From Flavobacterium sp. N2038 (lineage in GTDB: Bacteria; Bacteroidota; Bacteroidia; Flavobacteriales; Flavobacteriaceae), in NCBI RefSeq assembly GCF_025947185.1, contig NZ_CP110001.1, forward strand, positions 3,038,001-3,102,000: a stretch of DNA of 64,000 nt, read 5' to 3'. Below, piece by piece: positions 1-64,000 of this stretch (within the stretch, counting starts at the first letter, position 1; every line of letters starts with the position of its first letter). A program made the position numbers and the translations under genes. The notes beneath the pieces are model-generated. The model was not told where the DNA came from. It did not search any database and worked only from the letters and a program-made list of their open reading frames with translations.

Positions 1-1
1 T

Positions 2-556
2 CTGACCAAAGAACAAAAACTGAAACTTCATTATTTACAAGACAGAGGCCATGATATTGCAGGTCATGGTTATAATCACCTTAATGCCCTAAAATATTCA
101 AAAGAATTTGGATTGGAAAAATATATTAATGACGACATTTTACCTTTGAAAGCCGCCATGGCCAAAGATGGTTTCAATATACACTCTTTTGCTTACCCAG
201 ACGGAGCACGCGATGCCGAGCTGGATAACGAATTGCTTAAACATTTTGATGTTATAAGAGGTACAACCTATGAAGAAATTGTACCGGAATCCCAATATTG
301 TTATTACGAAGGCAACAGAGTAGTTTACGGACTCGGAATAGATGATGACTACAAACAATTTAATATTCCATACTATAAAAGTCTAATGGATTACGCGAAG
401 GCTCATGATAAAATAGTGATTTTTTATGGGCATAAAACAGTTGCTAATGCCGATGAAAAATTAGAGACTCCCCTTTCTGCATTAGAGGATCTTTGTAAAT
501 ATGCAAAAAATAAAGGTCTTAAATTTTATACTATTGATGATCTTGCTAAATTGTAA
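2..556 (+). CDS. Polysaccharide deacetylase (NodB-like), 5' truncated by window edge
   Basis: The reading frame is already open at base 2 and runs to the TAA at 554-556, so the N-terminus lies outside the window. Near the start it reads GHDIAGHGYNHL, which fits the second NodB motif with its HxxxH zinc ligands. FAYPDG follows, resembling the third motif (R/FxPPxG), and IVIFYGHK resembles the last conserved segment. Enzymes of this family remove acetyl groups from chitin-like, peptidoglycan or other polysaccharides in the periplasm or outside the cell; the substrate cannot be told here. The internal ATG at 113 is not the true start because the HxxxH motif lies upstream of it. Family call good, substrate unknown. 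Confidence 0.8.
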   Translation: MTKEQKLKLHYLQDRGHDIAGHGYNHLNALKYSKEFGLEKYINDDILPLKAAMAKDGFNIHSFAYPDGARDAELDNELLKHFDVIRGTTYEEIVPESQYCYYEGNRVVYGLGIDDDYKQFNIPYYKSLMDYAKAHDKIVIFYGHKTVANADEKLETPLSALEDLCKYAKNKGLKFYTIDDLAKL

Positions 557-591
557 TTTCTTTTTAGCATGAAAATGAAAAATATAGCGCT

Positions 592-628
592 AAAAAAATC
601 CCGTAGAAACTCTCTACGGGATTTTTTT
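592..628. terminator. Bidirectional intrinsic terminator
   Basis: A 9-bp perfect stem (598-606 with 614-622, ATCCCGTAG/CTACGGGAT) has an A-run on the left and a T-run on the right. It lies between the convergent deacetylase and the adaptor gene, so it can end both transcripts. Confidence 0.85.
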
Positions 629-660
629 ATTTGTTTAAAATTTAGAAATTATCTCTTTAA

Positions 661-1938
661 TTAATGTTCGTGCCCTCCTGAATTACTTAGTTTGGCATTA
701 ACAAAAAACGTTCCTTTGGTCACTATTTTAGTTCCTTCCGGGATTTCTTTAACCGGAGTTATAGCTGTATATCCAAGTTCTGAAACTCCTTTTGATACCT
801 CAATTTTTTCAAAATTCAGACTGTTTGCAGCAATTTTCTTTTCTTCGGCCTCATTATGCTTTTCACCTGATTCAGCTTCATGTTCATGTTCTGCTTCTGC
901 CTTTTTATCTGTTTGGGCAAAAATATAATATTTACCGTCAGCTTCTGCAATTGCATCATTGGGTACTGCAGCTGTAAGCGCATTCCCAATACTTATCATT
1001 GCCGTGATATTCATTCCGTCAATCAATCCTGTTTTATTTCCGGTTACAGTACAATGCACTGCAACTGTTTTACTTTCGTTTTCGAATGATGATCCTATAT
1101 TAAATACTTTTGCTGTATAAGAAGTTGTAGGATTATTTGTTAAAGTAAAATTTACCACTTGTCCCACTTTCACCATCGGAAGATCTTTTTCAAAAACCTG
1201 AAGATCAAGATGAATAAGACTATTATCTACAATTTCTACCACAGGAGAAGAAACATCAACATAACTTCCTATTTTAGCAAACTCGCTGCTTACCGTTCCG
1301 TTCACCGGACTTGTAACTGTTAATGCTGATTTTAATGAAGCTGAATTAATTCCAGCCGGATTTATTCCCATAAGCTGAATTTGTTTCTGTAATGATGCTT
1401 TACGTGCCCGAAGCGCATTCATCTCGGCAGTTGCGCTCTGCAAATTTTTCAGAGCCCCTGCATTCCCTTCCTGAAGTTCTTGCTGACGCTTCAATTCCTG
1501 ATTTGCCAGTGTGATTTTACTTCCAATAGTTAGATATTCCTCCTGCAACTGTATAAACTGCGGATTTTCGATTGTTGCAATAACCTGTCCTTTACGAACA
1601 TAATCACCTAATTGCACCTTAAGTGTTTTAACAACTCCGCCATACAATGACGTCGCATTTGCTTTATTGTTATTCGGAACTCTTAAAGCTCCATTCACTT
1701 TAATTGAAGCGGTAAGATTTTTATTTTCAATCGTTCCCAGAATAATTCCCACAGATTTTAACTGCTCGTGTGTCAAAGTAGCAATTGTAGCTGCTTCTTC
1801 CTCGTGATTCTCTTCCTTTGCAGACTCGGATTTTTCCGTTTCTTTTGTTGCTCCCTCACTCTCATTGCTTTTTTGTCCGCAACTAATCAATGATAAGATT
1901 GCCGTAGCAGCAAGCAAAATTTTAATGTTGACTTTCAT
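661..1938 (-). CDS. RND efflux periplasmic adaptor lipoprotein (CusB/CzcB type)
   Basis: This 425-residue protein is the membrane-fusion subunit that links an inner-membrane RND pump to the outer-membrane channel. The start at 1938 is preferred over an upstream in-frame start at 1989 because it gives a clean lipoprotein signal, MKVNIKILLAATAILSLISC, with Cys20 as the lipidated residue. After an acidic His-containing linker come the barrel-sandwich (lipoyl-like) half motifs, a coiled-coil hairpin around residues 140-190 and the beta-barrel domains. Two His/Glu-rich stretches (near residues 345-365 and the GGHEH tail) could bind metal. The gene is 73 bases downstream of the pump gene and is probably in one operon with it. 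Metal specificity cannot be assigned from sequence alone. Confidence 0.9.
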   Translation of the reverse strand: MKVNIKILLAATAILSLISCGQKSNESEGATKETEKSESAKEENHEEEAATIATLTHEQLKSVGIILGTIENKNLTASIKVNGALRVPNNNKANATSLYGGVVKTLKVQLGDYVRKGQVIATIENPQFIQLQEEYLTIGSKITLANQELKRQQELQEGNAGALKNLQSATAEMNALRARKASLQKQIQLMGINPAGINSASLKSALTVTSPVNGTVSSEFAKIGSYVDVSSPVVEIVDNSLIHLDLQVFEKDLPMVKVGQVVNFTLTNNPTTSYTAKVFNIGSSFENESKTVAVHCTVTGNKTGLIDGMNITAMISIGNALTAAVPNDAIAEADGKYYIFAQTDKKAEAEHEHEAESGEKHNEAEEKKIAANSLNFEKIEVSKGVSELGYTAITPVKEIPEGTKIVTKGTFFVNAKLSNSGGHEH

Positions 1939-2011
1939 GTATGCTCTTATTTTTAAATTTATCCAATGAAATCTGTCTTGTTTTTCCAAACAGAAATCTT
2001 ATGACGCTATA

Positions 2012-5000
2012 TTATTTATTATTAAAGTAATTGAACTGAACAGCCGATTGATTGTACTGGTTTAGAATATCCAGATAATTTTGTCGTATACCAACTGCCT
2101 GACTTAGAAACTGTCCTAATTCTGCAAAACTAATTTCTCCGGCTCTATAACTTAATGCAGATGCTTTCATAATTTCATCTGCTTGTTTTAATCCGGTAGT
2201 TTCATAGTAATTCAACAAAGAAAGATTCTTTTCGATCTCTGCCACAGACGACGCTTTTTGAGTCTGCATCTGCTGAGTCTGATAGGCCAGATTTTTCTCC
2301 TGCACTTCTTTCTCTGCCGAAGCTGCTTTTACTTTATTACGAGCATAACCGGCACCAAATAATGGAAAGGAAGCCGTTGCAGAGAAACCGGTATAAGGAT
2401 CATTTGCTCCCCATAATCTCTGACTGAAAACTCTTCCTGAAAATTCCGGCATATTACTGTTTTTCTGAACAGAAACATTAGACGTGGCAATTTTTACATT
2501 TTGTTCCTGAAGTACCAGCAACGGATGAGTGCCATTGTTTTCAGATAAAACCACCTCTGCTTTCCCTAAAGGAGCTTCTACAGGAAGCAGCCATTCATTC
2601 TGATTTAAAAGCATCATTAACTGTTGTTGCTGAACAACCATATCCTTTTTATTCTGATCTGAAAAAGCCTGGAGCTCCTGAAGTTTAGCATCAGCAGCAA
2701 TTCGATCAAGTGCCGCAATATCACCGGCTTTTAAACGAACCTCTGTAGTCTTTAATAGTAATGTATAAATGCTGTCCAGACGTTTATATAATAATTGTTT
2801 GTCCTGCAAATACCAAAGTTTATAATATGCCGTACGCACATCTCTTTTGATGCTCGCATTTAAAAGTCCAGTATTTAACTCTGCATATTTAAGCTGCTCA
2901 TTAAAATAATCTTTTCTTGCTGCATACAGGCCCGGCCATGCAACAGACTGTGATAGACCAATTTTTAATATTCCGGTATGATCAGACGGACGATAATCCT
3001 CATTCTCTGCAAATATTCCTGTTTTAGGAATATCAACAGCAGTTTTTACATTGAGTCCTGCCGTTCGTATTTCAGCCTCATTTACTCCCAATTGCTGATT
3101 GTTTTTCAAAGCTGTCTCGACAGCTTTATCCATTGAAATTCTTTCCTGTGCATTTGCAGATCCTAAACCTGCCAGACAAAACAGAATTACAGCTGTTGTA
3201 TTTTTCATTTTAAATTTTTCCTTAAAATTGAATTTCGAATTAAAAATAATGTACAGCAAAGGCAGCACAAACAACGTAAGGAAGGTCGCTGTAATTAATC
3301 CTCCAATTACTACGGTTGCCAAAGGTTTTTGTACCTCTGCTCCTGCGCTGCTGCTTATTGCCATTGGTAAAAATCCTAACGAAGCAACCGTCGCTGTCAT
3401 TAATACGGGGCGAAGTCTGGCAATAGTTCCTTCTCTTACCCTTTCAAAAATATTACTCATACCTTCTTTTTCAAGCTGGTTAAAAGTGCCTATCAAAACA
3501 ATACCGTTCAGTACCGCAACACCAAACAAAGCAATAAAACCAATTCCGGCACTGATACTAAATGGCATTCCTCTAAGCATTAAAGCAAAAATACCGCCTA
3601 TAGCACTCATCGGAATTGCGGTAAATATCAAAATAGCCTGTTTAAAGGAACGGAATGTAAAATACAGCAATGCAAAAATTAAAAGCAGTGATACCGGAAC
3701 AGCAACCATTAAACGTGCACTTGCTTCCTGAAGATTTTCAAACTGCCCACCGTAGGTAAAATAATAACCCGGTGGTAATTTTACTTTTTCGGCTAACTTC
3801 TTCTGTATATCCTCAACAACACTTTGAACATCTCGTCCTGCTACATTAAATCCTACCACAATTCGGCGTTTTCCAGCTTCCCTGCTAATCTGTGCCGGCC
3901 CCAGTTTATAATTGATACTTGCAACCTGAGAAAGCGGAATCTGATTTCCTGTATTGGTAGGAATCATCAAATTACTTACATCATCAATTCCGCTTCTGTG
4001 AATACTGTCTAAACGAACTACCAAATCAAAACGTCTTTCATTTTCATACACTTGTCCTGTACTTTTTCCTGCAAAAGCCGTACTTACTACATCATTTACG
4101 TCTTCTATAGTAAGTCCATAGTTAGCAATACGGGTTCTGTCATATTCTATATTGATCTGTGGCAAACCACTTACTCTTTCTACCTGTGGCGAAGTTGCAC
4201 CCGGAACACTTTGTATAACTTCGCTTACTTCTTTTGCATATTGCGAAAGTGTATCCAGATTTTCACCAAATATTTTTACAGCAACATCCTGTCTGATCCC
4301 CGTCATAAGCTCATTAAATCGCATCTGGATAGGTTGATTTTTTTCGAAGAAAACTCCCGGAATAACTTCAAGCTTCTCCATAATGGCATCTGCAAGTTCA
4401 TTGTAGTCTCTGCCAGATTTCCATTCTTTCTGAGGTTTTAAAACAACCATTAAATCTGTTGCTTCGGGAGGCATTGGATCTGTTGGAACTTCTGCAGCTC
4501 CGGTTTTACCAACCACCATTTTAACCTCGTCAAATTGTTTAATTATTCTCGATGCCTGCATTGAGGTTTCTATACTCTGATTCAGCGAACTTCCTTGCGG
4601 AAGAATACAGTGAAACGCATAATCACCTTCCTGAAGCTGCGGAATAAACTCTCCGCCCATTCTGGTAAAACAAATGATAGCAATCACAAATAAAAAACTT
4701 GTAAAACCAACTACTGCATACTTAATGTTTATTACTTTTTGAAGCAAAGGCTGATAAATATTCTGAAGTCTCTGCATCATTCTGTCACTAAAATTCTCTT
4801 TATGATTTGGCTTTTTAGATAAAAACAAAGCACACATCATCGGGATGTATGTCAGCGACAAAATCAAGGCTCCAAAAATGGCAAAACCAACTGTCTGCGC
4901 CATTGGGCGAAACATTTTCCCTTCTACTCCAACAAGAGTCAGAATTGGAATATAAACGATTAATATGATAATTTCTCCAAACGCTGCACTTGTGCGTATT

Positions 5001-6328
5001 TTTGATGCAGACTGAAAAACTTCTTCGTCCATTTCATCCTGTGTAAGACTTCGCATCGCTTTTCGCGCTCCTAAATGATGTAACGTTGCTTCTACAACAA
5101 TTACGGCTCCATCGACAATAAGACCAAAATCAATAGCCCCAAGAGACATTAAATTGGCACTTACACCAAAGACATTCATCATGGCTAGTGCAAAAAGCAT
5201 CGCAAGCGGAATGGCAGAAGCCACAATTAAACCTGCACGAAGATTTCCTAAAAACAGTACCAACACAAAAATTACAATCAATGCCCCTTCAACAAGATTT
5301 TTTTCAACTGTACTAATTGCTCTGCCAACCAAATCGGTACGATCTAAAAATGGTTCAATAGTAACATCATCAGGAAGTGATTTCTGGATCGTTGGTAATT
5401 TTTCTTTTATGCGCTTAACCACCTCATTACTGTTTTCACCTTTTAGCATGAGGACAACACCTCCTACAGCATCCACTTCTCCATTATAAGTCAAAGCACC
5501 GTATCTAACTGCCTTACCAAATCGTACTTCGGCTACATCACTTACATAAATTGGTGCTGCACCGGTATTCTTTACTACAATCTTTTTTACGTCGTCCAGC
5601 GAAGTAACAAGACCTATTCCCCTAATAAAGTAAGCATTAGGTTTTTTATCGATATAAGCACCTCCTGTATTTTGATTGTTTTTTTGTAATGCAGTAAAAA
5701 TATCAGGAATACTCACACCCATTGCTTTTAATCTGTCGGGATTAACAGCAACTTCATATTGTTTTAATTCGCCACCAAAGCTGTTTACTTCTGCAATTCC
5801 GGGAGTGCCGTACAATTGTCTGGCAACTATCCAGTCCTGCATGGTACGAAGATCTTTTGCATTGTATTTATTCTTGCTTCCTTTTTTAGGATGAATAATA
5901 TACTGATACACTTCTCCAAGACCTGTACTTACCGGAGCCATCTTGGGTGTTCCTGCGCCTTGAGGAATTTGATCCTGAGCTTCCTTCAGCCTTTCATTAA
6001 TCAGCTGTCTGGCAAAATAGATGTCTGTATCATCGTCAAAAACTACGGTTATTACTGATAGTCCAAATCGCGAAATACTCCTGATTTCCTGAATCTTCGG
6101 AACCGTCGCAATACTTTGTTCAATGGGAAAGGTTACCAACTGCTCGACTTCCTGACCTGCAAGCGTCGGACAGCTTGTAAATATCTGAACCTGATTGTTT
6201 GTGATGTCAGGTACGGCATCGATTGGTAATTTGGTAGCGCTCCAGACGCCCCAAATTATTAGAAGCAAAGTCATTATACCAATAACGATTTTGTTCTTTA
6301 TACTGAATTTGATTATATTATCTAACAC
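2012..6328 (-). CDS. CzcA/CusA-type heavy-metal RND pump fused to TolC-like outer-membrane factor
   Basis: The 1438-residue frame holds two proteins in one. Residues 1-1035 are a complete proton-driven RND pump: the N-terminal TM segment, the KLPIDAVPDITNNQVQI segment, the TM4 motif DFGLIVDGAVIVVE with the proton-relay Asp, and repeated 6-TM halves. From residue 1041 (Met, base 3208) a second protein begins, MKNTTAVILFCLAGLGSANA, an apparent Sec signal peptide, followed by about 380 residues of TolC-like helices. The TDPMPPEATD segment is closer to CzcA-type than to CusA-type transporters, so a divalent cation is more likely than copper, but this is weak evidence. The gene lies between the small His/Cys-rich protein and the adaptor, forming a full tripartite efflux operon. 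The fusion and its internal signal peptide are discussed in the findings. Confidence 0.92.
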   Translation of the reverse strand: MLDNIIKFSIKNKIVIGIMTLLLIIWGVWSATKLPIDAVPDITNNQVQIFTSCPTLAGQEVEQLVTFPIEQSIATVPKIQEIRSISRFGLSVITVVFDDDTDIYFARQLINERLKEAQDQIPQGAGTPKMAPVSTGLGEVYQYIIHPKKGSKNKYNAKDLRTMQDWIVARQLYGTPGIAEVNSFGGELKQYEVAVNPDRLKAMGVSIPDIFTALQKNNQNTGGAYIDKKPNAYFIRGIGLVTSLDDVKKIVVKNTGAAPIYVSDVAEVRFGKAVRYGALTYNGEVDAVGGVVLMLKGENSNEVVKRIKEKLPTIQKSLPDDVTIEPFLDRTDLVGRAISTVEKNLVEGALIVIFVLVLFLGNLRAGLIVASAIPLAMLFALAMMNVFGVSANLMSLGAIDFGLIVDGAVIVVEATLHHLGARKAMRSLTQDEMDEEVFQSASKIRTSAAFGEIIILIVYIPILTLVGVEGKMFRPMAQTVGFAIFGALILSLTYIPMMCALFLSKKPNHKENFSDRMMQRLQNIYQPLLQKVINIKYAVVGFTSFLFVIAIICFTRMGGEFIPQLQEGDYAFHCILPQGSSLNQSIETSMQASRIIKQFDEVKMVVGKTGAAEVPTDPMPPEATDLMVVLKPQKEWKSGRDYNELADAIMEKLEVIPGVFFEKNQPIQMRFNELMTGIRQDVAVKIFGENLDTLSQYAKEVSEVIQSVPGATSPQVERVSGLPQINIEYDRTRIANYGLTIEDVNDVVSTAFAGKSTGQVYENERRFDLVVRLDSIHRSGIDDVSNLMIPTNTGNQIPLSQVASINYKLGPAQISREAGKRRIVVGFNVAGRDVQSVVEDIQKKLAEKVKLPPGYYFTYGGQFENLQEASARLMVAVPVSLLLIFALLYFTFRSFKQAILIFTAIPMSAIGGIFALMLRGMPFSISAGIGFIALFGVAVLNGIVLIGTFNQLEKEGMSNIFERVREGTIARLRPVLMTATVASLGFLPMAISSSAGAEVQKPLATVVIGGLITATFLTLFVLPLLYIIFNSKFNFKEKFKMKNTTAVILFCLAGLGSANAQERISMDKAVETALKNNQQLGVNEAEIRTAGLNVKTAVDIPKTGIFAENEDYRPSDHTGILKIGLSQSVAWPGLYAARKDYFNEQLKYAELNTGLLNASIKRDVRTAYYKLWYLQDKQLLYKRLDSIYTLLLKTTEVRLKAGDIAALDRIAADAKLQELQAFSDQNKKDMVVQQQQLMMLLNQNEWLLPVEAPLGKAEVVLSENNGTHPLLVLQEQNVKIATSNVSVQKNSNMPEFSGRVFSQRLWGANDPYTGFSATASFPLFGAGYARNKVKAASAEKEVQEKNLAYQTQQMQTQKASSVAEIEKNLSLLNYYETTGLKQADEIMKASALSYRAGEISFAELGQFLSQAVGIRQNYLDILNQYNQSAVQFNYFNNK

Positions 6329-6503
6329 AATGTATTTTATTATTTAACGCTTAGAAAATAGGCCGTTTCACCGGTAGCCGGCGAAAACTAAGAAGTATGC
6401 TGAAAGATCACATAACTGCAAAAAACTTTTTTTACAGCATGATAATAGTGATTCTTAAAAAAGAAAAATCACAATCTGAATTACAACATAATTCAAAAGA
6501 AAA

Positions 6504-6827
6504 TTAAGCGAAAAACTTGGGCGGTTGCCATATACTTCCTGAGTATCTGGAAATAACCTGACAATCTCTAATAACCGAATTTTTAACGGTATAAGTTTGT
6601 TGTGGAAGATTAAAATCGGGTAACTTAAACTGGAATTTTACAACAGAAACACTGCAGCATGAACATTGGCAAAAAGGTGTGCAATGATCGTCATTATCCT
6701 GACTATGGCTGTGACTAGCCTCCTGTATTTTTGAATTGGTGTCTGTACAACTATTATATACATCACTGCATGGCACTACAAGAAGCGCCAGAATGTATAC
6801 TAATAATATTGTTGATATCCATTTCAT
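6504..6827 (-). CDS. Small exported His/Cys-rich protein (DUF6660-like)
   Basis: A 107-residue protein beginning MKWISTILLVYILALLVVPC, a hydrophobic export signal. The ATG at 6827 is chosen because it starts directly before this signal; an upstream in-frame ATG at 6860 would add a non-signal extension. The middle reads SHSHSQDNDDHCTPFCQCSCC, a dense cluster of His and Cys suited to metal binding. The C-terminus is SIWQPPKFFA, an ending that recurs in other small proteins of this window. It precedes the RND pump gene by 175 bases and is transcribed the same way, so a periplasmic metal-binding role next to the efflux system is likely but inferred. Confidence 0.72.
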   Translation of the reverse strand: MKWISTILLVYILALLVVPCSDVYNSCTDTNSKIQEASHSHSQDNDDHCTPFCQCSCCSVSVVKFQFKLPDFNLPQQTYTVKNSVIRDCQVISRYSGSIWQPPKFFA

Positions 6828-7095
6828 CACAAATACAAATGTATAAAATATTTCATGCAAATTCAGTTCAAAGTTGCTTAAAATACTATTAATACATTCA
6901 AACAGCTATACCTTATTGAACTCAAACGCTGTGCAATATTAAAAATCAATATGTAACAAAAATAAATTATCTTTATAATAACCAAAGATTTTTAGCTAAT
7001 GATAGTGGTACTTCTTAAAAGAAAATCTTAGTATTTAATACGTCAAAATCAATGTACCCTGAATTAAAAAATTGCTGCTTTAACAATTTCATTCT

Positions 7096-8709
7096 ATGAC
7101 TATGACCAATACATCAGAACTTCGAAGCTTCATTTTCAGACACCTTGATGGTTTGGCAGTTGCTCCTGTAGCAATTGCACTTAAAAAAAAGGCAGTTCTG
7201 GAATTTATCCTGAACAAAAAGCAAATACAGTTAACAGAACTTGTAAGTGTTTTTAAAGCAAACGAAGGCTATCTTAATGTTGGCCTGAGGATTTTAGCCT
7301 CTCAGGGTTTTTTAGATTATGATGTCGATAACAGTAAGCAGGAAATTACGATTACTGTAAATGAAAAGACAAAAACCGCCTTTTCGCTGTTTTATCTCTA
7401 TGAAGATGTGGTTGATTTACTACAATTTTCGACCCAGTTTCATCCCCGCATTTTTGATGATGCCCCATTTGAAAAGCTCAACGCTATATTTGAAAAATAT
7501 AAAAAAAACTATGGCATTGAATCTTCTGATGATGTTCTGACAAACGATATTCAGAATCAAATTTTAAAACATATAGAAGGTTATTTGATTGGTCCAACAA
7601 TTGTACGTCTGGCCATGAATGGAATGTTTCATAAATATTTTATGGAAACTTCTTTCAGGCCGGAAGAGTTTCATAAATCTCCCGAAAATTTCAAAAAAAT
7701 ACTAGACTTTTTTGTCCATCTTGGATGGTTTCTGGAAAAAAATGGTAATTATCAATTTACAGAAACAGGTTTGTTTTATGCCAAAAGAGCCAGCGCTTAT
7801 GGTGTTACAGTTTCTTATTTACCCACTTTTGCCAAAATAGAAGATCTGATTTTTGGCGATGCGGCAGTACTAAGAATGATTGCTGATGGCGAAAACGAAA
7901 TACATGTTGATCGCGAAATGAATGTATGGGGAAGCGGTGGTGCTCACGATACTTATTTTAAAGTGATAGACGAGATTATCCTGAAGCTTTTTAACTTACC
8001 AATTGAAGAACAGCCAAAAGGAATCCTGGATATGGGTTGTGGTAATGGAGCTTTTCTGCAACATATTTTTGAAGTAATCGACAGACAAACTTTAAGAGGA
8101 AAAATACTTGATGAGTATCCGTTGTTTTTGGTTGGTGTTGATTACAATCAGGCTGCGCTTAAGGTAACCAGAGCCAATCTGATAAAAGCCGACATTTGGG
8201 CAAAAGTAATCTGGGGTGATATTGGACGTCCGGATATGCTTTCAGATGACCTGAAAGAAAATTACAATATTGATTTGAAAGACTTGCTAAACGTAAGAAC
8301 ATTTTTGGATCATAATCGAATCTGGCAAGACCCGGAACAAATCAACAAAGAAAGAATTAGCACATCTACCGGAGCATTTGCCTACAGAGGAAAAAGAATC
8401 AGCAACAATCTTGTTGAGGATAATCTTCTGGAACATTTACAAAAATGGTCGCCATATGTGCGCAAATTTGGTTTGCTTTTGATTGAGTTACATACTATCG
8501 ATCCAAAACTTACTGCAAATAATTTAGGAAAAACACCCGCAACAGCTTATGATGCCACACATGGTTTTTCTGATCAGTATATTGTTGAGATAAACGTTTT
8601 TAATAAGATTGCATCAGAAGCCGGATTATTTCCCGATAAAACCGTTTTTAAAAGATTTCCGGATGCCGATACAGCTACTGTCAGCATTAATTTACTGAAA
8701 GGAAACTGA
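7096..8709 (+). CDS. Class I SAM-dependent methyltransferase, two-domain, substrate unknown
   Basis: The 537-residue protein has a Rossmann methyltransferase core whose SAM-binding motif I is ILDMGCGNGAF (about residues 309-320), followed by LVGVDYNQAAL, the acidic strand-2 motif. The N-terminal 290 residues are helical and winged-helix-like, with duplicated features (VLEFIL...GYLNVGLRILASQG, then MFHKYF...FKKILDFFVHLGWF), as in methyltransferases that carry a dimerisation domain. The overall size and layout recall the AprA-like methyltransferases of polyketide pathways, but I cannot confirm this. The gene stands alone, followed by its own terminator. No biosynthetic partner is adjacent except the oxidase loci 2 kb downstream. 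Confidence 0.75.
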   Translation: MTMTNTSELRSFIFRHLDGLAVAPVAIALKKKAVLEFILNKKQIQLTELVSVFKANEGYLNVGLRILASQGFLDYDVDNSKQEITITVNEKTKTAFSLFYLYEDVVDLLQFSTQFHPRIFDDAPFEKLNAIFEKYKKNYGIESSDDVLTNDIQNQILKHIEGYLIGPTIVRLAMNGMFHKYFMETSFRPEEFHKSPENFKKILDFFVHLGWFLEKNGNYQFTETGLFYAKRASAYGVTVSYLPTFAKIEDLIFGDAAVLRMIADGENEIHVDREMNVWGSGGAHDTYFKVIDEIILKLFNLPIEEQPKGILDMGCGNGAFLQHIFEVIDRQTLRGKILDEYPLFLVGVDYNQAALKVTRANLIKADIWAKVIWGDIGRPDMLSDDLKENYNIDLKDLLNVRTFLDHNRIWQDPEQINKERISTSTGAFAYRGKRISNNLVEDNLLEHLQKWSPYVRKFGLLLIELHTIDPKLTANNLGKTPATAYDATHGFSDQYIVEINVFNKIASEAGLFPDKTVFKRFPDADTATVSINLLKGN

Positions 8710-8738
8710 CAAAAATACAACGCTTTAAAGCGAAAAAC

Positions 8739-8780
8739 ATAAAAAAACCTCCAGATTCAATTGAATTTGGAGGTTTTTAA
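8739..8780. terminator. Bidirectional intrinsic terminator
   Basis: AAACCTCCA and TGGAGGTTT pair around an AT-rich palindromic core (GATTCAATTGAATT), flanked by an A-run and a T-run. It separates the convergent methyltransferase and the small exported protein. Confidence 0.85.
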
Positions 8781-8801
8781 TTATTCTTGACTATGTAAAT
8801 A

Positions 8802-9254
8802 TTACATTTCGTTCAAATCGTTGAATTCGTGTAATGATTTCAATGTACTTTCGTAAAATAAAATTGCCGCGATAAGGTTTCCTTTATCTGAGTATGGCAT
8901 CATTTTTCTTTGAAACTCTACAGTTGTATCTAAGAAAGTTGTAGTTCCAACTGCCTGACCATCTAATACTTTTTTGTGCTCACTATCGTCTGGAATACCT
9001 AAGTCTGCCATTGTAACACCTGGTTTAGTAACCAAAGCAATGTAAGGAAGAGTTTTTACTAAAACTTTAATACGTTCAATGTACAATTCTAAAAGTTCTC
9101 CTTTTTGCATACCACTCAATTCTTTCTGATCATGGTATTTACGAATAATAGCTGTTGTACTGATAATACTTCTTGGAGCGTTTTTTGCTTGAGCTGAAAC
9201 AGCTACAGTAGTTAGGAAGCAAAGGACTGTAAGTAAAATAATTTTGCTCTTCAT
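8802..9254 (-). CDS. Exported protein of unknown function
   Basis: A 150-residue protein with a clear signal peptide, MKSKIILLTVLCFLTTVAVS, cleaved near AQA. The mature part is helical and ends in FYESTLKSLHEFNDLNEM. I recognise no domain and no catalytic motif. Codon use and composition match the neighbours, and a well-formed promoter lies just upstream, so this is a real gene expressed on its own. The 90-base gap to the next minus-strand gene contains that promoter, so the two are probably separate units. Confidence 0.78.
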   Translation of the reverse strand: MKSKIILLTVLCFLTTVAVSAQAKNAPRSIISTTAIIRKYHDQKELSGMQKGELLELYIERIKVLVKTLPYIALVTKPGVTMADLGIPDDSEHKKVLDGQAVGTTTFLDTTVEFQRKMMPYSDKGNLIAAILFYESTLKSLHEFNDLNEM

Positions 9255-9286
9255 TTTTAAATTAGATTTGGTTGTTTGGATGTTGA

Positions 9287-9316
9287 CAAAAATAGAAAAA
9301 TTAACTTTAATTACAA
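9287..9316 (-). promoter_or_regulatory. Bacteroidota-type promoter for the 150-residue exported protein
   Basis: On the minus strand TTG is followed after 19 bases by TATTTTTG, matching the family consensus of a -33 TTG and a -7 TAnnTTTG. It ends 33 bases before the start codon. Confidence 0.55.
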
Positions 9317-9344
9317 GTTTATTAATTTCTTTTTTTAAAATTTC

Positions 9345-9980
9345 TTATGTTTTTATTATTCTAAAACGTCCGGGGTATTTTATCCAGATACTTTTTTTAT
9401 TACCATAATAATCCATGTATTCTTCGCAAACAAATACGGCATGTGCTGTAGACCAGGCAACAACGCCACAAAATTCACTTCCGGATTGTCGCTTTAATTT
9501 TTGAATTTGTTTGCCTAGTTTAAATCCTAAATACTTATAAATCGTTGGTGTATATACCGCACCATCTTCAAGATCTTCTAATGCTTTATCAAATGTAGCC
9601 TCCTTATCGATAATTTGCTTGTATTTTGCCATCACTGCATAAGTCAGAACTGCATAATCTTTTATTTTTTCGCTCTCGCAATTGTCTTTAATAAATACAA
9701 AATCGGCAGAAACTTTTGCTTTATTCATTTCGGTGCTGTTCAGCGTAAATGATGCATCATTTTTTAAAGTAATTTTATATAAATCTTCATTTAATTTTTC
9801 AGTTACAAAAAGACTGTCTAATCCATATACATTCAAAGATGCCTTAATAAAGGCAATTGAGGAACAATTGGTACGTTCTCCTTGTTTAAAGCTTTCGAAT
9901 ATTTTATCTGAACTTAATTGCGAATAAGAATTTGAACAGACAAAAATTAAAAATAAAAATAGTGAAGTAACAGATTTCAT
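9345..9980 (-). CDS. Exported protein, possibly papain/calpain-fold
   Basis: A 211-residue protein with the signal peptide MKSVTSLFLFLIFVCSNSYS ahead of QLSSD. I do not recognise a named family. Residues 32-45 read QGERTNCSSIAFIK and a later stretch reads WSTAHAVFVCEEY followed by IWIKYPG. The order and spacing of Cys, then His, then a Trp-containing strand resemble the Gln-Cys-His layout of papain/calpain-type cysteine peptidases, so a secreted peptidase-like fold is possible. That is inference from a few residues. No partner gene is adjacent. It diverges from the catalase/LodA fusion across 588 bases. Confidence 0.7.
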   Translation of the reverse strand: MKSVTSLFLFLIFVCSNSYSQLSSDKIFESFKQGERTNCSSIAFIKASLNVYGLDSLFVTEKLNEDLYKITLKNDASFTLNSTEMNKAKVSADFVFIKDNCESEKIKDYAVLTYAVMAKYKQIIDKEATFDKALEDLEDGAVYTPTIYKYLGFKLGKQIQKLKRQSGSEFCGVVAWSTAHAVFVCEEYMDYYGNKKSIWIKYPGRFRIIKT

Positions 9981-10568
9981 TGTCGTTAAATTTTTTAATT
10001 CTTTCCAGACTGATTTTGGGAATCTGATGGATCATGCAAATCTATAAAAATCAACTCATAATTTTTTTTTACTTCTTAATTTTTATCAAAAGTTATAAAG
10101 ATTAATGCAAGTAGAGCCTTTTGAAAGGGTTACGATTTTATTCTTCCTGAATTTCCATAAAAGCGGTAAAATAAAAGAACCTTAATCATATTTTATTCGA
10201 ATTGCTTTTTAAATAAAAGAGCTAAAGTCAAAGTAAAACATTCTCAACTGCCCCACTCTTATTAGTGTTTTTACGTGTTTGATTATTTGAGTCCGTAATT
10301 TTTTAAATTTAAATGTTTCATTAAAATTTAAAAAATAAAAGAAGGTTCAGTACTTATATAAGCATTCATTTTTTTGCAAAAAAAGCTCTTCATACCCATT
10401 TGAACTGACCAAAAAAACAAAACAACTAAACAACACAAAATCAATAAATTACAATAAAACAGTTTTTTACCCCTTTCAAAACACAAACAAAAAACAGGTG
10501 TTTTTACTTACATATTGGTTTGCAATAAATTGTAAGTTTGATAAAAAAACAACAAACATCCTACTATT
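9981..10568. other. 588-base AT-rich intergenic region ahead of the oxidase locus
   Basis: No coding frame of note is present. Two copies of the 10-mer GTGTTTTTAC (10265-10274, 10498-10507) occur here. A TAAGTTTG box at 10533-10540, with TTG 15 bases upstream, is a possible promoter for the plus-strand oxidase gene, though the spacer is shorter than usual. Confidence 0.5.
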
Positions 10569-13500
10569 ATGAAAAGTATTATAAACAATAAAAGTGACGA
10601 TCATTTATCTTGTGGCTGCGAAGATCCAATTGAAGGGCTTCGTTACATGTTTTGCAATTTAGTACAAGAAAAAAGAGTAAAACAAGGACAATGCCCCGTT
10701 CGAAGACCTGTCTTTTTAAGAACACATGGAATAATGAAGGGAAGCTTTGTTATTCATGAGAATCTCCCAAAAGAGTTTAGACATGGTATGTTTAAAAAAT
10801 CCGGAACCTTTCCTGTCTATGTAAGATATTCTTCAGATCTGTCAGATGGCAGACCAGACTGGATGAGTACAATTGGTATTGGCATTAAAATATTTGGCAT
10901 TCCCGGCGAAAAAGTAGTGAGTGATGACGGAGCAGAAACAGCAGATTTACTGTTACAGAATGTACCTTTCTTTTTTGTTGATAATGCCAGCGATATGTGC
11001 AATTTTACAAAAGCAAGTCTGGAAGGATGGGGAGATGACTGGGTACAGAAAAATGCCCCGCAAACCAACGAACTTCTTGATAAAATGGCAAAACCAATCC
11101 GATCTGTACTTGAAACAGAATTATGGAGTGTGGTACCATTTATGTTGGGTCCCAATAATCACTGCAAATATATACTTCGCCCCGGAACATCAACTTTCCC
11201 AGGCGATCCTGATATCAATGATCCCGATTTTATGGCAAAAGATCTTGAGGGACGTATAGCTTTAGGACCTGTTACATTAGATATCTATATTCAAAAACGT
11301 CCTGATAGCTCCCAATATGATAAAGCATATATAGAAGAACATTTTCCGCTGGATCGTGCTACAGTAACATGGGATGAAAAGATTGCAGTACCTGTTAAAG
11401 TTGCAACTATAGAACTTCCTCAGCAGGATATTACCAATGAAGAGCAGAAAATATACGGTGACTGGCTGGCTTTTAATATTGGCAGAGTGCCCGAAGCAAA
11501 TCAGCCAGTGGGTAGTATCGCTCAGGCAAGAATGAGTGTCTATCAGACAAGTGCCGATTATCGCAGAAAATTAAATGATCAGCCAGTAACTGAACCGGTA
11601 AAACCGGGAGAACCAATCGTTAAAAATCCTGTTTGTCCTTTTCCGCATCATGATCCCAAACCAGAGCCTAAAGAGCTTACAGAGGATCAAATAAAAAAAA
11701 TAACTCATGTAAAGATACATCCGGGAATTGGTATCGCACGTGTGGGTGATAGTCCTTCTGAGTATTATATTGGCCCTGAAGTATTCAGCCCCGAGCCTAC
11801 CCAATTTGGTTCTACAAGAGATGCAGGAGGCGCTATAAAGCGTCAGGCAGCCCGTTTCAGAATATATGCATATGACAAATATGATAATGTAGTCGCCGAA
11901 GTTGAGCATACTAAAAACTCTAATATTCAGTGGTCTGTACATCTGGCTAACAAAAAAGCTTCATGGTATCAGTTTAATGCTGCTTTAGACATTCCTGCTA
12001 CTGTAAGCCTCTCCGTTCCGTTACGAAATCCTAATGTGACAAGCAGTGGAAGAAGTGCATTATGTATTGATGCTGGCAAAACAATTATAACAGGTTTAAA
12101 CATGAAAGATTCCAGTTATGTGATGACAGGTAATTTTGAAGGTACTCCTGTTACACTTGGAGAACTAAGAACAGATGATGTTGGCAGATTATTAGTATTA
12201 CCTGGTTTTGGAGTTTCTGCAAGTCCTTCAAACAAACCCGTATACAGACCTGAAGATCCTAACAGTTTTAATAATGCCGATGGTTGGTATGACGATATTG
12301 CCGATGGTCCTGTGTACGCAAAAGTGACTATTGGAGGGCTAGATTTTGAAGCAGATTCTGCCTGGGTAGCATCGGCACCACCAAATTTTGCACCAGATCT
12401 TGTAGGCTGGAGAACTATGGATGATCTTTTACAGAATGTCTATATGCAATCTGGTATGCTGGATGTACCGCAAAAAATTTCTTTTAATGAACATGTTCGC
12501 CCTATACTGCAACGATTAAGCGAACTGCAATGGGTAAACAAAGGATTTCTTTCGATGTTTGGCGCCGGTGCTCCAATGAATTTTAATGATCCCGAACTAA
12601 TGCTAAAATTATCTCATGTTCCATCAGATAATGCACTATATCCGGATCCGTATAAAGAACTTAGACGAGGTATATACAATAGTTTCAGGCCAACCAATAC
12701 AAAAACAGCAGAAATTGCCGCATGGCCTTCTATTTACGGTGATGCTTTTGGATATACAAATCCGGATCCTAACTTACCTCCTGCCGCATCCACTTACCTG
12801 CAGTTACCTCCATTTTACACCTATGTTCTTACCAACTGGGTTCAGGGACTTTTTATAAATGATTATCAGCCTGAAACAAAAAAACCGCATAAAATTGAGG
12901 AAGTTGATCTTCAAAAACAACCTGAAACACTTGACAGGTCTGCCATGCACTTTTGTTTGGCAGATGCATTTCATCCGGGTGCAGAATTAACATGGCCCAT
13001 GCGAAATGCCTCAATGTTTAGAGCCCCTTACAGAATTCGTAAATCTGAAGATGGAATAACAGAACCTTTATATGGTGCAACACTGGATAATAATACTGTA
13101 ATGGCAGTAAACGGACCCTTATACGGTCAGTCTGCCGGTGGTCTTACAAGATGGATGGCATTACCGTGGCAGGGAGATACAGCGTTTTGCCGTTCGGGAT
13201 ATGATATGGAATACGATCCTTATTTACCAACATTCTGGCCCGCCCGTGTACCAAATCAAATATTAACAGATGTGGATTATCATACCCTTTGTGACACTTC
13301 CAAACCAATGGATATTAGAATAGCCGCTTTTCAAAACAGACCAAACTGGACCAGAATGTTTCCAAAAAGTCCCGCTCCTGAAGTAATGATGTTCATGGTA
13401 TCTCACTTTAGTCAAATGGGAATCATAGAAGCAAAACCACGCCCTGAGGATATGGACTGGCTGCCTGAAAATATTTATGTAGAAAACCTGACTAAGGCAG

Positions 13501-13646
13501 AAAGTAAAAATCTTAAATCAGACAGTCTTCTTTTCAATAAAGCATTTAATGAACTTGGACTAAAAGATCAAAGAATGGCCGAAGCCGGATGGGATAGCGA
13601 AGAACAAAGAAATGAATTCTTAACCATTAAACGCAGAGGCAATTAA
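10569..13646 (+). CDS. Fusion of catalase-like heme domain and LodA/GoxA-type quinone oxidase
   Basis: This 1025-residue protein joins two enzymes. Residues 20-345 are catalase-like: RTHGIMKG with the distal His53, SGTFPVYVRYSS, GIGIKIFG, QNVPFFF with Asn131, and RMSVY (Arg321-Tyr325) at the proximal heme-ligand site. Residues 375-1000 are LodA-like: VKIHPGIGIARVGDSPSEYY at the start, HFCLADAFHPGAELTW with Cys796, and ALPWQGDTAF with Trp867. In LodA the corresponding Cys and Trp are cross-linked into cysteine tryptophylquinone, which oxidises amines or amino acids with release of ammonia and hydrogen peroxide. The next gene is a LodB-like flavoprotein, the known maturation partner. No signal peptide is seen. 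A peroxide-making oxidase fused to a peroxide-using heme domain is the simplest reading; the substrate is unknown. Confidence 0.85.
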   Translation: MKSIINNKSDDHLSCGCEDPIEGLRYMFCNLVQEKRVKQGQCPVRRPVFLRTHGIMKGSFVIHENLPKEFRHGMFKKSGTFPVYVRYSSDLSDGRPDWMSTIGIGIKIFGIPGEKVVSDDGAETADLLLQNVPFFFVDNASDMCNFTKASLEGWGDDWVQKNAPQTNELLDKMAKPIRSVLETELWSVVPFMLGPNNHCKYILRPGTSTFPGDPDINDPDFMAKDLEGRIALGPVTLDIYIQKRPDSSQYDKAYIEEHFPLDRATVTWDEKIAVPVKVATIELPQQDITNEEQKIYGDWLAFNIGRVPEANQPVGSIAQARMSVYQTSADYRRKLNDQPVTEPVKPGEPIVKNPVCPFPHHDPKPEPKELTEDQIKKITHVKIHPGIGIARVGDSPSEYYIGPEVFSPEPTQFGSTRDAGGAIKRQAARFRIYAYDKYDNVVAEVEHTKNSNIQWSVHLANKKASWYQFNAALDIPATVSLSVPLRNPNVTSSGRSALCIDAGKTIITGLNMKDSSYVMTGNFEGTPVTLGELRTDDVGRLLVLPGFGVSASPSNKPVYRPEDPNSFNNADGWYDDIADGPVYAKVTIGGLDFEADSAWVASAPPNFAPDLVGWRTMDDLLQNVYMQSGMLDVPQKISFNEHVRPILQRLSELQWVNKGFLSMFGAGAPMNFNDPELMLKLSHVPSDNALYPDPYKELRRGIYNSFRPTNTKTAEIAAWPSIYGDAFGYTNPDPNLPPAASTYLQLPPFYTYVLTNWVQGLFINDYQPETKKPHKIEEVDLQKQPETLDRSAMHFCLADAFHPGAELTWPMRNASMFRAPYRIRKSEDGITEPLYGATLDNNTVMAVNGPLYGQSAGGLTRWMALPWQGDTAFCRSGYDMEYDPYLPTFWPARVPNQILTDVDYHTLCDTSKPMDIRIAAFQNRPNWTRMFPKSPAPEVMMFMVSHFSQMGIIEAKPRPEDMDWLPENIYVENLTKAESKNLKSDSLLFNKAFNELGLKDQRMAEAGWDSEEQRNEFLTIKRRGN

Positions 13647-13648
13647 TT

Positions 13649-14776
13649 GTGGATGATATAAAATTTGATGTAATTGTGGCTGGCGCAGGTCCTGCGGGAT
13701 GCGCCGCCGCAATTATACTAAAACGGGCCGGATTAAAAGTTTGTCTGGCAGATAAGGAATTCACAGCCGACTACAAAGTTGGCGAATCGATTCCCGGTGC
13801 ATCAATCCGACTCCTGAATCGTCTTGGTATAAACAGAATTGATGATTTATTAAATAAAAATGAGTACAAACCTTGTCACTCAAATGCTTCTTCTTGGGGA
13901 AATGAAGAATGGGTTTATCAATCCGGTTTAAAAAACCCCGAAGGTGGCGGATACCATGTAAACAGAATTCTTTTTGACCAGGCACTTAAAACAAAAGCAA
14001 CTTCTCTAGATGTTCCGTTGTTTACCTCTTTAATAGACAAAATAAGTGTTTTACCTAATGAACAGTCTTCCAAAAGATTCCTCATTCAGTTTAAAGATGG
14101 TTCTTTTAAAAATATTACTGCAAAATGGATTATAGATGCAACCGGACGTAAAGCCGCTATAGCACACAAACTTGGTATAAAAAAAGTTCGTATTGACAAT
14201 CAGATGGCTGCTGTAAATTGGGTTCAAGCTGCTGTTGATGATAACGATTTTGCTACAAGAATAAAATCAACACCTAATGGATGGTGGTACACTGCGCTTT
14301 TACCTGACCAAAGAAGAGTTATTGGATTTCAAAGTTTGCCTGATACTGTAAGCCAAATGCACAAACAACCAAATTTGTTTTTTCAGGAATTTAATGAGTC
14401 AGGAATATTACCCTATAAAATTACCAGCGAATCTAGTGTACAAAATATTGCTGTTGAAGCCGGATTATCTATATCTGAGTCAATTACAGAAAATCATTTT
14501 CTTTGTGTTGGTGATGCAGCACTTTCTTTTGATCCTCTCGCCTCTCAGGGAATTTTCTTTGCTCTTTACAGCGGAATCAAAGGAGCTGAAACGATTATAA
14601 ATTGTATTAATAACAGCAATCTGGAAGATCAAAATCTTGCAGAGTACAAGTTTATCGTAAATCGGGTATTTAACGAAAATAAAAAAGCACTTCGCTATTT
14701 TTATTTAAATGAACTGCGTTACCCAAATTATCCTTATTGGAAAAATCGCTGGATCAATTATGAAGTTCTTTCCTGA
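13649..14776 (+). CDS. LodB-like FAD-dependent oxidoreductase
   Basis: A 375-residue flavoprotein starting at GTG 13649, two bases after the stop of the fusion oxidase; the nearby ATG at 13653 is out of frame. The N-terminus DVIVAGAGPAGCAAAIILKR is the dinucleotide-binding motif, VGESIPGA is the second FAD contact typical of halogenase/LodB-type flavoproteins, and GDAALSFDPLASQGI is the third. LodB proteins are required to make the cysteine tryptophylquinone of LodA, probably by hydroxylating the Trp. Tight coupling to the upstream gene supports that role. Good confidence in the family and in the partnership. Confidence 0.85.
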   Translation: MDDIKFDVIVAGAGPAGCAAAIILKRAGLKVCLADKEFTADYKVGESIPGASIRLLNRLGINRIDDLLNKNEYKPCHSNASSWGNEEWVYQSGLKNPEGGGYHVNRILFDQALKTKATSLDVPLFTSLIDKISVLPNEQSSKRFLIQFKDGSFKNITAKWIIDATGRKAAIAHKLGIKKVRIDNQMAAVNWVQAAVDDNDFATRIKSTPNGWWYTALLPDQRRVIGFQSLPDTVSQMHKQPNLFFQEFNESGILPYKITSESSVQNIAVEAGLSISESITENHFLCVGDAALSFDPLASQGIFFALYSGIKGAETIINCINNSNLEDQNLAEYKFIVNRVFNENKKALRYFYLNELRYPNYPYWKNRWINYEVLS

Positions 14777-14848
14777 TGAAACAAAACGAATCAATAATTT
14801 TTTGGTTTAGTATGGTTTAACAAAAAAATCAATTATATCAATTCTCCT

Positions 14849-14886
14849 CAAAAGGTTTACATTTTTCAAGTGTAAACCTTTTCTAT
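14849..14886 (+). terminator. Intrinsic terminator after the LodB-like gene
   Basis: A perfect 12-bp stem (14850-14861 with 14871-14882, AAAAGGTTTACA/TGTAAACCTTTT) with a short loop, followed by CTATTTTA. The hairpin and the 24 bases after it recur at 25837-25891 (see findings). The rest of the 320-base gap to 15097 holds a 15-bp inverted repeat TAGTACgcaGTACTA at 14998-15012, a possible operator, and nothing else recognisable. Confidence 0.75.
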
Positions 14887-15096
14887 TTTAGTTCAGTCTC
14901 TAAAACTACTCCTTTTTCCATCTTCAAAAAAAACAAAACAAACCAGAACTATCTAGTTATTAATAAATTACATAATAAAAATCCATAAATCCCGTATTAG
15001 TACGCAGTACTATTTCAATTTCATTAACTAATTTCACTAAACAAAAATCATATCACTTTTATCGCTCTAAATATCAACAACTTAAAAACCAATTAT

Positions 15097-16914
15097 ATGC
15101 AAAACGCAATTGCTTTCTCTAACAATGACGTCATAACTATTGCCTGGAGTTTAGGTGAAAAACCAACAGGCTGTCTGGGATTTGCGATATACCGCATTGA
15201 CGATAAAGGCATTGAAACCGCCCTGCCCAACAAGGCTGTTTTCGAAAATTTCCCCTCTTCTGATGACAAGTCATCAAAACTATTTCCGATTCAAAAATTC
15301 TATTGGAAAGATGTTTATGCAAGATTGGTTGCTGAAAAAACAAAGAACAGAATTTTTCAGTATAAAATTGTTCCCATGAAAGGCAGCCCGGGTCATCTGA
15401 TTCCAATGGAAAATTATGCGCCAATGCTCACCAATAAAGTAGAAATTTCGGCTAATGCAGGAAATAATATGTATGCCTATTTCAACCGTGGAATTATCTC
15501 TACTCAAAGGGTTTCTAATTACCTCAATGGCAATTTAAACGTAGATTCTTTACGGGCTCTTGCTGCCGATTATAAAGGAAATCATGAATTGCGAGACAGT
15601 TTATCCGGCGATATGGTTGAGGCTTTGATTGGTTTTCTGGATCGAACAAAAGAAGGTGGTGAAATTTTTGCCGGTCTATATGAACTTGGAGATCCTGAAC
15701 TTATTGAGAAACTTTGTAGTTTGGGTAATAAACTCAATATTGTACTTTCTAACTCTGCAAAACAAGAAAATGACGAAGAGAAAGGAAAATACATTAATAA
15801 AGAAGGTAAGGAAGTTTTTCATAAAAAGACCGTTGACGATAATGATCATGCGCGTGAAAGTCTCAAAAATAGCGGTGCTGTCTCTCATGCTCGCATAATG
15901 CCATCTGGTCATATCGGGCATAATAAATTTCTGGTGTATGTTAATGCTCAAGGAGTTCCAAAAGCTGTTCTTTTCGGATCCACAAACTGGACTCCTACTG
16001 GGCTCTGTACACAAACCAACAATACAATGGTGATTGAAGACGAAGCTTTGGCAAAACGTTATCTCGCCTATTGGAATGAAATGAAAACCGATACTATAAA
16101 TGCAAACGGGCAAAGCAAAAAACTACAATCTACTGACTTTAGAACTCAAAATGCAGCAGGGAAAACGCTTCAAATTGGAGACATCTCTTTACAAAGCTGG
16201 TTCTCCCCTAATACCCCCGCCGCAAGAGGAAAACGTAGTCCTGACGAACCTACACCTGTAGATATGAAGGAAGTTATCAAATGTATTGATAATGCAAAAG
16301 AAGCGATATTGTTTCTGGCTTTTTATCCCGGAGCACCATCTTTAGCAAACTGGACAGCAAAAGCAGTAAAGAATAAAAAGGATCTTTTTGTTAGGGGAAT
16401 GGTTACCAACGACAGTGCATCAGAGAACTTCTATTACGATCTTATTGACGAAGTTCCGCCTAAAAGAGAAAAAAATGTACCTATTAAAGAGGATTTTAGA
16501 GTAGGATCTGCAGATGCATTTAACGGAACTAATATGCCCGAGGGATGGAAAAAAGAAATTCTAAGTGCCGGATTTGCCATTATTCACGACAAAATCATGG
16601 TAATAGATCCATTTTCTGAAAACTGTGTTGTAGTTACCGGAAGTCATAATCTGGGTTATAAAGCTTCTTATGATAATGATGAGAATCTGGCCATTATTAA
16701 AGGCAATAAAAAACTGGCATTAGCTTATGCTACACATGTACTGGATATTTACGATCATTTCAATTTTAGAATTTATTACAAGAAAAAAGGACTTACCAAT
16801 GCTTTTCTTGAAACCGATTCCGATGTTTTTTTAGCTAAATACTTTGATAAAAAAGGAAAAATAAAAAACTCTCAACTCAAATTCTGGATGGATGGGGCAA
16901 GCAAAATTTTATAA
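15097..16914 (+). CDS. Phospholipase D-like (HKD) protein
   Basis: A 605-residue protein with two PLD half-sites. The first is HNKFLVYV (His275, Lys277) followed by LFGSTNWTPTG. The second is HDKIMVID (His497, Lys499, Asp504) followed by TGSHNLGYKA and DNDENLAI. The first site lacks the usual Asp of HxKx4D, having Val at that position; the second is complete. The N-terminal 120 residues are a beta-rich extension that I do not recognise. No signal peptide is present, so it acts in the cytoplasm or is exported another way. PLD-like proteins cleave or form phosphodiester bonds in lipids or nucleic acids; the target is unknown. It follows the oxidase/LodB pair on the same strand after a terminator, so co-transcription is unlikely. 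Confidence 0.82.
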   Translation: MQNAIAFSNNDVITIAWSLGEKPTGCLGFAIYRIDDKGIETALPNKAVFENFPSSDDKSSKLFPIQKFYWKDVYARLVAEKTKNRIFQYKIVPMKGSPGHLIPMENYAPMLTNKVEISANAGNNMYAYFNRGIISTQRVSNYLNGNLNVDSLRALAADYKGNHELRDSLSGDMVEALIGFLDRTKEGGEIFAGLYELGDPELIEKLCSLGNKLNIVLSNSAKQENDEEKGKYINKEGKEVFHKKTVDDNDHARESLKNSGAVSHARIMPSGHIGHNKFLVYVNAQGVPKAVLFGSTNWTPTGLCTQTNNTMVIEDEALAKRYLAYWNEMKTDTINANGQSKKLQSTDFRTQNAAGKTLQIGDISLQSWFSPNTPAARGKRSPDEPTPVDMKEVIKCIDNAKEAILFLAFYPGAPSLANWTAKAVKNKKDLFVRGMVTNDSASENFYYDLIDEVPPKREKNVPIKEDFRVGSADAFNGTNMPEGWKKEILSAGFAIIHDKIMVIDPFSENCVVVTGSHNLGYKASYDNDENLAIIKGNKKLALAYATHVLDIYDHFNFRIYYKKKGLTNAFLETDSDVFLAKYFDKKGKIKNSQLKFWMDGASKIL

Positions 16915-16976
16915 TTCAGATTAAGACAAAATTCTGAGCCTGAATTCTACTAAAAAATGATTCATATTGAATTTAC

Positions 16977-17028
16977 AAGGCTTACTTTATAATTTACTTT
17001 CTTAAAGTATTGGATTAATGTGAGCCTT
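16977..17028. terminator. Weak inverted repeat between convergent genes
   Basis: AAGGCTTAC (16977-16985) faces GTGAGCCTT (17020-17028), 8 of 9 paired with a 34-base AT-rich loop. It sits between the stops of the PLD-like gene and the minus-strand operon. A terminator role is plausible but there is no strong T-run. Confidence 0.35.
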
Positions 17029-17035
17029 ATATATT

Positions 17036-18508
17036 CTAAGCTACAGCAAGTAATTGATTTGAAAGAAGAAATACAAAAGTTTTCTTAGACTTTTCTATGG
17101 TCATAAATTGATTCAGATTGGCAACAATATCCGAAACCACTTTGCCATGCATATTTTTAAGAAGCGGAAATAATTCTACCTGATCCAAATAAACTAAAGG
17201 TCGCTCCAGATTAGGATGAATTAATGCCTGTTTTATAACGATGCAGTCATTATCTATAGCATAAACAGATTTAAAAGTAACATTTGAAGAAACGACTATT
17301 TCCTCATTCCAAATTTTATACAAGATGTAGTCAACGGGAATTGGTTCTATGTGTTTTCTTTCAAATATAGATCTGCCAGTATTAAATTCTTTCTCCAGTT
17401 TACTTGTAAATTCTGATTTATTCTTCGAAATATCCAATTGAAAATTGGTTCTTTTTATCCAGAATTCCGTTTTATCGTGGCAAGCCCATGCCTTCTGATA
17501 ATACTCAGCAGTCCAGTGTGTGTGATTTACAACTGATTCTATCATTTTTTCTTCATAAAAATTCTTTGGATGTTCTGAATCCGGGTCTTTCAGATAAGTA
17601 TTTATTGCAATGGCAACCTGCAAAGAAAAACGCATTGCTTTTTCGACACCGGTAGACGAAAGCGGGTCTAAAGTAAAAGCAGCTTCACCAATTTTTACAA
17701 ACTGATTATTCCACGGCGTCTGATTAACAAAAGATGTAACAGAACAACTTTCGATTGCATTGGCTTTTAACTGATTTACAAATGGTGCAAATAGCTCGGT
17801 TTTGCGCATTAAATCCAAAAGATGCAATTCACTTTTTTTGAATTTTACAGTATCTGTAAAAGCCATAATGCGATAGCGATTTTTACATACCGGAGATCCC
17901 CATAACCAGCCCTCATCAATAGCTTCAACAAATGCCTCCTTAAAAACGGCATTGTTATCAATATGTGTCCAGACCGCAATAGCGGGGGGCGCAATAGGAA
18001 CTCTTTCATTCAAAAGCGTTCCTTTACGTCCTCTTCCGTCTAAAACTAATTTTGAGTTAATTTTAATTTCAGACGAATTATGTGTTATGTCTAAAATCCA
18101 TCCATTTTGGGAATTGATAGACTGTTTTAATTTTCCCGGCTGTATCAAATACAATCCTTTTGAAACGGTAAATTGAAGTAATTCCTGATCGAGTTTACTC
18201 CTGTCTACAATTATTCCTCCATTATTTTGTCCCGGTCGTTCGTATATATGCCCTTTATTCTCCCAAATAACCCTGGCAGAAATAGTATTTAAATACATAG
18301 CGTCCTCTAACAAGTGACCTGCATTTAAATAATCAAAAATATTACGAATTCCGGGAGAAAGAGATTCCCCTATTTGTGATCTGGGAAATTCTTCCTGCTC
18401 CAGCATTCCTACTGTATAGCCCATATCTAATAAACGTATTGCAGCACATAATCCCGCGGGACCAGCTCCAAGAACAAAAACGTCAAAAGTTTCAGGAAAT
18501 CTTTTCAT
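17036..18508 (-). CDS. FAD-dependent oxidoreductase of the halogenase/LodB/QhpG type
   Basis: A 490-residue flavoprotein with start ATG at 18508 (an upstream TTG at 18514 is possible). It begins MKRFPETFDVFVLGAGPAG with the GxGxxG motif at residues 14-19. IGESLSPGIRN follows, and then GEAAFTLDPLSSTGVEKAM, the late FAD motif of this superfamily. It is longer than the LodB-like protein on the other strand and differs from it throughout, so it is not a recent copy. It starts 6 bases after the stop of the radical-SAM gene, the last cistron of a five-gene operon. By analogy with LodB and QhpG it probably hydroxylates or oxidises a residue of the LodA-like protein; an alternative is modification of a small molecule. 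A long C-terminal region of about 170 residues has no motif I can name. Confidence 0.82.
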   Translation of the reverse strand: MKRFPETFDVFVLGAGPAGLCAAIRLLDMGYTVGMLEQEEFPRSQIGESLSPGIRNIFDYLNAGHLLEDAMYLNTISARVIWENKGHIYERPGQNNGGIIVDRSKLDQELLQFTVSKGLYLIQPGKLKQSINSQNGWILDITHNSSEIKINSKLVLDGRGRKGTLLNERVPIAPPAIAVWTHIDNNAVFKEAFVEAIDEGWLWGSPVCKNRYRIMAFTDTVKFKKSELHLLDLMRKTELFAPFVNQLKANAIESCSVTSFVNQTPWNNQFVKIGEAAFTLDPLSSTGVEKAMRFSLQVAIAINTYLKDPDSEHPKNFYEEKMIESVVNHTHWTAEYYQKAWACHDKTEFWIKRTNFQLDISKNKSEFTSKLEKEFNTGRSIFERKHIEPIPVDYILYKIWNEEIVVSSNVTFKSVYAIDNDCIVIKQALIHPNLERPLVYLDQVELFPLLKNMHGKVVSDIVANLNQFMTIEKSKKTFVFLLSNQLLAVA

Positions 18509-18514
18509 TGGCAA

Positions 18515-19900
18515 TTAATTATTCCAATTGGGTTTTAATCTCGATAATCTTTCATTGGCTTGTATCGTATAAAATAACCATGATCTGATATAATCGCAAG
18601 CAGGTCTTCCTTTGTCAATTACTTCATGATGACAGCCTCCTCCGCATAAATAACGAGCCCAGCATTGCGAACATGGTTCTTGTTTGTTAACATGTCTGTT
18701 AGCCAACCAGTTGTTTTGCAGATCAGATTGTACACCATCAGTTAAATTACCCATTTTACCTGCTTCTTCGTTTACAAAACGATGACAGGCAAATAGTTCT
18801 TCATCTGCAGATACTCCCATATATCCGGCACCGGCACCACAAGGATAAGGTCTGTGAGTTCCTTTTGAAATTTCTTTTAATGCATTTACCATATTCAAAA
18901 AAGGATAACGTTTTCCTTCTAATACATTTTTTTCAAAATTAAGTCCACAGGCAATCATATTTTCCAACATGACAGACAGCTGTTCTTTATTCATTTCATT
19001 TTGTCCATTACTGGATTTCAACAAAGGAGAAAAGCCTACACCATGAAATCCCATACGAACAAACTCATCTAAAATCTCTGGAAGGTTCGTAATTTCAGGT
19101 GTTACGGTCACTCTTGCCGAAACCTGCATTTTTTTCTGCATAGCCAATAATGGCTGAATATTTTTTATGATTCTGTCGTAGCTCCCGTTTCCACCTTTCA
19201 TTGGTCGGTTCAGATCATGATCTTTGCCAATTCCGTCTAAACTTATCGTGACTGAGAAGCCATATTCTTCAAAAAATACGGCATCACTTTCTGTTACTAA
19301 AGTACCATTTGTTGTAATCGAATAGCTAACCTGAATGTTTTTCTTCTTTGCAGCCGTTTCGGCATAAAGAGTCGCTTCTCTAATTGCTTTTCTGTTAATC
19401 AGAGGTTCACCGCCTAAAAAGGTAAGTTGAGCTTTTCCTCCTTGGGGACAATCTTTTAACAATAGATCTATGGCCTTAAAAGCAGTTTCTAAAGACATAC
19501 TCTTTGTAGGGCCTCCAAAATCACCCTGATCGGCATAACAATAGGTGCATCCCATATTACATTTCTGAGCTATTGCTAATGATAAAGCATGCAAAGGCGG
19601 ACTTTGCAAAGGTTCATCTGTAATATATTCCGGAGCATCAATGCCTAAAAGTGCCAGCTCGTTTTGCAGGGCATTTTCATCCTTTTCATTCATTAAAAAA
19701 GCAATTTTTTGTTCTATTTCGGGAGAAATAGTATAAAGCCTGCTTCCATTTGGAATAAAGATCTGAGTCGTCTGTCCGCCTTTTACCAAATGTGCTTTGG
19801 CCGAGCGCGGTCTGGACTGCGGAACAATAACCTGTGCCAGCTTGGTGGCAATCAGGTTATTTCGTTTCTCCTGAGAAAATCTTTCAATAGCGCCTATCAT
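18515..19900 (-). CDS. Radical SAM/SPASM maturase
   Basis: A 461-residue enzyme. C114-N-M-G-C118-T-Y-C121 is the CxxxCxxC motif holding the SAM-binding 4Fe-4S cluster, and LTFLGGEPLIN is the GGE motif. The SPASM region shows PCGAGAGYMGVSADEELFAC and CSQCWARYLCGGGCHHE, typical of two auxiliary clusters. The N-terminal 110 residues resemble the leader of maturases that modify proteins, as in QhpD, which forms thioether cross-links in quinohemoprotein amine dehydrogenase. The start codon overlaps the stop of the LodA-like gene by 4 bases (ATGA at 19897-19900), so the two are translationally coupled and the LodA-like protein is the most likely target. The type of bond formed is unknown. Confidence 0.88.
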   Translation of the reverse strand: MIGAIERFSQEKRNNLIATKLAQVIVPQSRPRSAKAHLVKGGQTTQIFIPNGSRLYTISPEIEQKIAFLMNEKDENALQNELALLGIDAPEYITDEPLQSPPLHALSLAIAQKCNMGCTYCYADQGDFGGPTKSMSLETAFKAIDLLLKDCPQGGKAQLTFLGGEPLINRKAIREATLYAETAAKKKNIQVSYSITTNGTLVTESDAVFFEEYGFSVTISLDGIGKDHDLNRPMKGGNGSYDRIIKNIQPLLAMQKKMQVSARVTVTPEITNLPEILDEFVRMGFHGVGFSPLLKSSNGQNEMNKEQLSVMLENMIACGLNFEKNVLEGKRYPFLNMVNALKEISKGTHRPYPCGAGAGYMGVSADEELFACHRFVNEEAGKMGNLTDGVQSDLQNNWLANRHVNKQEPCSQCWARYLCGGGCHHEVIDKGRPACDYIRSWLFYTIQANERLSRLKPNWNN

Positions 19901-22209
19901 TTCTTGTCTCCTGGTTTAGGTTTTACTATACTGCTTTCTATCGCATCTTTACCTTCAATAATGAAATTAAGTTCTCCCTGCCAGTTTTCAAAAAGATCCT
20001 GATACGAGATTAATCTTGTATTTTTCCAGTCATCCGGAATATAAGATCCTGTTCGCTTTTTTGACATCCATAAATCACCTGTACTTAAACCGTTTTCGTC
20101 CGGAACAATATTTACAAAATCAGGTCTGCTGGCTGCCCAGTAGTAACAAGAACATTCGCGATAATCATTTTGCCAGGGAGCACAAAGGCCTTGTGTTAAT
20201 TCTCCGGGTTTTAAAACAGTATCTGAAAATGCTGCGCTGTTACCATCAAATATTTTATTTACAACCAGTTTTATCTTAATATATTTTTTAGGATCATTCA
20301 ATTGGCTTAAATCTACCACCACTTCTTCTAATGACGGTTCTGCTGTAAAATGACAAATAACTTCCTGTCCTTGTTTTTGTAAAACCTCAACCATAGAATT
20401 TGACCATTCCATAAACGAAACCCCGTTAGGATTGGCGTTTGTTTTTAAAGGAACATTGTCGCCATCAGGAAATACAGGTCCAAAAGTTTGCACCATTGTA
20501 GCTTTTCCTTCTATGGCTACCAGTCTGTGCCCAATTAAATTTGAATCTGTTGCTTCGAGTACATAGTTATTATTTTCCATAAGAACGATGCCGCTAAAAG
20601 CTCTTCTCCAAAGGTTTCTGAAATCAAATTCAAGTCCCGGATAGCAATTTGAGATGGCTGTTCTTGGCAAAACTGCAATAGGATTCCCGACTCCTCTGTA
20701 GTGCAATTGTGCAGTTAAATTTGAAGCTTTAAGCGGCGAACCATATGATACCGGCAAAGTATCAGGATTACTGTCGTTAAACATAGATTTAGTTGCAGCT
20801 TTTATAATTGTATTGATTTGTCGGTACGTAAAAGTTAGTGATCGGCCATCTGCACCACGCATCAGAGCAGGCATTTTTCGAAGTGCTGTGCTTGATAAAT
20901 CACCAATTTCTGTAGGTCTTCGTAATACATCTCCAAACCATGGAGAGGCTCCGGAGCTTAATCCGTTGAATACTCTTTCATGTAATAGCTGCAAAGCAAG
21001 ATTATCAACAAGTGAAGTAGCCATAATAGGTTCAAAAAGACGTCCGAAATCACTTGTATTCTGGCGCACCATTGTACTGGCAACATTTTGTTTCCCTTCG
21101 TAACTATTACCATTCATAATCGTTGTATTCATCAGACGAATGGTTTCAAAAGCCCTGCGAATAATTTCTTCGGCTTCTTCTATACTTACTTCTCCCTCTA
21201 TATCGGTTCCTTCGATAATTTGTTCAAGCTCATCTGAAACTACACGAATTGGTAAAGTATCCGGCGCAAAAGAAGGAGGTCCGGCACTAATATGGGCCTT
21301 GGCAGTTAAGGTCTTATCATCTGAAACTTTTAGTTTAACCGTAACAAAACCATCACATTCATCATCAATATATCCCCAGCTTACCTGCCAGCTTTCGTTT
21401 TTATCATCTGTATAAGGATATCCCGCAAAAATTTGAGCCGGAACGGTATAGAATATATTTGGATTACTGCCTTCTTTATAACCACGCCAGGTTCCTTTTC
21501 CTTTACTGATATCGTACAATATTCTATCTTTATCACCTTCTCCATTTTCCTTTTTAAAAGTAGGATCTATTTCTGTATCGTCAACACCAGACGCTGTATT
21601 TCTATATAAACTGGAACCATAAACTTTTCCTCCGGCTGGTGTATAACGCAGTCTTAACTCTGGAAAATCTTTTGTTGGTTTTACATACTGAACAGAGCCT
21701 AATGGCAGTTTTTTGTTTGGGAGAAAGTTGTTGCAGTCCGCTAATAATGGTTTAAGTTCGTGTGAACTAATATTACTTAATTTGGCCGTCATCTTATCGT
21801 TTACATCACCCGTTCTTCTGAATATTTTTATGTTTGCCACATCAACATCCCAGGAAATGTCTTTCAGGCTTAATCCTGACTGCTTAAGTAATTCCTCTGT
21901 AAGAGGTACTAACTCGTCTGGTTTTTGATCTGTTATAGCAAAAACCTCCAGAAAAGGAGAAACCGGATGAATCTTTCCTTTTCTGTCTTCCAGATCCAGA
22001 ACTTCTTTAAATTTTATCTTTAAGGGTTTATGAGCAGTAATTTCTCCTGTATCCGGATCAACTGATAATGTTGTTTTTGGAATAATTTCTCTATAATCAA
22101 GCGGTTTTTCTTTTGATAATTGAAGATCGTATGCATCCATTGGTTTCTTTGATTCTCCAAGTCTGCCAATTGCAATTGGTGGAAGAATTCTTAATTCAAT
22201 AATTTTCAT
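19897..22209 (-). CDS. Divergent LodA-like protein (predicted quinone-cofactor oxidase)
   Basis: A 770-residue protein. Its start, LRILPPIAIGRLGESKKPMD, matches the LodA opening IxPxIGIARVGxS. Near the C-terminus CAPWQNDYRECSCYYWAASR matches the PWQ segment holding the cofactor Trp (here Trp679). NCYPGLEFDFRNLW corresponds to the Cys-PGxE segment, but the cysteine (Cys522) sits two residues before PG instead of seven as in the fusion oxidase at 10.6-13.6 kb. An insertion of about 85 residues separates the Cys and Trp regions compared with that protein. There is no signal peptide. It lies between a VioB-type ferritin-like gene and a coupled radical-SAM gene, with a flavoprotein downstream. I infer a post-translationally made quinone or thioether cofactor; substrate unknown. 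Confidence 0.78.
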   Translation of the reverse strand: MKIIELRILPPIAIGRLGESKKPMDAYDLQLSKEKPLDYREIIPKTTLSVDPDTGEITAHKPLKIKFKEVLDLEDRKGKIHPVSPFLEVFAITDQKPDELVPLTEELLKQSGLSLKDISWDVDVANIKIFRRTGDVNDKMTAKLSNISSHELKPLLADCNNFLPNKKLPLGSVQYVKPTKDFPELRLRYTPAGGKVYGSSLYRNTASGVDDTEIDPTFKKENGEGDKDRILYDISKGKGTWRGYKEGSNPNIFYTVPAQIFAGYPYTDDKNESWQVSWGYIDDECDGFVTVKLKVSDDKTLTAKAHISAGPPSFAPDTLPIRVVSDELEQIIEGTDIEGEVSIEEAEEIIRRAFETIRLMNTTIMNGNSYEGKQNVASTMVRQNTSDFGRLFEPIMATSLVDNLALQLLHERVFNGLSSGASPWFGDVLRRPTEIGDLSSTALRKMPALMRGADGRSLTFTYRQINTIIKAATKSMFNDSNPDTLPVSYGSPLKASNLTAQLHYRGVGNPIAVLPRTAISNCYPGLEFDFRNLWRRAFSGIVLMENNNYVLEATDSNLIGHRLVAIEGKATMVQTFGPVFPDGDNVPLKTNANPNGVSFMEWSNSMVEVLQKQGQEVICHFTAEPSLEEVVVDLSQLNDPKKYIKIKLVVNKIFDGNSAAFSDTVLKPGELTQGLCAPWQNDYRECSCYYWAASRPDFVNIVPDENGLSTGDLWMSKKRTGSYIPDDWKNTRLISYQDLFENWQGELNFIIEGKDAIESSIVKPKPGDKK

Positions 22210-22254
22210 ATCGTGGTATTTTTAATAATTAATGGGAGTAAAAATGATCTGAAG

Positions 22255-23748
22255 CTATACCAGATTCTCTTCGGTTAAACTTGCAATTGTCTGAAGCAAT
22301 TTTTGATCTGCCTCTTGCAGTCCGTTCAAATATTGAATGTGCGGCTGGGTTTTGAAGTTTTTTAACTGCACAATAATGTTATTTGAGGCTTCCAGAAGAT
22401 CTCTGTGCAATCTCCATCGATTGTGTTCTCCAAAAGGTAAATCAAATGTATAAGGCAATGTAAATGGAGGTCCCGCTACTTTGGTACTATTTTTTGAGAT
22501 GGGGGTCTGAACCAGAATAGTAGCCAGGCTTCTTAAATTATACATTTCTCCAAATGCCGAATTGATAATCATACCGCGAGGAGAAGAATTTCCTGAATTA
22601 TTAAAACCGTTATCTAATAAAAAACTGTGATTTAAAAAGTTAAGCAATAATCGATAACGAATATCACACAAGTTGGCCCAAAGTATCGCTTCCGGACTTG
22701 TAATTTCATCACTTTCTTTTTCCTCTGCCGAACTAGCTGCATCTGATTCTTCTTTTAAATTAGATGCTGAACCTACATAAGGATTTGTAGCCACATTTCT
22801 GGAAGGATCAAACTTGTTATTAGTTTCTTCTAATATTGCCTTGTACTCTTTGTAGATATGCAAAAAACGTTCAAAATGAGATGGCAGACTTTCATCTGTT
22901 TCTAAACCCTCACCTTGTTCTGCTATCTCGGACAATGCATTGTAGGCATCGTCACGGGATAACAACGGAGCTACCAATACATCAGGACTTTTGGCATAAA
23001 TATTTTGTCCGTCACTTCCTCTGCTTCCTCCCACATATCCACGTCCCCATTCATCAATCTTTGCCTGATAATTGTAAGTTGCAGCCTGAAAAGTCTCATC
23101 TGATATTACTTTAGGATCCTTAATTAATTGTAGTAATACCACAAATAATGCTCCAACAGTATGAGGATCTGATATCGTCGAATCTACAGAAGTTCTAATT
23201 TCTATTGCCAGTTCATCATCACCTGCAAGCCAGTCGCAAGGCGCCTCAGCATATACATATTTAGCAAGTGATTTAAGAGAGAATTTTTCCAGCGTAAAAG
23301 GAAAAGGATAAAAAGGGCTGTCCCACGGGTAACTTTCTCTTCCAAAATTTAAAGGTGCTCCAATTACTTTTAACACATTCTGAACCGAAATAAAATGCCC
23401 CATTTCTTCCTTGGCTATACCCAGAATAATATTTTGCCAGGTATGTACTTTTTCCTGATATTTTTCCGGAACATTTGCTCCTCCCATACTATAGGCTGAG
23501 TACAGGTATTGTAACATAAGTCCCTGCTCAATTTCGGCATCGATTTGTAACAGCATCGTAATATAATCTTTGCCGTTAAACTGGGAGGGTACCTTAAAAG
23601 GTTCTCCGTCTTTTAAACGATCACAATTGCTTTTGGCATCACCAATAGCCATAACCAGGCCTTTGGCAACATTTTGCTGTGGGGCGCTGGCTTTTGCCCA
23701 TTCTAAAATTGGAGAGATAAAATGATCTCTTTTCTCGTTGTAATTCAT
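22255..23748 (-). CDS. Ferritin-like protein of the VioB/iminophenylpyruvate dimer synthase type
   Basis: A 497-residue protein whose residues 60-260 form a ferritin-like helical bundle: AEIEQGLMLQYLYSAYSMGG carries the first Glu and AKEEMGHFISVQNVLK carries the ExxH pair, both typical metal ligands. The length and the APCDWLAGDDELAIEIRTSV segment fit the domain found in VioB and RebD-type proteins, in which imines of amino acids are coupled. An acidic low-complexity stretch (SASNLKEESDAASSAEEKES) splits the protein, followed by a second helical half (SPEAILWANLCDIRYRLLLN). The gene is 46 bases upstream of the LodA-like gene. The pairing suggests the oxidase makes an imine that this protein uses, but an iron or oxygen-handling role is equally possible. 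Confidence 0.8.
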   Translation of the reverse strand: MNYNEKRDHFISPILEWAKASAPQQNVAKGLVMAIGDAKSNCDRLKDGEPFKVPSQFNGKDYITMLLQIDAEIEQGLMLQYLYSAYSMGGANVPEKYQEKVHTWQNIILGIAKEEMGHFISVQNVLKVIGAPLNFGRESYPWDSPFYPFPFTLEKFSLKSLAKYVYAEAPCDWLAGDDELAIEIRTSVDSTISDPHTVGALFVVLLQLIKDPKVISDETFQAATYNYQAKIDEWGRGYVGGSRGSDGQNIYAKSPDVLVAPLLSRDDAYNALSEIAEQGEGLETDESLPSHFERFLHIYKEYKAILEETNNKFDPSRNVATNPYVGSASNLKEESDAASSAEEKESDEITSPEAILWANLCDIRYRLLLNFLNHSFLLDNGFNNSGNSSPRGMIINSAFGEMYNLRSLATILVQTPISKNSTKVAGPPFTLPYTFDLPFGEHNRWRLHRDLLEASNNIIVQLKNFKTQPHIQYLNGLQEADQKLLQTIASLTEENLV

Positions 23749-23833
23749 GGTATCTTTAGTTAGTTAATCTTTGTTTTTTAATGAAAAGAATCACAGTATT
23801 TCAATAGAAAAATACTGTGATTCCGGTATAATT

Positions 23834-25369
23834 TTAAGATTTATGATAAGGACATTCTGATGCTGATGCTGAAGAAGTAATGATACTTGAACTTGGAAAT
23901 TGTTTTTCGATTAAACTTCTTTGCTCAGGCGAAACATCGTCTATCTTGCGAAGTGTATTAACTTGTATATGCGGCCAGCTTGTTGTGCCCCCGTTATCTC
24001 CAAAATCAAATTCGAAAAAGATAATCTGTTCGTATTGCAGCTGCAGAATTTCTACTCCGTTTTCTTCGACTGTTTCAATCCACATTCTCATGTTCATTTC
24101 GACAGTCGGAACAAAACGATTTACAAACGGCACATTTAATATCCCACCTTGCGCTCCTGTTTTATTTTTGGATGACAAATCAATACGTACGTGATTTTTA
24201 ATCACTTTTCCTTTGTTATTATCACGCAAACGTAAATCTGGTCGTACAGAGTAAGGATATAGATGATGAGCAAGTATACGCTGTGTATAAATTCTGTTTT
24301 CTTGCGGGTCATTTTTGTGATCCAACTTTTCAAATACCCAGGCTGGTGGCGGTGCATCAAGATTTATAGGGTCAGTCTCACTTGCTCCTGCGCCTCCCAT
24401 GGTTTGGGATATAGAAAGATGATCATACTTCCAGGCTGCATCTCCGCTTGGAAATGCCGGAGCACCCTGTATTAAAAAACTACTTCCCTTTGGTTTTAAA
24501 TCACCTAATAAAGTTACCGTACTTCCATGAGGAATAACGCCACTTCTGGATATAGAGTAATCCGGAATAAAATAAGTTCCTGTCTGACCCGCTCCCGGTT
24601 TAAGTTCTTTGGCTGCTATAATATTGTAATACTCACGTCCGTTTAGATTTTCCAGCGTTACATATTCTTTTACTCCTTTATCGTTTATAACCAAAAAAAG
24701 AGTTTCGTCCTGATAACCACTCTTATACAAATGTCTATTCGGATCATCTGGTGCTACTGCATGAATACCACGGTCTTCTTCAATTGTTTTTTTGGTAGCG
24801 GCATAATTAAATATTTGACTCAGCCATAAATACATTCCGTTTTCTTCGTGAATTGGAGTATATTCCAAATTAGACTTACCCGGAATTCTATTTACACTTT
24901 TTATACTTTGATCATATTTTACAGCTCCGCAAAATTGCTCGTTTGCTCCTCCACGATTACGAACTCCTCCGGGAACCAGATTAAAAGTTAGTTTTTCTAT
25001 ATACTCTTCGCATTCAAAACTATATTTTCCCGGAATTGTTCCTGCATTTGTTCCCGGAGACGGCATAATAGTAGTATGTATACCGCTTCCTACCAAATTA
25101 CCCTGGTTATCATTATAACTAACCCAGGTGCCTTCCAGCATACTTAAAACTCCATAATCTACGTTTTTAACAATTTCCTGTAGATTCTCTTCGCGAAAAG
25201 GATTAATAGGAGTTTCAATCAGAAGTTGTTTATATTCTGACATCAATTTTTCTAATCTACCCTGATCACCAGGAGTAGCTTTCAATAAGGATTCATTTCC
25301 CTGGTCAACTAAATTTGCGGCAAATTGAGATTCGTTTAAATCATCCGCAAGGTTTTTACGTTGTAACAT
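23834..25369 (-). CDS. Lipocalin/nitrobindin-like protein, first gene of the operon
   Basis: A 511-residue protein without a signal peptide. MLEGTWVSYNDNQGN followed by EYIEKLTFNLVP and then IHEENGMYLWLSQ gives the GTW...E...HEExG order seen in nitrobindin and other fatty-acid-binding-like beta-barrels that hold heme or lipids. A second beta-rich half runs to the end, with WVFEKLDHKNDPQENRIYTQ and LQYEQIIFFEFDFGD. The tail ends SASECPYHKS, with Cys and His that could bind a metal. It is the first of five same-strand genes with gaps of 85 bases or less, so it belongs to the LodA-like/radical-SAM operon. It may deliver a ligand or bind the substrate; no function can be assigned with confidence. 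Confidence 0.65.
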   Translation of the reverse strand: MLQRKNLADDLNESQFAANLVDQGNESLLKATPGDQGRLEKLMSEYKQLLIETPINPFREENLQEIVKNVDYGVLSMLEGTWVSYNDNQGNLVGSGIHTTIMPSPGTNAGTIPGKYSFECEEYIEKLTFNLVPGGVRNRGGANEQFCGAVKYDQSIKSVNRIPGKSNLEYTPIHEENGMYLWLSQIFNYAATKKTIEEDRGIHAVAPDDPNRHLYKSGYQDETLFLVINDKGVKEYVTLENLNGREYYNIIAAKELKPGAGQTGTYFIPDYSISRSGVIPHGSTVTLLGDLKPKGSSFLIQGAPAFPSGDAAWKYDHLSISQTMGGAGASETDPINLDAPPPAWVFEKLDHKNDPQENRIYTQRILAHHLYPYSVRPDLRLRDNNKGKVIKNHVRIDLSSKNKTGAQGGILNVPFVNRFVPTVEMNMRMWIETVEENGVEILQLQYEQIIFFEFDFGDNGGTTSWPHIQVNTLRKIDDVSPEQRSLIEKQFPSSSIITSSASASECPYHKS

Positions 25370-25912
25370 AATATCGTTTTTTAAGGTTAATAATTTATGG
25401 ATTTAATACTGTAACCAACATTCGGTTGATAAACTAAATTGGTACTTCATCAACAATCATGTATTCTTACAATAGATTCGGGGTTATACTTGATTTTTTA
25501 ATTCTCTTACATTCTTTTATGTTTAGTTTTAGTGTTTTAAAACAATCATCCTTATTATAGAAGCTTTTAACCAACAAAACCATAACCATCTAAAAATAAA
25601 ACAATAACACAAATAAAACATTACTAAAACAACAACAATTAATTAAAAAAAAGAGACAACTTCTTTTTTGTTACCTCAATTTCACATAACAGAACATCTA
25701 GATTCTTTCAAAATTTATTCCTACAATATTAAAGCAAAATTTCAGAAGCGAACTAAGTGTTTTTACCTGTTTTTTCTTACGTCAAAAACAAATAGGAGAT
25801 AATCAATTAGTAAATCGTTTCATTTATATGCAAAAAAAAAAGTTTACACTTTTTGAGTGTAAACTTTTTTATTTTGGCTCAGTCTCAAAAGCCTGTTCGT
25901 TCTGTGTTTGAT
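25370..25912. other. 543-base intergenic region between the oxidase operon and blaR1
   Basis: No gene is seen. It is the upstream region of the minus-strand five-gene operon and the downstream region of blaR1. It holds a third copy of GTGTTTTTAC (25757-25766) and a hairpin unit at 25837-25891. I could not identify a convincing -33/-7 pair on the minus strand. Confidence 0.5.
25838..25874. terminator. Intrinsic terminator after blaR1
   Basis: AGTTTACACT (25841-25850) pairs with AGTGTAAACT (25855-25864), with an A-run on the left (a T-run for the minus-strand transcript) and a T-run on the right. It lies 40 bases past the blaR1 stop. Confidence 0.75.
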
Positions 25913-27937
25913 TTAGTTTACCAGAACTTTTAACTGAATGTATTTTTGCAGATCCTTAAAATCATGCCCTTTTCCTTTCATCGATTTAATAAAAGAAGGC
26001 GTAGTGCCCGTAGCTTTAGCTCCAACAATATCTTCAATATCCAGATTGGTAAAACCAAGGTCTCTATATTGCTGAATTAAATCTGATGTTATATTTTGTG
26101 ATTTTAAAGCAAACAGATCTTCTGCTCTGATATCTTTAAATCCCGATTTTTTAAAACTGTTTACATATTCCGGTGTAATATTTAATGACTTTAAAGCCAT
26201 TAAATCACTATTAGAAAGATCATTATACCCTAGTTTTTTAAAGGAATCAATAAATGCCTGATCAATATTTAATGATTTAAAGGCAATAATATCATCGTTA
26301 GAATCTTTTTCATCATTGTTATCCTCAGTACTCTTAACTTTATTCTTTTTGCCTTCGTTAGTAGCATTATGGAAATCAGCTATATATTTCCCATCAATGC
26401 CCTGAGATTTTAAGGCAATAATTTTATCAGGACTAACATCCTTATAGCCTGCTTTGCGAATTTCATCAATATAAGCTTTATCAATTCCCAATGCTTTAAA
26501 AGGAATCAGATTATCTAAACTAATATCTGTCATGGCCTGTTTAATCGATGTGATATAAGCCTCATTAATATCTAGTGCTGCAAGAGGAATAAGTTGATCT
26601 TTATCCAGATTAGTATACCCTTGCTTTTTAAGCATTTGTACATAAGATTGTTTAATATTTATCATATAAAAAACAACAAGGTCGCTTTTTTCTGAAAGGA
26701 CAATGCCTTCTTTTTGCATCGCAGCGCTGTACTCTTTATTACCAGTAAACTTGTAGGTTCCCATGCCCTTGTCTCCTTCAAATTTACCTGTAAAAGACAT
26801 TGTTCCTGCCTCACGTGTTGCAGTAAATTCACCTTGCTTTTCTCTTGGAAGACTGGAAAATTCGCTTAACTGAAAAGTATTTGAAGAAGTACTGTTCTCA
26901 TCGCTTTTGAATTGGATGTTTACAGCAGTACCTTTAATAGTAGCAAACCAATTGCCTTCTGTTTTCATTTCGCTGTGAATTTCAGCGTGCTGTTCCGGTT
27001 TTTCTTTAGAACTAAGCGTTTGACTTTGTGCTGCCGGTTGATTAAAAAGGCACACAAATAACACCATAATCGGTAACAGGAAAAAATATTTCCAGGTGGT
27101 GTTTACATTTGATTTTTTTGAGTTCATCATGATGATTCGTTTTTTTAAAAGTGATTGATTATAATTGGTAGTGAGACTCAAAGGAAATTGGGGTGCTGCT
27201 ACTTTAAGCAGGCTAAACTGGTAACTTTCTCTTTCAACAGTATGTTGCTGCAGCATTTTGTCATCTGTCAAAAATTCCAGATTAATTTCCAAGGCTTTTC
27301 TCCATTGCCATGCAAAAGGATTAAACCACTGAAAGATAAGAACTAACTCGGCAAGCAAAAGATCAACCGTATGTTTTTGCTCAATATGAATTTTCTCATG
27401 CTGCAAAATCTGGTCGTAGGTTTCCCATTCGTATTTTTCAGGATTAATGAAAATATTATTAGCAAAAGAACATGGTGCTTTGTCTCCCGTTATCTCAACA
27501 ATACGGAATTTTCCATCCTGAATAACAGAACCTGAATATGCTCTGTAAACCAAGATTACAATTTGCATTAAAAAGTTGAGCCCAAAAATTAGCACACCAA
27601 ACCAATACAAATAAACCAAGAACTGACTAACTGTTTCAATATTGACAATCTGTTTGGTCTCTTCGGTAAATACAGGCTCAACGGTCTGTTCCTTCGATTG
27701 TATTGCTGTAGTTTTTTCAATTGGTGTTTTAGAAATTTCAATGTGCTTTTTCTCAGAAACTTCTCTTAATGAAAATTGCTGAGGAACCGGAACCAAAGGC
27801 AAAATAAAAGCCAGCACCATACAGAAAAGCAATACAAATCTGTTTAGGTGAAAAAAAGTTTCTTTTTGCAACAACAGCTTGTAAAACACAAGACAGGCAG
27901 AAAGAACCAAAGCTGTATACAAAATATAAGGTATCAT
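25913..27937 (-). CDS. blaR1: BlaR1/MecR1-type M56 sensor metallopeptidase with C-terminal repeats
   Basis: A 674-residue membrane peptidase. Four hydrophobic segments (the N-terminal pair, about residues 105-130, and about 285-300) surround the zinc site HEKIH at residues 180-184 in the long cytoplasmic loop. In BlaR1 proteins this domain, when triggered, causes loss of the BlaI repressor. There is no penicillin-binding sensor domain; residues 310-410 read like a beta-sandwich and about 415-665 are roughly eight imperfect units of 25-30 residues (pattern LxxLxIxxxYIxxxKxxGYxDLxxDxL). Ligand is unknown. It overlaps blaI by 4 bases (27934-27937). Confidence 0.9.
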   Translation of the reverse strand: MIPYILYTALVLSACLVFYKLLLQKETFFHLNRFVLLFCMVLAFILPLVPVPQQFSLREVSEKKHIEISKTPIEKTTAIQSKEQTVEPVFTEETKQIVNIETVSQFLVYLYWFGVLIFGLNFLMQIVILVYRAYSGSVIQDGKFRIVEITGDKAPCSFANNIFINPEKYEWETYDQILQHEKIHIEQKHTVDLLLAELVLIFQWFNPFAWQWRKALEINLEFLTDDKMLQQHTVERESYQFSLLKVAAPQFPLSLTTNYNQSLLKKRIIMMNSKKSNVNTTWKYFFLLPIMVLFVCLFNQPAAQSQTLSSKEKPEQHAEIHSEMKTEGNWFATIKGTAVNIQFKSDENSTSSNTFQLSEFSSLPREKQGEFTATREAGTMSFTGKFEGDKGMGTYKFTGNKEYSAAMQKEGIVLSEKSDLVVFYMINIKQSYVQMLKKQGYTNLDKDQLIPLAALDINEAYITSIKQAMTDISLDNLIPFKALGIDKAYIDEIRKAGYKDVSPDKIIALKSQGIDGKYIADFHNATNEGKKNKVKSTEDNNDEKDSNDDIIAFKSLNIDQAFIDSFKKLGYNDLSNSDLMALKSLNITPEYVNSFKKSGFKDIRAEDLFALKSQNITSDLIQQYRDLGFTNLDIEDIVGAKATGTTPSFIKSMKGKGHDFKDLQKYIQLKVLVN

Positions 27938-28296
27938 ATTTTCTCTTTTTTAATAATATTTACTATTTCGTCCAGTTCTTTCTCAGACAGCTTTTGCTCT
28001 TTTGCAAAAAAAGCAAGCATTCTCGGATACGAATTATCAAAATACTGGCTCACAACATCTTTCAATGCAAACTGCTGGTATTCTTCTTTACTGACTACAG
28101 GAAAATAACAATTCATATTTCCGGCAGTTTCATGATTCAGAAAACCTTTCTCTTCTAATATCTTTACGATTGTCGCCACACTATTATAATGCGGTTTAGG
28201 ATCTGGCAATAATGGAATAATATCTCTAATAAAAGCTTTGTTTAAATCCCAGAACACCTGCATAATTTGTTCTTCTCTTTTTGCTAACTTAATCAT
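27934..28296 (-). CDS. blaI: BlaI/MecI/CopY-family transcriptional repressor
   Basis: A 120-residue winged-helix repressor. KREEQIMQVFWDLNKAFIRD is the first helix pair, HYNSVATIVKILEEKGFLNH is the recognition helix with the family's typical N-S-V-A-T-I motif, and the C-terminal helices QYFDNSYPRMLAFFAKEQKL serve dimerisation and contain the region usually cleaved. It is the first gene of a two-gene unit with blaR1 (4-base overlap). Strong dyad sequences directly upstream are its probable autoregulatory operator. Confidence 0.93.
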   Translation of the reverse strand: MIKLAKREEQIMQVFWDLNKAFIRDIIPLLPDPKPHYNSVATIVKILEEKGFLNHETAGNMNCYFPVVSKEEYQQFALKDVVSQYFDNSYPRMLAFFAKEQKLSEKELDEIVNIIKKEKI

Positions 28297-28321
28297 AGTT
28301 TGAAAATTTTAGTGCAAGATA

Positions 28322-28382
28322 CTACTAATTAATTAGTAGACAAACTAATTTGTTAGTAATTTAACTAACGTATTAGTTTGTC
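28322..28382. promoter_or_regulatory. Probable BlaI operator cluster
   Basis: Three dyads lie 25-86 bases upstream of blaI. CTACTAATTAATTAGTAG (28322-28339) is a perfect palindrome. GACAAACTAAT (28339-28349) faces ATTAGTTTGTC (28372-28382), and nested between them GTTAGT (28352-28357) faces ACTAAC (28364-28369). All are built from the half-site ACTAA(T/C). The remaining 250 bases up to the Crp-like gene show nothing further recognisable. Confidence 0.75.
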
Positions 28383-28635
28383 TGTAAAGTTTTAATACCA
28401 TTATTTTCACCATCAAAAAACACAAACAACTAAAAACCAACACATTAAACACAAATCTTAATCATCAAGCAAAGTCAAAATTTATACCTTTTAAAACCTA
28501 ACATTTATCATGTTTTTTGTTCCTGCAAATGCATTTCTTTGGTGCGAAATTTAAAATATGCTCTTTTTCATAACAGAAAACAGCTCAATTTTAATCCAAA
28601 AACAAATCTTTTTAATGTATTAGTTGTTTACAAAA

Positions 28636-29232
28636 ATGCATATTGATACTGATTTACTTTATACCTGGGGTGCAGTTGCAAAAAAACTCCCTAAAAACAC
28701 GATCATCTTTTACGAGAATGATTCGCCTCTCTATTTCTATCAAATTCTGGAAGGTTCGGTAAAGATGATTTACACCAATGAAGACGGTAAAGATTTAACA
28801 CTTGGAATTTTTTCAGCAGGAAACAGTTTTGGTGAACCTCCGCTTTTTATTGGTCAGCCCTACCCTGCCTCAGCAATAGCTCAGACAGATTGCGTGATAT
28901 TAAAACTCTCTAAATCTAATTTTTTTTCCTGCCTGGCAGAAAATCCGGAAATACAAACAAGTGTGCTAAAGCTGTTTGCCTGGAAAATTTACAATAAAAT
29001 TATTTTTTCTAAAAATATCATAAACCATAAACCCGAATATCGCATTCAGTCTTTTCTCGATAACCTAAAAAAACAACACAATATAAATGCTACTGCAAAA
29101 ATGAAAATTCCGTACACAAGACAGGAGATTGCAGATTTTACAGGTTTACGTGTCGAAACCGTTATTCGAACACTTTCTCTTATGTGCAAGAATAAAAAAA
29201 TTGAAATTATTGATCATAAATTATTCTACTAA
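28636..29232 (+). CDS. Crp/Fnr-family transcriptional regulator
   Basis: A 198-residue regulator. The ATG at 28636 is preferred over a TTG 12 bases upstream. Residues 15-125 are the cyclic-nucleotide-binding-like beta-roll (GNSFGEPPLFIGQPYPASAI), followed by the long dimer helix and a winged helix with TRQEIADFTGLRVETVIRTL. The recognition segment VETVIR keeps the Glu and Arg of FNR (VETISR) but has Ile where FNR has Ser. There are no N-terminal cysteines for an FNR-type iron-sulfur cluster, so sensing would be by heme, NO or another ligand, as in DNR or HcpR types. The neighbourhood (hemoglobin, copper uptake, NrdDG, RIC) suggests it controls the low-oxygen/NO response. Confidence 0.88.
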   Translation: MHIDTDLLYTWGAVAKKLPKNTIIFYENDSPLYFYQILEGSVKMIYTNEDGKDLTLGIFSAGNSFGEPPLFIGQPYPASAIAQTDCVILKLSKSNFFSCLAENPEIQTSVLKLFAWKIYNKIIFSKNIINHKPEYRIQSFLDNLKKQHNINATAKMKIPYTRQEIADFTGLRVETVIRTLSLMCKNKKIEIIDHKLFY

Positions 29233-29243
29233 TCTGCAAACAT

Positions 29244-29289
29244 TATGATTTTGGTCATACTTTATAAAATACTTTTACGTTTACCTTTG
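29244..29289 (+). promoter_or_regulatory. FNR-like box and -7 element facing a very short transcript
   Basis: TATGAT-TTTG-GTCATA (29244-29259) matches the two perfect boxes of this window with one mismatch. TACCTTTG, a perfect TAnnTTTG -7 element, lies at 29282-29289, with centres 34 bp apart. The start would fall near 29293. Confidence 0.55.
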
Positions 29290-29292
29290 ACA

Positions 29293-29370
29293 AGGTTAAA
29301 AAGTAAATTATTAATTCAGTTCTAATAGTTTTAAATTAAAAACGGGAACCATTTGAGTTCCCGTTTTATT
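29293..29370 (+). ncRNA. Candidate low-oxygen-induced small RNA of about 75 nt
   Basis: The predicted promoter just upstream has no coding frame to serve. The only downstream element on this strand is the terminator at 29339-29367, beyond which genes are convergent. The predicted RNA has a single-stranded AU-rich 5' part of about 45 nt and a terminator hairpin. This is inferred from promoter and terminator alone. Alternatives are a spurious promoter or an antisense end to the hemoglobin transcript. Confidence 0.4.
29339..29369. terminator. Bidirectional intrinsic terminator
   Basis: AAAACGGGAAC (29339-29349) pairs perfectly with GTTCCCGTTTT (29357-29367), a GC-rich 11-bp stem with A and T tracts on either side. 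It lies between the convergent Crp-like and hemoglobin genes. Confidence 0.88.
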
Positions 29371-29741
29371 TAACTGATTACTTTGTTCATCATTAGTTTT
29401 GAAATGTTGGTTGCCCTCACCTTTACTTCGTTTGCTTTCTCTCCTTCAAACAAATCATCAACCGTTTTTTTCCACAATTTTGTCCAGTGCTTAAAATGCG
29501 TTTCTGTCAAAGTACTTTTCTGATTTAAGATTCTGTGTTTCATCATAGGATTTCCATCAAAATTTCCGGCATGAAAAAGAATATTATCCCAGAAATCATA
29601 CATTATCGGTAAATGTTTTTCCCAGTTTACACTCGCTGTTTCTGTAAATAAATACCCAATAATGGGATCAGCCTTAACTTTTAAATAAAAAGCATCAACC
29701 AATAGTGCTATGTCCTTTTTATTTTTGATATCTGTTTTCAT
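29370..29741 (-). CDS. Group III truncated hemoglobin
   Basis: A 123-residue heme protein of the 2-over-2 globin class. VDAFYLKVKADPIIGYLFTE is the B-C region, HLPIMYDFWDNILF the D-E region, and HFKHWTKLW carries the proximal His with the HFxxW pattern of group III. These globins bind oxygen or nitric oxide and are often linked with low-oxygen growth and NO detoxification. The gene is convergent with the Crp/Fnr-like regulator and stands alone. No FNR-like box with the correct spacing is seen upstream of it. Confidence 0.9.
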   Translation of the reverse strand: MKTDIKNKKDIALLVDAFYLKVKADPIIGYLFTETASVNWEKHLPIMYDFWDNILFHAGNFDGNPMMKHRILNQKSTLTETHFKHWTKLWKKTVDDLFEGEKANEVKVRATNISKLMMNKVIS

Positions 29742-29841
29742 AATAAACTACATTATTAACAAAGCAGCAAGATGTTTTTTATCGTATTTCTAACCAGAAT
29801 GATAATTCAAATCACAATCTGCCAAAGTCAATAAACTAGCG

Positions 29842-29849
29842 TATCTTTG
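29842..29849 (+). promoter_or_regulatory. Perfect -7 box upstream of the copper-uptake genes
   Basis: TATCTTTG matches TAnnTTTG exactly but has no clear -33 element. It may be a second, FNR-independent promoter for the genes starting at 29956. Confidence 0.35.
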
Positions 29850-29891
29850 CTAAACAACAGAACAAAATTCCAGAAGTTATATTTCTTAAAG

Positions 29892-29936
29892 TATGATCAA
29901 AATCATATAGTAAAATAAAAATTCAAGGTATCTTCG
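29892..29936 (+). promoter_or_regulatory. FNR-like box and -7 element driving the copper-uptake genes
   Basis: TATGAT-CAAA-ATCATA (29892-29907) is a perfect inverted repeat. TATCTTCG (29929-29936), one mismatch from TAnnTTTG, lies 33 bp downstream centre to centre. This arrangement places the box near -41, as in class II activation by Crp/Fnr proteins. Confidence 0.7.
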
Positions 29937-29955
29937 TACCCTCAAAATACAGGTA

Positions 29956-30327
29956 ATGAAATTTTGTGTTCACATATTCCTTTTCTCTTTGGTATTCAGA
30001 CCAGCGTTTCCGTTTTTGGATTACGTTCTGAATTATCAATATATCGCAACGGAATTATGTGAAAACAAAACTAAGCCGCAACTTGGCTGTAACGGTAAAT
30101 GTCACTTAAAGAAAGAATTGATTAAAGCGTATAAAAATGAAACGCCTTCTTCTAATGATAAAAAAAGTGAAACAACAGAAACCGTGGTGCTTTTTATGGT
30201 AAAAATTCCCGTTTTTACTTTTGAAAAAAATCCGGAATCAATTCTGCAGATCAATTCTGTATACCAAAATCTATACTCCCATTTAGATACCGCATCTGTA
30301 TTTCGTCCGCCTATTTTCAGCTGTTAA
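29956..30327 (+). CDS. Small exported protein of a copper-uptake locus
   Basis: A 123-residue protein with an N-terminal hydrophobic segment MKFCVHIFLFSLVFRPAFPF. CNGKCHLKKEL and ATELCENKTK give a Cys/His-bearing segment that could bind copper. It ends SVFRPPIFSC, the same type of C-terminus as the small protein of the metal-efflux operon. It is the first gene after the FNR-like promoter and precedes a Met/His-containing lipoprotein and a copper-type TonB receptor. Exact function unknown; an accessory role in copper handling is inferred from context. Confidence 0.68.
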   Translation: MKFCVHIFLFSLVFRPAFPFLDYVLNYQYIATELCENKTKPQLGCNGKCHLKKELIKAYKNETPSSNDKKSETTETVVLFMVKIPVFTFEKNPESILQINSVYQNLYSHLDTASVFRPPIFSC

Positions 30328-30405
30328 TTTTTCTATTTTTTTAATTCTCTGTTATCCGAAAATATTCGGCAGAGACTCTATTACCATTATTTAAATTAAA
30401 ACTTC

Positions 30406-31257
30406 ATGAAAATTTTAAAATATACAGCACTGCTATTGGCAGCAATTACATTCTATTCTTGTTCTTCTGATAACGACTCATCATCTGAAATTCCGGCAGA
30501 TGAAACCATCGGGCTTCAAAAAATTCAGGAAATCGCAAACGACACTCATACTATCGAATTGTATTCTGCAACTGGCGCTTTGGTTCAGGGCTATAACCAC
30601 ATCTCATTAAGAATAAAAGACAAAAAAAACAATACTTATGTTACAGATGCTAAAGTAGACTGGACACCCCTGATGCATATGACTATGATGCAGCATTCTT
30701 GTCCAAAAACAGCAGTAAATAAAGCATCTAATAAAAAAACGATATACGAAGGTGATATCATTTTTCAGATGGCACAGAATGAAAAAGAGTATTGGGATCT
30801 CACTTTTACTTATACCATCAATAACGTTTCTTACACAGCAGTAGATAAAATAGTAGTTCCGGCTTTTGCAAAACGTACTGTAAGTTCATTTAGCGATACA
30901 GCAGGCAACCGCTATGTAATTGCTTACATTGCCCCTGCTACGCCAAAAGTGGCTATAAATGATATGACTGTTGCAATTTATAAAATGCAGGATATGATGA
31001 CATTTAATGTCGTTAATAATTTTAAAGTAAAAATTGATCCAAGAATGCCAAGTATGGGAAATCACGGTTCCCCAAATAATACCGATTTACTACAATCTGA
31101 AGCTGGCGGACTATATAAGGGAAAACTTTCTTTGACCATGACCGGATATTGGAAAATAAATCTTCAGGTTCTAAATGCAACTAATGAAGTTCTTAAAGGA
31201 GAAGCTGTAACTACAGAAAACACAGCCAGCAGTCTTTATTTTGAGATTGAATTTTAA
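30406..31257 (+). CDS. Met/His-containing lipoprotein, probable copper-binding
   Basis: A 283-residue lipoprotein: MKILKYTALLLAAITFYSC, lipidated at Cys19. Two tandem beta-sandwich halves follow. The first contains DWTPLMHMTMMQHSCP and the second contains DPRMPSMGNHGSPNNTDL followed by GLYKGKLSLTMTGYWKINLQ, the pattern of FixH/YtkA-like and CopC-like domains. The Met- and His-rich loops are typical copper(I)/copper(II) ligands. It lies 78 bases after the small exported protein and upstream of the TonB receptor, so it is probably a surface or periplasmic copper-binding partner of the receptor. The copper assignment rests on motifs and context. Confidence 0.72.
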   Translation: MKILKYTALLLAAITFYSCSSDNDSSSEIPADETIGLQKIQEIANDTHTIELYSATGALVQGYNHISLRIKDKKNNTYVTDAKVDWTPLMHMTMMQHSCPKTAVNKASNKKTIYEGDIIFQMAQNEKEYWDLTFTYTINNVSYTAVDKIVVPAFAKRTVSSFSDTAGNRYVIAYIAPATPKVAINDMTVAIYKMQDMMTFNVVNNFKVKIDPRMPSMGNHGSPNNTDLLQSEAGGLYKGKLSLTMTGYWKINLQVLNATNEVLKGEAVTTENTASSLYFEIEF

Positions 31258-31274
31258 GTACTAAAATAGTAATG

Positions 31275-31465
31275 AGAAAGAGACGGCTTCCACTGCTACC
31301 GTGTGGACATAAATATTATAAATCAAATTTGAACACGAATTTCACAAATTTTAATAGCTTAACCTTGTTTGTGAAATTAATTTCACAAACAAATTAGTGA
31401 CAATTAATGTTATTAGTGTTATTTTTTATACTTATGCCCACACTGTAGCTTCGCTGTCTCTTTCT
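31275..31465. repeat. MITE-like inverted-repeat element, about 190 bp
   Basis: The left end (31275-31316, starting AGAAAGAGACGGC) and the right end (31427-31465, ending GCTGTCTCTTTCT) are imperfect inverted repeats of about 40 bases (GTGTGGACATAAATAT facing ATACTTATGCCCACAC). In the middle TTGTTTGTGAAATT faces AATTTCACAAACAA as a perfect 28-bp palindrome (31365-31392). It carries no gene and ends 13 bases before the TonB receptor start. It resembles a non-autonomous mobile or folded repeat. Confidence 0.75.
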
Positions 31466-31478
31466 TCTAATTTATCTG

Positions 31479-33476
31479 ATGATGAAAAATATAACAACAG
31501 TTTTTTTGGCTGTGTTTTCAGTAATTTGCTGGGCACAGGAGAAAGAAACCGATAGTCTTGGCTCTGTAAAACTGGATGAGATAATAGTAATCGGGAAAAA
31601 AACTTCTTTACATCAAAAACAAGTTAAATCATTGACTACAGTAGAGGATTATTTATCTCAGTCTTCAAAAGTAAATATGATCAAAAGGGGTGCTTATGCC
31701 TGGGAACCGGTGCTCAATAATATGGCAACAGAGCGCACCGTAATTACTATAGATGGCATGCGCATTTTTGGTGCCTGTACAGACAAAATGGACCCAATTA
31801 CCTCTTATGTCGAAGTTTCAAATTTAGCCGAAGCCACCGTTGCATCCGGTCAGCAGGCAAGTTGCCACGGATCGACCATTGGTGGTTCTGTCGATTTAAA
31901 ACGAAACAAATTTGATCAGAATAAAACAGGCTGGAATGGCAGTTTAAACTCAGGATTTGAAAGTAATAATCTGCAGAAAATTATTGGCGGATCATTGGGT
32001 TATAACGATACTCGTTTTTATGCGCATATTGATTTTATGCATCGTGATGCGGAAAACTACAAAGCCGGAGGCGACAAAGAAATAGCCTTTTCTCAATTTA
32101 CAAAGTATAATATTTCTGCCAATGCGGGCTATTTTATCAATAAGAAAAACTTACTTGAAGCATCGGCAATTTACGATAAAGCCAATAATGTAGGTTATCC
32201 GGCACTCCCAATGGATGTTTCTTTGGCAGAAGCCCAAATCATGTCTTTGAGTTATAAATATTTACCCGATTCTGGTGTTATTTCAAACTGGGAAACAAAA
32301 GTATACTTTAATACCATTACCCATAAAATGGATGATACCAAAAGACCCAACGTACCTATTCATATGGATATGCCCGGCTGGTCTGATACCTATGGCTTTT
32401 ACTCTAAAATTAAAGGGAGATTTGAAAATCATAACTTCCTGGCTGATTTGAATTCTTTCTACAATAAATCAATTGCAGAGATGACCATGTATCCTAAGGA
32501 TCCAAACGAGAATCTGATGTTTATGTACACCTGGCCGGATGTTCGCACCTTTTATAACGGATTAGCCTTAGAGGACAACATTGCAATTTCTGAAACAGAT
32601 CAGTTAAGAATCAGTACCAATTTGGGTTTTCATTCTAATACGGTTGCAAATGATTTTGGCTTACAGAGTTTACAGATTTTTTATCCCGATATGAAAGCTA
32701 CAAAGAATAGGTTTTTAAAAAGTTTTTCCGGAAATTATACTAAAAACATTTCACCATTTGAGTTTGGTTTTGGATTGGCTTATGCCGAAAGAGCTCCATC
32801 TGTTTCAGAAGGTTACGGCTTTTATTTGTACAACAGTAATGATTTTTACGATTATATAGGAAATCCTGATTTAAAGAATGAAAAAGCACTTGAAGGGAAC
32901 TTTTCTGTTGGTTTCAAAAAAAACAAACTGACTTCTAAAATTACTGGTTCATATTTCTATTTTTCGGACTATATTATCGGGAAAATCGATCCCAATGCGC
33001 TGCCAATGACCATTGGTGCATCGGGCGTAAAAATTTATGAAGCGATAGACCACGCCGTGATTTTTAATACCGATTTTAATCTGGAATATGCCTTTTTAGA
33101 ACACTGGCAATTAAAATCTCAGCTAACCTATAGTCTTGGTAAGGATAATGACGGAAATAATCTTCCTTTTATAAGTCCCTTTAAATATAGTGCGGGTATC
33201 AATTTTCAGAAAGAAAAATTTAATGCCGGAATTTCTGCTTTAGGAAATCTGGCTCAAAATGAATTTGCCTCCACATACGGACAAACAAGAACACCTGATT
33301 ATTTAATTTTTAATATCAATGCAGGATACGCATTCAACTGGGATAAAAATATACTAAAAGTACAATCCGGAGTCGAAAATATTTTCGACAAATATTACAC
33401 TACATACGCTGACTGGAATAAAATTCCGCGTATGGGAAGAAATGTTTTTGTAAATCTTGCCTTTAGTTTTAACTAA
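31479..33476 (+). CDS. TonB-dependent outer-membrane copper receptor (OprC/NosA-like)
   Basis: A 665-residue receptor with signal MMKNITTVFLAVFSVICWAQ, a plug domain (KLDEIIVIGKK, TERTVITIDGMRIFGACTDK, GSTIGGSVDLK) and a 22-strand barrel ending VFVNLAFSFN. The plug contains C100-TDK-M104 and the barrel contains H282-K-M284, the CxxxM/HxM set that binds copper in OprC. Receptors of this family import copper ions; NosA supplies the nitrous oxide reductase. The upstream lipoprotein and small protein, all behind an FNR-like box, suggest copper supply under low oxygen, for example to terminal oxidases or nitrous oxide reductase. A MITE-like element separates it from the lipoprotein gene and could reduce or change its expression. 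Confidence 0.85.
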   Translation: MMKNITTVFLAVFSVICWAQEKETDSLGSVKLDEIIVIGKKTSLHQKQVKSLTTVEDYLSQSSKVNMIKRGAYAWEPVLNNMATERTVITIDGMRIFGACTDKMDPITSYVEVSNLAEATVASGQQASCHGSTIGGSVDLKRNKFDQNKTGWNGSLNSGFESNNLQKIIGGSLGYNDTRFYAHIDFMHRDAENYKAGGDKEIAFSQFTKYNISANAGYFINKKNLLEASAIYDKANNVGYPALPMDVSLAEAQIMSLSYKYLPDSGVISNWETKVYFNTITHKMDDTKRPNVPIHMDMPGWSDTYGFYSKIKGRFENHNFLADLNSFYNKSIAEMTMYPKDPNENLMFMYTWPDVRTFYNGLALEDNIAISETDQLRISTNLGFHSNTVANDFGLQSLQIFYPDMKATKNRFLKSFSGNYTKNISPFEFGFGLAYAERAPSVSEGYGFYLYNSNDFYDYIGNPDLKNEKALEGNFSVGFKKNKLTSKITGSYFYFSDYIIGKIDPNALPMTIGASGVKIYEAIDHAVIFNTDFNLEYAFLEHWQLKSQLTYSLGKDNDGNNLPFISPFKYSAGINFQKEKFNAGISALGNLAQNEFASTYGQTRTPDYLIFNINAGYAFNWDKNILKVQSGVENIFDKYYTTYADWNKIPRMGRNVFVNLAFSFN

Positions 33477-33521
33477 TTATTGATCGTTTATGGGTAACCT
33501 GTAAAAATAAATTTAATACGG

Positions 33522-33566
33522 TATGATTATAATCATAGTTTAAAAAATATGATGATAATATATTTA
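33522..33566 (+). promoter_or_regulatory. FNR-like box and -7 element driving the nad-ric-nrd operon
   Basis: TATGATTATAATCATA (33522-33537) is a perfect palindrome matching TATGAT-N4-ATCATA. TATATTTA (33559-33566), one mismatch from TAnnTTTG, lies 33 bp downstream centre to centre, the same as at the copper locus. The predicted start is near 33570, about 107 bases before the chosen nadA start. Confidence 0.7.
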
Positions 33567-33676
33567 CCCTATTAATATTATATACTTAACAGTAGCCAAA
33601 TAAACGATCAATAAGACTAGAATTTTTTCTCTGCTTTATCATTTTTATGGAGCAGAGAAAATTTAAGACTAAAACC

Positions 33677-34609
33677 ATGGATAAAAACGTATTAGTACAG
33701 GAAATAATCCGCTTAAAAAAAGAAAAAAATGCCATTATCCTGGCTCATTATTATCAAAATGAAGACATTCAGGAAATTGCAGATTTTATTGGAGACAGTC
33801 TCGAATTATCCAAAAAAGCACAAACTACAAGTGCTGATATTATTGTATTTGCCGGAGTTCACTTCATGGCAGAAACAGCCAAAATTTTAAACCCGAACAA
33901 AAAAGTTCTGGTTCCGGATTGGGAAGCGGGCTGCTCACTGGCAGATGGCTGCGATCCCAAAGATTTTAAAATCTTCAAAAATCAATATCCCGATCATGTC
34001 ATAGTCACCTATATTAATTGCTCTGCCGAAATTAAAGCAATGAGCGATTTGGTCTGCACATCGGCAAATGCAAAAAAAATAATCGGATCAATACCTTTAG
34101 ATCAGAAAATTATTTTTGCTCCCGATCAAAATTTAGGCAATTATCTTCAAAAAGAAACCAATCGCGAATTTGTTTTGTGGAAAGGTTCCTGTGTTGTACA
34201 TGAAGCTTTTTCGCTGGATAAGCTCATTGACCTTTATAAAAAAAATCCAACGGCAAAAATTGCCGCACATCCCGAGTCTGAAAGCCATATATTAAAAATT
34301 GCCCATTATATTGGTTCGACTTCCGGGATCATTAACTTTATCAAAACGGATCCTACTGCCGTTTTTATTGTGGCTACAGAAGCCGGTATCCTGCATGAGC
34401 TTGCAAAAGCTGTACCTGACAAAATCCTGATCCCGGCTCCTACCACAGAAGACAATACCTGCGCCTGCAGTGAATGTGCCTTTATGAAAATGAACACGCT
34501 GGAAAAATTGTATTGGTGTCTTAAAAACGAAAGTCCGGAAATCCTGATACAGGAACAACTTAGAATTGATGCCCTGAAACCTATAGAGAAGATGCTCCAG
34601 TTATCTTAA
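33677..34609 (+). CDS. nadA: Quinolinate synthase A
   Basis: A 310-residue enzyme that condenses iminoaspartate with dihydroxyacetone phosphate to quinolinate in NAD synthesis. AIILAHYYQNEDIQEIAD, GVHFMAETAKIL, YINCSAEIKAMSD and EDNTCACSECAFMKMNTLEK are the conserved blocks, including the cysteines that hold the oxygen-sensitive 4Fe-4S cluster. The start at 33677 (MDKNVLVQEI) is chosen because it begins at the usual first helix; an in-frame ATG at 33647 would add 10 residues. It is the first gene after an FNR-like promoter, an unusual place for NAD synthesis, followed 28 bases later by nadB. Confidence 0.92.
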   Translation: MDKNVLVQEIIRLKKEKNAIILAHYYQNEDIQEIADFIGDSLELSKKAQTTSADIIVFAGVHFMAETAKILNPNKKVLVPDWEAGCSLADGCDPKDFKIFKNQYPDHVIVTYINCSAEIKAMSDLVCTSANAKKIIGSIPLDQKIIFAPDQNLGNYLQKETNREFVLWKGSCVVHEAFSLDKLIDLYKKNPTAKIAAHPESESHILKIAHYIGSTSGIINFIKTDPTAVFIVATEAGILHELAKAVPDKILIPAPTTEDNTCACSECAFMKMNTLEKLYWCLKNESPEILIQEQLRIDALKPIEKMLQLS

Positions 34610-34637
34610 AACCATCATAACCAAAAATCAAAATAAC

Positions 34638-36167
34638 ATGCTTAAAACAGATATACTTATTATTGGTTCTGGTATTTCGGGATTATTTTTTGCCATGAAA
34701 ATTGCTAAAAAACGTCCTGATTTATCTCTTGTTATCATGACTAAAGAAACGGCTAAAAATACCAATACACGATTTGCTCAGGGTGGAATTGCGGTGGTAA
34801 CCGAAAATCTTACGGATAGTTTTGCCCAACATATTAATGATACACTGCAAGCCGGAGACGGTCATTGTGATGAGAATATTGTAAAAATGGTAATCGAACA
34901 AGCTCCCGCAAGACTCAGAGAACTTCTTGAAATTGGAACTTTATTTGATAAAAATGAAAAAGGACAATGGGATTTAGGTCTGGAAGGAGGACATTCTCAG
35001 CATCGTATTCTACATCATAAAGACAGTTCCGGATTAGAAATTGAGGAAAAACTGCTAAAAATCATCAAAAAAACACCCAATGTTGAAATCTGGGAAAATC
35101 ATCAGGTTATAGATCTGAATACCGAAACAAAAAAAGACAAAACGACTTGTACCGGTGCTTTCTTTTATGATAAAAAACACAATCGGATAAAATATATCAG
35201 AACCCGAACTGTCATTTTAAGTACAGGAGGCTGCGGTCAGCTTTTTGAAAATACAACAAACCCTAAAATTGCAACCGGAGACGGAATTGCAATGGCGGCA
35301 CATGCCGGTGTTGCCATCGAAGACATGCAATATATTCAGTTTCATCCAACCGCTTTATATGCGGGAAAAGAAAATCCGCTGTTTCTAATATCTGAAGCTG
35401 TGAGAGGCTTTGGAGCTCATATTGTAAACGAAGATCAAAAAAGGTTTCTTTTTAAATATGATTTGCGAGGTGAACTGGCCACGCGTGATATTATTTCAAG
35501 GGCAATTAGCAAAGAAATACAAAACAGCTCAAAAAACCATGTTTATTTAGATTGCCGACATCTTGATGCTGATTCTTTTCATGCTCATTTTCCTGTAATT
35601 ACATCACATTGTAAGAGCGTTGGAATAGATCCCGAAAAAGATTTAATTCCCATTGTACCGGCAGCTCATTATCAGTGCGGAGGTATAAAAGTCGATCAAA
35701 ACGGATCGACCACAATTCCTAATCTTTATGCTATTGGCGAATGTGCCAGAACAGGTTTACATGGAAAAAATCGTCTGGCTTCAAATTCATTGCTCGAAGC
35801 ATTGGTTTTTGCACATCAGGCGGCTGCGAATGTAGACAAAACGATTTCAAAATTTATTTTTTCTACCAAAATACTGATTCCAAAGTTTCCGAAAGTACAG
35901 CAAACAAATGATTATTATGCCTTTGCAATTCTTAAACAGGAACTACAAAATGTAATTACTGCTTTTTACACCAGCAATGACCGAGACGCTGATTTGGCAT
36001 TCGAAAAAATTAAAATGCTAAACAACACTGCCATTTCTCAAATTGAAGCGCATGAAATTACCATCCCTTTTATAGAGTTTTCAAATATGCTTGCCACAGC
36101 CTTAATCATTATAAAACAATGCAAAGAGGAAAATAACAATCGTACCAGATCCAGAGCTAACATTTAA
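34638..36167 (+). CDS. nadB: L-aspartate oxidase
   Basis: A 509-residue flavoprotein of the succinate dehydrogenase/fumarate reductase family that makes iminoaspartate for NadA. IIGSGISGLFFAMKIA is the FAD motif, TRFAQGGIAVV the family block, EGGHSQHRILHHKD and QFHPTALY line the active site, and CGGIKVDQNGSTTIPNLYAI with GKNRLASNSLLEALVFAHQA is the second FAD block. It can use fumarate in place of oxygen, which fits an anaerobically expressed operon. Its gene lies between nadA and the di-iron repair gene with short gaps. Confidence 0.94.
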   Translation: MLKTDILIIGSGISGLFFAMKIAKKRPDLSLVIMTKETAKNTNTRFAQGGIAVVTENLTDSFAQHINDTLQAGDGHCDENIVKMVIEQAPARLRELLEIGTLFDKNEKGQWDLGLEGGHSQHRILHHKDSSGLEIEEKLLKIIKKTPNVEIWENHQVIDLNTETKKDKTTCTGAFFYDKKHNRIKYIRTRTVILSTGGCGQLFENTTNPKIATGDGIAMAAHAGVAIEDMQYIQFHPTALYAGKENPLFLISEAVRGFGAHIVNEDQKRFLFKYDLRGELATRDIISRAISKEIQNSSKNHVYLDCRHLDADSFHAHFPVITSHCKSVGIDPEKDLIPIVPAAHYQCGGIKVDQNGSTTIPNLYAIGECARTGLHGKNRLASNSLLEALVFAHQAAANVDKTISKFIFSTKILIPKFPKVQQTNDYYAFAILKQELQNVITAFYTSNDRDADLAFEKIKMLNNTAISQIEAHEITIPFIEFSNMLATALIIIKQCKEENNNRTRSRANI

Positions 36168-36186
36168 TTCAATATAACCTACCAAC

Positions 36187-36918
36187 ATGAAACTAACTAA
36201 TAAAACAACCATTGGCGAAATTGTAGCAGATGATTTTAGAACTGCCGTAATATTTACAAAATACCACATTGATTTTTGCTGTAAAGGACACCGGACTATC
36301 GAAGAAGTCTGTAAAAAACGAGATATCGATGAGGCTATTCTTATTAAGCATATTGAAACTGCAAAAAATGGAGCCGAAAATCAATCGTTTGATTATAAAT
36401 CGTGGCCCGTAGATTTACTGACCGATTATATTATAAAAACACATCATCGATATATTAAAGAAAAAGTGCCTGTTCTCGAAGAATATCTGAATAAATTATG
36501 TGCCGCTCATGGTGATAATCACACCGAACTCTATGAGATAAAAGCATTATTTCTGGATGCAGTATCCGATTTAGAAATTCATATGGATAAAGAAGAGCGC
36601 ACCTTGTTTCCTTTTATCATACAAATAAAAAGGGCACACAGCAAAGGATTATTTCTTGAAACGCCTCCTTTTGGATCCCTCGAAAATCAAATCATCCTGA
36701 TGAAAGAAGAACACAATACAGAAGGACAACGTTTTAAACGAATTGCCGCATTATCCAATAATTATACACCTCCTACTGATGCTTGTGCTACTTATAAAGT
36801 AACATTTGGAATGCTGGATGAATTTGAAAAAAATCTTCATAAGCACATCCATATGGAGAACAATATTCTGTTCCCTAAAGCACTCAGTCTTGAAAAAAAC
36901 GTTGAGCAAGTCTCATAA
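36187..36918 (+). CDS. ric: Iron-sulfur cluster repair di-iron protein (RIC/ScdA/YtfE family)
   Basis: A 243-residue protein. The N-terminal 65 residues (TIGEIVADDFRTAVIFTKYH, DFCCKGHRTIEEVCKK) are the ScdA_N/DUF542 domain. The rest is a hemerythrin-like bundle with the His/Glu ligands HHRYIKEKVPVLEEYL, HGDNHTELYE, HMDKEERTLFPF, EEHNTEG and HKHIHMENNILFP. RIC proteins repair iron-sulfur clusters damaged by NO or oxidants. It stands 19 bases after nadB, whose partner NadA has a labile cluster, and before the anaerobic ribonucleotide reductase genes, so it may protect both. Confidence 0.93.
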   Translation: MKLTNKTTIGEIVADDFRTAVIFTKYHIDFCCKGHRTIEEVCKKRDIDEAILIKHIETAKNGAENQSFDYKSWPVDLLTDYIIKTHHRYIKEKVPVLEEYLNKLCAAHGDNHTELYEIKALFLDAVSDLEIHMDKEERTLFPFIIQIKRAHSKGLFLETPPFGSLENQIILMKEEHNTEGQRFKRIAALSNNYTPPTDACATYKVTFGMLDEFEKNLHKHIHMENNILFPKALSLEKNVEQVS

Positions 36919-36929
36919 AAAATAAAAAC

Positions 36930-39053
36930 ATGGAAAAATATGTTATCAAACGTAATGGAGATTATAAACCTTTTGAGGCTTATAAAATTCAGGATGCCAT
37001 TCAAAAAGCTTTTCAAAGTGTAAATCTGCCTTTTGACAAAAGAATTTTTAAAACAGTGCTCTCCGGACTTGACGCAAAATATTCCTGGCCTGTAGAAGAA
37101 ATTCAGGATATTATTGAAAGAGTGCTTTTTGAAAATGGTTATTTTAAAACCATGCGCTCTTTTATTATCTACCGTCATACCAGAAAATTACAAAGAGAAC
37201 ATGTTAATGGCCTGAATGATGACACTACTTATGTAGACAGTACACAAACTGTTGACGAATATATTAACCAATCAGATTGGCGAATCAATGCCAACGCAAA
37301 TATCTCTTATTCTAATGCTGGATTGGTAAGCAATACTGCAGGTAAGATAATCGCCAATTATTGGTTGGATAAAATTTATAATAAAGAAGAAGGTTCTGCG
37401 CATCGTAATGGAGACATACACATTCACGATCTCGACTGCCTGACGGGATACTGCGCCGGATGGAGTTTGCGTGTACTGTTAAATGACGGATTTAACGGCG
37501 TGCGCGGACGCGTCGAGAGCAGACCTCCTTCTCATTTTAGAGAAGCTCTGGGACAAATGGCTAATTTTCTGGGAATTCTTCAGAGCGAATGGGCCGGCGC
37601 TCAGGCTTTCAGTTCTTTTGATACTTATTTGGCTCCTTATGTTTTTAAGGATCAGCTTTCTTACGAAGAAGTTTTAAAAGGAATCAGAAGTTTTGTATAT
37701 AATCTGAATGTTCCTGCCCGCTGGGGTCAATCGCCCTTTACCAATATCACTTTGGACTGGAATGTTCCTGAGGATTTAAGAGAACAAATCCCGACCCGAA
37801 AAAACGAACATTTATTTTTGCATACAGAAAATCAGGAGCTGCTTAGAGAAGCACAAAAAAGAGGTGTTGATAATCTGACGAACTTAAAATATACCCATTT
37901 TCAAAAGGAAATGAATCTTATTAATAAAGCCTATTATACGATCATGACAGAAGGCGATGCAAATGGCCAGCCTTTTACTTTTCCGATTCCAACAGTCAAT
38001 ATCACAGAAGATTTTGACTGGCAAGGTGAAAATGTCGACTTGTTATTTGAAAATACAGCTAAAATAGGTTCTTCTTATTTTCAGAATTTTATTGGCAGCC
38101 AGTATATTCTGGATGATAAAGGAAACAGGGTCGAGAATCCTGATGCCTACAAACCCAATGCAGTACGAAGTATGTGCTGCAGATTGCAATTGGATTTAAG
38201 GGAATTGCTTAAACGCGGAAATGGTCTTTTTGGCAGCGCCGAAATGACGGGAAGCATTGGTGTTGTAACCATCAATATGGCACGTTTAGGTTATCTGCAT
38301 CATGGAAACATCATTAACTTGTTTATGCATCTGGATGAACTGCTTAAAATAGCCAAATCGACATTGGAGAAAAAAAGAATCTTTATTCAAAAAATGTACG
38401 ATCAGGGACTTTATCCTTATACACAGCGCTATTTAAAACATTTCAGAAATCATTTCTCTACGATTGGCGTAAACGGAATGAACGAAATGGTCATTAATTT
38501 TTCAAAAGGGAAACACAATATTACAGACAACTCGGGAATTAGTTTTGCTACAGAAATTCTGGATCACATTCGATTAAGAATGAAGGAATTCCAGGAAGAA
38601 ACCGGAAACTTATATAATCTTGAAGCCACTCCGGCCGAAGGAACAACGTATAGATTTGCAAAGGAAGATAAAAAACGTTTTCCTAAAATTTTTCAGGCCG
38701 GATTAAACGAAAATATCTATTATACCAATAGTTCACAAATTCCGGTTGATCACACAGATGATCCTTTTGAGGCTTTATTGCTTCAGGATGAACTGCAATG
38801 CAAATATACCGGCGGTACCGTTTTGCATTTGTATATGAGAGAAAAAATCAGCAGTCCTGAAGCCTGCAAAAACTTTGTAAAAAAGGTTTTAACCAACTTT
38901 AAACTGCCTTACATTACTGTAACACCCATTTTTAGCATTTGTCCGGTTCATGGGTATCTTAACGGAGAACATGAATATTGCCCAAAATGCGATGATCTTA
39001 TATTAACAGAAAACAATCAAAAAAATCTCGCTTATGAAAACAAAAACGCTTAA
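36930..39053 (+). CDS. nrdD: Anaerobic ribonucleoside-triphosphate reductase, main chain without the glycyl-radical tail
   Basis: A 707-residue NrdD that reduces NTPs to dNTPs without oxygen. MEKYVIKRNGDYKPFEAYKI begins an ATP-cone domain (1-95) and the catalytic barrel follows (GDIHIHDLDCLTGYCAGW, FTFPIPTVNITEDF, GNGLFGSAEMTGSIGVVTIN). The zinc-binding block is near the C-terminus, CPVHGYLNGEHEYCPKCDD. The chain then stops, without the RVxGYLxPVxxWNxGK glycyl-radical segment of usual NrdDs. That segment is encoded by the next small overlapping gene. A polypeptide split or a +1 frameshift must join them functionally. Confidence 0.93.
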   Translation: MEKYVIKRNGDYKPFEAYKIQDAIQKAFQSVNLPFDKRIFKTVLSGLDAKYSWPVEEIQDIIERVLFENGYFKTMRSFIIYRHTRKLQREHVNGLNDDTTYVDSTQTVDEYINQSDWRINANANISYSNAGLVSNTAGKIIANYWLDKIYNKEEGSAHRNGDIHIHDLDCLTGYCAGWSLRVLLNDGFNGVRGRVESRPPSHFREALGQMANFLGILQSEWAGAQAFSSFDTYLAPYVFKDQLSYEEVLKGIRSFVYNLNVPARWGQSPFTNITLDWNVPEDLREQIPTRKNEHLFLHTENQELLREAQKRGVDNLTNLKYTHFQKEMNLINKAYYTIMTEGDANGQPFTFPIPTVNITEDFDWQGENVDLLFENTAKIGSSYFQNFIGSQYILDDKGNRVENPDAYKPNAVRSMCCRLQLDLRELLKRGNGLFGSAEMTGSIGVVTINMARLGYLHHGNIINLFMHLDELLKIAKSTLEKKRIFIQKMYDQGLYPYTQRYLKHFRNHFSTIGVNGMNEMVINFSKGKHNITDNSGISFATEILDHIRLRMKEFQEETGNLYNLEATPAEGTTYRFAKEDKKRFPKIFQAGLNENIYYTNSSQIPVDHTDDPFEALLLQDELQCKYTGGTVLHLYMREKISSPEACKNFVKKVLTNFKLPYITVTPIFSICPVHGYLNGEHEYCPKCDDLILTENNQKNLAYENKNA

Positions 39054-39201
39054 AGTTTTAGCCCAAAACCAAACCAAAAGAAGCAAATGTTTGGTGTACA
39101 CAAGAGTAATGGGATATCACAGACCTGTAGAAAGTTTTAATATTGGAAAAAAAGGCGAACACCAGCAACGAACTCATTTTGAAGAAGCCGTTAACTGCTA
39201 A
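39034..39201 (+). CDS. Separate glycyl-radical peptide of NrdD, 55 residues
   Basis: This small gene begins with ATG inside the last codons of nrdD (20-base overlap) in a different frame. It encodes KRSKCLVYTRVMGY and HRPVESFNIGKKGEHQQR, a close match to the NrdD C-terminus RVxGYLxPVxxWNxGKxxEF that carries the glycyl radical; the radical Gly would be that of RVMGY. It lacks a partner within itself and must dock on the nrdD product. It overlaps the predicted start of nrdG by up to 59 bases. Whether it is translated from its own ATG or by frameshift is unknown, but the ATG and its context favour independent initiation. Confidence 0.82.
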   Translation: MKTKTLKVLAQNQTKRSKCLVYTRVMGYHRPVESFNIGKKGEHQQRTHFEEAVNC

Positions 39202-39871
39202 AGCAATTTACAGCATTACTCCTTTTACATTACTGGATTATCCAGGTAAAACAGCCTGCATTATTTGGTTTGCAGGCTGTAATATGAAATGCCTATATTG
39301 CTATAATCCTGATATTGTTTTGGGAAAAGGAAAAATAGATTTCGAAAATGTTCTTTCTTTTCTCAAGTCACGAAAAGGGTTGTTAGACGGTGTTGTTCTA
39401 AGTGGTGGCGAATGTACTATGCATAAAAATATCATTCCTTTTATAGAAAAAATCAAAGCATTGGGCTTTATGGTCAAGATTGATACAAACGGTTCAAAGC
39501 CTTTAGTATTAAAAGAATTGATTCAGAAGAAGCTCATCGATTATGCAGCACTGGATTTTAAAAGTCTTCCTGAAACCTTTGAGCATATAACTCAATCAGA
39601 TTGGTTTTCGGAGTTTGAACAAAGTTTTTCTTTACTGATGGATTCAGTAATTCCTTTTGAAATTCGGACAACTTATCATTCCTCATTAATCAGTGAATCA
39701 GAGTTTATAAAAATGATTGCTTATCTGGAAACCAGAAATTATGAAGGAAATTATTATGTACAGCACTTTATGAATAATGTACCAACACTCTCTAAATTAG
39801 AAAATTCAGATAAAAAAATAAGACTTAAAGACTTCTCAACCACTAAAATAAAAGTCATTTTTAGAGAATGA
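39143..39871 (+). CDS. nrdG: NrdG-type radical SAM activase
   Basis: A 242-residue enzyme that makes the glycyl radical of NrdD. SITPFTLLDYPGKTACIIWF leads into AGCNMKCLYCYNP, the CxxxCxxC cluster motif, and VVLSGGECTMH is the GGE motif. There is no ATG in a suitable place. TTG at 39143 gives this frame; a TTG at 39179 (36 bases later) would remove an N-terminal extension that is not usual in the family and avoid most of the overlap with the glycyl peptide. The start is therefore uncertain. Order nrdD, radical peptide, nrdG is as expected for one functional unit. Confidence 0.9.
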   Translation: MEKKANTSNELILKKPLTAKAIYSITPFTLLDYPGKTACIIWFAGCNMKCLYCYNPDIVLGKGKIDFENVLSFLKSRKGLLDGVVLSGGECTMHKNIIPFIEKIKALGFMVKIDTNGSKPLVLKELIQKKLIDYAALDFKSLPETFEHITQSDWFSEFEQSFSLLMDSVIPFEIRTTYHSSLISESEFIKMIAYLETRNYEGNYYVQHFMNNVPTLSKLENSDKKIRLKDFSTTKIKVIFRE

Positions 39872-39928
39872 TTGATACGGAATTTTAATCCTTTTTACGA
39901 ATTAGTAAAATTAAAAAACAATGGTATT

Positions 39929-40375
39929 ATGACACTTCATCATTTTGTACTAGTAATTCATCTTCTCGCTGCAACAGTTTGGGTTGGAGGTCATTTACTG
40001 CTTAGTATTTGCTATTTGCCATTAGCATTAAAGAAAAAAGATCCCCAGATTATTTTAAATTTTGAAAGAAGATTTGAAGCTCTCGGAATGTCTTCCCTCA
40101 TTTTACTGATTATTACCGGAATCTGGATGGCCTACGATTTTGGAGTAACATCTGAAACCTGGTTTAGTTTCTCCGGCGGGTTTGAAAAAGTGATCTCGAT
40201 AAAACTTTTATTACTACTCCTCACATTTATATGTGCAATTTGTGCACAATTTTTTGTGTTGCCCAATCTTAACCAAAACAATATCAAAAAAATGGCTGTT
40301 ATCATTCTTTCCGTTACAACAATTGCGGTGACCATGCTTATTCTGGGATCAACACTACGATACGGCGGAATTTAA
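39929..40375 (+). CDS. CopD-like integral membrane protein
   Basis: A 148-residue membrane protein with four predicted helices: LHHFVLVIHLLAATVWVGGH with two His and a Trp, ALGMSSLILLIITGIWMA, VISIKLLLLLLTFICAICA, and MAVIILSVTTIAVTMLILGS. The His-containing first helix and WVGGH motif match CopD/DUF2231-like membrane proteins associated with copper or heme. The ATG at 39929 starts immediately before the first helix; a TTG at 39872 would add 19 residues. It lies 57 bases after nrdG and before a strong terminator, so it probably ends the operon. Function uncertain. Confidence 0.75.
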   Translation: MTLHHFVLVIHLLAATVWVGGHLLLSICYLPLALKKKDPQIILNFERRFEALGMSSLILLIITGIWMAYDFGVTSETWFSFSGGFEKVISIKLLLLLLTFICAICAQFFVLPNLNQNNIKKMAVIILSVTTIAVTMLILGSTLRYGGI

Positions 40376-40391
40376 TAAACGTGTGTAATTG

Positions 40392-40437
40392 TTTTAAACA
40401 CCTAGTCCCGATAGCTATCGGGACTAGGTGTTTAAAA
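40392..40437. terminator. Perfect 46-bp palindromic terminator
   Basis: A perfect palindrome centred at 40414/40415 on CCCGATAGCTATCGGG, with T-run and A-run flanks. It lies between the convergent CopD-like gene and the TolC-like gene and can terminate both. The core is of a repetitive type seen in Flavobacterium intergenic regions. Confidence 0.85.
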
Positions 40438-40476
40438 TTAAATTCCGCTCAATAAATATTTAAACAAAAAGATCGC

Positions 40477-41895
40477 TTAATCAGGATTGGCAAGGATTTT
40501 ATACAATTCGGCATTTGAAATGTAAAACTGATTCTCGATACTAATTTGAGATAGCTTTGCGCTTACCAGATTATTTTCTCTTGAATTGAGCAGGAAAATA
40601 GAGCTTTCGCCAAAAGAGAACAACTTCTCCTCAGAGTTGAGCATCGTGGTATAATCTTTAACCAAATTATCAATAACGCTTTTTTGTTTTTTTAAAGATG
40701 CAATTTCGGTTTGCTGCGCTTTAATCTTATTTTTAAGTTCCAGTCTTTGCTGTTCGATATCAAACTGCAAATCCTGAATTTTAAGTTTGGCTATTTTAAG
40801 GCTTCCTCGCTCCTTTCTCAGGAAAATCGGAATACTGAAATCAACATTAAACTTATAATCATCAGCATTAAAAGAGCTAAAATACGAAGGCTCCGAAATA
40901 TAATTATAGCCCACATTTAACTTAGGAAGCAATGAATTTGCTTTTAGTTTTCTGCCAATTTCCAGCATATCCATTTTGGTTTCCAGTGCCTGAATTTTAG
41001 GATGCGATTCCAGCGTTTCTACATTTACCATCATGGCATCTGTTTTAAGCGTTTCTTCAACCGTCTGTACCAGTTTTTCTTCCGGTCTCACAAGATCATC
41101 CAATTCAACCGGAACGTTTTCAATCCAAAGATAATTGGACAAATAGAGTTTTGCTTTTGCTAATTTCAAATTTCCGTTTTCAACATTCAGTTCTCTGTTT
41201 CTTACTGTAATTCCAGCTTCTACACTATCAATTGCAGGAGAATCTCCAAGTGCGATTAGTTTTTTTACACCCTCAAAGCGTGTGCTGGCAAAACCTAAAT
41301 ATTTCTTATAAAGTTCAGCTTCATTATAGCTTTTTCTCCATTCAAAATAAGCTTCACTCGCTTTATACAAAACTTCTATTGCTCTTAGTTTTCGCTGAGC
41401 ATCACTTAACTTTACCTGCAATTTACCTTCACGAACATCGGCCATTCTTTGGTTTATAAACATTCCCTGTCCCAATGCCACACTAACACCAAGAGAGGTT
41501 AATCCGGCCTCAGGAGTACGATTCTGCGGATTATAATATTGTCCGTCTGTTTCATCAAATCCGGCTTTAATTTCCACACCATACCAGGTCGGGATTTTAA
41601 AACTGCTGTTTAAAAGCGAATAATACTCTGTTCCTTTAAATTCTTTTTTACTGTAATCTACTTCTATTTTAGGATCAAAACCTCCACGCGCCTGCATAAG
41701 AGCAGCCTGAGCCTGACTTACTTCAAGATTAGCCTGCTTTACCAGTGGATGGTATTTTTTTACGTATCCTAAAAACTCGCTGTAACTAAGTTCTTCTTTA
41801 TTAAAATTCTGACTGTATGAGGTCGAAAAACAGCATAAAAATAAAAGAGAAAGCAATCTTACAGCATTATTCAGTTTATTTTTTATCCTTACCAT
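40477..41895 (-). CDS. TolC-family outer-membrane channel
   Basis: A 472-residue protein. The ATG at 41895 is chosen because it begins a signal peptide (MVRIKNKLNNAVRLLSLLFL, cleaved after SYS); an in-frame start at 41943 would add 16 residues. The body is the duplicated helical hairpin pattern of TolC (LSYSEFLGYVKKYHPLVKQA, LEVSQAQAALMQARGGFDP near the start; long coiled coils later). It overlaps the HlyD-like gene by 20 bases and forms the outer-membrane part of a three-component exporter. Confidence 0.88.
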   Translation of the reverse strand: MVRIKNKLNNAVRLLSLLFLCCFSTSYSQNFNKEELSYSEFLGYVKKYHPLVKQANLEVSQAQAALMQARGGFDPKIEVDYSKKEFKGTEYYSLLNSSFKIPTWYGVEIKAGFDETDGQYYNPQNRTPEAGLTSLGVSVALGQGMFINQRMADVREGKLQVKLSDAQRKLRAIEVLYKASEAYFEWRKSYNEAELYKKYLGFASTRFEGVKKLIALGDSPAIDSVEAGITVRNRELNVENGNLKLAKAKLYLSNYLWIENVPVELDDLVRPEEKLVQTVEETLKTDAMMVNVETLESHPKIQALETKMDMLEIGRKLKANSLLPKLNVGYNYISEPSYFSSFNADDYKFNVDFSIPIFLRKERGSLKIAKLKIQDLQFDIEQQRLELKNKIKAQQTEIASLKKQKSVIDNLVKDYTTMLNSEEKLFSFGESSIFLLNSRENNLVSAKLSQISIENQFYISNAELYKILANPD

Positions 41896-43228
41896 CTTTA
41901 CTATCCTTTTCGTCTGACTTATAATAATTTGGCGGAAAACCATTTAGGTTTCGCCATACTTCATACCCCACAGAAACCGTTTCCAACAAAGCAATACTTT
42001 GTGCTCCGGCTCCAATGCTTAGTTCTTTTGGCCATTTATTATCGTGACCATCCGGAGAGATAAGTACTCTGTACTTTCCGTTGGCGCTTATAAAATTTTC
42101 TATAGCCACCACTTTTCCTCCATAAGTTCCATAAGACAATCCCGGCCATCCCGAAAATACGATTCTTGGCCATCCGTCAAACCAGACACGCACTTTTGCG
42201 CCACGATGTACCAACGGAAGATCGATAGGATCAACATAAGTTTCTACTGCAATATCATAGCTTGCAGGCATAATGCTCACAATTGGAGTTCCCTCCTTAA
42301 TAGTTTCACCAAGCCCCGTAAGCAATGCACGATTTACATAACCACTCTGAGGTGCTGTGATATAATACAAACCATTTCTAAGTCTGTAATTTTCGTATTG
42401 ATTCTCTAGTTTATTCACCTGAGCTTTTGTGTCATATTGTGTACTCAGAGCCGTAAACTTATCACTTCTTGATTTCGAAATTTTTTCAGCATACTCAGCC
42501 GTAATTCTGCTTATTTCTACTCTGGCATTAATCAGTTCATTTTTACTGCTTAAAAGCTTGTTTTGCTGCGTAATAATATAAGCTTCAGATTCCTGAAGTT
42601 TTAATCTTTTTTGCTCCACATCTGTAAGCGGCTTTAAACCTTCTTTATTAAGTGCTGTCGAACGATCAAATTGTGTTTTAGCGATTCTTAACTGGGTTTT
42701 AATCGCCACAAGATCCATGCTGTCACTTTTGATTTTTAATTGTGCCTGCTTGATTTTATTCTGCGCCTGCTGCAATTTTAATTCTCGTTCCGTATTTAAC
42801 GATTTTGCCTGAACATCCAGAGAGCTTACTTTATCGCCATACGATTCTACAGCCATTTTTTTAGCCTCAACCTGTTCTTTGGTATTGCCAACAAGATTAG
42901 GATCCAGATAGTCTTCTTTTATTTCAGAAATAAAAACAATCGTATCTCCTTTTTTTACAAAATCACCCTCTTGTACATACCATTTCTCGATTCTTCCGGC
43001 TATGGTATTATGAACCGTTTGTGGTCTCTGATCTGGTTTTAATGTGGTGACAGAACCTGTTCCCGAAATATTTTGTGTCCACGGAAGCAATAAACAAGCC
43101 AGGCAAAACAATAAAAATCCAACGATAACTCTGTTCAGAATTTTATAATGCGGTCTGCGGGCAACACTGGTAATAGACTTGTATTTACCCTCTGTTATAA
43201 GTATATTTTCTTTAGATATATTGAGCAT
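41876..43228 (-). CDS. HlyD-family membrane-fusion protein
   Basis: A 450-residue adaptor with one N-terminal membrane helix (about residues 32-50, VIVGFLLFCLACLLLPWTQN). It has the half-lipoyl segment AGRIEKWYVQEGDFVKKGDT, a long coiled coil (residues 115-270) and the matching lipoyl half YYITAPQSGYVNRALLTGLG. It joins the inner-membrane ABC protein to the TolC-like channel. The start is 2 bases after the ABC gene's stop. The C-terminus is lysine- and aspartate-rich (KSDEKDSKDGKDKK). Confidence 0.88.
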   Translation of the reverse strand: MLNISKENILITEGKYKSITSVARRPHYKILNRVIVGFLLFCLACLLLPWTQNISGTGSVTTLKPDQRPQTVHNTIAGRIEKWYVQEGDFVKKGDTIVFISEIKEDYLDPNLVGNTKEQVEAKKMAVESYGDKVSSLDVQAKSLNTERELKLQQAQNKIKQAQLKIKSDSMDLVAIKTQLRIAKTQFDRSTALNKEGLKPLTDVEQKRLKLQESEAYIITQQNKLLSSKNELINARVEISRITAEYAEKISKSRSDKFTALSTQYDTKAQVNKLENQYENYRLRNGLYYITAPQSGYVNRALLTGLGETIKEGTPIVSIMPASYDIAVETYVDPIDLPLVHRGAKVRVWFDGWPRIVFSGWPGLSYGTYGGKVVAIENFISANGKYRVLISPDGHDNKWPKELSIGAGAQSIALLETVSVGYEVWRNLNGFPPNYYKSDEKDSKDGKDKK

Positions 43229-43230
43229 GG

Positions 43231-44886
43231 TTAAAGCTTTATGTCGTTACTAATTTTCCCGTCATCGATCGTGATCATGCGCTCGCATTTATTCTTCCAA
43301 ATATCATTTTTAGAAGTTACGACCACTGTCCAGTTGTTTTCTTCGGTAAGTAAAAAATCAACAATTTTAGCTGAAGTTACTTCATCCATTTTATCAACAG
43401 GATCTTCCAGAAATAATATATTAGGTTTATGAACAATGCTTCGTGCTAAAAGAATCTTTTGAACATCTGAAGCCGAAAGTTCCAGTCCGCCCGGATGAAT
43501 CTGGTGATCGAGTCCGTTTGGAAATGTTTTAATATACGGTGTAAGACAAACATTATCCAGAGCCCACTTTAAATCATCATTAGTAATGGTTTCGTTTCCA
43601 AAAAGTATATTTTCTTTAATAGTACCTGCAAAAAGTGTATCGCCTTGCAAAAATGTACCGGATTGCGCTCTGTAACTCTCTTCGTCCAGACGGTTCATAA
43701 AATTATCGGTTACATACATAGTACCACTTTCGGGCTCCAAAAAGCCGGAAAGCAATCGCAGTAAAGTACTTTTACCAGCGCCATTTACTCCTCTTAATAG
43801 TATTTTTTCGCCCTGATTTATTTTCAGATTAATATTTTTAAGTGACTTTTTATTGTGCTGTGGATAATTGTACGCAATACTTTCGGTTTCAATTGTAATT
43901 CCTGTTTCACTAACAGATGAGGTTTTCGGAATAGATGAAATCTCCATATCGGTAAACTGTCCGATCTTTTCTACAGAAGTCAGTACATCATAAAATGATT
44001 CCAAGCCAAAGATTATTTTCTCTACAGAATTAATTAAAAGTACAATTACAATTTCGGCTGCTACAAACTGCCCGATGTTCATTTGATGATGAATTACCAG
44101 AAAACCACCAATAGACAATAAGGCAGCAGTAACAATGATTTTAAATATTACAAGCTGAATGTATTGTTTTTGCATTACCTGAAAGTGCTTTTCGCGGTAA
44201 TTTACATATTCTGTTACGTAACCATCATTTCTTTCAAGAGCATAATCAAACCCTCCTTTTTGGCGAAAACTCTGGCGATTGCGCGCAATTTCCTGAATCC
44301 ATGCCGCTACTTTATATTTGAATTTTGATTCGTAAAGACTCGTTTCAAGACCATCTTTGTATGAAAACTTAAAAATAATGTACAAAATGGCAATAAATAA
44401 AAGTCCGATTACCATAAAGAAGGAATGGTATAAAACCAATAATATAATCCCAAAACTAACCTGAACAAAGGCTGTACAAAAATCCAGTAACAGTTTGGCT
44501 GTTCCTTTTTGTACTGTCAGCGTATCAAAAAAGCGGTTGGCCTTTTCCGGCGCATATTCTGAATACATTTCTTTAAACTTAATTAAAGGCATTCTGTAGG
44601 CAAATTCAAAAGAAGAACGAACAAAAATTCGCTGTTGCAGGTTTTCTACAATTCGCAGCTGCAAAATATTCAGAACCCCGCCAAACCCAACTCCAATGGT
44701 AACCAGAATGACCAGAACAATCCAGGAAACGCTAAGTTGTCCGCTTTGAATAAAATTAATAATAGCCTGAATTCCTAAAGGCAAAGAAAGGTTTACCAAA
44801 CCGGCAAAAGCAGCGTAAAATATAATTTGATATACATCGCGCTTATCCAGCTTAAGTAAATTTATAAAACGTTTGAAAGGTGTCAT
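43231..44886 (-). CDS. ABC exporter half-transporter with degenerate ATPase signature
   Basis: A 551-residue protein with a six-helix membrane domain (about residues 15-290) and a nucleotide-binding domain (about 330-551). Walker A is GVNGAGKST and Walker B is NILFLEDP. The ABC signature is LSASDVQ in place of LSGGQ, and the H-loop position reads VVVTSKND without the usual His. No C39 peptidase domain is present at the N-terminus. With the HlyD and TolC genes it forms a type I secretion-like operon. The altered motifs mean that ATP hydrolysis may be slow or need an unusual partner. Confidence 0.87.
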   Translation of the reverse strand: MTPFKRFINLLKLDKRDVYQIIFYAAFAGLVNLSLPLGIQAIINFIQSGQLSVSWIVLVILVTIGVGFGGVLNILQLRIVENLQQRIFVRSSFEFAYRMPLIKFKEMYSEYAPEKANRFFDTLTVQKGTAKLLLDFCTAFVQVSFGIILLVLYHSFFMVIGLLFIAILYIIFKFSYKDGLETSLYESKFKYKVAAWIQEIARNRQSFRQKGGFDYALERNDGYVTEYVNYREKHFQVMQKQYIQLVIFKIIVTAALLSIGGFLVIHHQMNIGQFVAAEIVIVLLINSVEKIIFGLESFYDVLTSVEKIGQFTDMEISSIPKTSSVSETGITIETESIAYNYPQHNKKSLKNINLKINQGEKILLRGVNGAGKSTLLRLLSGFLEPESGTMYVTDNFMNRLDEESYRAQSGTFLQGDTLFAGTIKENILFGNETITNDDLKWALDNVCLTPYIKTFPNGLDHQIHPGGLELSASDVQKILLARSIVHKPNILFLEDPVDKMDEVTSAKIVDFLLTEENNWTVVVTSKNDIWKNKCERMITIDDGKISNDIKL

Positions 44887-44927
44887 AAATTTATATATAA
44901 ATACAAGATTAATAGATAGATATTAAT

Positions 44928-44945
44928 ATACGGTAAATACCGTAT
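44928..44945. promoter_or_regulatory. 18-bp dyad, possible operator for the ABC exporter operon
   Basis: ATACGGTA-AA-TACCGTAT has perfect 8-bp arms and lies 42 bases upstream of the ABC start. The size and symmetry suit a repressor such as a TetR protein. No regulator gene is adjacent. Confidence 0.5.
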
Positions 44946-44988
44946 TAAGGATGTAAGAGTTTATCCCAATACAAACAAAATTAAGCAT

Positions 44989-45393
44989 TTATACCATAAG
45001 TTGCGGAGGTCGCAAATGAATTTTACCATGAAACCCAAATAAGAAGACTGGGTTATCAATATAATTTTTACCCTTAGATCCTATTTTAAAATACAATCCG
45101 GGAACTGAAGCGCCTAATGGCACCAGATATTCTAATAGCAAAATTCCTTTTGCCAGTTTAGTAGTTTTAGTTTCCTTGGTTTCGTAATCATCACGTTCTT
45201 CAGTGATACCATCACACTTGAAGATTTTTTTCAAGAAATTACACGTGATCCCTTTAACAGAGTCCTGCTCGGTATTATGATTTATAATTTGGGAAAAAGT
45301 GCCGGACAGGTTGATACTGCTCATTAAAAAATAGCCGATTAGTAATGCGTGCAGGCATTTACATAAGATACTATTTTTAATTCTGTTCAGCAT
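44989..45393 (-). CDS. Small exported protein upstream of the exporter
   Basis: A 134-residue protein with an N-terminal hydrophobic segment CKCLHALLIGYFLMSSINLS. A second hydrophobic stretch is GILLLEYLVPLGASVPGLYF. It ends GKIHLRPPQLMV, sharing the Pro-Pro type of C-terminus with two other small exported proteins in the window. I recognise no family. It is 102 bases upstream of the ABC gene on the same strand and could be an accessory or a cargo protein of the exporter; this is inference from position. Confidence 0.65.
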   Translation of the reverse strand: MLNRIKNSILCKCLHALLIGYFLMSSINLSGTFSQIINHNTEQDSVKGITCNFLKKIFKCDGITEERDDYETKETKTTKLAKGILLLEYLVPLGASVPGLYFKIGSKGKNYIDNPVFLFGFHGKIHLRPPQLMV

Positions 45394-45412
45394 TTTTTGT
45401 CTTTAAAGGGCG

Positions 45413-45420
45413 CAAATTTA
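45413..45420 (-). promoter_or_regulatory. -7 box upstream of the small exported protein gene
   Basis: On the minus strand TAAATTTG matches TAnnTTTG, about 20 bases upstream of the start codon. No clear -33 element is seen. Confidence 0.4.
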
Positions 45421-45640
45421 GAACGAAATTATCGGTGCTACATTAAAATAACATTAGAATTGAATTTGGTTCTGTTATATTTTTCTTAAAGAAATAAATT
45501 AAAACAACAGACTCTGCATACTATTAATCAAGGGATCGTAAATTTTTAGCGTCTTAAGAATATAATAAATGACCTTATCTGCAAACCTTAAATTACTGTT
45601 ACTTTTAATAATTCAGTAAGAAAAATAGATTTAAAGTTTT

Positions 45641-45648
45641 TACATTTG
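45641..45648 (+). promoter_or_regulatory. -7 box for the nitroreductase gene
   Basis: TACATTTG matches TAnnTTTG exactly and lies 27 bases upstream of the start codon. No clear -33 TTG is seen. Confidence 0.45.
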
Positions 45649-45674
45649 AGTATAATTTAAATATCTAAAAAAAA

Positions 45675-46307
45675 ATGGCCTTAATAGAAGCACTAAAGTG
45701 GCGTTATGCTACAAAAAAAATGAACGGACAAATTGTGCCGCAGGAAAAACTGGATTATATTCTTGAAGCGGCAAAACTGGCTCCTTCTTCATCTGGATTA
45801 CAGCCTTACAAAGTTTTTGTAATTACAAACAAGGAAGTAAAAGAAAAATTAAGAGCAGTAAGTTTTGATCAAAGTCAGGTTACAGATGCTTCTCACGTTT
45901 TAGTTTGGGCAGCCTGGGACGGTTATACTTTGGATAAAATTTCTGCTGTATTTGACAAAACAATTGCAGAAAGAGGTATTCCTGCTAATGCAATGGACGA
46001 TTATAAAAAAAATCTTTGGGGAATGTATGAGCCGCTAGGTCAGGAATGGCACGCTAATCACTCTGCAAAACAAGCTTATATTTCGTTTGGCTTAGCAATC
46101 GCTGCTGCTGCAGAACAAAAGGTTGACACAACACCTATGGAAGGTTTTATTCCTGCCGAAGTAGATAAATTATTAGGTTTAAGCGAACTTGGTCTGAAAA
46201 GTGTTTTATTATTACCTCTTGGTTATAGAGATGAAGCAAACGACTGGCTGGTAAACATGAAGAAAGTAAGAACTTCAAAAGATGAATTTATTATTGAAAT
46301 TAAGTAA
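45675..46307 (+). CDS. NAD(P)H-dependent nitroreductase-family flavoprotein
   Basis: A 210-residue FMN enzyme of the NfsB/FRase I type. ALKWRYATKKMN is the N-terminal phosphate-binding segment, LAPSSSGLQPYKVFVITN the central block, and GLAIAAAAEQKVDTTPMEGF with LPLGYRDEANDW the C-terminal FMN contacts. Such enzymes reduce nitro compounds, quinones or flavins with NAD(P)H. It has its own promoter and terminator and is followed by an AraC-type regulator. Confidence 0.92.
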   Translation: MALIEALKWRYATKKMNGQIVPQEKLDYILEAAKLAPSSSGLQPYKVFVITNKEVKEKLRAVSFDQSQVTDASHVLVWAAWDGYTLDKISAVFDKTIAERGIPANAMDDYKKNLWGMYEPLGQEWHANHSAKQAYISFGLAIAAAAEQKVDTTPMEGFIPAEVDKLLGLSELGLKSVLLLPLGYRDEANDWLVNMKKVRTSKDEFIIEIK

Positions 46308-46341
46308 ATCATACAAGCAATAATTTGCAAATATTTGTTTT

Positions 46342-46367
46342 AAGAGGGGCTTTTAGTCCCTCTTTTT
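46342..46367 (+). terminator. Intrinsic terminator after the nitroreductase gene
   Basis: AAGAGGG (46342-46348) pairs with CCCTCTT (46358-46364), followed by a T-run. Confidence 0.8.
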
Positions 46368-46414
46368 GTTGCTCTAAAATTTTGGTATAAATTGAAAATC
46401 GTCATTTGTTTTGC

Positions 46415-46443
46415 GTTTTTTAAATTATATTTGTTTGGAATAA
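46415..46443 (+). promoter_or_regulatory. Bacteroidota-type promoter for the AraC regulator
   Basis: TTTG (46415-46418), a 17-base spacer and TATATTTG (46436-46443) match the -33/-7 consensus. The -7 box ends 24 bases before the start codon. Confidence 0.6.
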
Positions 46444-46467
46444 TACCAAAATCAAGAACGCTTTGTA

Positions 46468-47340
46468 ATGAATAATCATAAGTTTTTTGAATCTAATTAT
46501 AAGAAACTGGGCTTTTTTGTTCTAAGTCCAAATTCTATTGATGAAATTAATGGTGATTATTACAAACCGTATATTAAAGTTCTTTATTTACCTGAAAATT
46601 ATTCGGTAACAATCGATTTCAAGCATTACACCACCCAAAGTCCTTCTTTGTTTTTTATCAATAGCAATCAATACCTGCAAATTGAAAATGGAGGAAAAGA
46701 CGCAGGGTATTTTATGTATTACAATCGTGATTTTTATTGTGTACAGATTCACGATGCCGAAGTTGCCTGCGATGGTTTATTGTTTAATAATATTTTCGAA
46801 ATGCCTATGACAACTTTACCAAATAAAGAAGTTGTATTTATTGAAGGCATTTACAACCAAATCCGGGAAGAATTTGATTCTCCTGATTCTTCGCAGGAGG
46901 AAATGATTCGAACATATTTGAAACAACTTATTATAAAAGCAACCCGGATCTGGAAAATTCAGCAATTGGGCGTTCTTAATGATGAACCTTCTAAAGAAAT
47001 GGACTTCTTTAGAGATTTTAGCCGTTTGGTCGAAATTCATTTCAGAACCAAACATACCGTAGCCGATTATGCTGACATTTTGGGTGTGGCTCCAAAGACG
47101 CTTTCAAACAAATTCAACCGATTAGAGCTTTCACAGCCTAACGATATTATTAAAGACCGAATTATTCTGGAAGCAAAAAGGCTTTTGGGATATTCATCCT
47201 TAAGTGTAAAAGAGATTGCATATCAACTTGGATATGAAGATCCTGCTTATTTTAACCGTCTTTTTACCAACAAGGTTGGTGACACTCCTTCAAATTTCAA
47301 GAAAAAATACCTTCAAGGGAAAAATGTACAATTAGAATAG
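46468..47340 (+). CDS. AraC-family transcriptional regulator
   Basis: A 290-residue regulator. The N-terminal half is a cupin-like sensor (VTIDFKHYTTQSPSLFFINS). The C-terminal 100 residues hold the two helix-turn-helices: VADYADILGVAPKTLSNKFN and VKEIAYQLGYEDPAYFNRLF, ending KVGDTPSNFKKKY. It is likely to control neighbouring genes (nitroreductase, esterase, and formerly the truncated osmC); its ligand is unknown. Confidence 0.92.
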   Translation: MNNHKFFESNYKKLGFFVLSPNSIDEINGDYYKPYIKVLYLPENYSVTIDFKHYTTQSPSLFFINSNQYLQIENGGKDAGYFMYYNRDFYCVQIHDAEVACDGLLFNNIFEMPMTTLPNKEVVFIEGIYNQIREEFDSPDSSQEEMIRTYLKQLIIKATRIWKIQQLGVLNDEPSKEMDFFRDFSRLVEIHFRTKHTVADYADILGVAPKTLSNKFNRLELSQPNDIIKDRIILEAKRLLGYSSLSVKEIAYQLGYEDPAYFNRLFTNKVGDTPSNFKKKYLQGKNVQLE

Positions 47341-47374
47341 ACTTTTATCTATTTTTAGAGCTTTACTACCGCCA

Positions 47375-47382
47375 TATCTTTG
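47375..47382 (+). promoter_or_regulatory. -7 box upstream of the osmC remnant
   Basis: TATCTTTG matches TAnnTTTG exactly, 33 bases upstream of the remnant's ATG. It indicates that the remnant keeps a promoter, which may now serve the downstream esterase. Confidence 0.45.
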
Positions 47383-47415
47383 TCCTATCAAATTAACTGA
47401 TAAACATTTAAAGAT

Positions 47416-47517
47416 ATGAAACGTAAAGCACAAACCGTTTGGAGCGGTACCACTCAAAAGAAAAACGGGGTTCTTTCTGTAAAAACTTCCACATTAAAAA
47501 AACACGCAAAATTCTAA
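47416..47517 (+). pseudogene. osmC-type peroxide reductase remnant, N-terminal 33 residues only
   Basis: The frame encodes MKRKAQTVWSGTTQKKNGVL followed by SVKTSTLKKHAKF and a stop. This fits the first strand pair of OsmC/Ohr-family thiol peroxidases (MKRKAxxxWxGxxKxGxGxLxTxSxxL), which are about 140 residues long. No continuation of the family, including its two catalytic cysteines, was found in any frame in the next 90 bases, after which the esterase gene begins. It is therefore a decayed gene with its promoter and start still present. A short functional peptide cannot be excluded. Confidence 0.7.
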
Positions 47518-47606
47518 TTACTCTGTCAGGGCTTTTCTATCGAAATTCTCCTTAAAAAAATCATTACCACTTAATTATCAATATTTTAAACTAAAAATAT
47601 AACATC

Positions 47607-48656
47607 ATGAAAACTATAAAATCAATACAAAAAAGTATATTTATAATCGCATTATTAACTTTAAATACATTAGCCATGGCACAAGAAAGACCTTTTAAAG
47701 GACAAAATGACCCGCAAATCTTTACAGAAGTTCGTAATTTTTTAAATGCATTAAACTCTGGTGACGGAAAACCATTAGAACAATTAAGTGTTTCAGATGC
47801 ACGTGGTGTATTAGTTGGAGCTCAAAAATCTGTAGAAGTTGACTACTCAGGTATTGAAGAATCTGAAAAAGTAATAACTCAAAATAATCTAAAAGTAAAA
47901 ATTCACATTACAAAGCCTAAAGGTGTTAAAGCAAATGCTCCGGTATTTATTTTTATTCATGGTGGCGGATGGGTTTTGGGCGATTATCCTACGCATAGAC
48001 GATTGGTAAGAGATTTGGTTGTAGCAAGCGGAGCTGTAGCAGTTTTTCCTGATTATACTCCTTCTCCCGAAGCCCAGTATCCGGTAGCGATTAATGAAAT
48101 TTATGCCGCAACACAATGGGTAGCTGAAAACGGAAAGGAAATTGGCGTAGATGGTAAAAATCTTGCTGTAGTTGGAAATAGTGTGGGTGGAAATATGACA
48201 GCAGCAATTACTTTGATGGCTAAAGACAAAAAAGGTCCACATATTAAATTGCAGGTTCTATTATGGCCAGTAACGGATGCTAATTTTGAAACTGAATCTT
48301 ATAATTTGTATGCCAATGGACGTTTCCTGACTAAAAACATGATGAAATGGTTCTGGGACAATTATTTACCTGATGCTTCTAAAAGAAATGAAAAATATGC
48401 TGCACCATTACAAGCTAGTTTAGAAGAACTTAAAGACTTACCTCCTGCTCTGGTTCAAACTGCAGAAAATGATGTTTTAAGAGATGAAGGTGAAGCTTAT
48501 GCAAGAAAATTAAATGAAGCTGGAGTTTCGGTTACTTTAACAAGATACGCAGGATTGATTCACGATTATGGACTTTTAAATCCAATTGCAACTGTGCCAT
48601 CAGTGCAAACTGCGATTGAGCAAGCTGCGATTGTTATTAAATCGACATTGAAATAA
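47607..48656 (+). CDS. Secreted alpha/beta-hydrolase of the hormone-sensitive lipase family
   Basis: A 349-residue protein with a signal peptide (MKTIKSIQKSIFIIALLTLN to AMAQ). FIHGGGWVLGDY is the HGGGW oxyanion motif, GNSVGGN holds the nucleophile Ser, QTAENDVLRDEG the acid, and GLIHDYG the catalytic His. Family members hydrolyse short-chain esters and related substrates, here probably in the periplasm. It follows the osmC remnant by 89 bases and is followed by its own terminator. Confidence 0.9.
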   Translation: MKTIKSIQKSIFIIALLTLNTLAMAQERPFKGQNDPQIFTEVRNFLNALNSGDGKPLEQLSVSDARGVLVGAQKSVEVDYSGIEESEKVITQNNLKVKIHITKPKGVKANAPVFIFIHGGGWVLGDYPTHRRLVRDLVVASGAVAVFPDYTPSPEAQYPVAINEIYAATQWVAENGKEIGVDGKNLAVVGNSVGGNMTAAITLMAKDKKGPHIKLQVLLWPVTDANFETESYNLYANGRFLTKNMMKWFWDNYLPDASKRNEKYAAPLQASLEELKDLPPALVQTAENDVLRDEGEAYARKLNEAGVSVTLTRYAGLIHDYGLLNPIATVPSVQTAIEQAAIVIKSTLK

Positions 48657-48679
48657 TAATATAAAATGTATTAAACTTA

Positions 48680-48714
48680 AAAGAGGGAATGATTTCTACT
48701 ATCATTCCCTCTTT
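48680..48714. terminator. Bidirectional intrinsic terminator
   Basis: AAAGAGGGAATGAT (48680-48693) pairs perfectly with ATCATTCCCTCTTT (48701-48714). It lies between the convergent esterase and nucleosidase genes. Confidence 0.88.
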
Positions 48715-48756
48715 AGCCTTTTAGTAAAGTATATTTTGAATTCACAAATCCAACAA

Positions 48757-49350
48757 TTATATACTTTTATTCAAATTAAGAATAGTTCCGTAAACTGCCG
48801 CGGCTTTGTGAACCTGTACCAGCCAATCTTCGGCAGCATTATCATCGGCTCCGTCTGAGATATATTTTAGACATAAAAAGGGTATTTTCTCTTTCATAGC
48901 GATCATAGCCAATACGTAAGATTCCATATCAACCACATTGTATAAAACAGTCGAATGTCCCATTTCAAAACTGTCACCGGTTCCGCAAATACCCTCTTTT
49001 AAACCTTCTAATTTTAAACCATATTCCAGAACTGGAGGCAAACCCGATAAAGGTGTTTCATATTGTGCATATCCCAGCGCCTGAACATCCATGTCTCTTT
49101 GTATAAAACGGGTGCAGCAGATTACATCCCCTTTTTGAAAAAAATTACTTCCGGCAGATCCAAGATTAACAATTAAGGAAGGTTTTTTAAATCGTATAGC
49201 CTTAGAAAGTTCATAAGCGGCATTTACTTTTCCTATTCCGGTTATTAAAGTATTGCAATTTTCAAAAACATCTGCGGCTTCAGATTCTAAAGCAAAAGAG
49301 AATAATACATTTTCTAATGGAAATGAAAGTTCCTGGTTTATCTTAATCAT
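48757..49350 (-). CDS. MTA/SAH nucleosidase-like phosphorylase-superfamily protein
   Basis: A 197-residue protein of the PNP_UDP/MTAN fold. TLITGIGKVNAAYELSKA, IVNLGSAGSNFFQKGDVICC, NVVDMESYVLAMIAMKEKIP and LKYISDGADDNAAEDW are the conserved blocks; DMES and the SDGAD aspartate match the purine-binding and catalytic positions. These enzymes split adenine from methylthioadenosine or S-adenosylhomocysteine. At 197 residues it is somewhat shorter than typical MTAN (about 230), lacking part of the N-terminal strand. It stands alone on the minus strand. Confidence 0.85.
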   Translation of the reverse strand: MIKINQELSFPLENVLFSFALESEAADVFENCNTLITGIGKVNAAYELSKAIRFKKPSLIVNLGSAGSNFFQKGDVICCTRFIQRDMDVQALGYAQYETPLSGLPPVLEYGLKLEGLKEGICGTGDSFEMGHSTVLYNVVDMESYVLAMIAMKEKIPFLCLKYISDGADDNAAEDWLVQVHKAAAVYGTILNLNKSI

Positions 49351-49663
49351 GAGTTTATTTTAATTCTTAAGATGCAAAAATAGGATATATTAAACATAGT
49401 ATACAGCCCCAAAACAATCAATTTTAAATACATTTTCAGGAAGTTTTTTAGTTTAAATTTCTGACAACACAATTGTTTCAAAATACAATTTGATGTTTCA
49501 TTTTTTAAAATGAAACATCAAAAGAAAGAAACCAAAGCTTTGTTTTTATAACTTTGAGATACCCTCCCCCGCATCCAATCAACAAACCTGCAAATTAAAT
49601 GTACATCGTAATTATTAATTAAAGGTGGCGATTTAATTTTTTGACCCGCCTTTCATATCCTGA
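49351..49663. other. 313-base divergent promoter region with a long hairpin
   Basis: It lies between the nucleosidase (minus) and the adhesin (plus). It contains a 16-bp inverted repeat around GATGTTTCA (49489-49504 with 49507-49522) and, 27 bases later, TAACTTTG (49549-49556), an exact -7 box for the adhesin. The remainder shows nothing. Confidence 0.55.
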
Positions 49664-49669
49664 TTGCTT

Positions 49670-52600
49670 ATGGTCCAAGTTTACCTTTCTTCGCCGATTC
49701 ATAATTTTGCTAAAAAACTGTTCGTTCTTATTTTTATATTCTTTTTAACTACTACGAAGTTAAATGCACAGAACTGTACAGTAAATGCGGGAGTACTAAA
49801 CGTTACAATTTGTGAAACGGATGCTTTAGTACTAACAGGAAATAATCCCTCCCCAATTATAGGTACGGTCTTATGGACGCAAATCTCGGGTCCGGCCGTT
49901 ACAATTAACTCTCCTAATAGCTCTAGTACCACAATATCTGGTTACACAGGCGGAAATACCTATATTTTTAGATATAGTGCCACATGTGGTGATGGTATTG
50001 CATCTTATCAGGATAAAGTAGTCAATGTAAAACCAATTACTCAGGCTAATGCAGGTGGAAATATAGCCAGTTGCCCTAACAACAACGGAACTTTGACTAT
50101 AACAGGAAATGCACCTCAAAATACAGGTGAAACTGCTTATTGGGAAATTGTTGGAAATAATGATGCAGGAGTTATAATTAATTTTCCAAACTTACCTACC
50201 TCAACCATAACTCTTCCTGCAATTAAATGTGGCGTCAGTACTTTACAATGGGTTATCGAAGGCCCTGAATTTGCGCCGGGACAACGTTGCAGAACAACTT
50301 CACAGATTACTGTAACTAATTATGGCGGTGTTAAACCGGTTTCTGCAGGGCCAGATCAAACATTAAGTAATTGTTATACCACAACTCAAAGTACTAATCT
50401 ACAGGCGACCTACGGAGGTTGTGGCTTAAACGGACAAAATGGACAATGGACTTTTGTAAGTGGTCCTAATACACCAACAATTGGGAACCCAAATTCAAAT
50501 ACTACAAGTGTCTCCAATTTAGTTGAAGGTACTTATACTTTCAGATGGACCGTTACAGGGCCTTGTGCTTCAGGAAATGATTCTGTAACCATTATTGTTC
50601 CCCCTGCAACACAAGATGTTACAAGCTTACCTGGTGGTGATGAATTTATAAATTTTTGTGATAATACAATCACTCAGGTTACTCTCGTGGCGCAAACACC
50701 ATTGTATGCCGGCGAGACTGTACAATGGTCGCAAATATCAGGAGATCCGACGGCTAATATTGTTTCTCCTACAAATCCGACCACTTTAGTAACTAATATT
50801 TCTGATGCCGGAGATCCTTATCGATTTCGTTATACTTTAACAAACAACAATACAGGTTGTGTATTTACCAAAGATTATGTTGTACAATATAATGGCCCAA
50901 CGCGAACCATTGTAGCCAATAATGGAAATGATATCACAGGAAGTTGTAATGCAACCGTATTTACAATTCCGCTGGCCGTAACAGGAACAGGGATAAATCA
51001 GTATAGAATTGTAAGTGGGCCTGACAGCTCACCTTTGGCTCCTTTTCCTACTGCTTTACAAAATATTGGAGACTCGGTTACCTTAACACTTACAGCTCCG
51101 GGAGATTATACGGTAGAATTTATAAGAAGTCAAAACGGAAATCTTACTGTAGCCTGCGATTATGGCTATGATACGATAAATATTCTCGTTTCTGGTGAGC
51201 CTACACCATCCAACGCAGGAACAGATGTAAGTTTGCCTTGCGGAGATACGACTACTATATTATCGGGTGTTAGCACAGATGACGGTATGCATTTCTGGAG
51301 TCAGCTAAGCGGACCAAATGATGCTGTAATTGTAGATGTTTTTGCCGTAGATACACAGGTTACAGGGCTTATATCCGGAACTTATGTTTTTCAGTATATA
51401 ACAAAAGGTGGTGGTGCTACCTGCGGTTTTTCAGTTTCCACAGTAACTGTATATGTTTCAAACAGTTCATTAGGCACTGTAGATGCAGGGCAAGATCAGC
51501 TTGTTTGTATAAACTCACAAGTGGCACTTAATGCCGCTACTCCAATAAGCAGTGAAATAGGAGAATGGAGTCAGGTTTCAGGCCCCAGCACTATTACTTT
51601 TTCAAATGTAAATGACCCGAAGGCAACTGCCACAGGATTTACGTCTGCTGCATCTTCTTATGAATTGCGATGGACTGTTTCTTACTTACATCCCGGACCT
51701 TCGTGCGGAGGATCTTCTTCTGATAGCGTATTTATCCTTACAAACAATATCGTTGCGCCTTCAAACTCTGATGCCGGACCAGATGCTTGTTACTCATCAG
51801 GCACAAATACCTTTAACCTAAGTGGTAATACACCTAAATTGGAAGAAAATGGCTTGTGGAGTGTTCAGCCCTCTGCCGGAGTCGTTTTTGCAGATGTAAG
51901 TGACCCAAATACTCTTGTAACTGTTCCCGGAAATGGAACCTATATTTTTACCTGGACAATTGATACAAGGATAAGATCTTGTGTGGGCAGCTCCAGTAGC
52001 GTTTCAATTACAGTAGCAGATACACCTCCAACCGCCAATGCAGGTCCTGATCAGCAAACATGTGGTAATACTATAACGATGGCAGCTACAAAAAGTGGTG
52101 GGGCAACAGGAACATGGACAAGAATATCAGGAGTTGGAAGTTACACAATAAGTGATGAACACGACCCAAACGCAGTTTTTACTTTTTCATATAGTGGTTA
52201 CTACATTTTTAGATGGACAGTAGATGCAAAAATTTGTGGTCAGGCATTTGACGATATTGAATTAACCATAGGAATTCCTCCAAATCCTGCTTCGGCTGGT
52301 CCTGATCAAAATGTCTGCAATAATTCCAGTGTTACTATGGCCGGAAATTCTTATGACAGTTTTTTCGAACTTGGACAATGGTCTGTTTTGACTGGAGCTC
52401 CAAATCAGCCTACAATTGTTGATCCATTAAATCCAAACACCCAAATTACAGGATTAGTTGCCGGTACATATACGTTTAGATGGACAATGACCGCAAAAAG
52501 TATCTTTTTATGTCCGGGAAGTTTTGATGATATGGTTGTTGTGGTTGACCCTGCTGCCAATGCAGGAGCTGATCAGACTACTTGTGATGTTACCAGTGTT

Positions 52601-55600
52601 CAGCTTATGGCAAATGCCAATTCAACCGGAACATGGTCACTAACAAGCACTACAGGAAATACTGCTGATGTAGTCATTACACAATCACCATCCAACAGTT
52701 ACATTGCAAATGCAACAGTCGTTCCCGGAAATAGCTATGTGTTTACTTTCACAACTAGTACAATAACATTTCCAGACGGCAGTTCTTGTCCCGGAACATC
52801 AGATTCTGTAAATGTTACCATTTACAAGGGTGCCAGTATCGATCCAAATGCCGGAGCAGATCAAACTTTATGTATTAGCGATGTTGCGGGAGCAACAACT
52901 ATGAATGGAAATGCTAAACCAGCTGATGTCACTACCGCAGAATGGCGTTTTGTTTATCAGCCAGCTGGAAGTGTTGCTGTTATTACTACTCCATCAAACC
53001 CATTAACTTCTGTTACCGGGCTCACCGTTCCGGGTCTTTATATTTTAGAGTGGGTTTTTGAAAGTGATAATTGCAGACCCCTTTCTGATGTCGTTCGTAT
53101 AGAAATGAATGCCCCTCCAAGTGGTGCAAATGCAGGTCCTGATAATACTGTAGCTTGTCAGACCAGTTATAAAACTGCCGCTGTACCTCCGACAGTAGGT
53201 ATCGGAACATGGACATTTGCCTCTCAGCCTCCCGGAGGAGCCGCCGTAATTGATAATCCAAACAGTCCTGTAACCACTTTATCTAATATAAATGTTTTAG
53301 GCACATACATTTTAACTTGGACCGTTACAAATGGTCCATTTACAAGTCCTTCTTTATGCCAGCCATCTTCTGATAATGTCGAAATAACATTTAATGATAC
53401 TCCGCCATCTACAGCAAATGCTGGGCCGGATCAGGAATTATGTGATGTTGATACTGTTACAATGAATGCTGTACAAGTAACTTCAGGTTTAGGAACATGG
53501 ACTCAGGACTCAGGTCCAAATAATTCCATCATTGCCTCACCCAATCTTGAAAACTCTTTAATACTTGGTCTTATACCTGGTACATACATATTTCGCTGGA
53601 CAGTAACAACATTAAATCTTAATGGATGTACTTCTGAAGATACTGTAACTGTAACCATATACGATCAGCCATCTACAGCAAATGCAGGTCCTAATCAGAT
53701 TGTTCCGCAGTTTATGCCAGTTAATATGAATGCCGTAGTTCCAACAGTTGGTACTGGAATCTGGACACAAGTTTCCGGACCGAGTACTGTAGGATTTACT
53801 GACGAAACAAGTCCTGCTACGGCCGTAACAGGAACTATTCCCGGTATATATACTTTACAATGGACGGTAAGCAACGGAAATTGTGCCGTTTCATCAGACA
53901 CTATGAATCTTACTATCCTTTCTGTTGCCGATCTTGAATTAACAAAATCTGTAACACCAATGACAGGAAGCGCGGGTGATGTGGTGACTTTTAATATTCA
54001 CGTTTTTAATAATAACTCACAAGGCGGATCTGTTACTGCTACTGGCGTAGGAATACGTGATTATATCCCAGCCGGATTTGCTCTGGTTGCCGGATCTGTT
54101 ACCTCAGCCGGACAGTACAATGTAGGTGATAACACTATTACATGGTCAGACTTAACAATTCCAATTGGCGCAACTTTAAATTTATCATTCAAAGCCACAA
54201 TCAGACCTGTAGGGCCATATGTAAATGTTGCAGAAATTATTGCATCCAATCAATTTGATCCCGATAGTACTCCAAATAACCAAAATGCTTCCGAAGATGA
54301 CCAGGACGATGCTTCTCTTGTTCTTGACGTAGCTGATTTGTCACTTCAAAAATCAGTTTCTCCATCAACAGTAAGTATCAATGATAATGTAATTTTTACC
54401 ATTTCTGTTACCAACAGCGGACCAAATAATGCCACTGGTATTTCGGTTATAGATCAATTACCTCCCGGTTATACTTATGTAAGTGATAATGGTGGTGGTA
54501 AGTATAATAAAACTACAGGTTTATGGACTGTTGGAAATTTAAACAATGGTAATACTATTTCGCTTCAGATTACAGCGAAAGTTAATGTAGCTACAGCAGC
54601 AAATTATGTCAATATAGCCGAAATACAGACTGCAAATCAATTGGATCCTGACAGTACTCCTGGCAATGGACTTCCCGAAGATGATCGTGACGATGCTGTT
54701 GTAAATCTAAAATCAGCCGATTTGGAACTCACAAAAACGGTTTCTCCTACCACAGCTGCAGCAGGAGAACAAGTGCAATTTACACTTCATCTCGAAAACA
54801 AAGGCCCGGGAAATGCAACAGGAATTGGCGTTCAGGATGTTATCCCTGAAGGCTTCACCCTGATTCCCGGATCAGTATCAAATGGAGGATTTTATAATAT
54901 TGCAAATGCCAATCTCACCTGGCAAAATCTGGCTTTGGCAAATGGTACCACTTTGGACCTGACATTTAGAGCTATTGTAAATCCATTAGGAGCTTATCTC
55001 AATATAGCCCAAATAACTGCCAGTGATCTTCCGGATCCTGATAGTACACCAAATAATGATGATGGTGATCAAAGTGAAGATGACGAAAGCAATGCTCCTT
55101 TTACCTTTATTGGTCCAACTGCAGATCTTTCGTTAATTAAAAGAGTGGTAACAGGAAATACCTTTCCGGTAATTGGAAGTCAAATTTCATTCGAACTTAT
55201 TATTACCAACAGTGGTCCTAATAACACCGATAATGTTTTGGTGAAAGATCTTTTACCATCCGGTTATGAATTTGTAAATTACAGTTCATCAGCTGGTCTT
55301 TATGAAAATACTTTCGGTATATGGAATGTTGGTACAATTAATTCAGGAGTTTCAGAATCGCTTATTATTGATGTAAAAGTACTTCCTACAGGCGATTACC
55401 TCAATACAGCTCAGGTCACAGCAAGTAGTCTGCCGGATCCAGACAGTACGCCAAATAATGATGACGGAGATCAAAGTGAAGATGATGAAGACCGTGCTAT
55501 TACGACTCCTGTTCAGCCTTCTGCGGATTTATCGCTGACTAAAAAAGTTAGTAATCCGACTCCTCTTGTTGGCTCTTTTGTAACTTTTGAAATTATTACT

Positions 55601-58600
55601 ACAAACAGTGGCCCACAGGATGCTGCGAGTGTTACTGTAACAGATTTACTTCCTTCCGGTTATACTTTCAGCAGTTTTAATGCTACAAGTGGTACCTACG
55701 ATAGCACAACCGGTTTATGGTCATTAGATATTTTAAAAAGTACTGAATCAGAGACGTTACAAATCATTGCAATTGTAAACCCAACTGGAGACTATACTAA
55801 CATTGCTGAAGTTACCAATAGCGACACACCAGATCCGGACTCGACACCTAATAACGCTGTAACAACGGAAGATGATTATGGTACTGCCACAACAGTACCA
55901 ATACCACAGTCATCAGATTTATCATTAACCAAAAAAGTAAATAATGCAACACCATTAGTAGGTTCTCTAGTTACTTTTGAAATTGTAGTAACAAACAATG
56001 GTCCACAAGATAATAATGGCATTCAGGTAACAGACATACTTCCATCCGGATATACTTTTACAGGATTTACTGTTTCTACAGGAACTTACGATACTGCTAC
56101 AGGAATATGGACCGTTGGAAATTTGGTGACTGGCGATGCCGAAACGCTTCAAATTGTGGCAAAAGTTAATCCAGGCGGTATTTATCTTAATAAAGCCGAA
56201 ATAACCGCAGCAAATCTTCCTGATCCCGATTCAACACCAAACAACGGCGCAACTACAGAAGACGATTATGCCGAAGCTACAACCGTGCCCGTGCCTGAAT
56301 CAGCAGATTTATCACTTACAAAAACAGTTAGTAATGCAACTCCATTAGTTGGTTCACAAGTAACCTTTAGTATAGAGGTTAGTAATGCAGGACCTCAGGA
56401 GGCAAATTCTGTTGCTGTAACTGATTTGATCCCTTCCGGATATACCTATGTATCTTACAGTGCAACTACAGGAACTTACGATTCATCAACAGGAATCTGG
56501 ACTATTGGTAATATCCCAATTACAGATTCTTATACATTACAAATAACAGCTGTAGTTAATGCTACCGGCACTTATTTAAATACAGCTGAAGTGACTGCAA
56601 GTAGTCTGCCAGATCCGGATTCAACTCCAGCTAATGGTAGCACAACAGAAGATGATTATGCAGAAGTTGCTACAACTCCTGTACCTCAATCAGCAGATTT
56701 ATCACTTACAAAAATTGTCAGCAACGCTGCACCTTTAATTGGCTCACAAGTAACCTTTAGTCTTGAAGTTAGTAATACCGGACCACAAGATACAAATGGT
56801 GTAACGGTAACCGATTTATTACCTTCCGGATATACCTATGTTTCTTATAGTGCAACCGCTGGTAATTATAATCCTGCAACCGGACTTTGGACAATAGGAA
56901 CTTTATTAAATGGATCTTCTCATACTTTACAACTTACAGCAACCGTAAATCCAACAGGAGATTATATTAATACCACAGAAGTAACCGCAAGTAATCTTCC
57001 TGATCCGGATTCAACTCCAAATAACGGGGTTACCACAGAAGACGATTATGCCACTGCTACCATTACACCAACAACTCAGGCATCAGATTTATCCTTAACC
57101 AAAACAGTAAACAATGCGACACCATTAGTAGGTTCTCAGGTTACTTTTGAAGTTATTGTAACAAACAATGGTCCTCAAAATAATACGGGTGTTCAGGTAA
57201 CAGATTTACTTCCATCCGGATATACATTTAATGGATTTACCATTTCAACCGGAACTTATAATCCAACAACCGGAATCTGGACAGTAGGTAATTTAATTAA
57301 TGGAAAATCTGAAACGTTACAAATTACAGGAACTGTTAATCTAACCGGAGATTATCTTAATATTGCAGAAGTGACAGCAGCTGATCTTCCAGATCCTGAT
57401 TCAACTCCAAATAATGGAGTCACAACAGAAGATGATTATGCAACCGCAACGACAACACCAATAACTCAGGCTGCCAATTTATCTTTGACCAAAACAGTCA
57501 GTAATGCAACTCCATTAATTGGTTCTCAGGTAACATTTGAAGTCGTTATTACCAATAGTGGCCCACAAAATGTAACGGGTGCCGAAGTGACAGATTTATT
57601 GCCTTCCGGCTATACTTTTAGCAGTTATAGTGCCACTAAAGGAACCTATAATAAAACTACGGGTAAATGGAATATTGGTTCTTTAATTAATGGTGATTCA
57701 CAAACCTTACAATTAACAGCAACTGTTAATTCTACTGGCAATTATACCAACATTGCAGAGGTTACAGCTAGTAGTCTTCCTGATCCAAATTCAACTCCAA
57801 ATAATGGAGTTACGACCGAAGATGATTATGCAACTGCTACAACTACTCCAGTACCTCCAATGGCAGATTTGTCACTGGTTAAAGGTATTATTGGAGGCAA
57901 TAACAGTCCTATATTTGGTGCAACAGTTACTTTTGAAATAATAGTAACCAATAGCGGTCCGCAAGATGCTACAGGAGTAACCGTTTTAGATATACTCCCT
58001 AGCGGTTATGAGTATGTAGTGTATAGCTCAACAACCGGGCAATATTTCAATACAAATGGAATTTGGAATATAGGAACTATCCGAACCGGGGCATCAGAGT
58101 CTTTATTAATTGGAGCAAAAGTAAAGGAAACAGGAGTTTACAGAAACATTGCTGAAGTTTATACCGCAAACGAAGCAGATCCTGATAGTACTCCTGGCAA
58201 TGGCTTAGTACCTGAGGATGATGTTAGCACATTACTATTAAATCCTGTTCCGGCAGTGGCTGATCTTTCTTTAGAGAAAAAAGTTGTTGGCAACAACCTT
58301 ACTCCTGCCGTTGGATCACAAATATCTTTCACAGTAACCGTAACCAATGACGGTCCAAGCAATTCGACTGGTGCAACAATCAAAGATATTCTTCCATCTG
58401 GTTATCAGTATGTATTTTTTAATTCAACTTCAGGAAGTTACGATCCTAATACAGGAATATGGACACCTGGAATTATTCTACCAGGAAACAGCCATACTTT
58501 ATTGATAAATGCAATTGTAAAAAGACCAACTGGCACACCTGATGAATATTTGAATACAGCCGAAATAATGACTTCAGACCAATTTGATCCTGACAGTACT

Positions 58601-60094
58601 CCAGGAAACGGCATCATTACAGAAGATGATTATGACAGTATTTTTGTAACGCCAGTAATAGTTATGGCCGATTTATCTATCGAGAAAACTGCTTTAAATG
58701 CTGATGCCACTTACGATGTTGGCTCTACCGTTATTTTCACTGTTACAGTTAAAAATGATGGTCCGGCAAATGCAAGTGGTGTAATGGTAAAAGATTTATT
58801 ACCGCCAGGATTTAAATACTCGACCAGTGCCCCTACCAGTGGTCTCTACAATTATATAACTGGTGTTTGGAATGTAGGTATTGTTACAGCAGGTAATGAT
58901 GAATCACTGGATATATATACAACGGTAAATTCGCCAACCGGAGTCACGGGCGAGTATACAAATACGACCGAGATTATTGCCAGCAATCTGCCGGATCCTG
59001 ACTCAACTCCAAATAACGGAGTTGTCACCGAAGATGATTATGACAGTCTTCAAATTAACGTAGCTGTTGCCGATCTAAGTCTTGACAAATCTGTTAGTAA
59101 CAAAAATGCAAATGTAAATGAAGTCATAACATTTACACTTCAGTTAAACAACGAAGGACCAAGCTCTGCAAATGGAGTCGCTGTCGAAGATATAATTCCT
59201 ATAGGATATTATAATATTTCGAATATCAGCAACGGAGGTATATTTAGTAATAACAAAATAAAATGGACCAATCTAAATGTTCCAATTGGCGGTGTTACTT
59301 TAACGTATCAGGTTACAGTTGCAAATCCATTAGGACTTGATAGTTATGATTATCTAAACATTGCGCAAGTAACTGCAAGTAATCAATTTGATCCTGACAG
59401 TAAGCCAAACAATGACAAAGGTGACCAGAGTGAAGATGATGAAGATTCTGAATTTATAAACATCCCGTCAACCGATATTGCCATAAACAAAGAAGTAGAT
59501 CAGACAGATGTTCCAATGGGTTCTCAAGTAGTCTTTACTATAACAGCAGAAAACCTGGGAAGCCTCACCGCTACAAATGTCGAGGTACAAGATCTGTTGC
59601 CAAAAGGATATGCATTAGACAGTTATACCGTTACATCAGGAGTTTACAACGGAACTACGGGGCTCTGGACAATTCCAATTATCAACGGAAAAACTGCTCA
59701 AACCTTAGTCATTAACGCCAAAGTACTTGATTTTAATGATTATCTCAATACGGCACATCTTGCAAAACTGGATCAGATAGACACCAATTCATCAAACAAT
59801 CAGGACAGCGCTACCGTCGCTCCAAATTGTCTGAAAATTTATAATGAGTTTTCTCCAAACGATGATGGCCAAAATGATACTTTCTACATTGACTGTATTA
59901 CACAATACCCTGACAACCAACTATCAATATTCAATCGTTGGGGTAATATAGTGTATTATAAAAAAGGTTATGACAACACCTGGGATGGTAAAGCAGAAGG
60001 ATCTGCAAAAACACTGCCTGAGGGTACATATTACTATATTCTTGATCTCGGCGATGGTTCTAAAAAAACCTCTGGATGGGTTTACTTGAAATAA
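49670..60094 (+). CDS. Giant T9SS-secreted repeat adhesin with type B sorting domain
   Basis: About 3,474 residues. The ATG at 49670 follows a TTG at 49664 and starts a signal peptide (FAKKLFVLIFIFFLTTTKLN, cleaved near AQ). Residues about 40-1415 are roughly 15 immunoglobulin/PKD-like repeats marked by NAGPDQxxC. Residues about 1420-3385 are 15 DUF11 repeats beginning ADLSLTKxV and ending DPDSTPNN...EDD. The last 85 residues, from CLKIYNEFSPNDDGQNDTF through SIFNRWGNIVY to SGWVYLK, form the type B T9SS sorting domain (gliding-motility-associated C-terminal). SprF-like and OmpA-like genes follow. It is a cell-surface or released adhesin exported by T9SS; acidic DPDS/EDD loops suggest calcium binding. 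Confidence 0.92.
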   Translation: MVQVYLSSPIHNFAKKLFVLIFIFFLTTTKLNAQNCTVNAGVLNVTICETDALVLTGNNPSPIIGTVLWTQISGPAVTINSPNSSSTTISGYTGGNTYIFRYSATCGDGIASYQDKVVNVKPITQANAGGNIASCPNNNGTLTITGNAPQNTGETAYWEIVGNNDAGVIINFPNLPTSTITLPAIKCGVSTLQWVIEGPEFAPGQRCRTTSQITVTNYGGVKPVSAGPDQTLSNCYTTTQSTNLQATYGGCGLNGQNGQWTFVSGPNTPTIGNPNSNTTSVSNLVEGTYTFRWTVTGPCASGNDSVTIIVPPATQDVTSLPGGDEFINFCDNTITQVTLVAQTPLYAGETVQWSQISGDPTANIVSPTNPTTLVTNISDAGDPYRFRYTLTNNNTGCVFTKDYVVQYNGPTRTIVANNGNDITGSCNATVFTIPLAVTGTGINQYRIVSGPDSSPLAPFPTALQNIGDSVTLTLTAPGDYTVEFIRSQNGNLTVACDYGYDTINILVSGEPTPSNAGTDVSLPCGDTTTILSGVSTDDGMHFWSQLSGPNDAVIVDVFAVDTQVTGLISGTYVFQYITKGGGATCGFSVSTVTVYVSNSSLGTVDAGQDQLVCINSQVALNAATPISSEIGEWSQVSGPSTITFSNVNDPKATATGFTSAASSYELRWTVSYLHPGPSCGGSSSDSVFILTNNIVAPSNSDAGPDACYSSGTNTFNLSGNTPKLEENGLWSVQPSAGVVFADVSDPNTLVTVPGNGTYIFTWTIDTRIRSCVGSSSSVSITVADTPPTANAGPDQQTCGNTITMAATKSGGATGTWTRISGVGSYTISDEHDPNAVFTFSYSGYYIFRWTVDAKICGQAFDDIELTIGIPPNPASAGPDQNVCNNSSVTMAGNSYDSFFELGQWSVLTGAPNQPTIVDPLNPNTQITGLVAGTYTFRWTMTAKSIFLCPGSFDDMVVVVDPAANAGADQTTCDVTSVQLMANANSTGTWSLTSTTGNTADVVITQSPSNSYIANATVVPGNSYVFTFTTSTITFPDGSSCPGTSDSVNVTIYKGASIDPNAGADQTLCISDVAGATTMNGNAKPADVTTAEWRFVYQPAGSVAVITTPSNPLTSVTGLTVPGLYILEWVFESDNCRPLSDVVRIEMNAPPSGANAGPDNTVACQTSYKTAAVPPTVGIGTWTFASQPPGGAAVIDNPNSPVTTLSNINVLGTYILTWTVTNGPFTSPSLCQPSSDNVEITFNDTPPSTANAGPDQELCDVDTVTMNAVQVTSGLGTWTQDSGPNNSIIASPNLENSLILGLIPGTYIFRWTVTTLNLNGCTSEDTVTVTIYDQPSTANAGPNQIVPQFMPVNMNAVVPTVGTGIWTQVSGPSTVGFTDETSPATAVTGTIPGIYTLQWTVSNGNCAVSSDTMNLTILSVADLELTKSVTPMTGSAGDVVTFNIHVFNNNSQGGSVTATGVGIRDYIPAGFALVAGSVTSAGQYNVGDNTITWSDLTIPIGATLNLSFKATIRPVGPYVNVAEIIASNQFDPDSTPNNQNASEDDQDDASLVLDVADLSLQKSVSPSTVSINDNVIFTISVTNSGPNNATGISVIDQLPPGYTYVSDNGGGKYNKTTGLWTVGNLNNGNTISLQITAKVNVATAANYVNIAEIQTANQLDPDSTPGNGLPEDDRDDAVVNLKSADLELTKTVSPTTAAAGEQVQFTLHLENKGPGNATGIGVQDVIPEGFTLIPGSVSNGGFYNIANANLTWQNLALANGTTLDLTFRAIVNPLGAYLNIAQITASDLPDPDSTPNNDDGDQSEDDESNAPFTFIGPTADLSLIKRVVTGNTFPVIGSQISFELIITNSGPNNTDNVLVKDLLPSGYEFVNYSSSAGLYENTFGIWNVGTINSGVSESLIIDVKVLPTGDYLNTAQVTASSLPDPDSTPNNDDGDQSEDDEDRAITTPVQPSADLSLTKKVSNPTPLVGSFVTFEIITTNSGPQDAASVTVTDLLPSGYTFSSFNATSGTYDSTTGLWSLDILKSTESETLQIIAIVNPTGDYTNIAEVTNSDTPDPDSTPNNAVTTEDDYGTATTVPIPQSSDLSLTKKVNNATPLVGSLVTFEIVVTNNGPQDNNGIQVTDILPSGYTFTGFTVSTGTYDTATGIWTVGNLVTGDAETLQIVAKVNPGGIYLNKAEITAANLPDPDSTPNNGATTEDDYAEATTVPVPESADLSLTKTVSNATPLVGSQVTFSIEVSNAGPQEANSVAVTDLIPSGYTYVSYSATTGTYDSSTGIWTIGNIPITDSYTLQITAVVNATGTYLNTAEVTASSLPDPDSTPANGSTTEDDYAEVATTPVPQSADLSLTKIVSNAAPLIGSQVTFSLEVSNTGPQDTNGVTVTDLLPSGYTYVSYSATAGNYNPATGLWTIGTLLNGSSHTLQLTATVNPTGDYINTTEVTASNLPDPDSTPNNGVTTEDDYATATITPTTQASDLSLTKTVNNATPLVGSQVTFEVIVTNNGPQNNTGVQVTDLLPSGYTFNGFTISTGTYNPTTGIWTVGNLINGKSETLQITGTVNLTGDYLNIAEVTAADLPDPDSTPNNGVTTEDDYATATTTPITQAANLSLTKTVSNATPLIGSQVTFEVVITNSGPQNVTGAEVTDLLPSGYTFSSYSATKGTYNKTTGKWNIGSLINGDSQTLQLTATVNSTGNYTNIAEVTASSLPDPNSTPNNGVTTEDDYATATTTPVPPMADLSLVKGIIGGNNSPIFGATVTFEIIVTNSGPQDATGVTVLDILPSGYEYVVYSSTTGQYFNTNGIWNIGTIRTGASESLLIGAKVKETGVYRNIAEVYTANEADPDSTPGNGLVPEDDVSTLLLNPVPAVADLSLEKKVVGNNLTPAVGSQISFTVTVTNDGPSNSTGATIKDILPSGYQYVFFNSTSGSYDPNTGIWTPGIILPGNSHTLLINAIVKRPTGTPDEYLNTAEIMTSDQFDPDSTPGNGIITEDDYDSIFVTPVIVMADLSIEKTALNADATYDVGSTVIFTVTVKNDGPANASGVMVKDLLPPGFKYSTSAPTSGLYNYITGVWNVGIVTAGNDESLDIYTTVNSPTGVTGEYTNTTEIIASNLPDPDSTPNNGVVTEDDYDSLQINVAVADLSLDKSVSNKNANVNEVITFTLQLNNEGPSSANGVAVEDIIPIGYYNISNISNGGIFSNNKIKWTNLNVPIGGVTLTYQVTVANPLGLDSYDYLNIAQVTASNQFDPDSKPNNDKGDQSEDDEDSEFINIPSTDIAINKEVDQTDVPMGSQVVFTITAENLGSLTATNVEVQDLLPKGYALDSYTVTSGVYNGTTGLWTIPIINGKTAQTLVINAKVLDFNDYLNTAHLAKLDQIDTNSSNNQDSATVAPNCLKIYNEFSPNDDGQNDTFYIDCITQYPDNQLSIFNRWGNIVYYKKGYDNTWDGKAEGSAKTLPEGTYYYILDLGDGSKKTSGWVYLK
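55530..57890 (+). repeat. Six near-identical tandem DUF11 units, period about 390 bp
   Basis: Units starting near 55530, 55918, 56306, 56698, 57088 and 57478 share long stretches of identical or nearly identical DNA, such as the segments encoding TPLVGSQVTF, SGYTF and PDPDSTPNN. Units before and after are more diverged. This indicates recent local amplification, and the number of units may vary between strains. Confidence 0.8.
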
Positions 60095-60125
60095 AAAAAA
60101 GGAATAACCAAAATAAGAATTGGCT

Positions 60126-61049
60126 ATGATTAAAAATATAAAAAAGATTTTCGCAATCATTTCGATGCTTTCTGTATATGGAGCATTCGCACAGCAAGAT
60201 CCGCAGTACACGCAATATATGTATAATACACTTACTGTTAACTCTGCGTATGCCGGCTCGTTAGGACATTTAACAATTACCGGATTATACAGAACACAGT
60301 GGGTTGGCCTAGACGGAGCACCAACTACTCAGTCCTTTTCACTAGATACTCCGGTAGGAAAAAATCTAGGTCTGGGTTTATCCGTAGTCAGCGAAGAAAT
60401 CGGACCATCTGAAGAACAATATATCGATGGTAACTTCTCTTACACTATTCCATCAGGACAAACACATAAACTTTCTTTTGGTATAAAAGGAGGAGGAAGA
60501 GTACTTAACATAGACTGGTCAAAAGGAAGTCACAAAGATCCCGATGTACAGTTTCGCGAAAACATCACCAACAAATTCCTTCCTGTTGTGGGAGCAGGTT
60601 TGTACTGGCACGGCGAAAGAGATTACATTGGATTATCTATTCCTAATTTCATAACCAAAGAGCGTTACAATTATGATGATATTGCAGACGATCTGGTTAA
60701 CGAACGCATGCACCTTTATCTAATTGGAGGCATTGTATTTGATCTTTCAGCTCATACAAAATTTAAACCGGCTATGATGCTCAAATATGTGGCAGGAGCA
60801 CCTTTAATTGCTGATTTTTCAGCCAATTTCATGTTCAACAATTGTTTTACTCTTGGTGCATCCTACCGTACATCAGATTCTGTAAGTGCATTGGCTTCAT
60901 TACAAATTTCACCACAATTTTTGGTGGGATATGCATATGATTATACCACAACAGAATTACAGAACTATAACAGTGGTACACACGAAATCGTACTTCGCTT
61001 TGAATTAGTATCGCGCAAAAAAGGCCTAAAATCACCAAGATTCTTTTAA
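60126..61049 (+). CDS. PorP/SprF-family T9SS outer-membrane protein
   Basis: A 307-residue protein with signal MIKNIKKIFAIISMLSVYGA (cleaved at FAQ). The mature part begins QQDPQYTQYMYNTLTVNSAY and AGSLGHLTITGLYRTQWVGL, the family hallmark, and ends in a beta-barrel. SprF-like proteins work with large adhesins carrying a type B sorting domain, and the gene lies 31 bases after the adhesin. The ATG at 60126 is preferred over the TTG at 60120. Confidence 0.92.
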   Translation: MIKNIKKIFAIISMLSVYGAFAQQDPQYTQYMYNTLTVNSAYAGSLGHLTITGLYRTQWVGLDGAPTTQSFSLDTPVGKNLGLGLSVVSEEIGPSEEQYIDGNFSYTIPSGQTHKLSFGIKGGGRVLNIDWSKGSHKDPDVQFRENITNKFLPVVGAGLYWHGERDYIGLSIPNFITKERYNYDDIADDLVNERMHLYLIGGIVFDLSAHTKFKPAMMLKYVAGAPLIADFSANFMFNNCFTLGASYRTSDSVSALASLQISPQFLVGYAYDYTTTELQNYNSGTHEIVLRFELVSRKKGLKSPRFF

Positions 61050-61060
61050 TACTGTCATTT

Positions 61061-62992
61061 ATGAAAAGAAGAATTACTATACTCATACTGCTGACTATAC
61101 AACTGGTATATTCTCAGACAAAAAACAAAGCTGCAGACGCTTTGTTTGATAAAATGTACTACATCGATGCGGCAAAATCCTATGAGATGTCGATAAAAAA
61201 TGGTGATACCTCCAAAGAAGTTTTGCAGCGTATTGGCGATGCTTATTACTTTAATACACAAATGGAAAATGCCAGTAAATGGTACAGCAAACTGGTTGCA
61301 GAATATCCCGATCAGGTTTCCTCAGAATATTATTTCCGATATGCACAGTCCTTACAGGGAATTCAAAACTATGAACTGGCAAAAAAATGGATGGTTAACT
61401 TTTCCGCGAAAAAAAAATCTACTGATTCCCGTGCTCAGAATTTTTCTTTAAAAACAGTAACACTGGAAGATATCGAAAGGATTAAACCGCAATTTATACT
61501 GGAAAACCTGGAAATAAACTCGGCTTATTCTGATTTTGGACCAATGTTTTACAAGGGCAATCTGGTATACTCTACTACATCTGATTCTTCTTATGTAAAA
61601 ACAGCAAAGTATGGATGGAACGATCAGCCGTATCTAAATTTGCAACTCGGACAAATAAGTCCAACGCAAACCAATGTTTCTTTTAAAGAGCGTTTTGCTA
61701 AAGAAATCACCACACAATATCACGAAGCCTGTGTCGCATTTTCACCAGACGAAAAAACGATTTATTTTACCCGAAATAATTACAACGGGAAACTAAAAAG
61801 AGATACGAAAGGCGTTAATAACTTAAAAATCTATTCGGCTAAAGCAACAGAAAACAGTAACGGAACTGTAAAATGGGAAAATGTAAAAGAACTTCCCTTC
61901 AACAGCGATAATTATTCTGTCGGACAACCTTCTATAAGTAAAGACGGGAAAAAGTTATACTTTGTTTCAGATATGCCAGGAACTATTGGTTCTACAGATC
62001 TTTTTGTCGTAGATATTCTGGGTGAAGACCAATACTCAAATCCTAAAAATCTGGGCGAAAAAGTAAATACCAGCGGGCGCGAAATGTTTCCTTTTATCAC
62101 AGATCAGGCTTTGTATTTTGCTTCTGACGGATTTCTTGGCCTTGGCGGACTTGATGTTTTTGAAAGTCGGTTAAATGATGGTGCTTTTGATGTTCCTTCT
62201 AATCTTGGCGCTCCATTAAACAGTAATATGGATGATTTTGGTTATATCGTAAACGAAGAAACCAATAAAGGCTTTGTCTGTTCAAACAGAAAAACCGGAA
62301 AAGGCGACGATGATATTTATTCTTTTGAAAGAACCTGTGTTCAGTCAATTGACGGGTATATATTTGATGCTGTTTCAAACAACAAAATTCCAGGTGCCAT
62401 TGTAACGCTTAAAAACAATTCGAATCAAAAAATAGAAGAAACCGTTTCTAAAATTGATGGAAAATTTGAATTTAGTGAGCCTATAAATTGTAATACCTCC
62501 TATACCATTGAAGCAGTTAAAGATAATTTCCATACGGTTTCAAAAGCAGTTACAACTGCGTCATTTTCCGGAATAACCCAAGTTCCTATCGGACTTGACC
62601 CTGCCCTAATTGAGCGTAAAGATGGGCTCTTAAAAATTAAAATCGGAATCATATTATTTGATCTCAACAAATCAGATATTCGTTATGATGCTGCTATAGA
62701 ACTAAATAAAATAGTTTTATTAATGACACAATACAGCACCATCACCATTAAAATCGAATCACATACCGATTCAAGAGCAAATGATCAGTATAATCTCGAA
62801 TTATCTGATCGAAGAGCCAAAGCAACCAGAGATTATATCATTTCTCAGGGAATTGCTCCTGAACGAATTGAAAGCGCAATAGGTTATGGAGAAACTCAAC
62901 TGCTTAACAACTGCTCAAATGGTGTACCTTGTACGGAGGCACAACACCAAATGAACCGACGAAGCGAATTTATCATTACCAAGATGCAGTAA
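61061..62992 (+). CDS. OmpA-family protein with TPR and beta-propeller repeats, T9SS-associated
   Basis: A 643-residue protein with signal MKRRITILILLTIQLVYSQT. Residues about 20-130 are TPR-like, about 160-420 carry PD40-like beta-propeller blades (GQPSISKDGKKLYFVSDMPG, EMFPFITDQALYFASDGFLG), about 430-520 are a carboxypeptidase-regulatory-like beta-sandwich, and about 530-643 are an OmpA C-terminal domain with ESHTDSRANDQYNLELSDRR, which binds peptidoglycan. This architecture is typical of the gene downstream of sprF-like genes and probably anchors the complex to the cell wall. It starts 11 bases after the SprF-like gene. Confidence 0.93.
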   Translation: MKRRITILILLTIQLVYSQTKNKAADALFDKMYYIDAAKSYEMSIKNGDTSKEVLQRIGDAYYFNTQMENASKWYSKLVAEYPDQVSSEYYFRYAQSLQGIQNYELAKKWMVNFSAKKKSTDSRAQNFSLKTVTLEDIERIKPQFILENLEINSAYSDFGPMFYKGNLVYSTTSDSSYVKTAKYGWNDQPYLNLQLGQISPTQTNVSFKERFAKEITTQYHEACVAFSPDEKTIYFTRNNYNGKLKRDTKGVNNLKIYSAKATENSNGTVKWENVKELPFNSDNYSVGQPSISKDGKKLYFVSDMPGTIGSTDLFVVDILGEDQYSNPKNLGEKVNTSGREMFPFITDQALYFASDGFLGLGGLDVFESRLNDGAFDVPSNLGAPLNSNMDDFGYIVNEETNKGFVCSNRKTGKGDDDIYSFERTCVQSIDGYIFDAVSNNKIPGAIVTLKNNSNQKIEETVSKIDGKFEFSEPINCNTSYTIEAVKDNFHTVSKAVTTASFSGITQVPIGLDPALIERKDGLLKIKIGIILFDLNKSDIRYDAAIELNKIVLLMTQYSTITIKIESHTDSRANDQYNLELSDRRAKATRDYIISQGIAPERIESAIGYGETQLLNNCSNGVPCTEAQHQMNRRSEFIITKMQ

Positions 62993-63035
62993 GATTAAGC
63001 CGCTGCTTAAAACTATGTGTCACAAACTTAAACCT

Positions 63036-63064
63036 AACTCCATCAGTATTGATGGAGTTTTTTA
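63036..63064 (+). terminator. Intrinsic terminator of the adhesin operon
   Basis: AACTCCATCA (63036-63045) pairs with TGATGGAGTT (63050-63059), followed by a T-run, 43 bases after the OmpA-family gene. Confidence 0.85.
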
Positions 63065-63247
63065 TGCTTTAAAACTTTTTAATAAAAATGATCTTTTTTT
63101 TCACTAACTTGTTGTATCAATAATAATTAGCATTATTTACTGTTTAAAATAAGATCTACTTATACATTATCAACAAACGATATAGCGCGGCTTCTCTAAA
63201 AATAATTTTATTCAATGCGCTTATTTTTATAATTAAAAGCTAAAATT

Positions 63248-64000
63248 ATGCGAGTATCCGTAATCCGAAAAAATATAAAACTTACCCCAGATTCCAGAAG
63301 AGTTGTTGCCAGATACTTTATGAATGGCGATGAACGAACCCAACAAATGGTAGGTCGTATTATGTTACTGGATGAAAAACAGGTATTAGAAACTTTAGAA
63401 CAAACCCTTCGCGAATTTGCCAGACGCCATCGCAATATTTCTTCTGTTTTTCTTAAGCATTGCGAAAAAATAAAACCATTAATTGTTGCTATGCAAATTG
63501 ATTATGATGCGATGTCTCTTAATCGAAAATTACTCATAGGTTCTTATTGCACAATGGAGTATGCTATAGAATCCGCAGCTATTTTTAATCCTTCAATAGT
63601 AGAAGACTTTGATCAGTCGGGACTTGGAGCCGGAGAAAAAAGAGTCATATTGTCTTTTCGGGCCACAGGAGAAGGTCATATTTCATCCATCGTTTTTAGA
63701 AGAGGAATACTAGACAAGAATAATGATTTGCAAATAATGAAAATTGGAAATCAGATTGATAAAGCCGAAGTTGAACACAAAACCTTATTCAATAAAGAAC
63801 GTTTTTTGACGAAGTTGTGCGAAATGCATACAGCAGACAAATATATCGACCAGATTATGCAGAATCTCCCGGATGAATTTGAATTTGTTGCCCTAAAAAA
63901 TATTGTAAATACAGCGCTCACAGATCCTTCGATGCGTCAGGAAAGAAGAACTGCACTCGAAGAAATAATCTGGCTGGCCAACTCCTTTTATGACCTACAA
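63248..64000 (+). CDS. GH130-family glycoside phosphorylase/hydrolase, 3' truncated by window edge
   Basis: The open frame begins with ATG at 63248 and is still open at the window end after 251 codons. The N-terminal block IRKNIKLTPDSRRVVARYFM followed by EFARRHRNISSVFLKH, KLLIGSYCTMEYAIESAAIF and ATGEGHISSIVFRRG matches the long N-terminal part of GH130 mannosyl-phosphorylase-type enzymes. The catalytic beta-propeller lies beyond the window. Members act on beta-mannosides with phosphate or water; the substrate is not decided here. It follows the adhesin operon after a terminator and appears to start its own unit. Confidence 0.85.
   Translation, partial: MRVSVIRKNIKLTPDSRRVVARYFMNGDERTQQMVGRIMLLDEKQVLETLEQTLREFARRHRNISSVFLKHCEKIKPLIVAMQIDYDAMSLNRKLLIGSYCTMEYAIESAAIFNPSIVEDFDQSGLGAGEKRVILSFRATGEGHISSIVFRRGILDKNNDLQIMKIGNQIDKAEVEHKTLFNKERFLTKLCEMHTADKYIDQIMQNLPDEFEFVALKNIVNTALTDPSMRQERRTALEEIIWLANSFYDLQ

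Follow-up and report, generated by a model that had tools for sequence, protein, structure and literature searches.

A LodA-like protein encoded with QhpD- and QhpG-like maturases: a predicted hybrid route to cysteine tryptophylquinone

In the 64,000-nucleotide stretch of the Flavobacterium sp. N2038 genome analysed here (the window), a divergent LodA-like protein is encoded in one operon with a radical SAM enzyme resembling QhpD and a flavoprotein resembling QhpG, the maturase pair of quinohemoprotein amine dehydrogenase (QHNDH). It is likely that this protein is a LodA-fold quinoprotein whose cysteine tryptophylquinone (CTQ) is built by a QHNDH-type route and not by the LodB route, each chemical step being deduced from gene families and conserved residues. 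The cofactor itself is probably ordinary CTQ rather than a new one, such that the operon would represent a hybrid, third CTQ pathway on a LodA scaffold. The kind of cofactor and the kinds of enzyme are known, while their combination is new; among the matches listed in a search of titles and abstract beginnings in the open-access literature (bioRxiv not included), no publication describing a radical SAM partner for a LodA-like protein was found.

The operon comprises five minus-strand genes, transcribed in the order FMP, VioB-like, LodA-like, radical SAM and QhpG-like, with the same spacing and coordinates as in an initial annotation of this DNA. The features considered are as follows.

23834..25369, minus strand: FMP-type peroxidase, a putative haem protein and accessory, called lipocalin-like in the initial annotation (606 bits, cut-off 300)
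22255..23748, minus strand: VioB-type ferritin-like (PF12902) protein, putatively di-iron, the constant partner (PF12902, 90.2 bits, cut-off 22.3)
19897..22209, minus strand: LodA-like quinoprotein of 770 aa, the predicted substrate of both maturases
20119..20184, minus strand: codons 676-697, the predicted cross-linked quinone loop of the LodA-like protein
18515..19900, minus strand: radical SAM/SPASM protein, QhpD/PapB-like, a predicted Cys-Asp thioether former (from family scores and cluster cysteines)
17036..18514, minus strand: QhpG-like flavin monooxygenase, a predicted peptidyl-Trp hydroxylase (from the NF049967 score), starting at a TTG at 18514 or an ATG at 18508
10569-13646, plus strand: catalase-LodA fusion of the ordinary LodA type ('catalase' following the description of such fusions in PMC4417212 and inspection by eye)
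13649-14776, plus strand: LodB-like gene, paired with the catalase-LodA fusion (from a family scan), 2.3 kb from the operon

The distribution of this gene set was considered in a scan of 84,980 species genomes, in which 172 stretches matched, 125 of them encoding relatives. The 80 loci kept, picked by the motif patterns CAPWQND or EC[AS]CYYW, were joined by those of the host genome and one relative (L001, L002), giving 82 loci. The VioB-like gene was present in 81 of these, the radical SAM gene in 81 and the QhpG-like gene in 76, with all four core genes (VioB-like, LodA-like, radical SAM and QhpG-like) being found in 75. In 74 of the 75 complete loci, the order VioB, LodA, radical SAM, QhpG is kept on a single strand, the exception being L044, where the QhpG-like gene lies upstream. 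Absent core genes fall at the ends of loci or contigs (VioB-like: L081; radical SAM: L036; QhpG-like: L001, L002, L036, L042, L055 and L059). As judged from stop-to-stop gaps, the core open frames touch or overlap in most of the 75 loci, the largest gaps being 420 and 163 bases (L032) and 127 bases (L016 and L019). The FMP gene, found in 11 of the 82 loci, is accessory and not part of the core. The LodA-like/maturase gene set is present in relatives from several phyla, the titles of the matching records naming Flavobacterium, Dyadobacter, Chitinophaga, Hymenobacter, Massilia, Burkholderia and Bradyrhizobium, as well as Archangium, Kitasatospora, Verrucomicrobia, Acidobacteria and Planctomycetota. 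Among 60 genomes, namely the host and 59 relatives, the LodA-like protein was encountered in two, the host included. As the gene set is so widely conserved, the lack of conservation that the initial annotation had named as speaking against its proposal does not hold, and its pairing of a divergent LodA-like protein with QhpD/QhpG-like maturases is upheld by family scores and by the conserved neighbourhood. In 18 ordinary LodA loci serving as a control, LodB was present in 18 and a VioB-like gene in none, FMP was matched once (36 bits), and the one radical SAM match, of 50 bits, lay 2.4 kb away (L112), with none being adjacent.

QhpD (TIGR03906) was the best NCBIfam model for the radical SAM protein, which scored 300.1 bits, below the equivalog cut-off of 453; the PapB model gave 271.5 bits (cut-off 340), and the protein remained below the cut-off of each of the best 25 of 74 NCBIfam models. 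Over an alignment of 426 columns, it shares 31% identity with a QhpD. The residues of a QhpD-like radical SAM/SPASM protein are in place, with CxxxCxxC and C318 being found in 80/80 sequences, and C354, C372, C410, C413, C419, C423 and C435 in 79/80 each. Apart from the 300-bit match in the window, the best QhpD-like score in the host genome was 21 bits. PapB, a relative on the basis of its score, makes Cys-Asp S-Cbeta bonds (PMC8172795) and is grouped with ranthipeptide maturases; the substrate of PapB is, however, a peptide with Cys-x3-Asp, whereas the spacings here are x5 and x8 and the predicted substrate is an enzyme.

The adjoining flavoprotein scored 250.2 bits with the QhpG model NF049967, exceeding the cut-off of 240 by only 10 bits, versus 129.1 bits with LodB (cut-off 400), such that the LodA-like gene lies next to a QhpG-type rather than a LodB-type flavoprotein. 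Elsewhere, scores with the QhpG model were 281 bits (G060) and, for the QhpG proteins of QHNDH, 407 to 588 bits; identity with one of the latter is 20% over 385 columns. In a tree of 55 flavoproteins, comprising 34 of the new family (from 76 loci, the window included), 17 of 19 LodB proteins (two with over-long frames being left out) and four QHNDH QhpG proteins, each group formed one clade, with support of 98/91 to 100/99 and several long branches. As the tree is unrooted, as is the LodA tree, it cannot say which two of the flavoprotein clades are closest.

The fold of the LodA-like protein is that of LodA/GoxA, and its family scores are low. Pfam gave LodA_C at 22.7 bits (cut-off 25) and LodA_N at 17.2 bits (cut-off 26.3), and a genome search for the Pfam LodA family gave 24.8 bits, or 25.3 when neighbours were counted. 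With 23.7 bits for LodA (cut-off 600), 26 bits for GoxA (cut-off 750) and 12.9 bits for the QhpC model NF037958 (cut-off 50), the protein is under the cut-off of each of the three NCBIfam models with which it has a match. Those homologues among the matches listed that bear a name are called 'hypothetical' or 'uncharacterised protein'. Loop 671-690 was modelled with low confidence (pLDDT ~57).

In LodA, CTQ is formed from Cys516 and Trp581 (PMC4417212). An ungapped HMMER alignment laid LodA 488-527 over residues 658-697 of the LodA-like protein, with PWQAD512FFNC516 falling over PWQND682YREC686, such that Cys516 corresponds to C686 and Asp512 to D682. The Trp that precedes the A-x-(R/V)-P motif, common to 19/19 ordinary LodA-like proteins, aligns with W691. 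Because LodA Cys516 aligns with C686 without a gap, the quinone pair is predicted to be Cys686/Trp691 and not Cys522/Trp679, the residues put forward in the initial annotation. The latter pair was rejected, with Cys522 being replaced by Ala in 4/77 family members (Cys in 73/77, and in 14/19 ordinary LodA-like proteins) and Trp679 belonging to the common PWQ motif.

This residue comparison set 77 family members (57 from the homologue list, query included, and 20 from genome loci) against 19 ordinary LodA-like proteins, a small set comprising 18 from loci L112-L129 and the catalase-LodA of the window. C686, W691 and D682 were present in 77/77 and 19/19, meaning that counterparts of both CTQ residues of LodA (C516 and W581) are found throughout, and Tyr690 is, like Trp691, invariant in the family. 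By contrast, C676 and C688 were each found in 77/77 family members but in 0/19 ordinary proteins, and D697 in 77/77 versus 1/19, values to be read with the selection of 20 of the 77 proteins by patterns from the loop motif itself, for which only D697 and whichever pattern was unused are independent. The sole count free of motif selection, over the query and 120 homologues among the matches listed, gathered with words from residues 1-500, gave C676, D682, C686, W691 and D697 in 121/121 and C688 in 120/121. Together, these residues describe a thioether-type motif around the quinone pair, namely C676-x5-D682 and C688-x8-D697. Among the core proteins, invariant cysteines are left over only in the LodA-like protein: the VioB-like protein has no Cys column above 30%, the QhpG-like protein has Cys in at most 59/75 at any one position, and the conserved cysteines of the radical SAM protein resemble cluster ligands. 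Across the sets compared, this Cys/Asp pattern is found where the radical SAM gene is present and is missing where that gene is absent.

LodA itself contains a Cys, C507, offset from C676 by a single position. Elsewhere in the LodA-like protein, D529 was found in 77/77 family members versus 0/19 ordinary proteins, and C285 in 76/77 versus 3/19, residues whose roles the thioether/CTQ reading does not account for.

The same order of residues is seen in QhpC, the QHNDH gamma subunit, in which QhpD forms the bonds C7-E16, C27-D33 and C41-D49, and CTQ is formed from C37 and W43 (PMC8172795, PMC7876137). Four QhpC loci were found in 299 genomes, and 743 QhpC homologues in the protein database; in the 120 of the latter that were listed, C7, E16, C27, C37, C41 and D49 were found in 120/120, D33 in 119 and W43 in 118. 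When the 770-position profile of the LodA-like protein was compared to QhpC using hhalign, positions 673-715 aligned with QhpC 52-97 in register (score 27.5, E 0.0045); the loop motif alone gave E 0.0005. Upon shuffling of the QhpC columns, 0/200 reached the real scores, although with the best shuffle scoring 27.0 against 27.5 for the full profile, the match is modest. C27-D33, C37-W43 and C41-D49 all find counterparts in this register, with two spacings being off by one residue: the first is identical (+6), C688-D697 is +9 versus +8 in QhpC, and C686-W691 is +5 versus +6. A clear match to the third bond, Cys7-Glu16, is lacking; on visual inspection, C522-PGLE527 looks similar to C7...PGWE16, although C522 is not invariant. 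No 28-residue leader such as that of QhpC was recognised by eye in the LodA-like protein.

The operon thus resembles the QHNDH system both in the families of its maturase pair and in the residue order C-x5-D, CTQ Cys, second ring Cys, CTQ Trp and ring Asp. It differs in that the substrate would be a 770-aa LodA-fold protein, or in some genomes its separate C-terminal half of ~300 aa, where QhpC is a 9-kDa subunit, and in that the operon holds no gene for QhpE, QhpF or a cytochrome subunit.

According to the route proposed, the QhpD/PapB-like radical SAM enzyme would tie Cys676 to Asp682 and Cys688 to Asp697 through S-Cbeta thioethers, with the latter bond closing a 10-residue ring around Trp691. 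The QhpG-like flavoprotein would dock on this ring and hydroxylate Trp691 at two positions, and oxidation would then join Cys686 to the ring, yielding ordinary CTQ. In QhpC, the Cys41-Asp49 ring made by QhpD encircles Trp43, and docking places loop 39-51 in the QhpG channel (PMC7876137); a C688-D697 ring enclosing W691 in the same manner would explain why a QhpG-like flavoprotein, and not LodB, travels with the radical SAM enzyme. Asp682 would serve as the active-site base in the oxidation of some primary amine or amino acid, and the FMP haem protein, where present, may deal with the peroxide. A Foldseek comparison of the FMP model with the PDB returned nothing under E 0.001.

The initial annotation had described the operon as being without the heme subunit. 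This stands insofar as no cytochrome c gene is found in the operon, but not in a wider sense, as the FMP gene encodes a putative haem protein. Because the operon lacks a cytochrome c gene, the VioB-like partner, constant and putatively di-iron, is a candidate for the oxidant in CTQ closure. E74, E115, H118 and E168 of this protein, each found in 81/81 aligned sequences, are its presumed metal ligands given the ferritin-like ExxH pattern. A hybrid CTQ route in which a di-iron VioB-like protein also replaces the haem of QHNDH and MauG as final oxidant is a tentative proposal, less likely than not. Were it true, the QHNDH gamma subunit and the C-terminal domain of LodA would have a quinone module in common.

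VioA and VioB act as a substrate-level pair in violacein synthesis. The LodA-like and VioB-like proteins may be related in the same way, the quinoprotein oxidising an amino acid to an imine that the VioB-like protein then uses, and the latter taking no part in cofactor making, an assignment that is possible without being probable and that is compatible with the rest of the hybrid CTQ explanation. The presence of the VioB-like gene in nearly all loci and the match to the VioB model TIGR04492 agree with such a pairing, as does the finding that fungal lodA genes also lie near PF12902 genes (PMC4417212). Against it, the 41.4 bits of that match are far under the cut-off of 1250 and confined to the ferritin-like segment (the best stretch aligning 58-174 with 601-738 of the 1003 model positions), and no other gene family was found around the core in more than 17/80 loci, neighbour clusters beyond the core being lineage-specific.

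An alternative considered is direct bond formation by the radical SAM enzyme between Cys and Trp, or between Cys and a different carbon, which would create on the loop the new kind of protein-derived cofactor suggested in the initial annotation. The short Cys-Trp spacing of C686-S-C688-Y-Y-W691, with its invariant Tyr690 and Trp691, and the versatility of radical SAM/SPASM enzymes, whose cyclophane- and thioether-forming members are among the NCBIfam matches, would fit such a reaction. A new cofactor is nonetheless doubtful, and formation of this kind improbable: the nearest radical SAM relatives form Cys-Asp/Glu bonds, QhpG is of a Trp-hydroxylase family (PMC7876137), and, because the CTQ Cys, Trp and Asp of LodA are all retained, the simpler interpretation is ordinary CTQ accompanied by a pair of Cys-Asp thioethers. 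Least probable of these readings, and very unlikely, is action of the radical SAM enzyme and flavoprotein on some other target, with the LodA-like protein maturing alone or with the LodB-like protein encoded at 13649-14776. Although that gene is close by in the window, LodB-like genes occur in only 2/82 loci (L008 and L009), each with a second LodA gene of its own, and the nearby LodB was rejected as partner. As for other targets, the model that found QhpC in the four loci noted above gave no match in the host genome, and the QH_gamma model none in five family genomes, control genomes being likewise without a match in both searches. A small precursor peptide was rejected as radical SAM substrate, no Cys-rich small ORF being found in the gap preceding the operon or at its downstream end, and the core frames abutting or overlapping in most of the complete loci. 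The joint presence and absence of the Cys/Asp pattern and the radical SAM gene across the sets compared also argues against another target.

If CTQ is made by the QHNDH-type route favoured here, the machinery of one known system would act on the scaffold of another. Tryptophylquinone systems are described as divergent strategies that converged, with one route relying on LodB/GoxB, its first step being thought autocatalytic, and the other on QhpD and QhpG (PMC7876137). Relative to LodA/GoxA with LodB/GoxB, the present system shows only the low LodA and GoxA scores given above, has a QhpG-like flavoprotein in place of LodB, adds a radical SAM enzyme and a VioB-like partner, and adds C676, C688 and D697, with the Trp lying 5 residues after the CTQ Cys as opposed to 65 in LodA. 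The fungal group V LodA-like loci, known here by their description in PMC4417212, are similar in having a LodA-like gene near a PF12902 ferritin-like gene but differ in containing a LodB-like gene, and the word 'radical' is absent from the main text of that paper. With QHNDH-type machinery being placed on a LodA scaffold and a residue signature following that machinery across the sets compared, the residue and bond requirements of each flavoprotein become testable, as does any dependence of QhpG on a thioether ring surrounding its Trp. The radical SAM enzyme would, moreover, introduce thioethers into a large enzyme and not into a peptide.

In 20/82 loci (L036, L061, L063-L067, L069-L080 and L082), the LodA-like protein is encoded by two open frames, of ~470 and ~300 aa; L057, where three core genes have broken frames resembling sequencing errors, was left out of this count. 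Should the hybrid route with the VioB-like oxidant be true, the separate C-terminal gene found in many proteobacteria would represent a surviving intermediate form linking the one-chain LodA to the small gamma subunit. In each of the three split genes that were read (L063, L079 and L036), it is the second, C-terminal frame that carries the quinone-loop motif.

Comparison of the LodA-like protein of the hybrid operon (window 19897-22209) with its relatives by alignment revealed two further residues that distinguish the new family to which it belongs from ordinary LodA-like proteins. Asp529 is present in all 77 of the aligned family members but in none of the 19 ordinary proteins, while Cys285 is found in 76/77 of the former as opposed to 3/19 of the latter. 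These two positions could possibly correspond to another cross-link or active-site feature.

In 20 of the loci containing the new family (L036, L061, L063-L067, L069-L080, and L082), the single LodA-like gene is replaced by two open frames, with the break falling around residue 470. In each of the three cases read, the quinone motif, namely, the segment containing the predicted CTQ residues, lies in the second frame.

Clustering of neighboring genes further revealed a large protein next to the core genes that is common to 13 loci (L040, L043, L044, L046, L047, L050-L054, L056, L060, and L062). By eye, the only one of these proteins read, that of L047, looks like an adenylate cyclase/ATPase protein.

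Other genes in the window are as follows:

2012-6328, minus strand: single open frame of 1438 aa, read by eye
10569-14776, plus strand: catalase-LodA fusion (1025 aa) and LodB-like flavoprotein
15097-16914, plus strand: PLD-like (phospholipase D) domain protein (PF13091), 605 aa
25913-28296, minus strand: BlaR1-like membrane protein, assigned by eye
49664-60094, plus strand: single open frame of 3476 aa

The fusion and flavoprotein genes comprise a second CTQ system, of the ordinary type, 2.3 kb away from the hybrid operon. In the family scan, this flavoprotein scored 215 bits against the LodB model, for which the cut-off is 400. The hybrid operon is likewise adjoined by LodA and LodB genes at L009 (Flavobacterium branchiicola) and L008 (Dyadobacter diqingensis). 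The PLD-like gene separates the two quinoprotein systems of the window and converges tail to tail on the hybrid operon. By eye, the 1438-aa frame resembles a fusion of an RND heavy-metal pump with a TolC-like outer membrane protein. The BlaR1-like protein, also as read by eye, presents repeats of approximately 20 residues at its C-terminus and its gene is adjoined by a BlaI-like gene.
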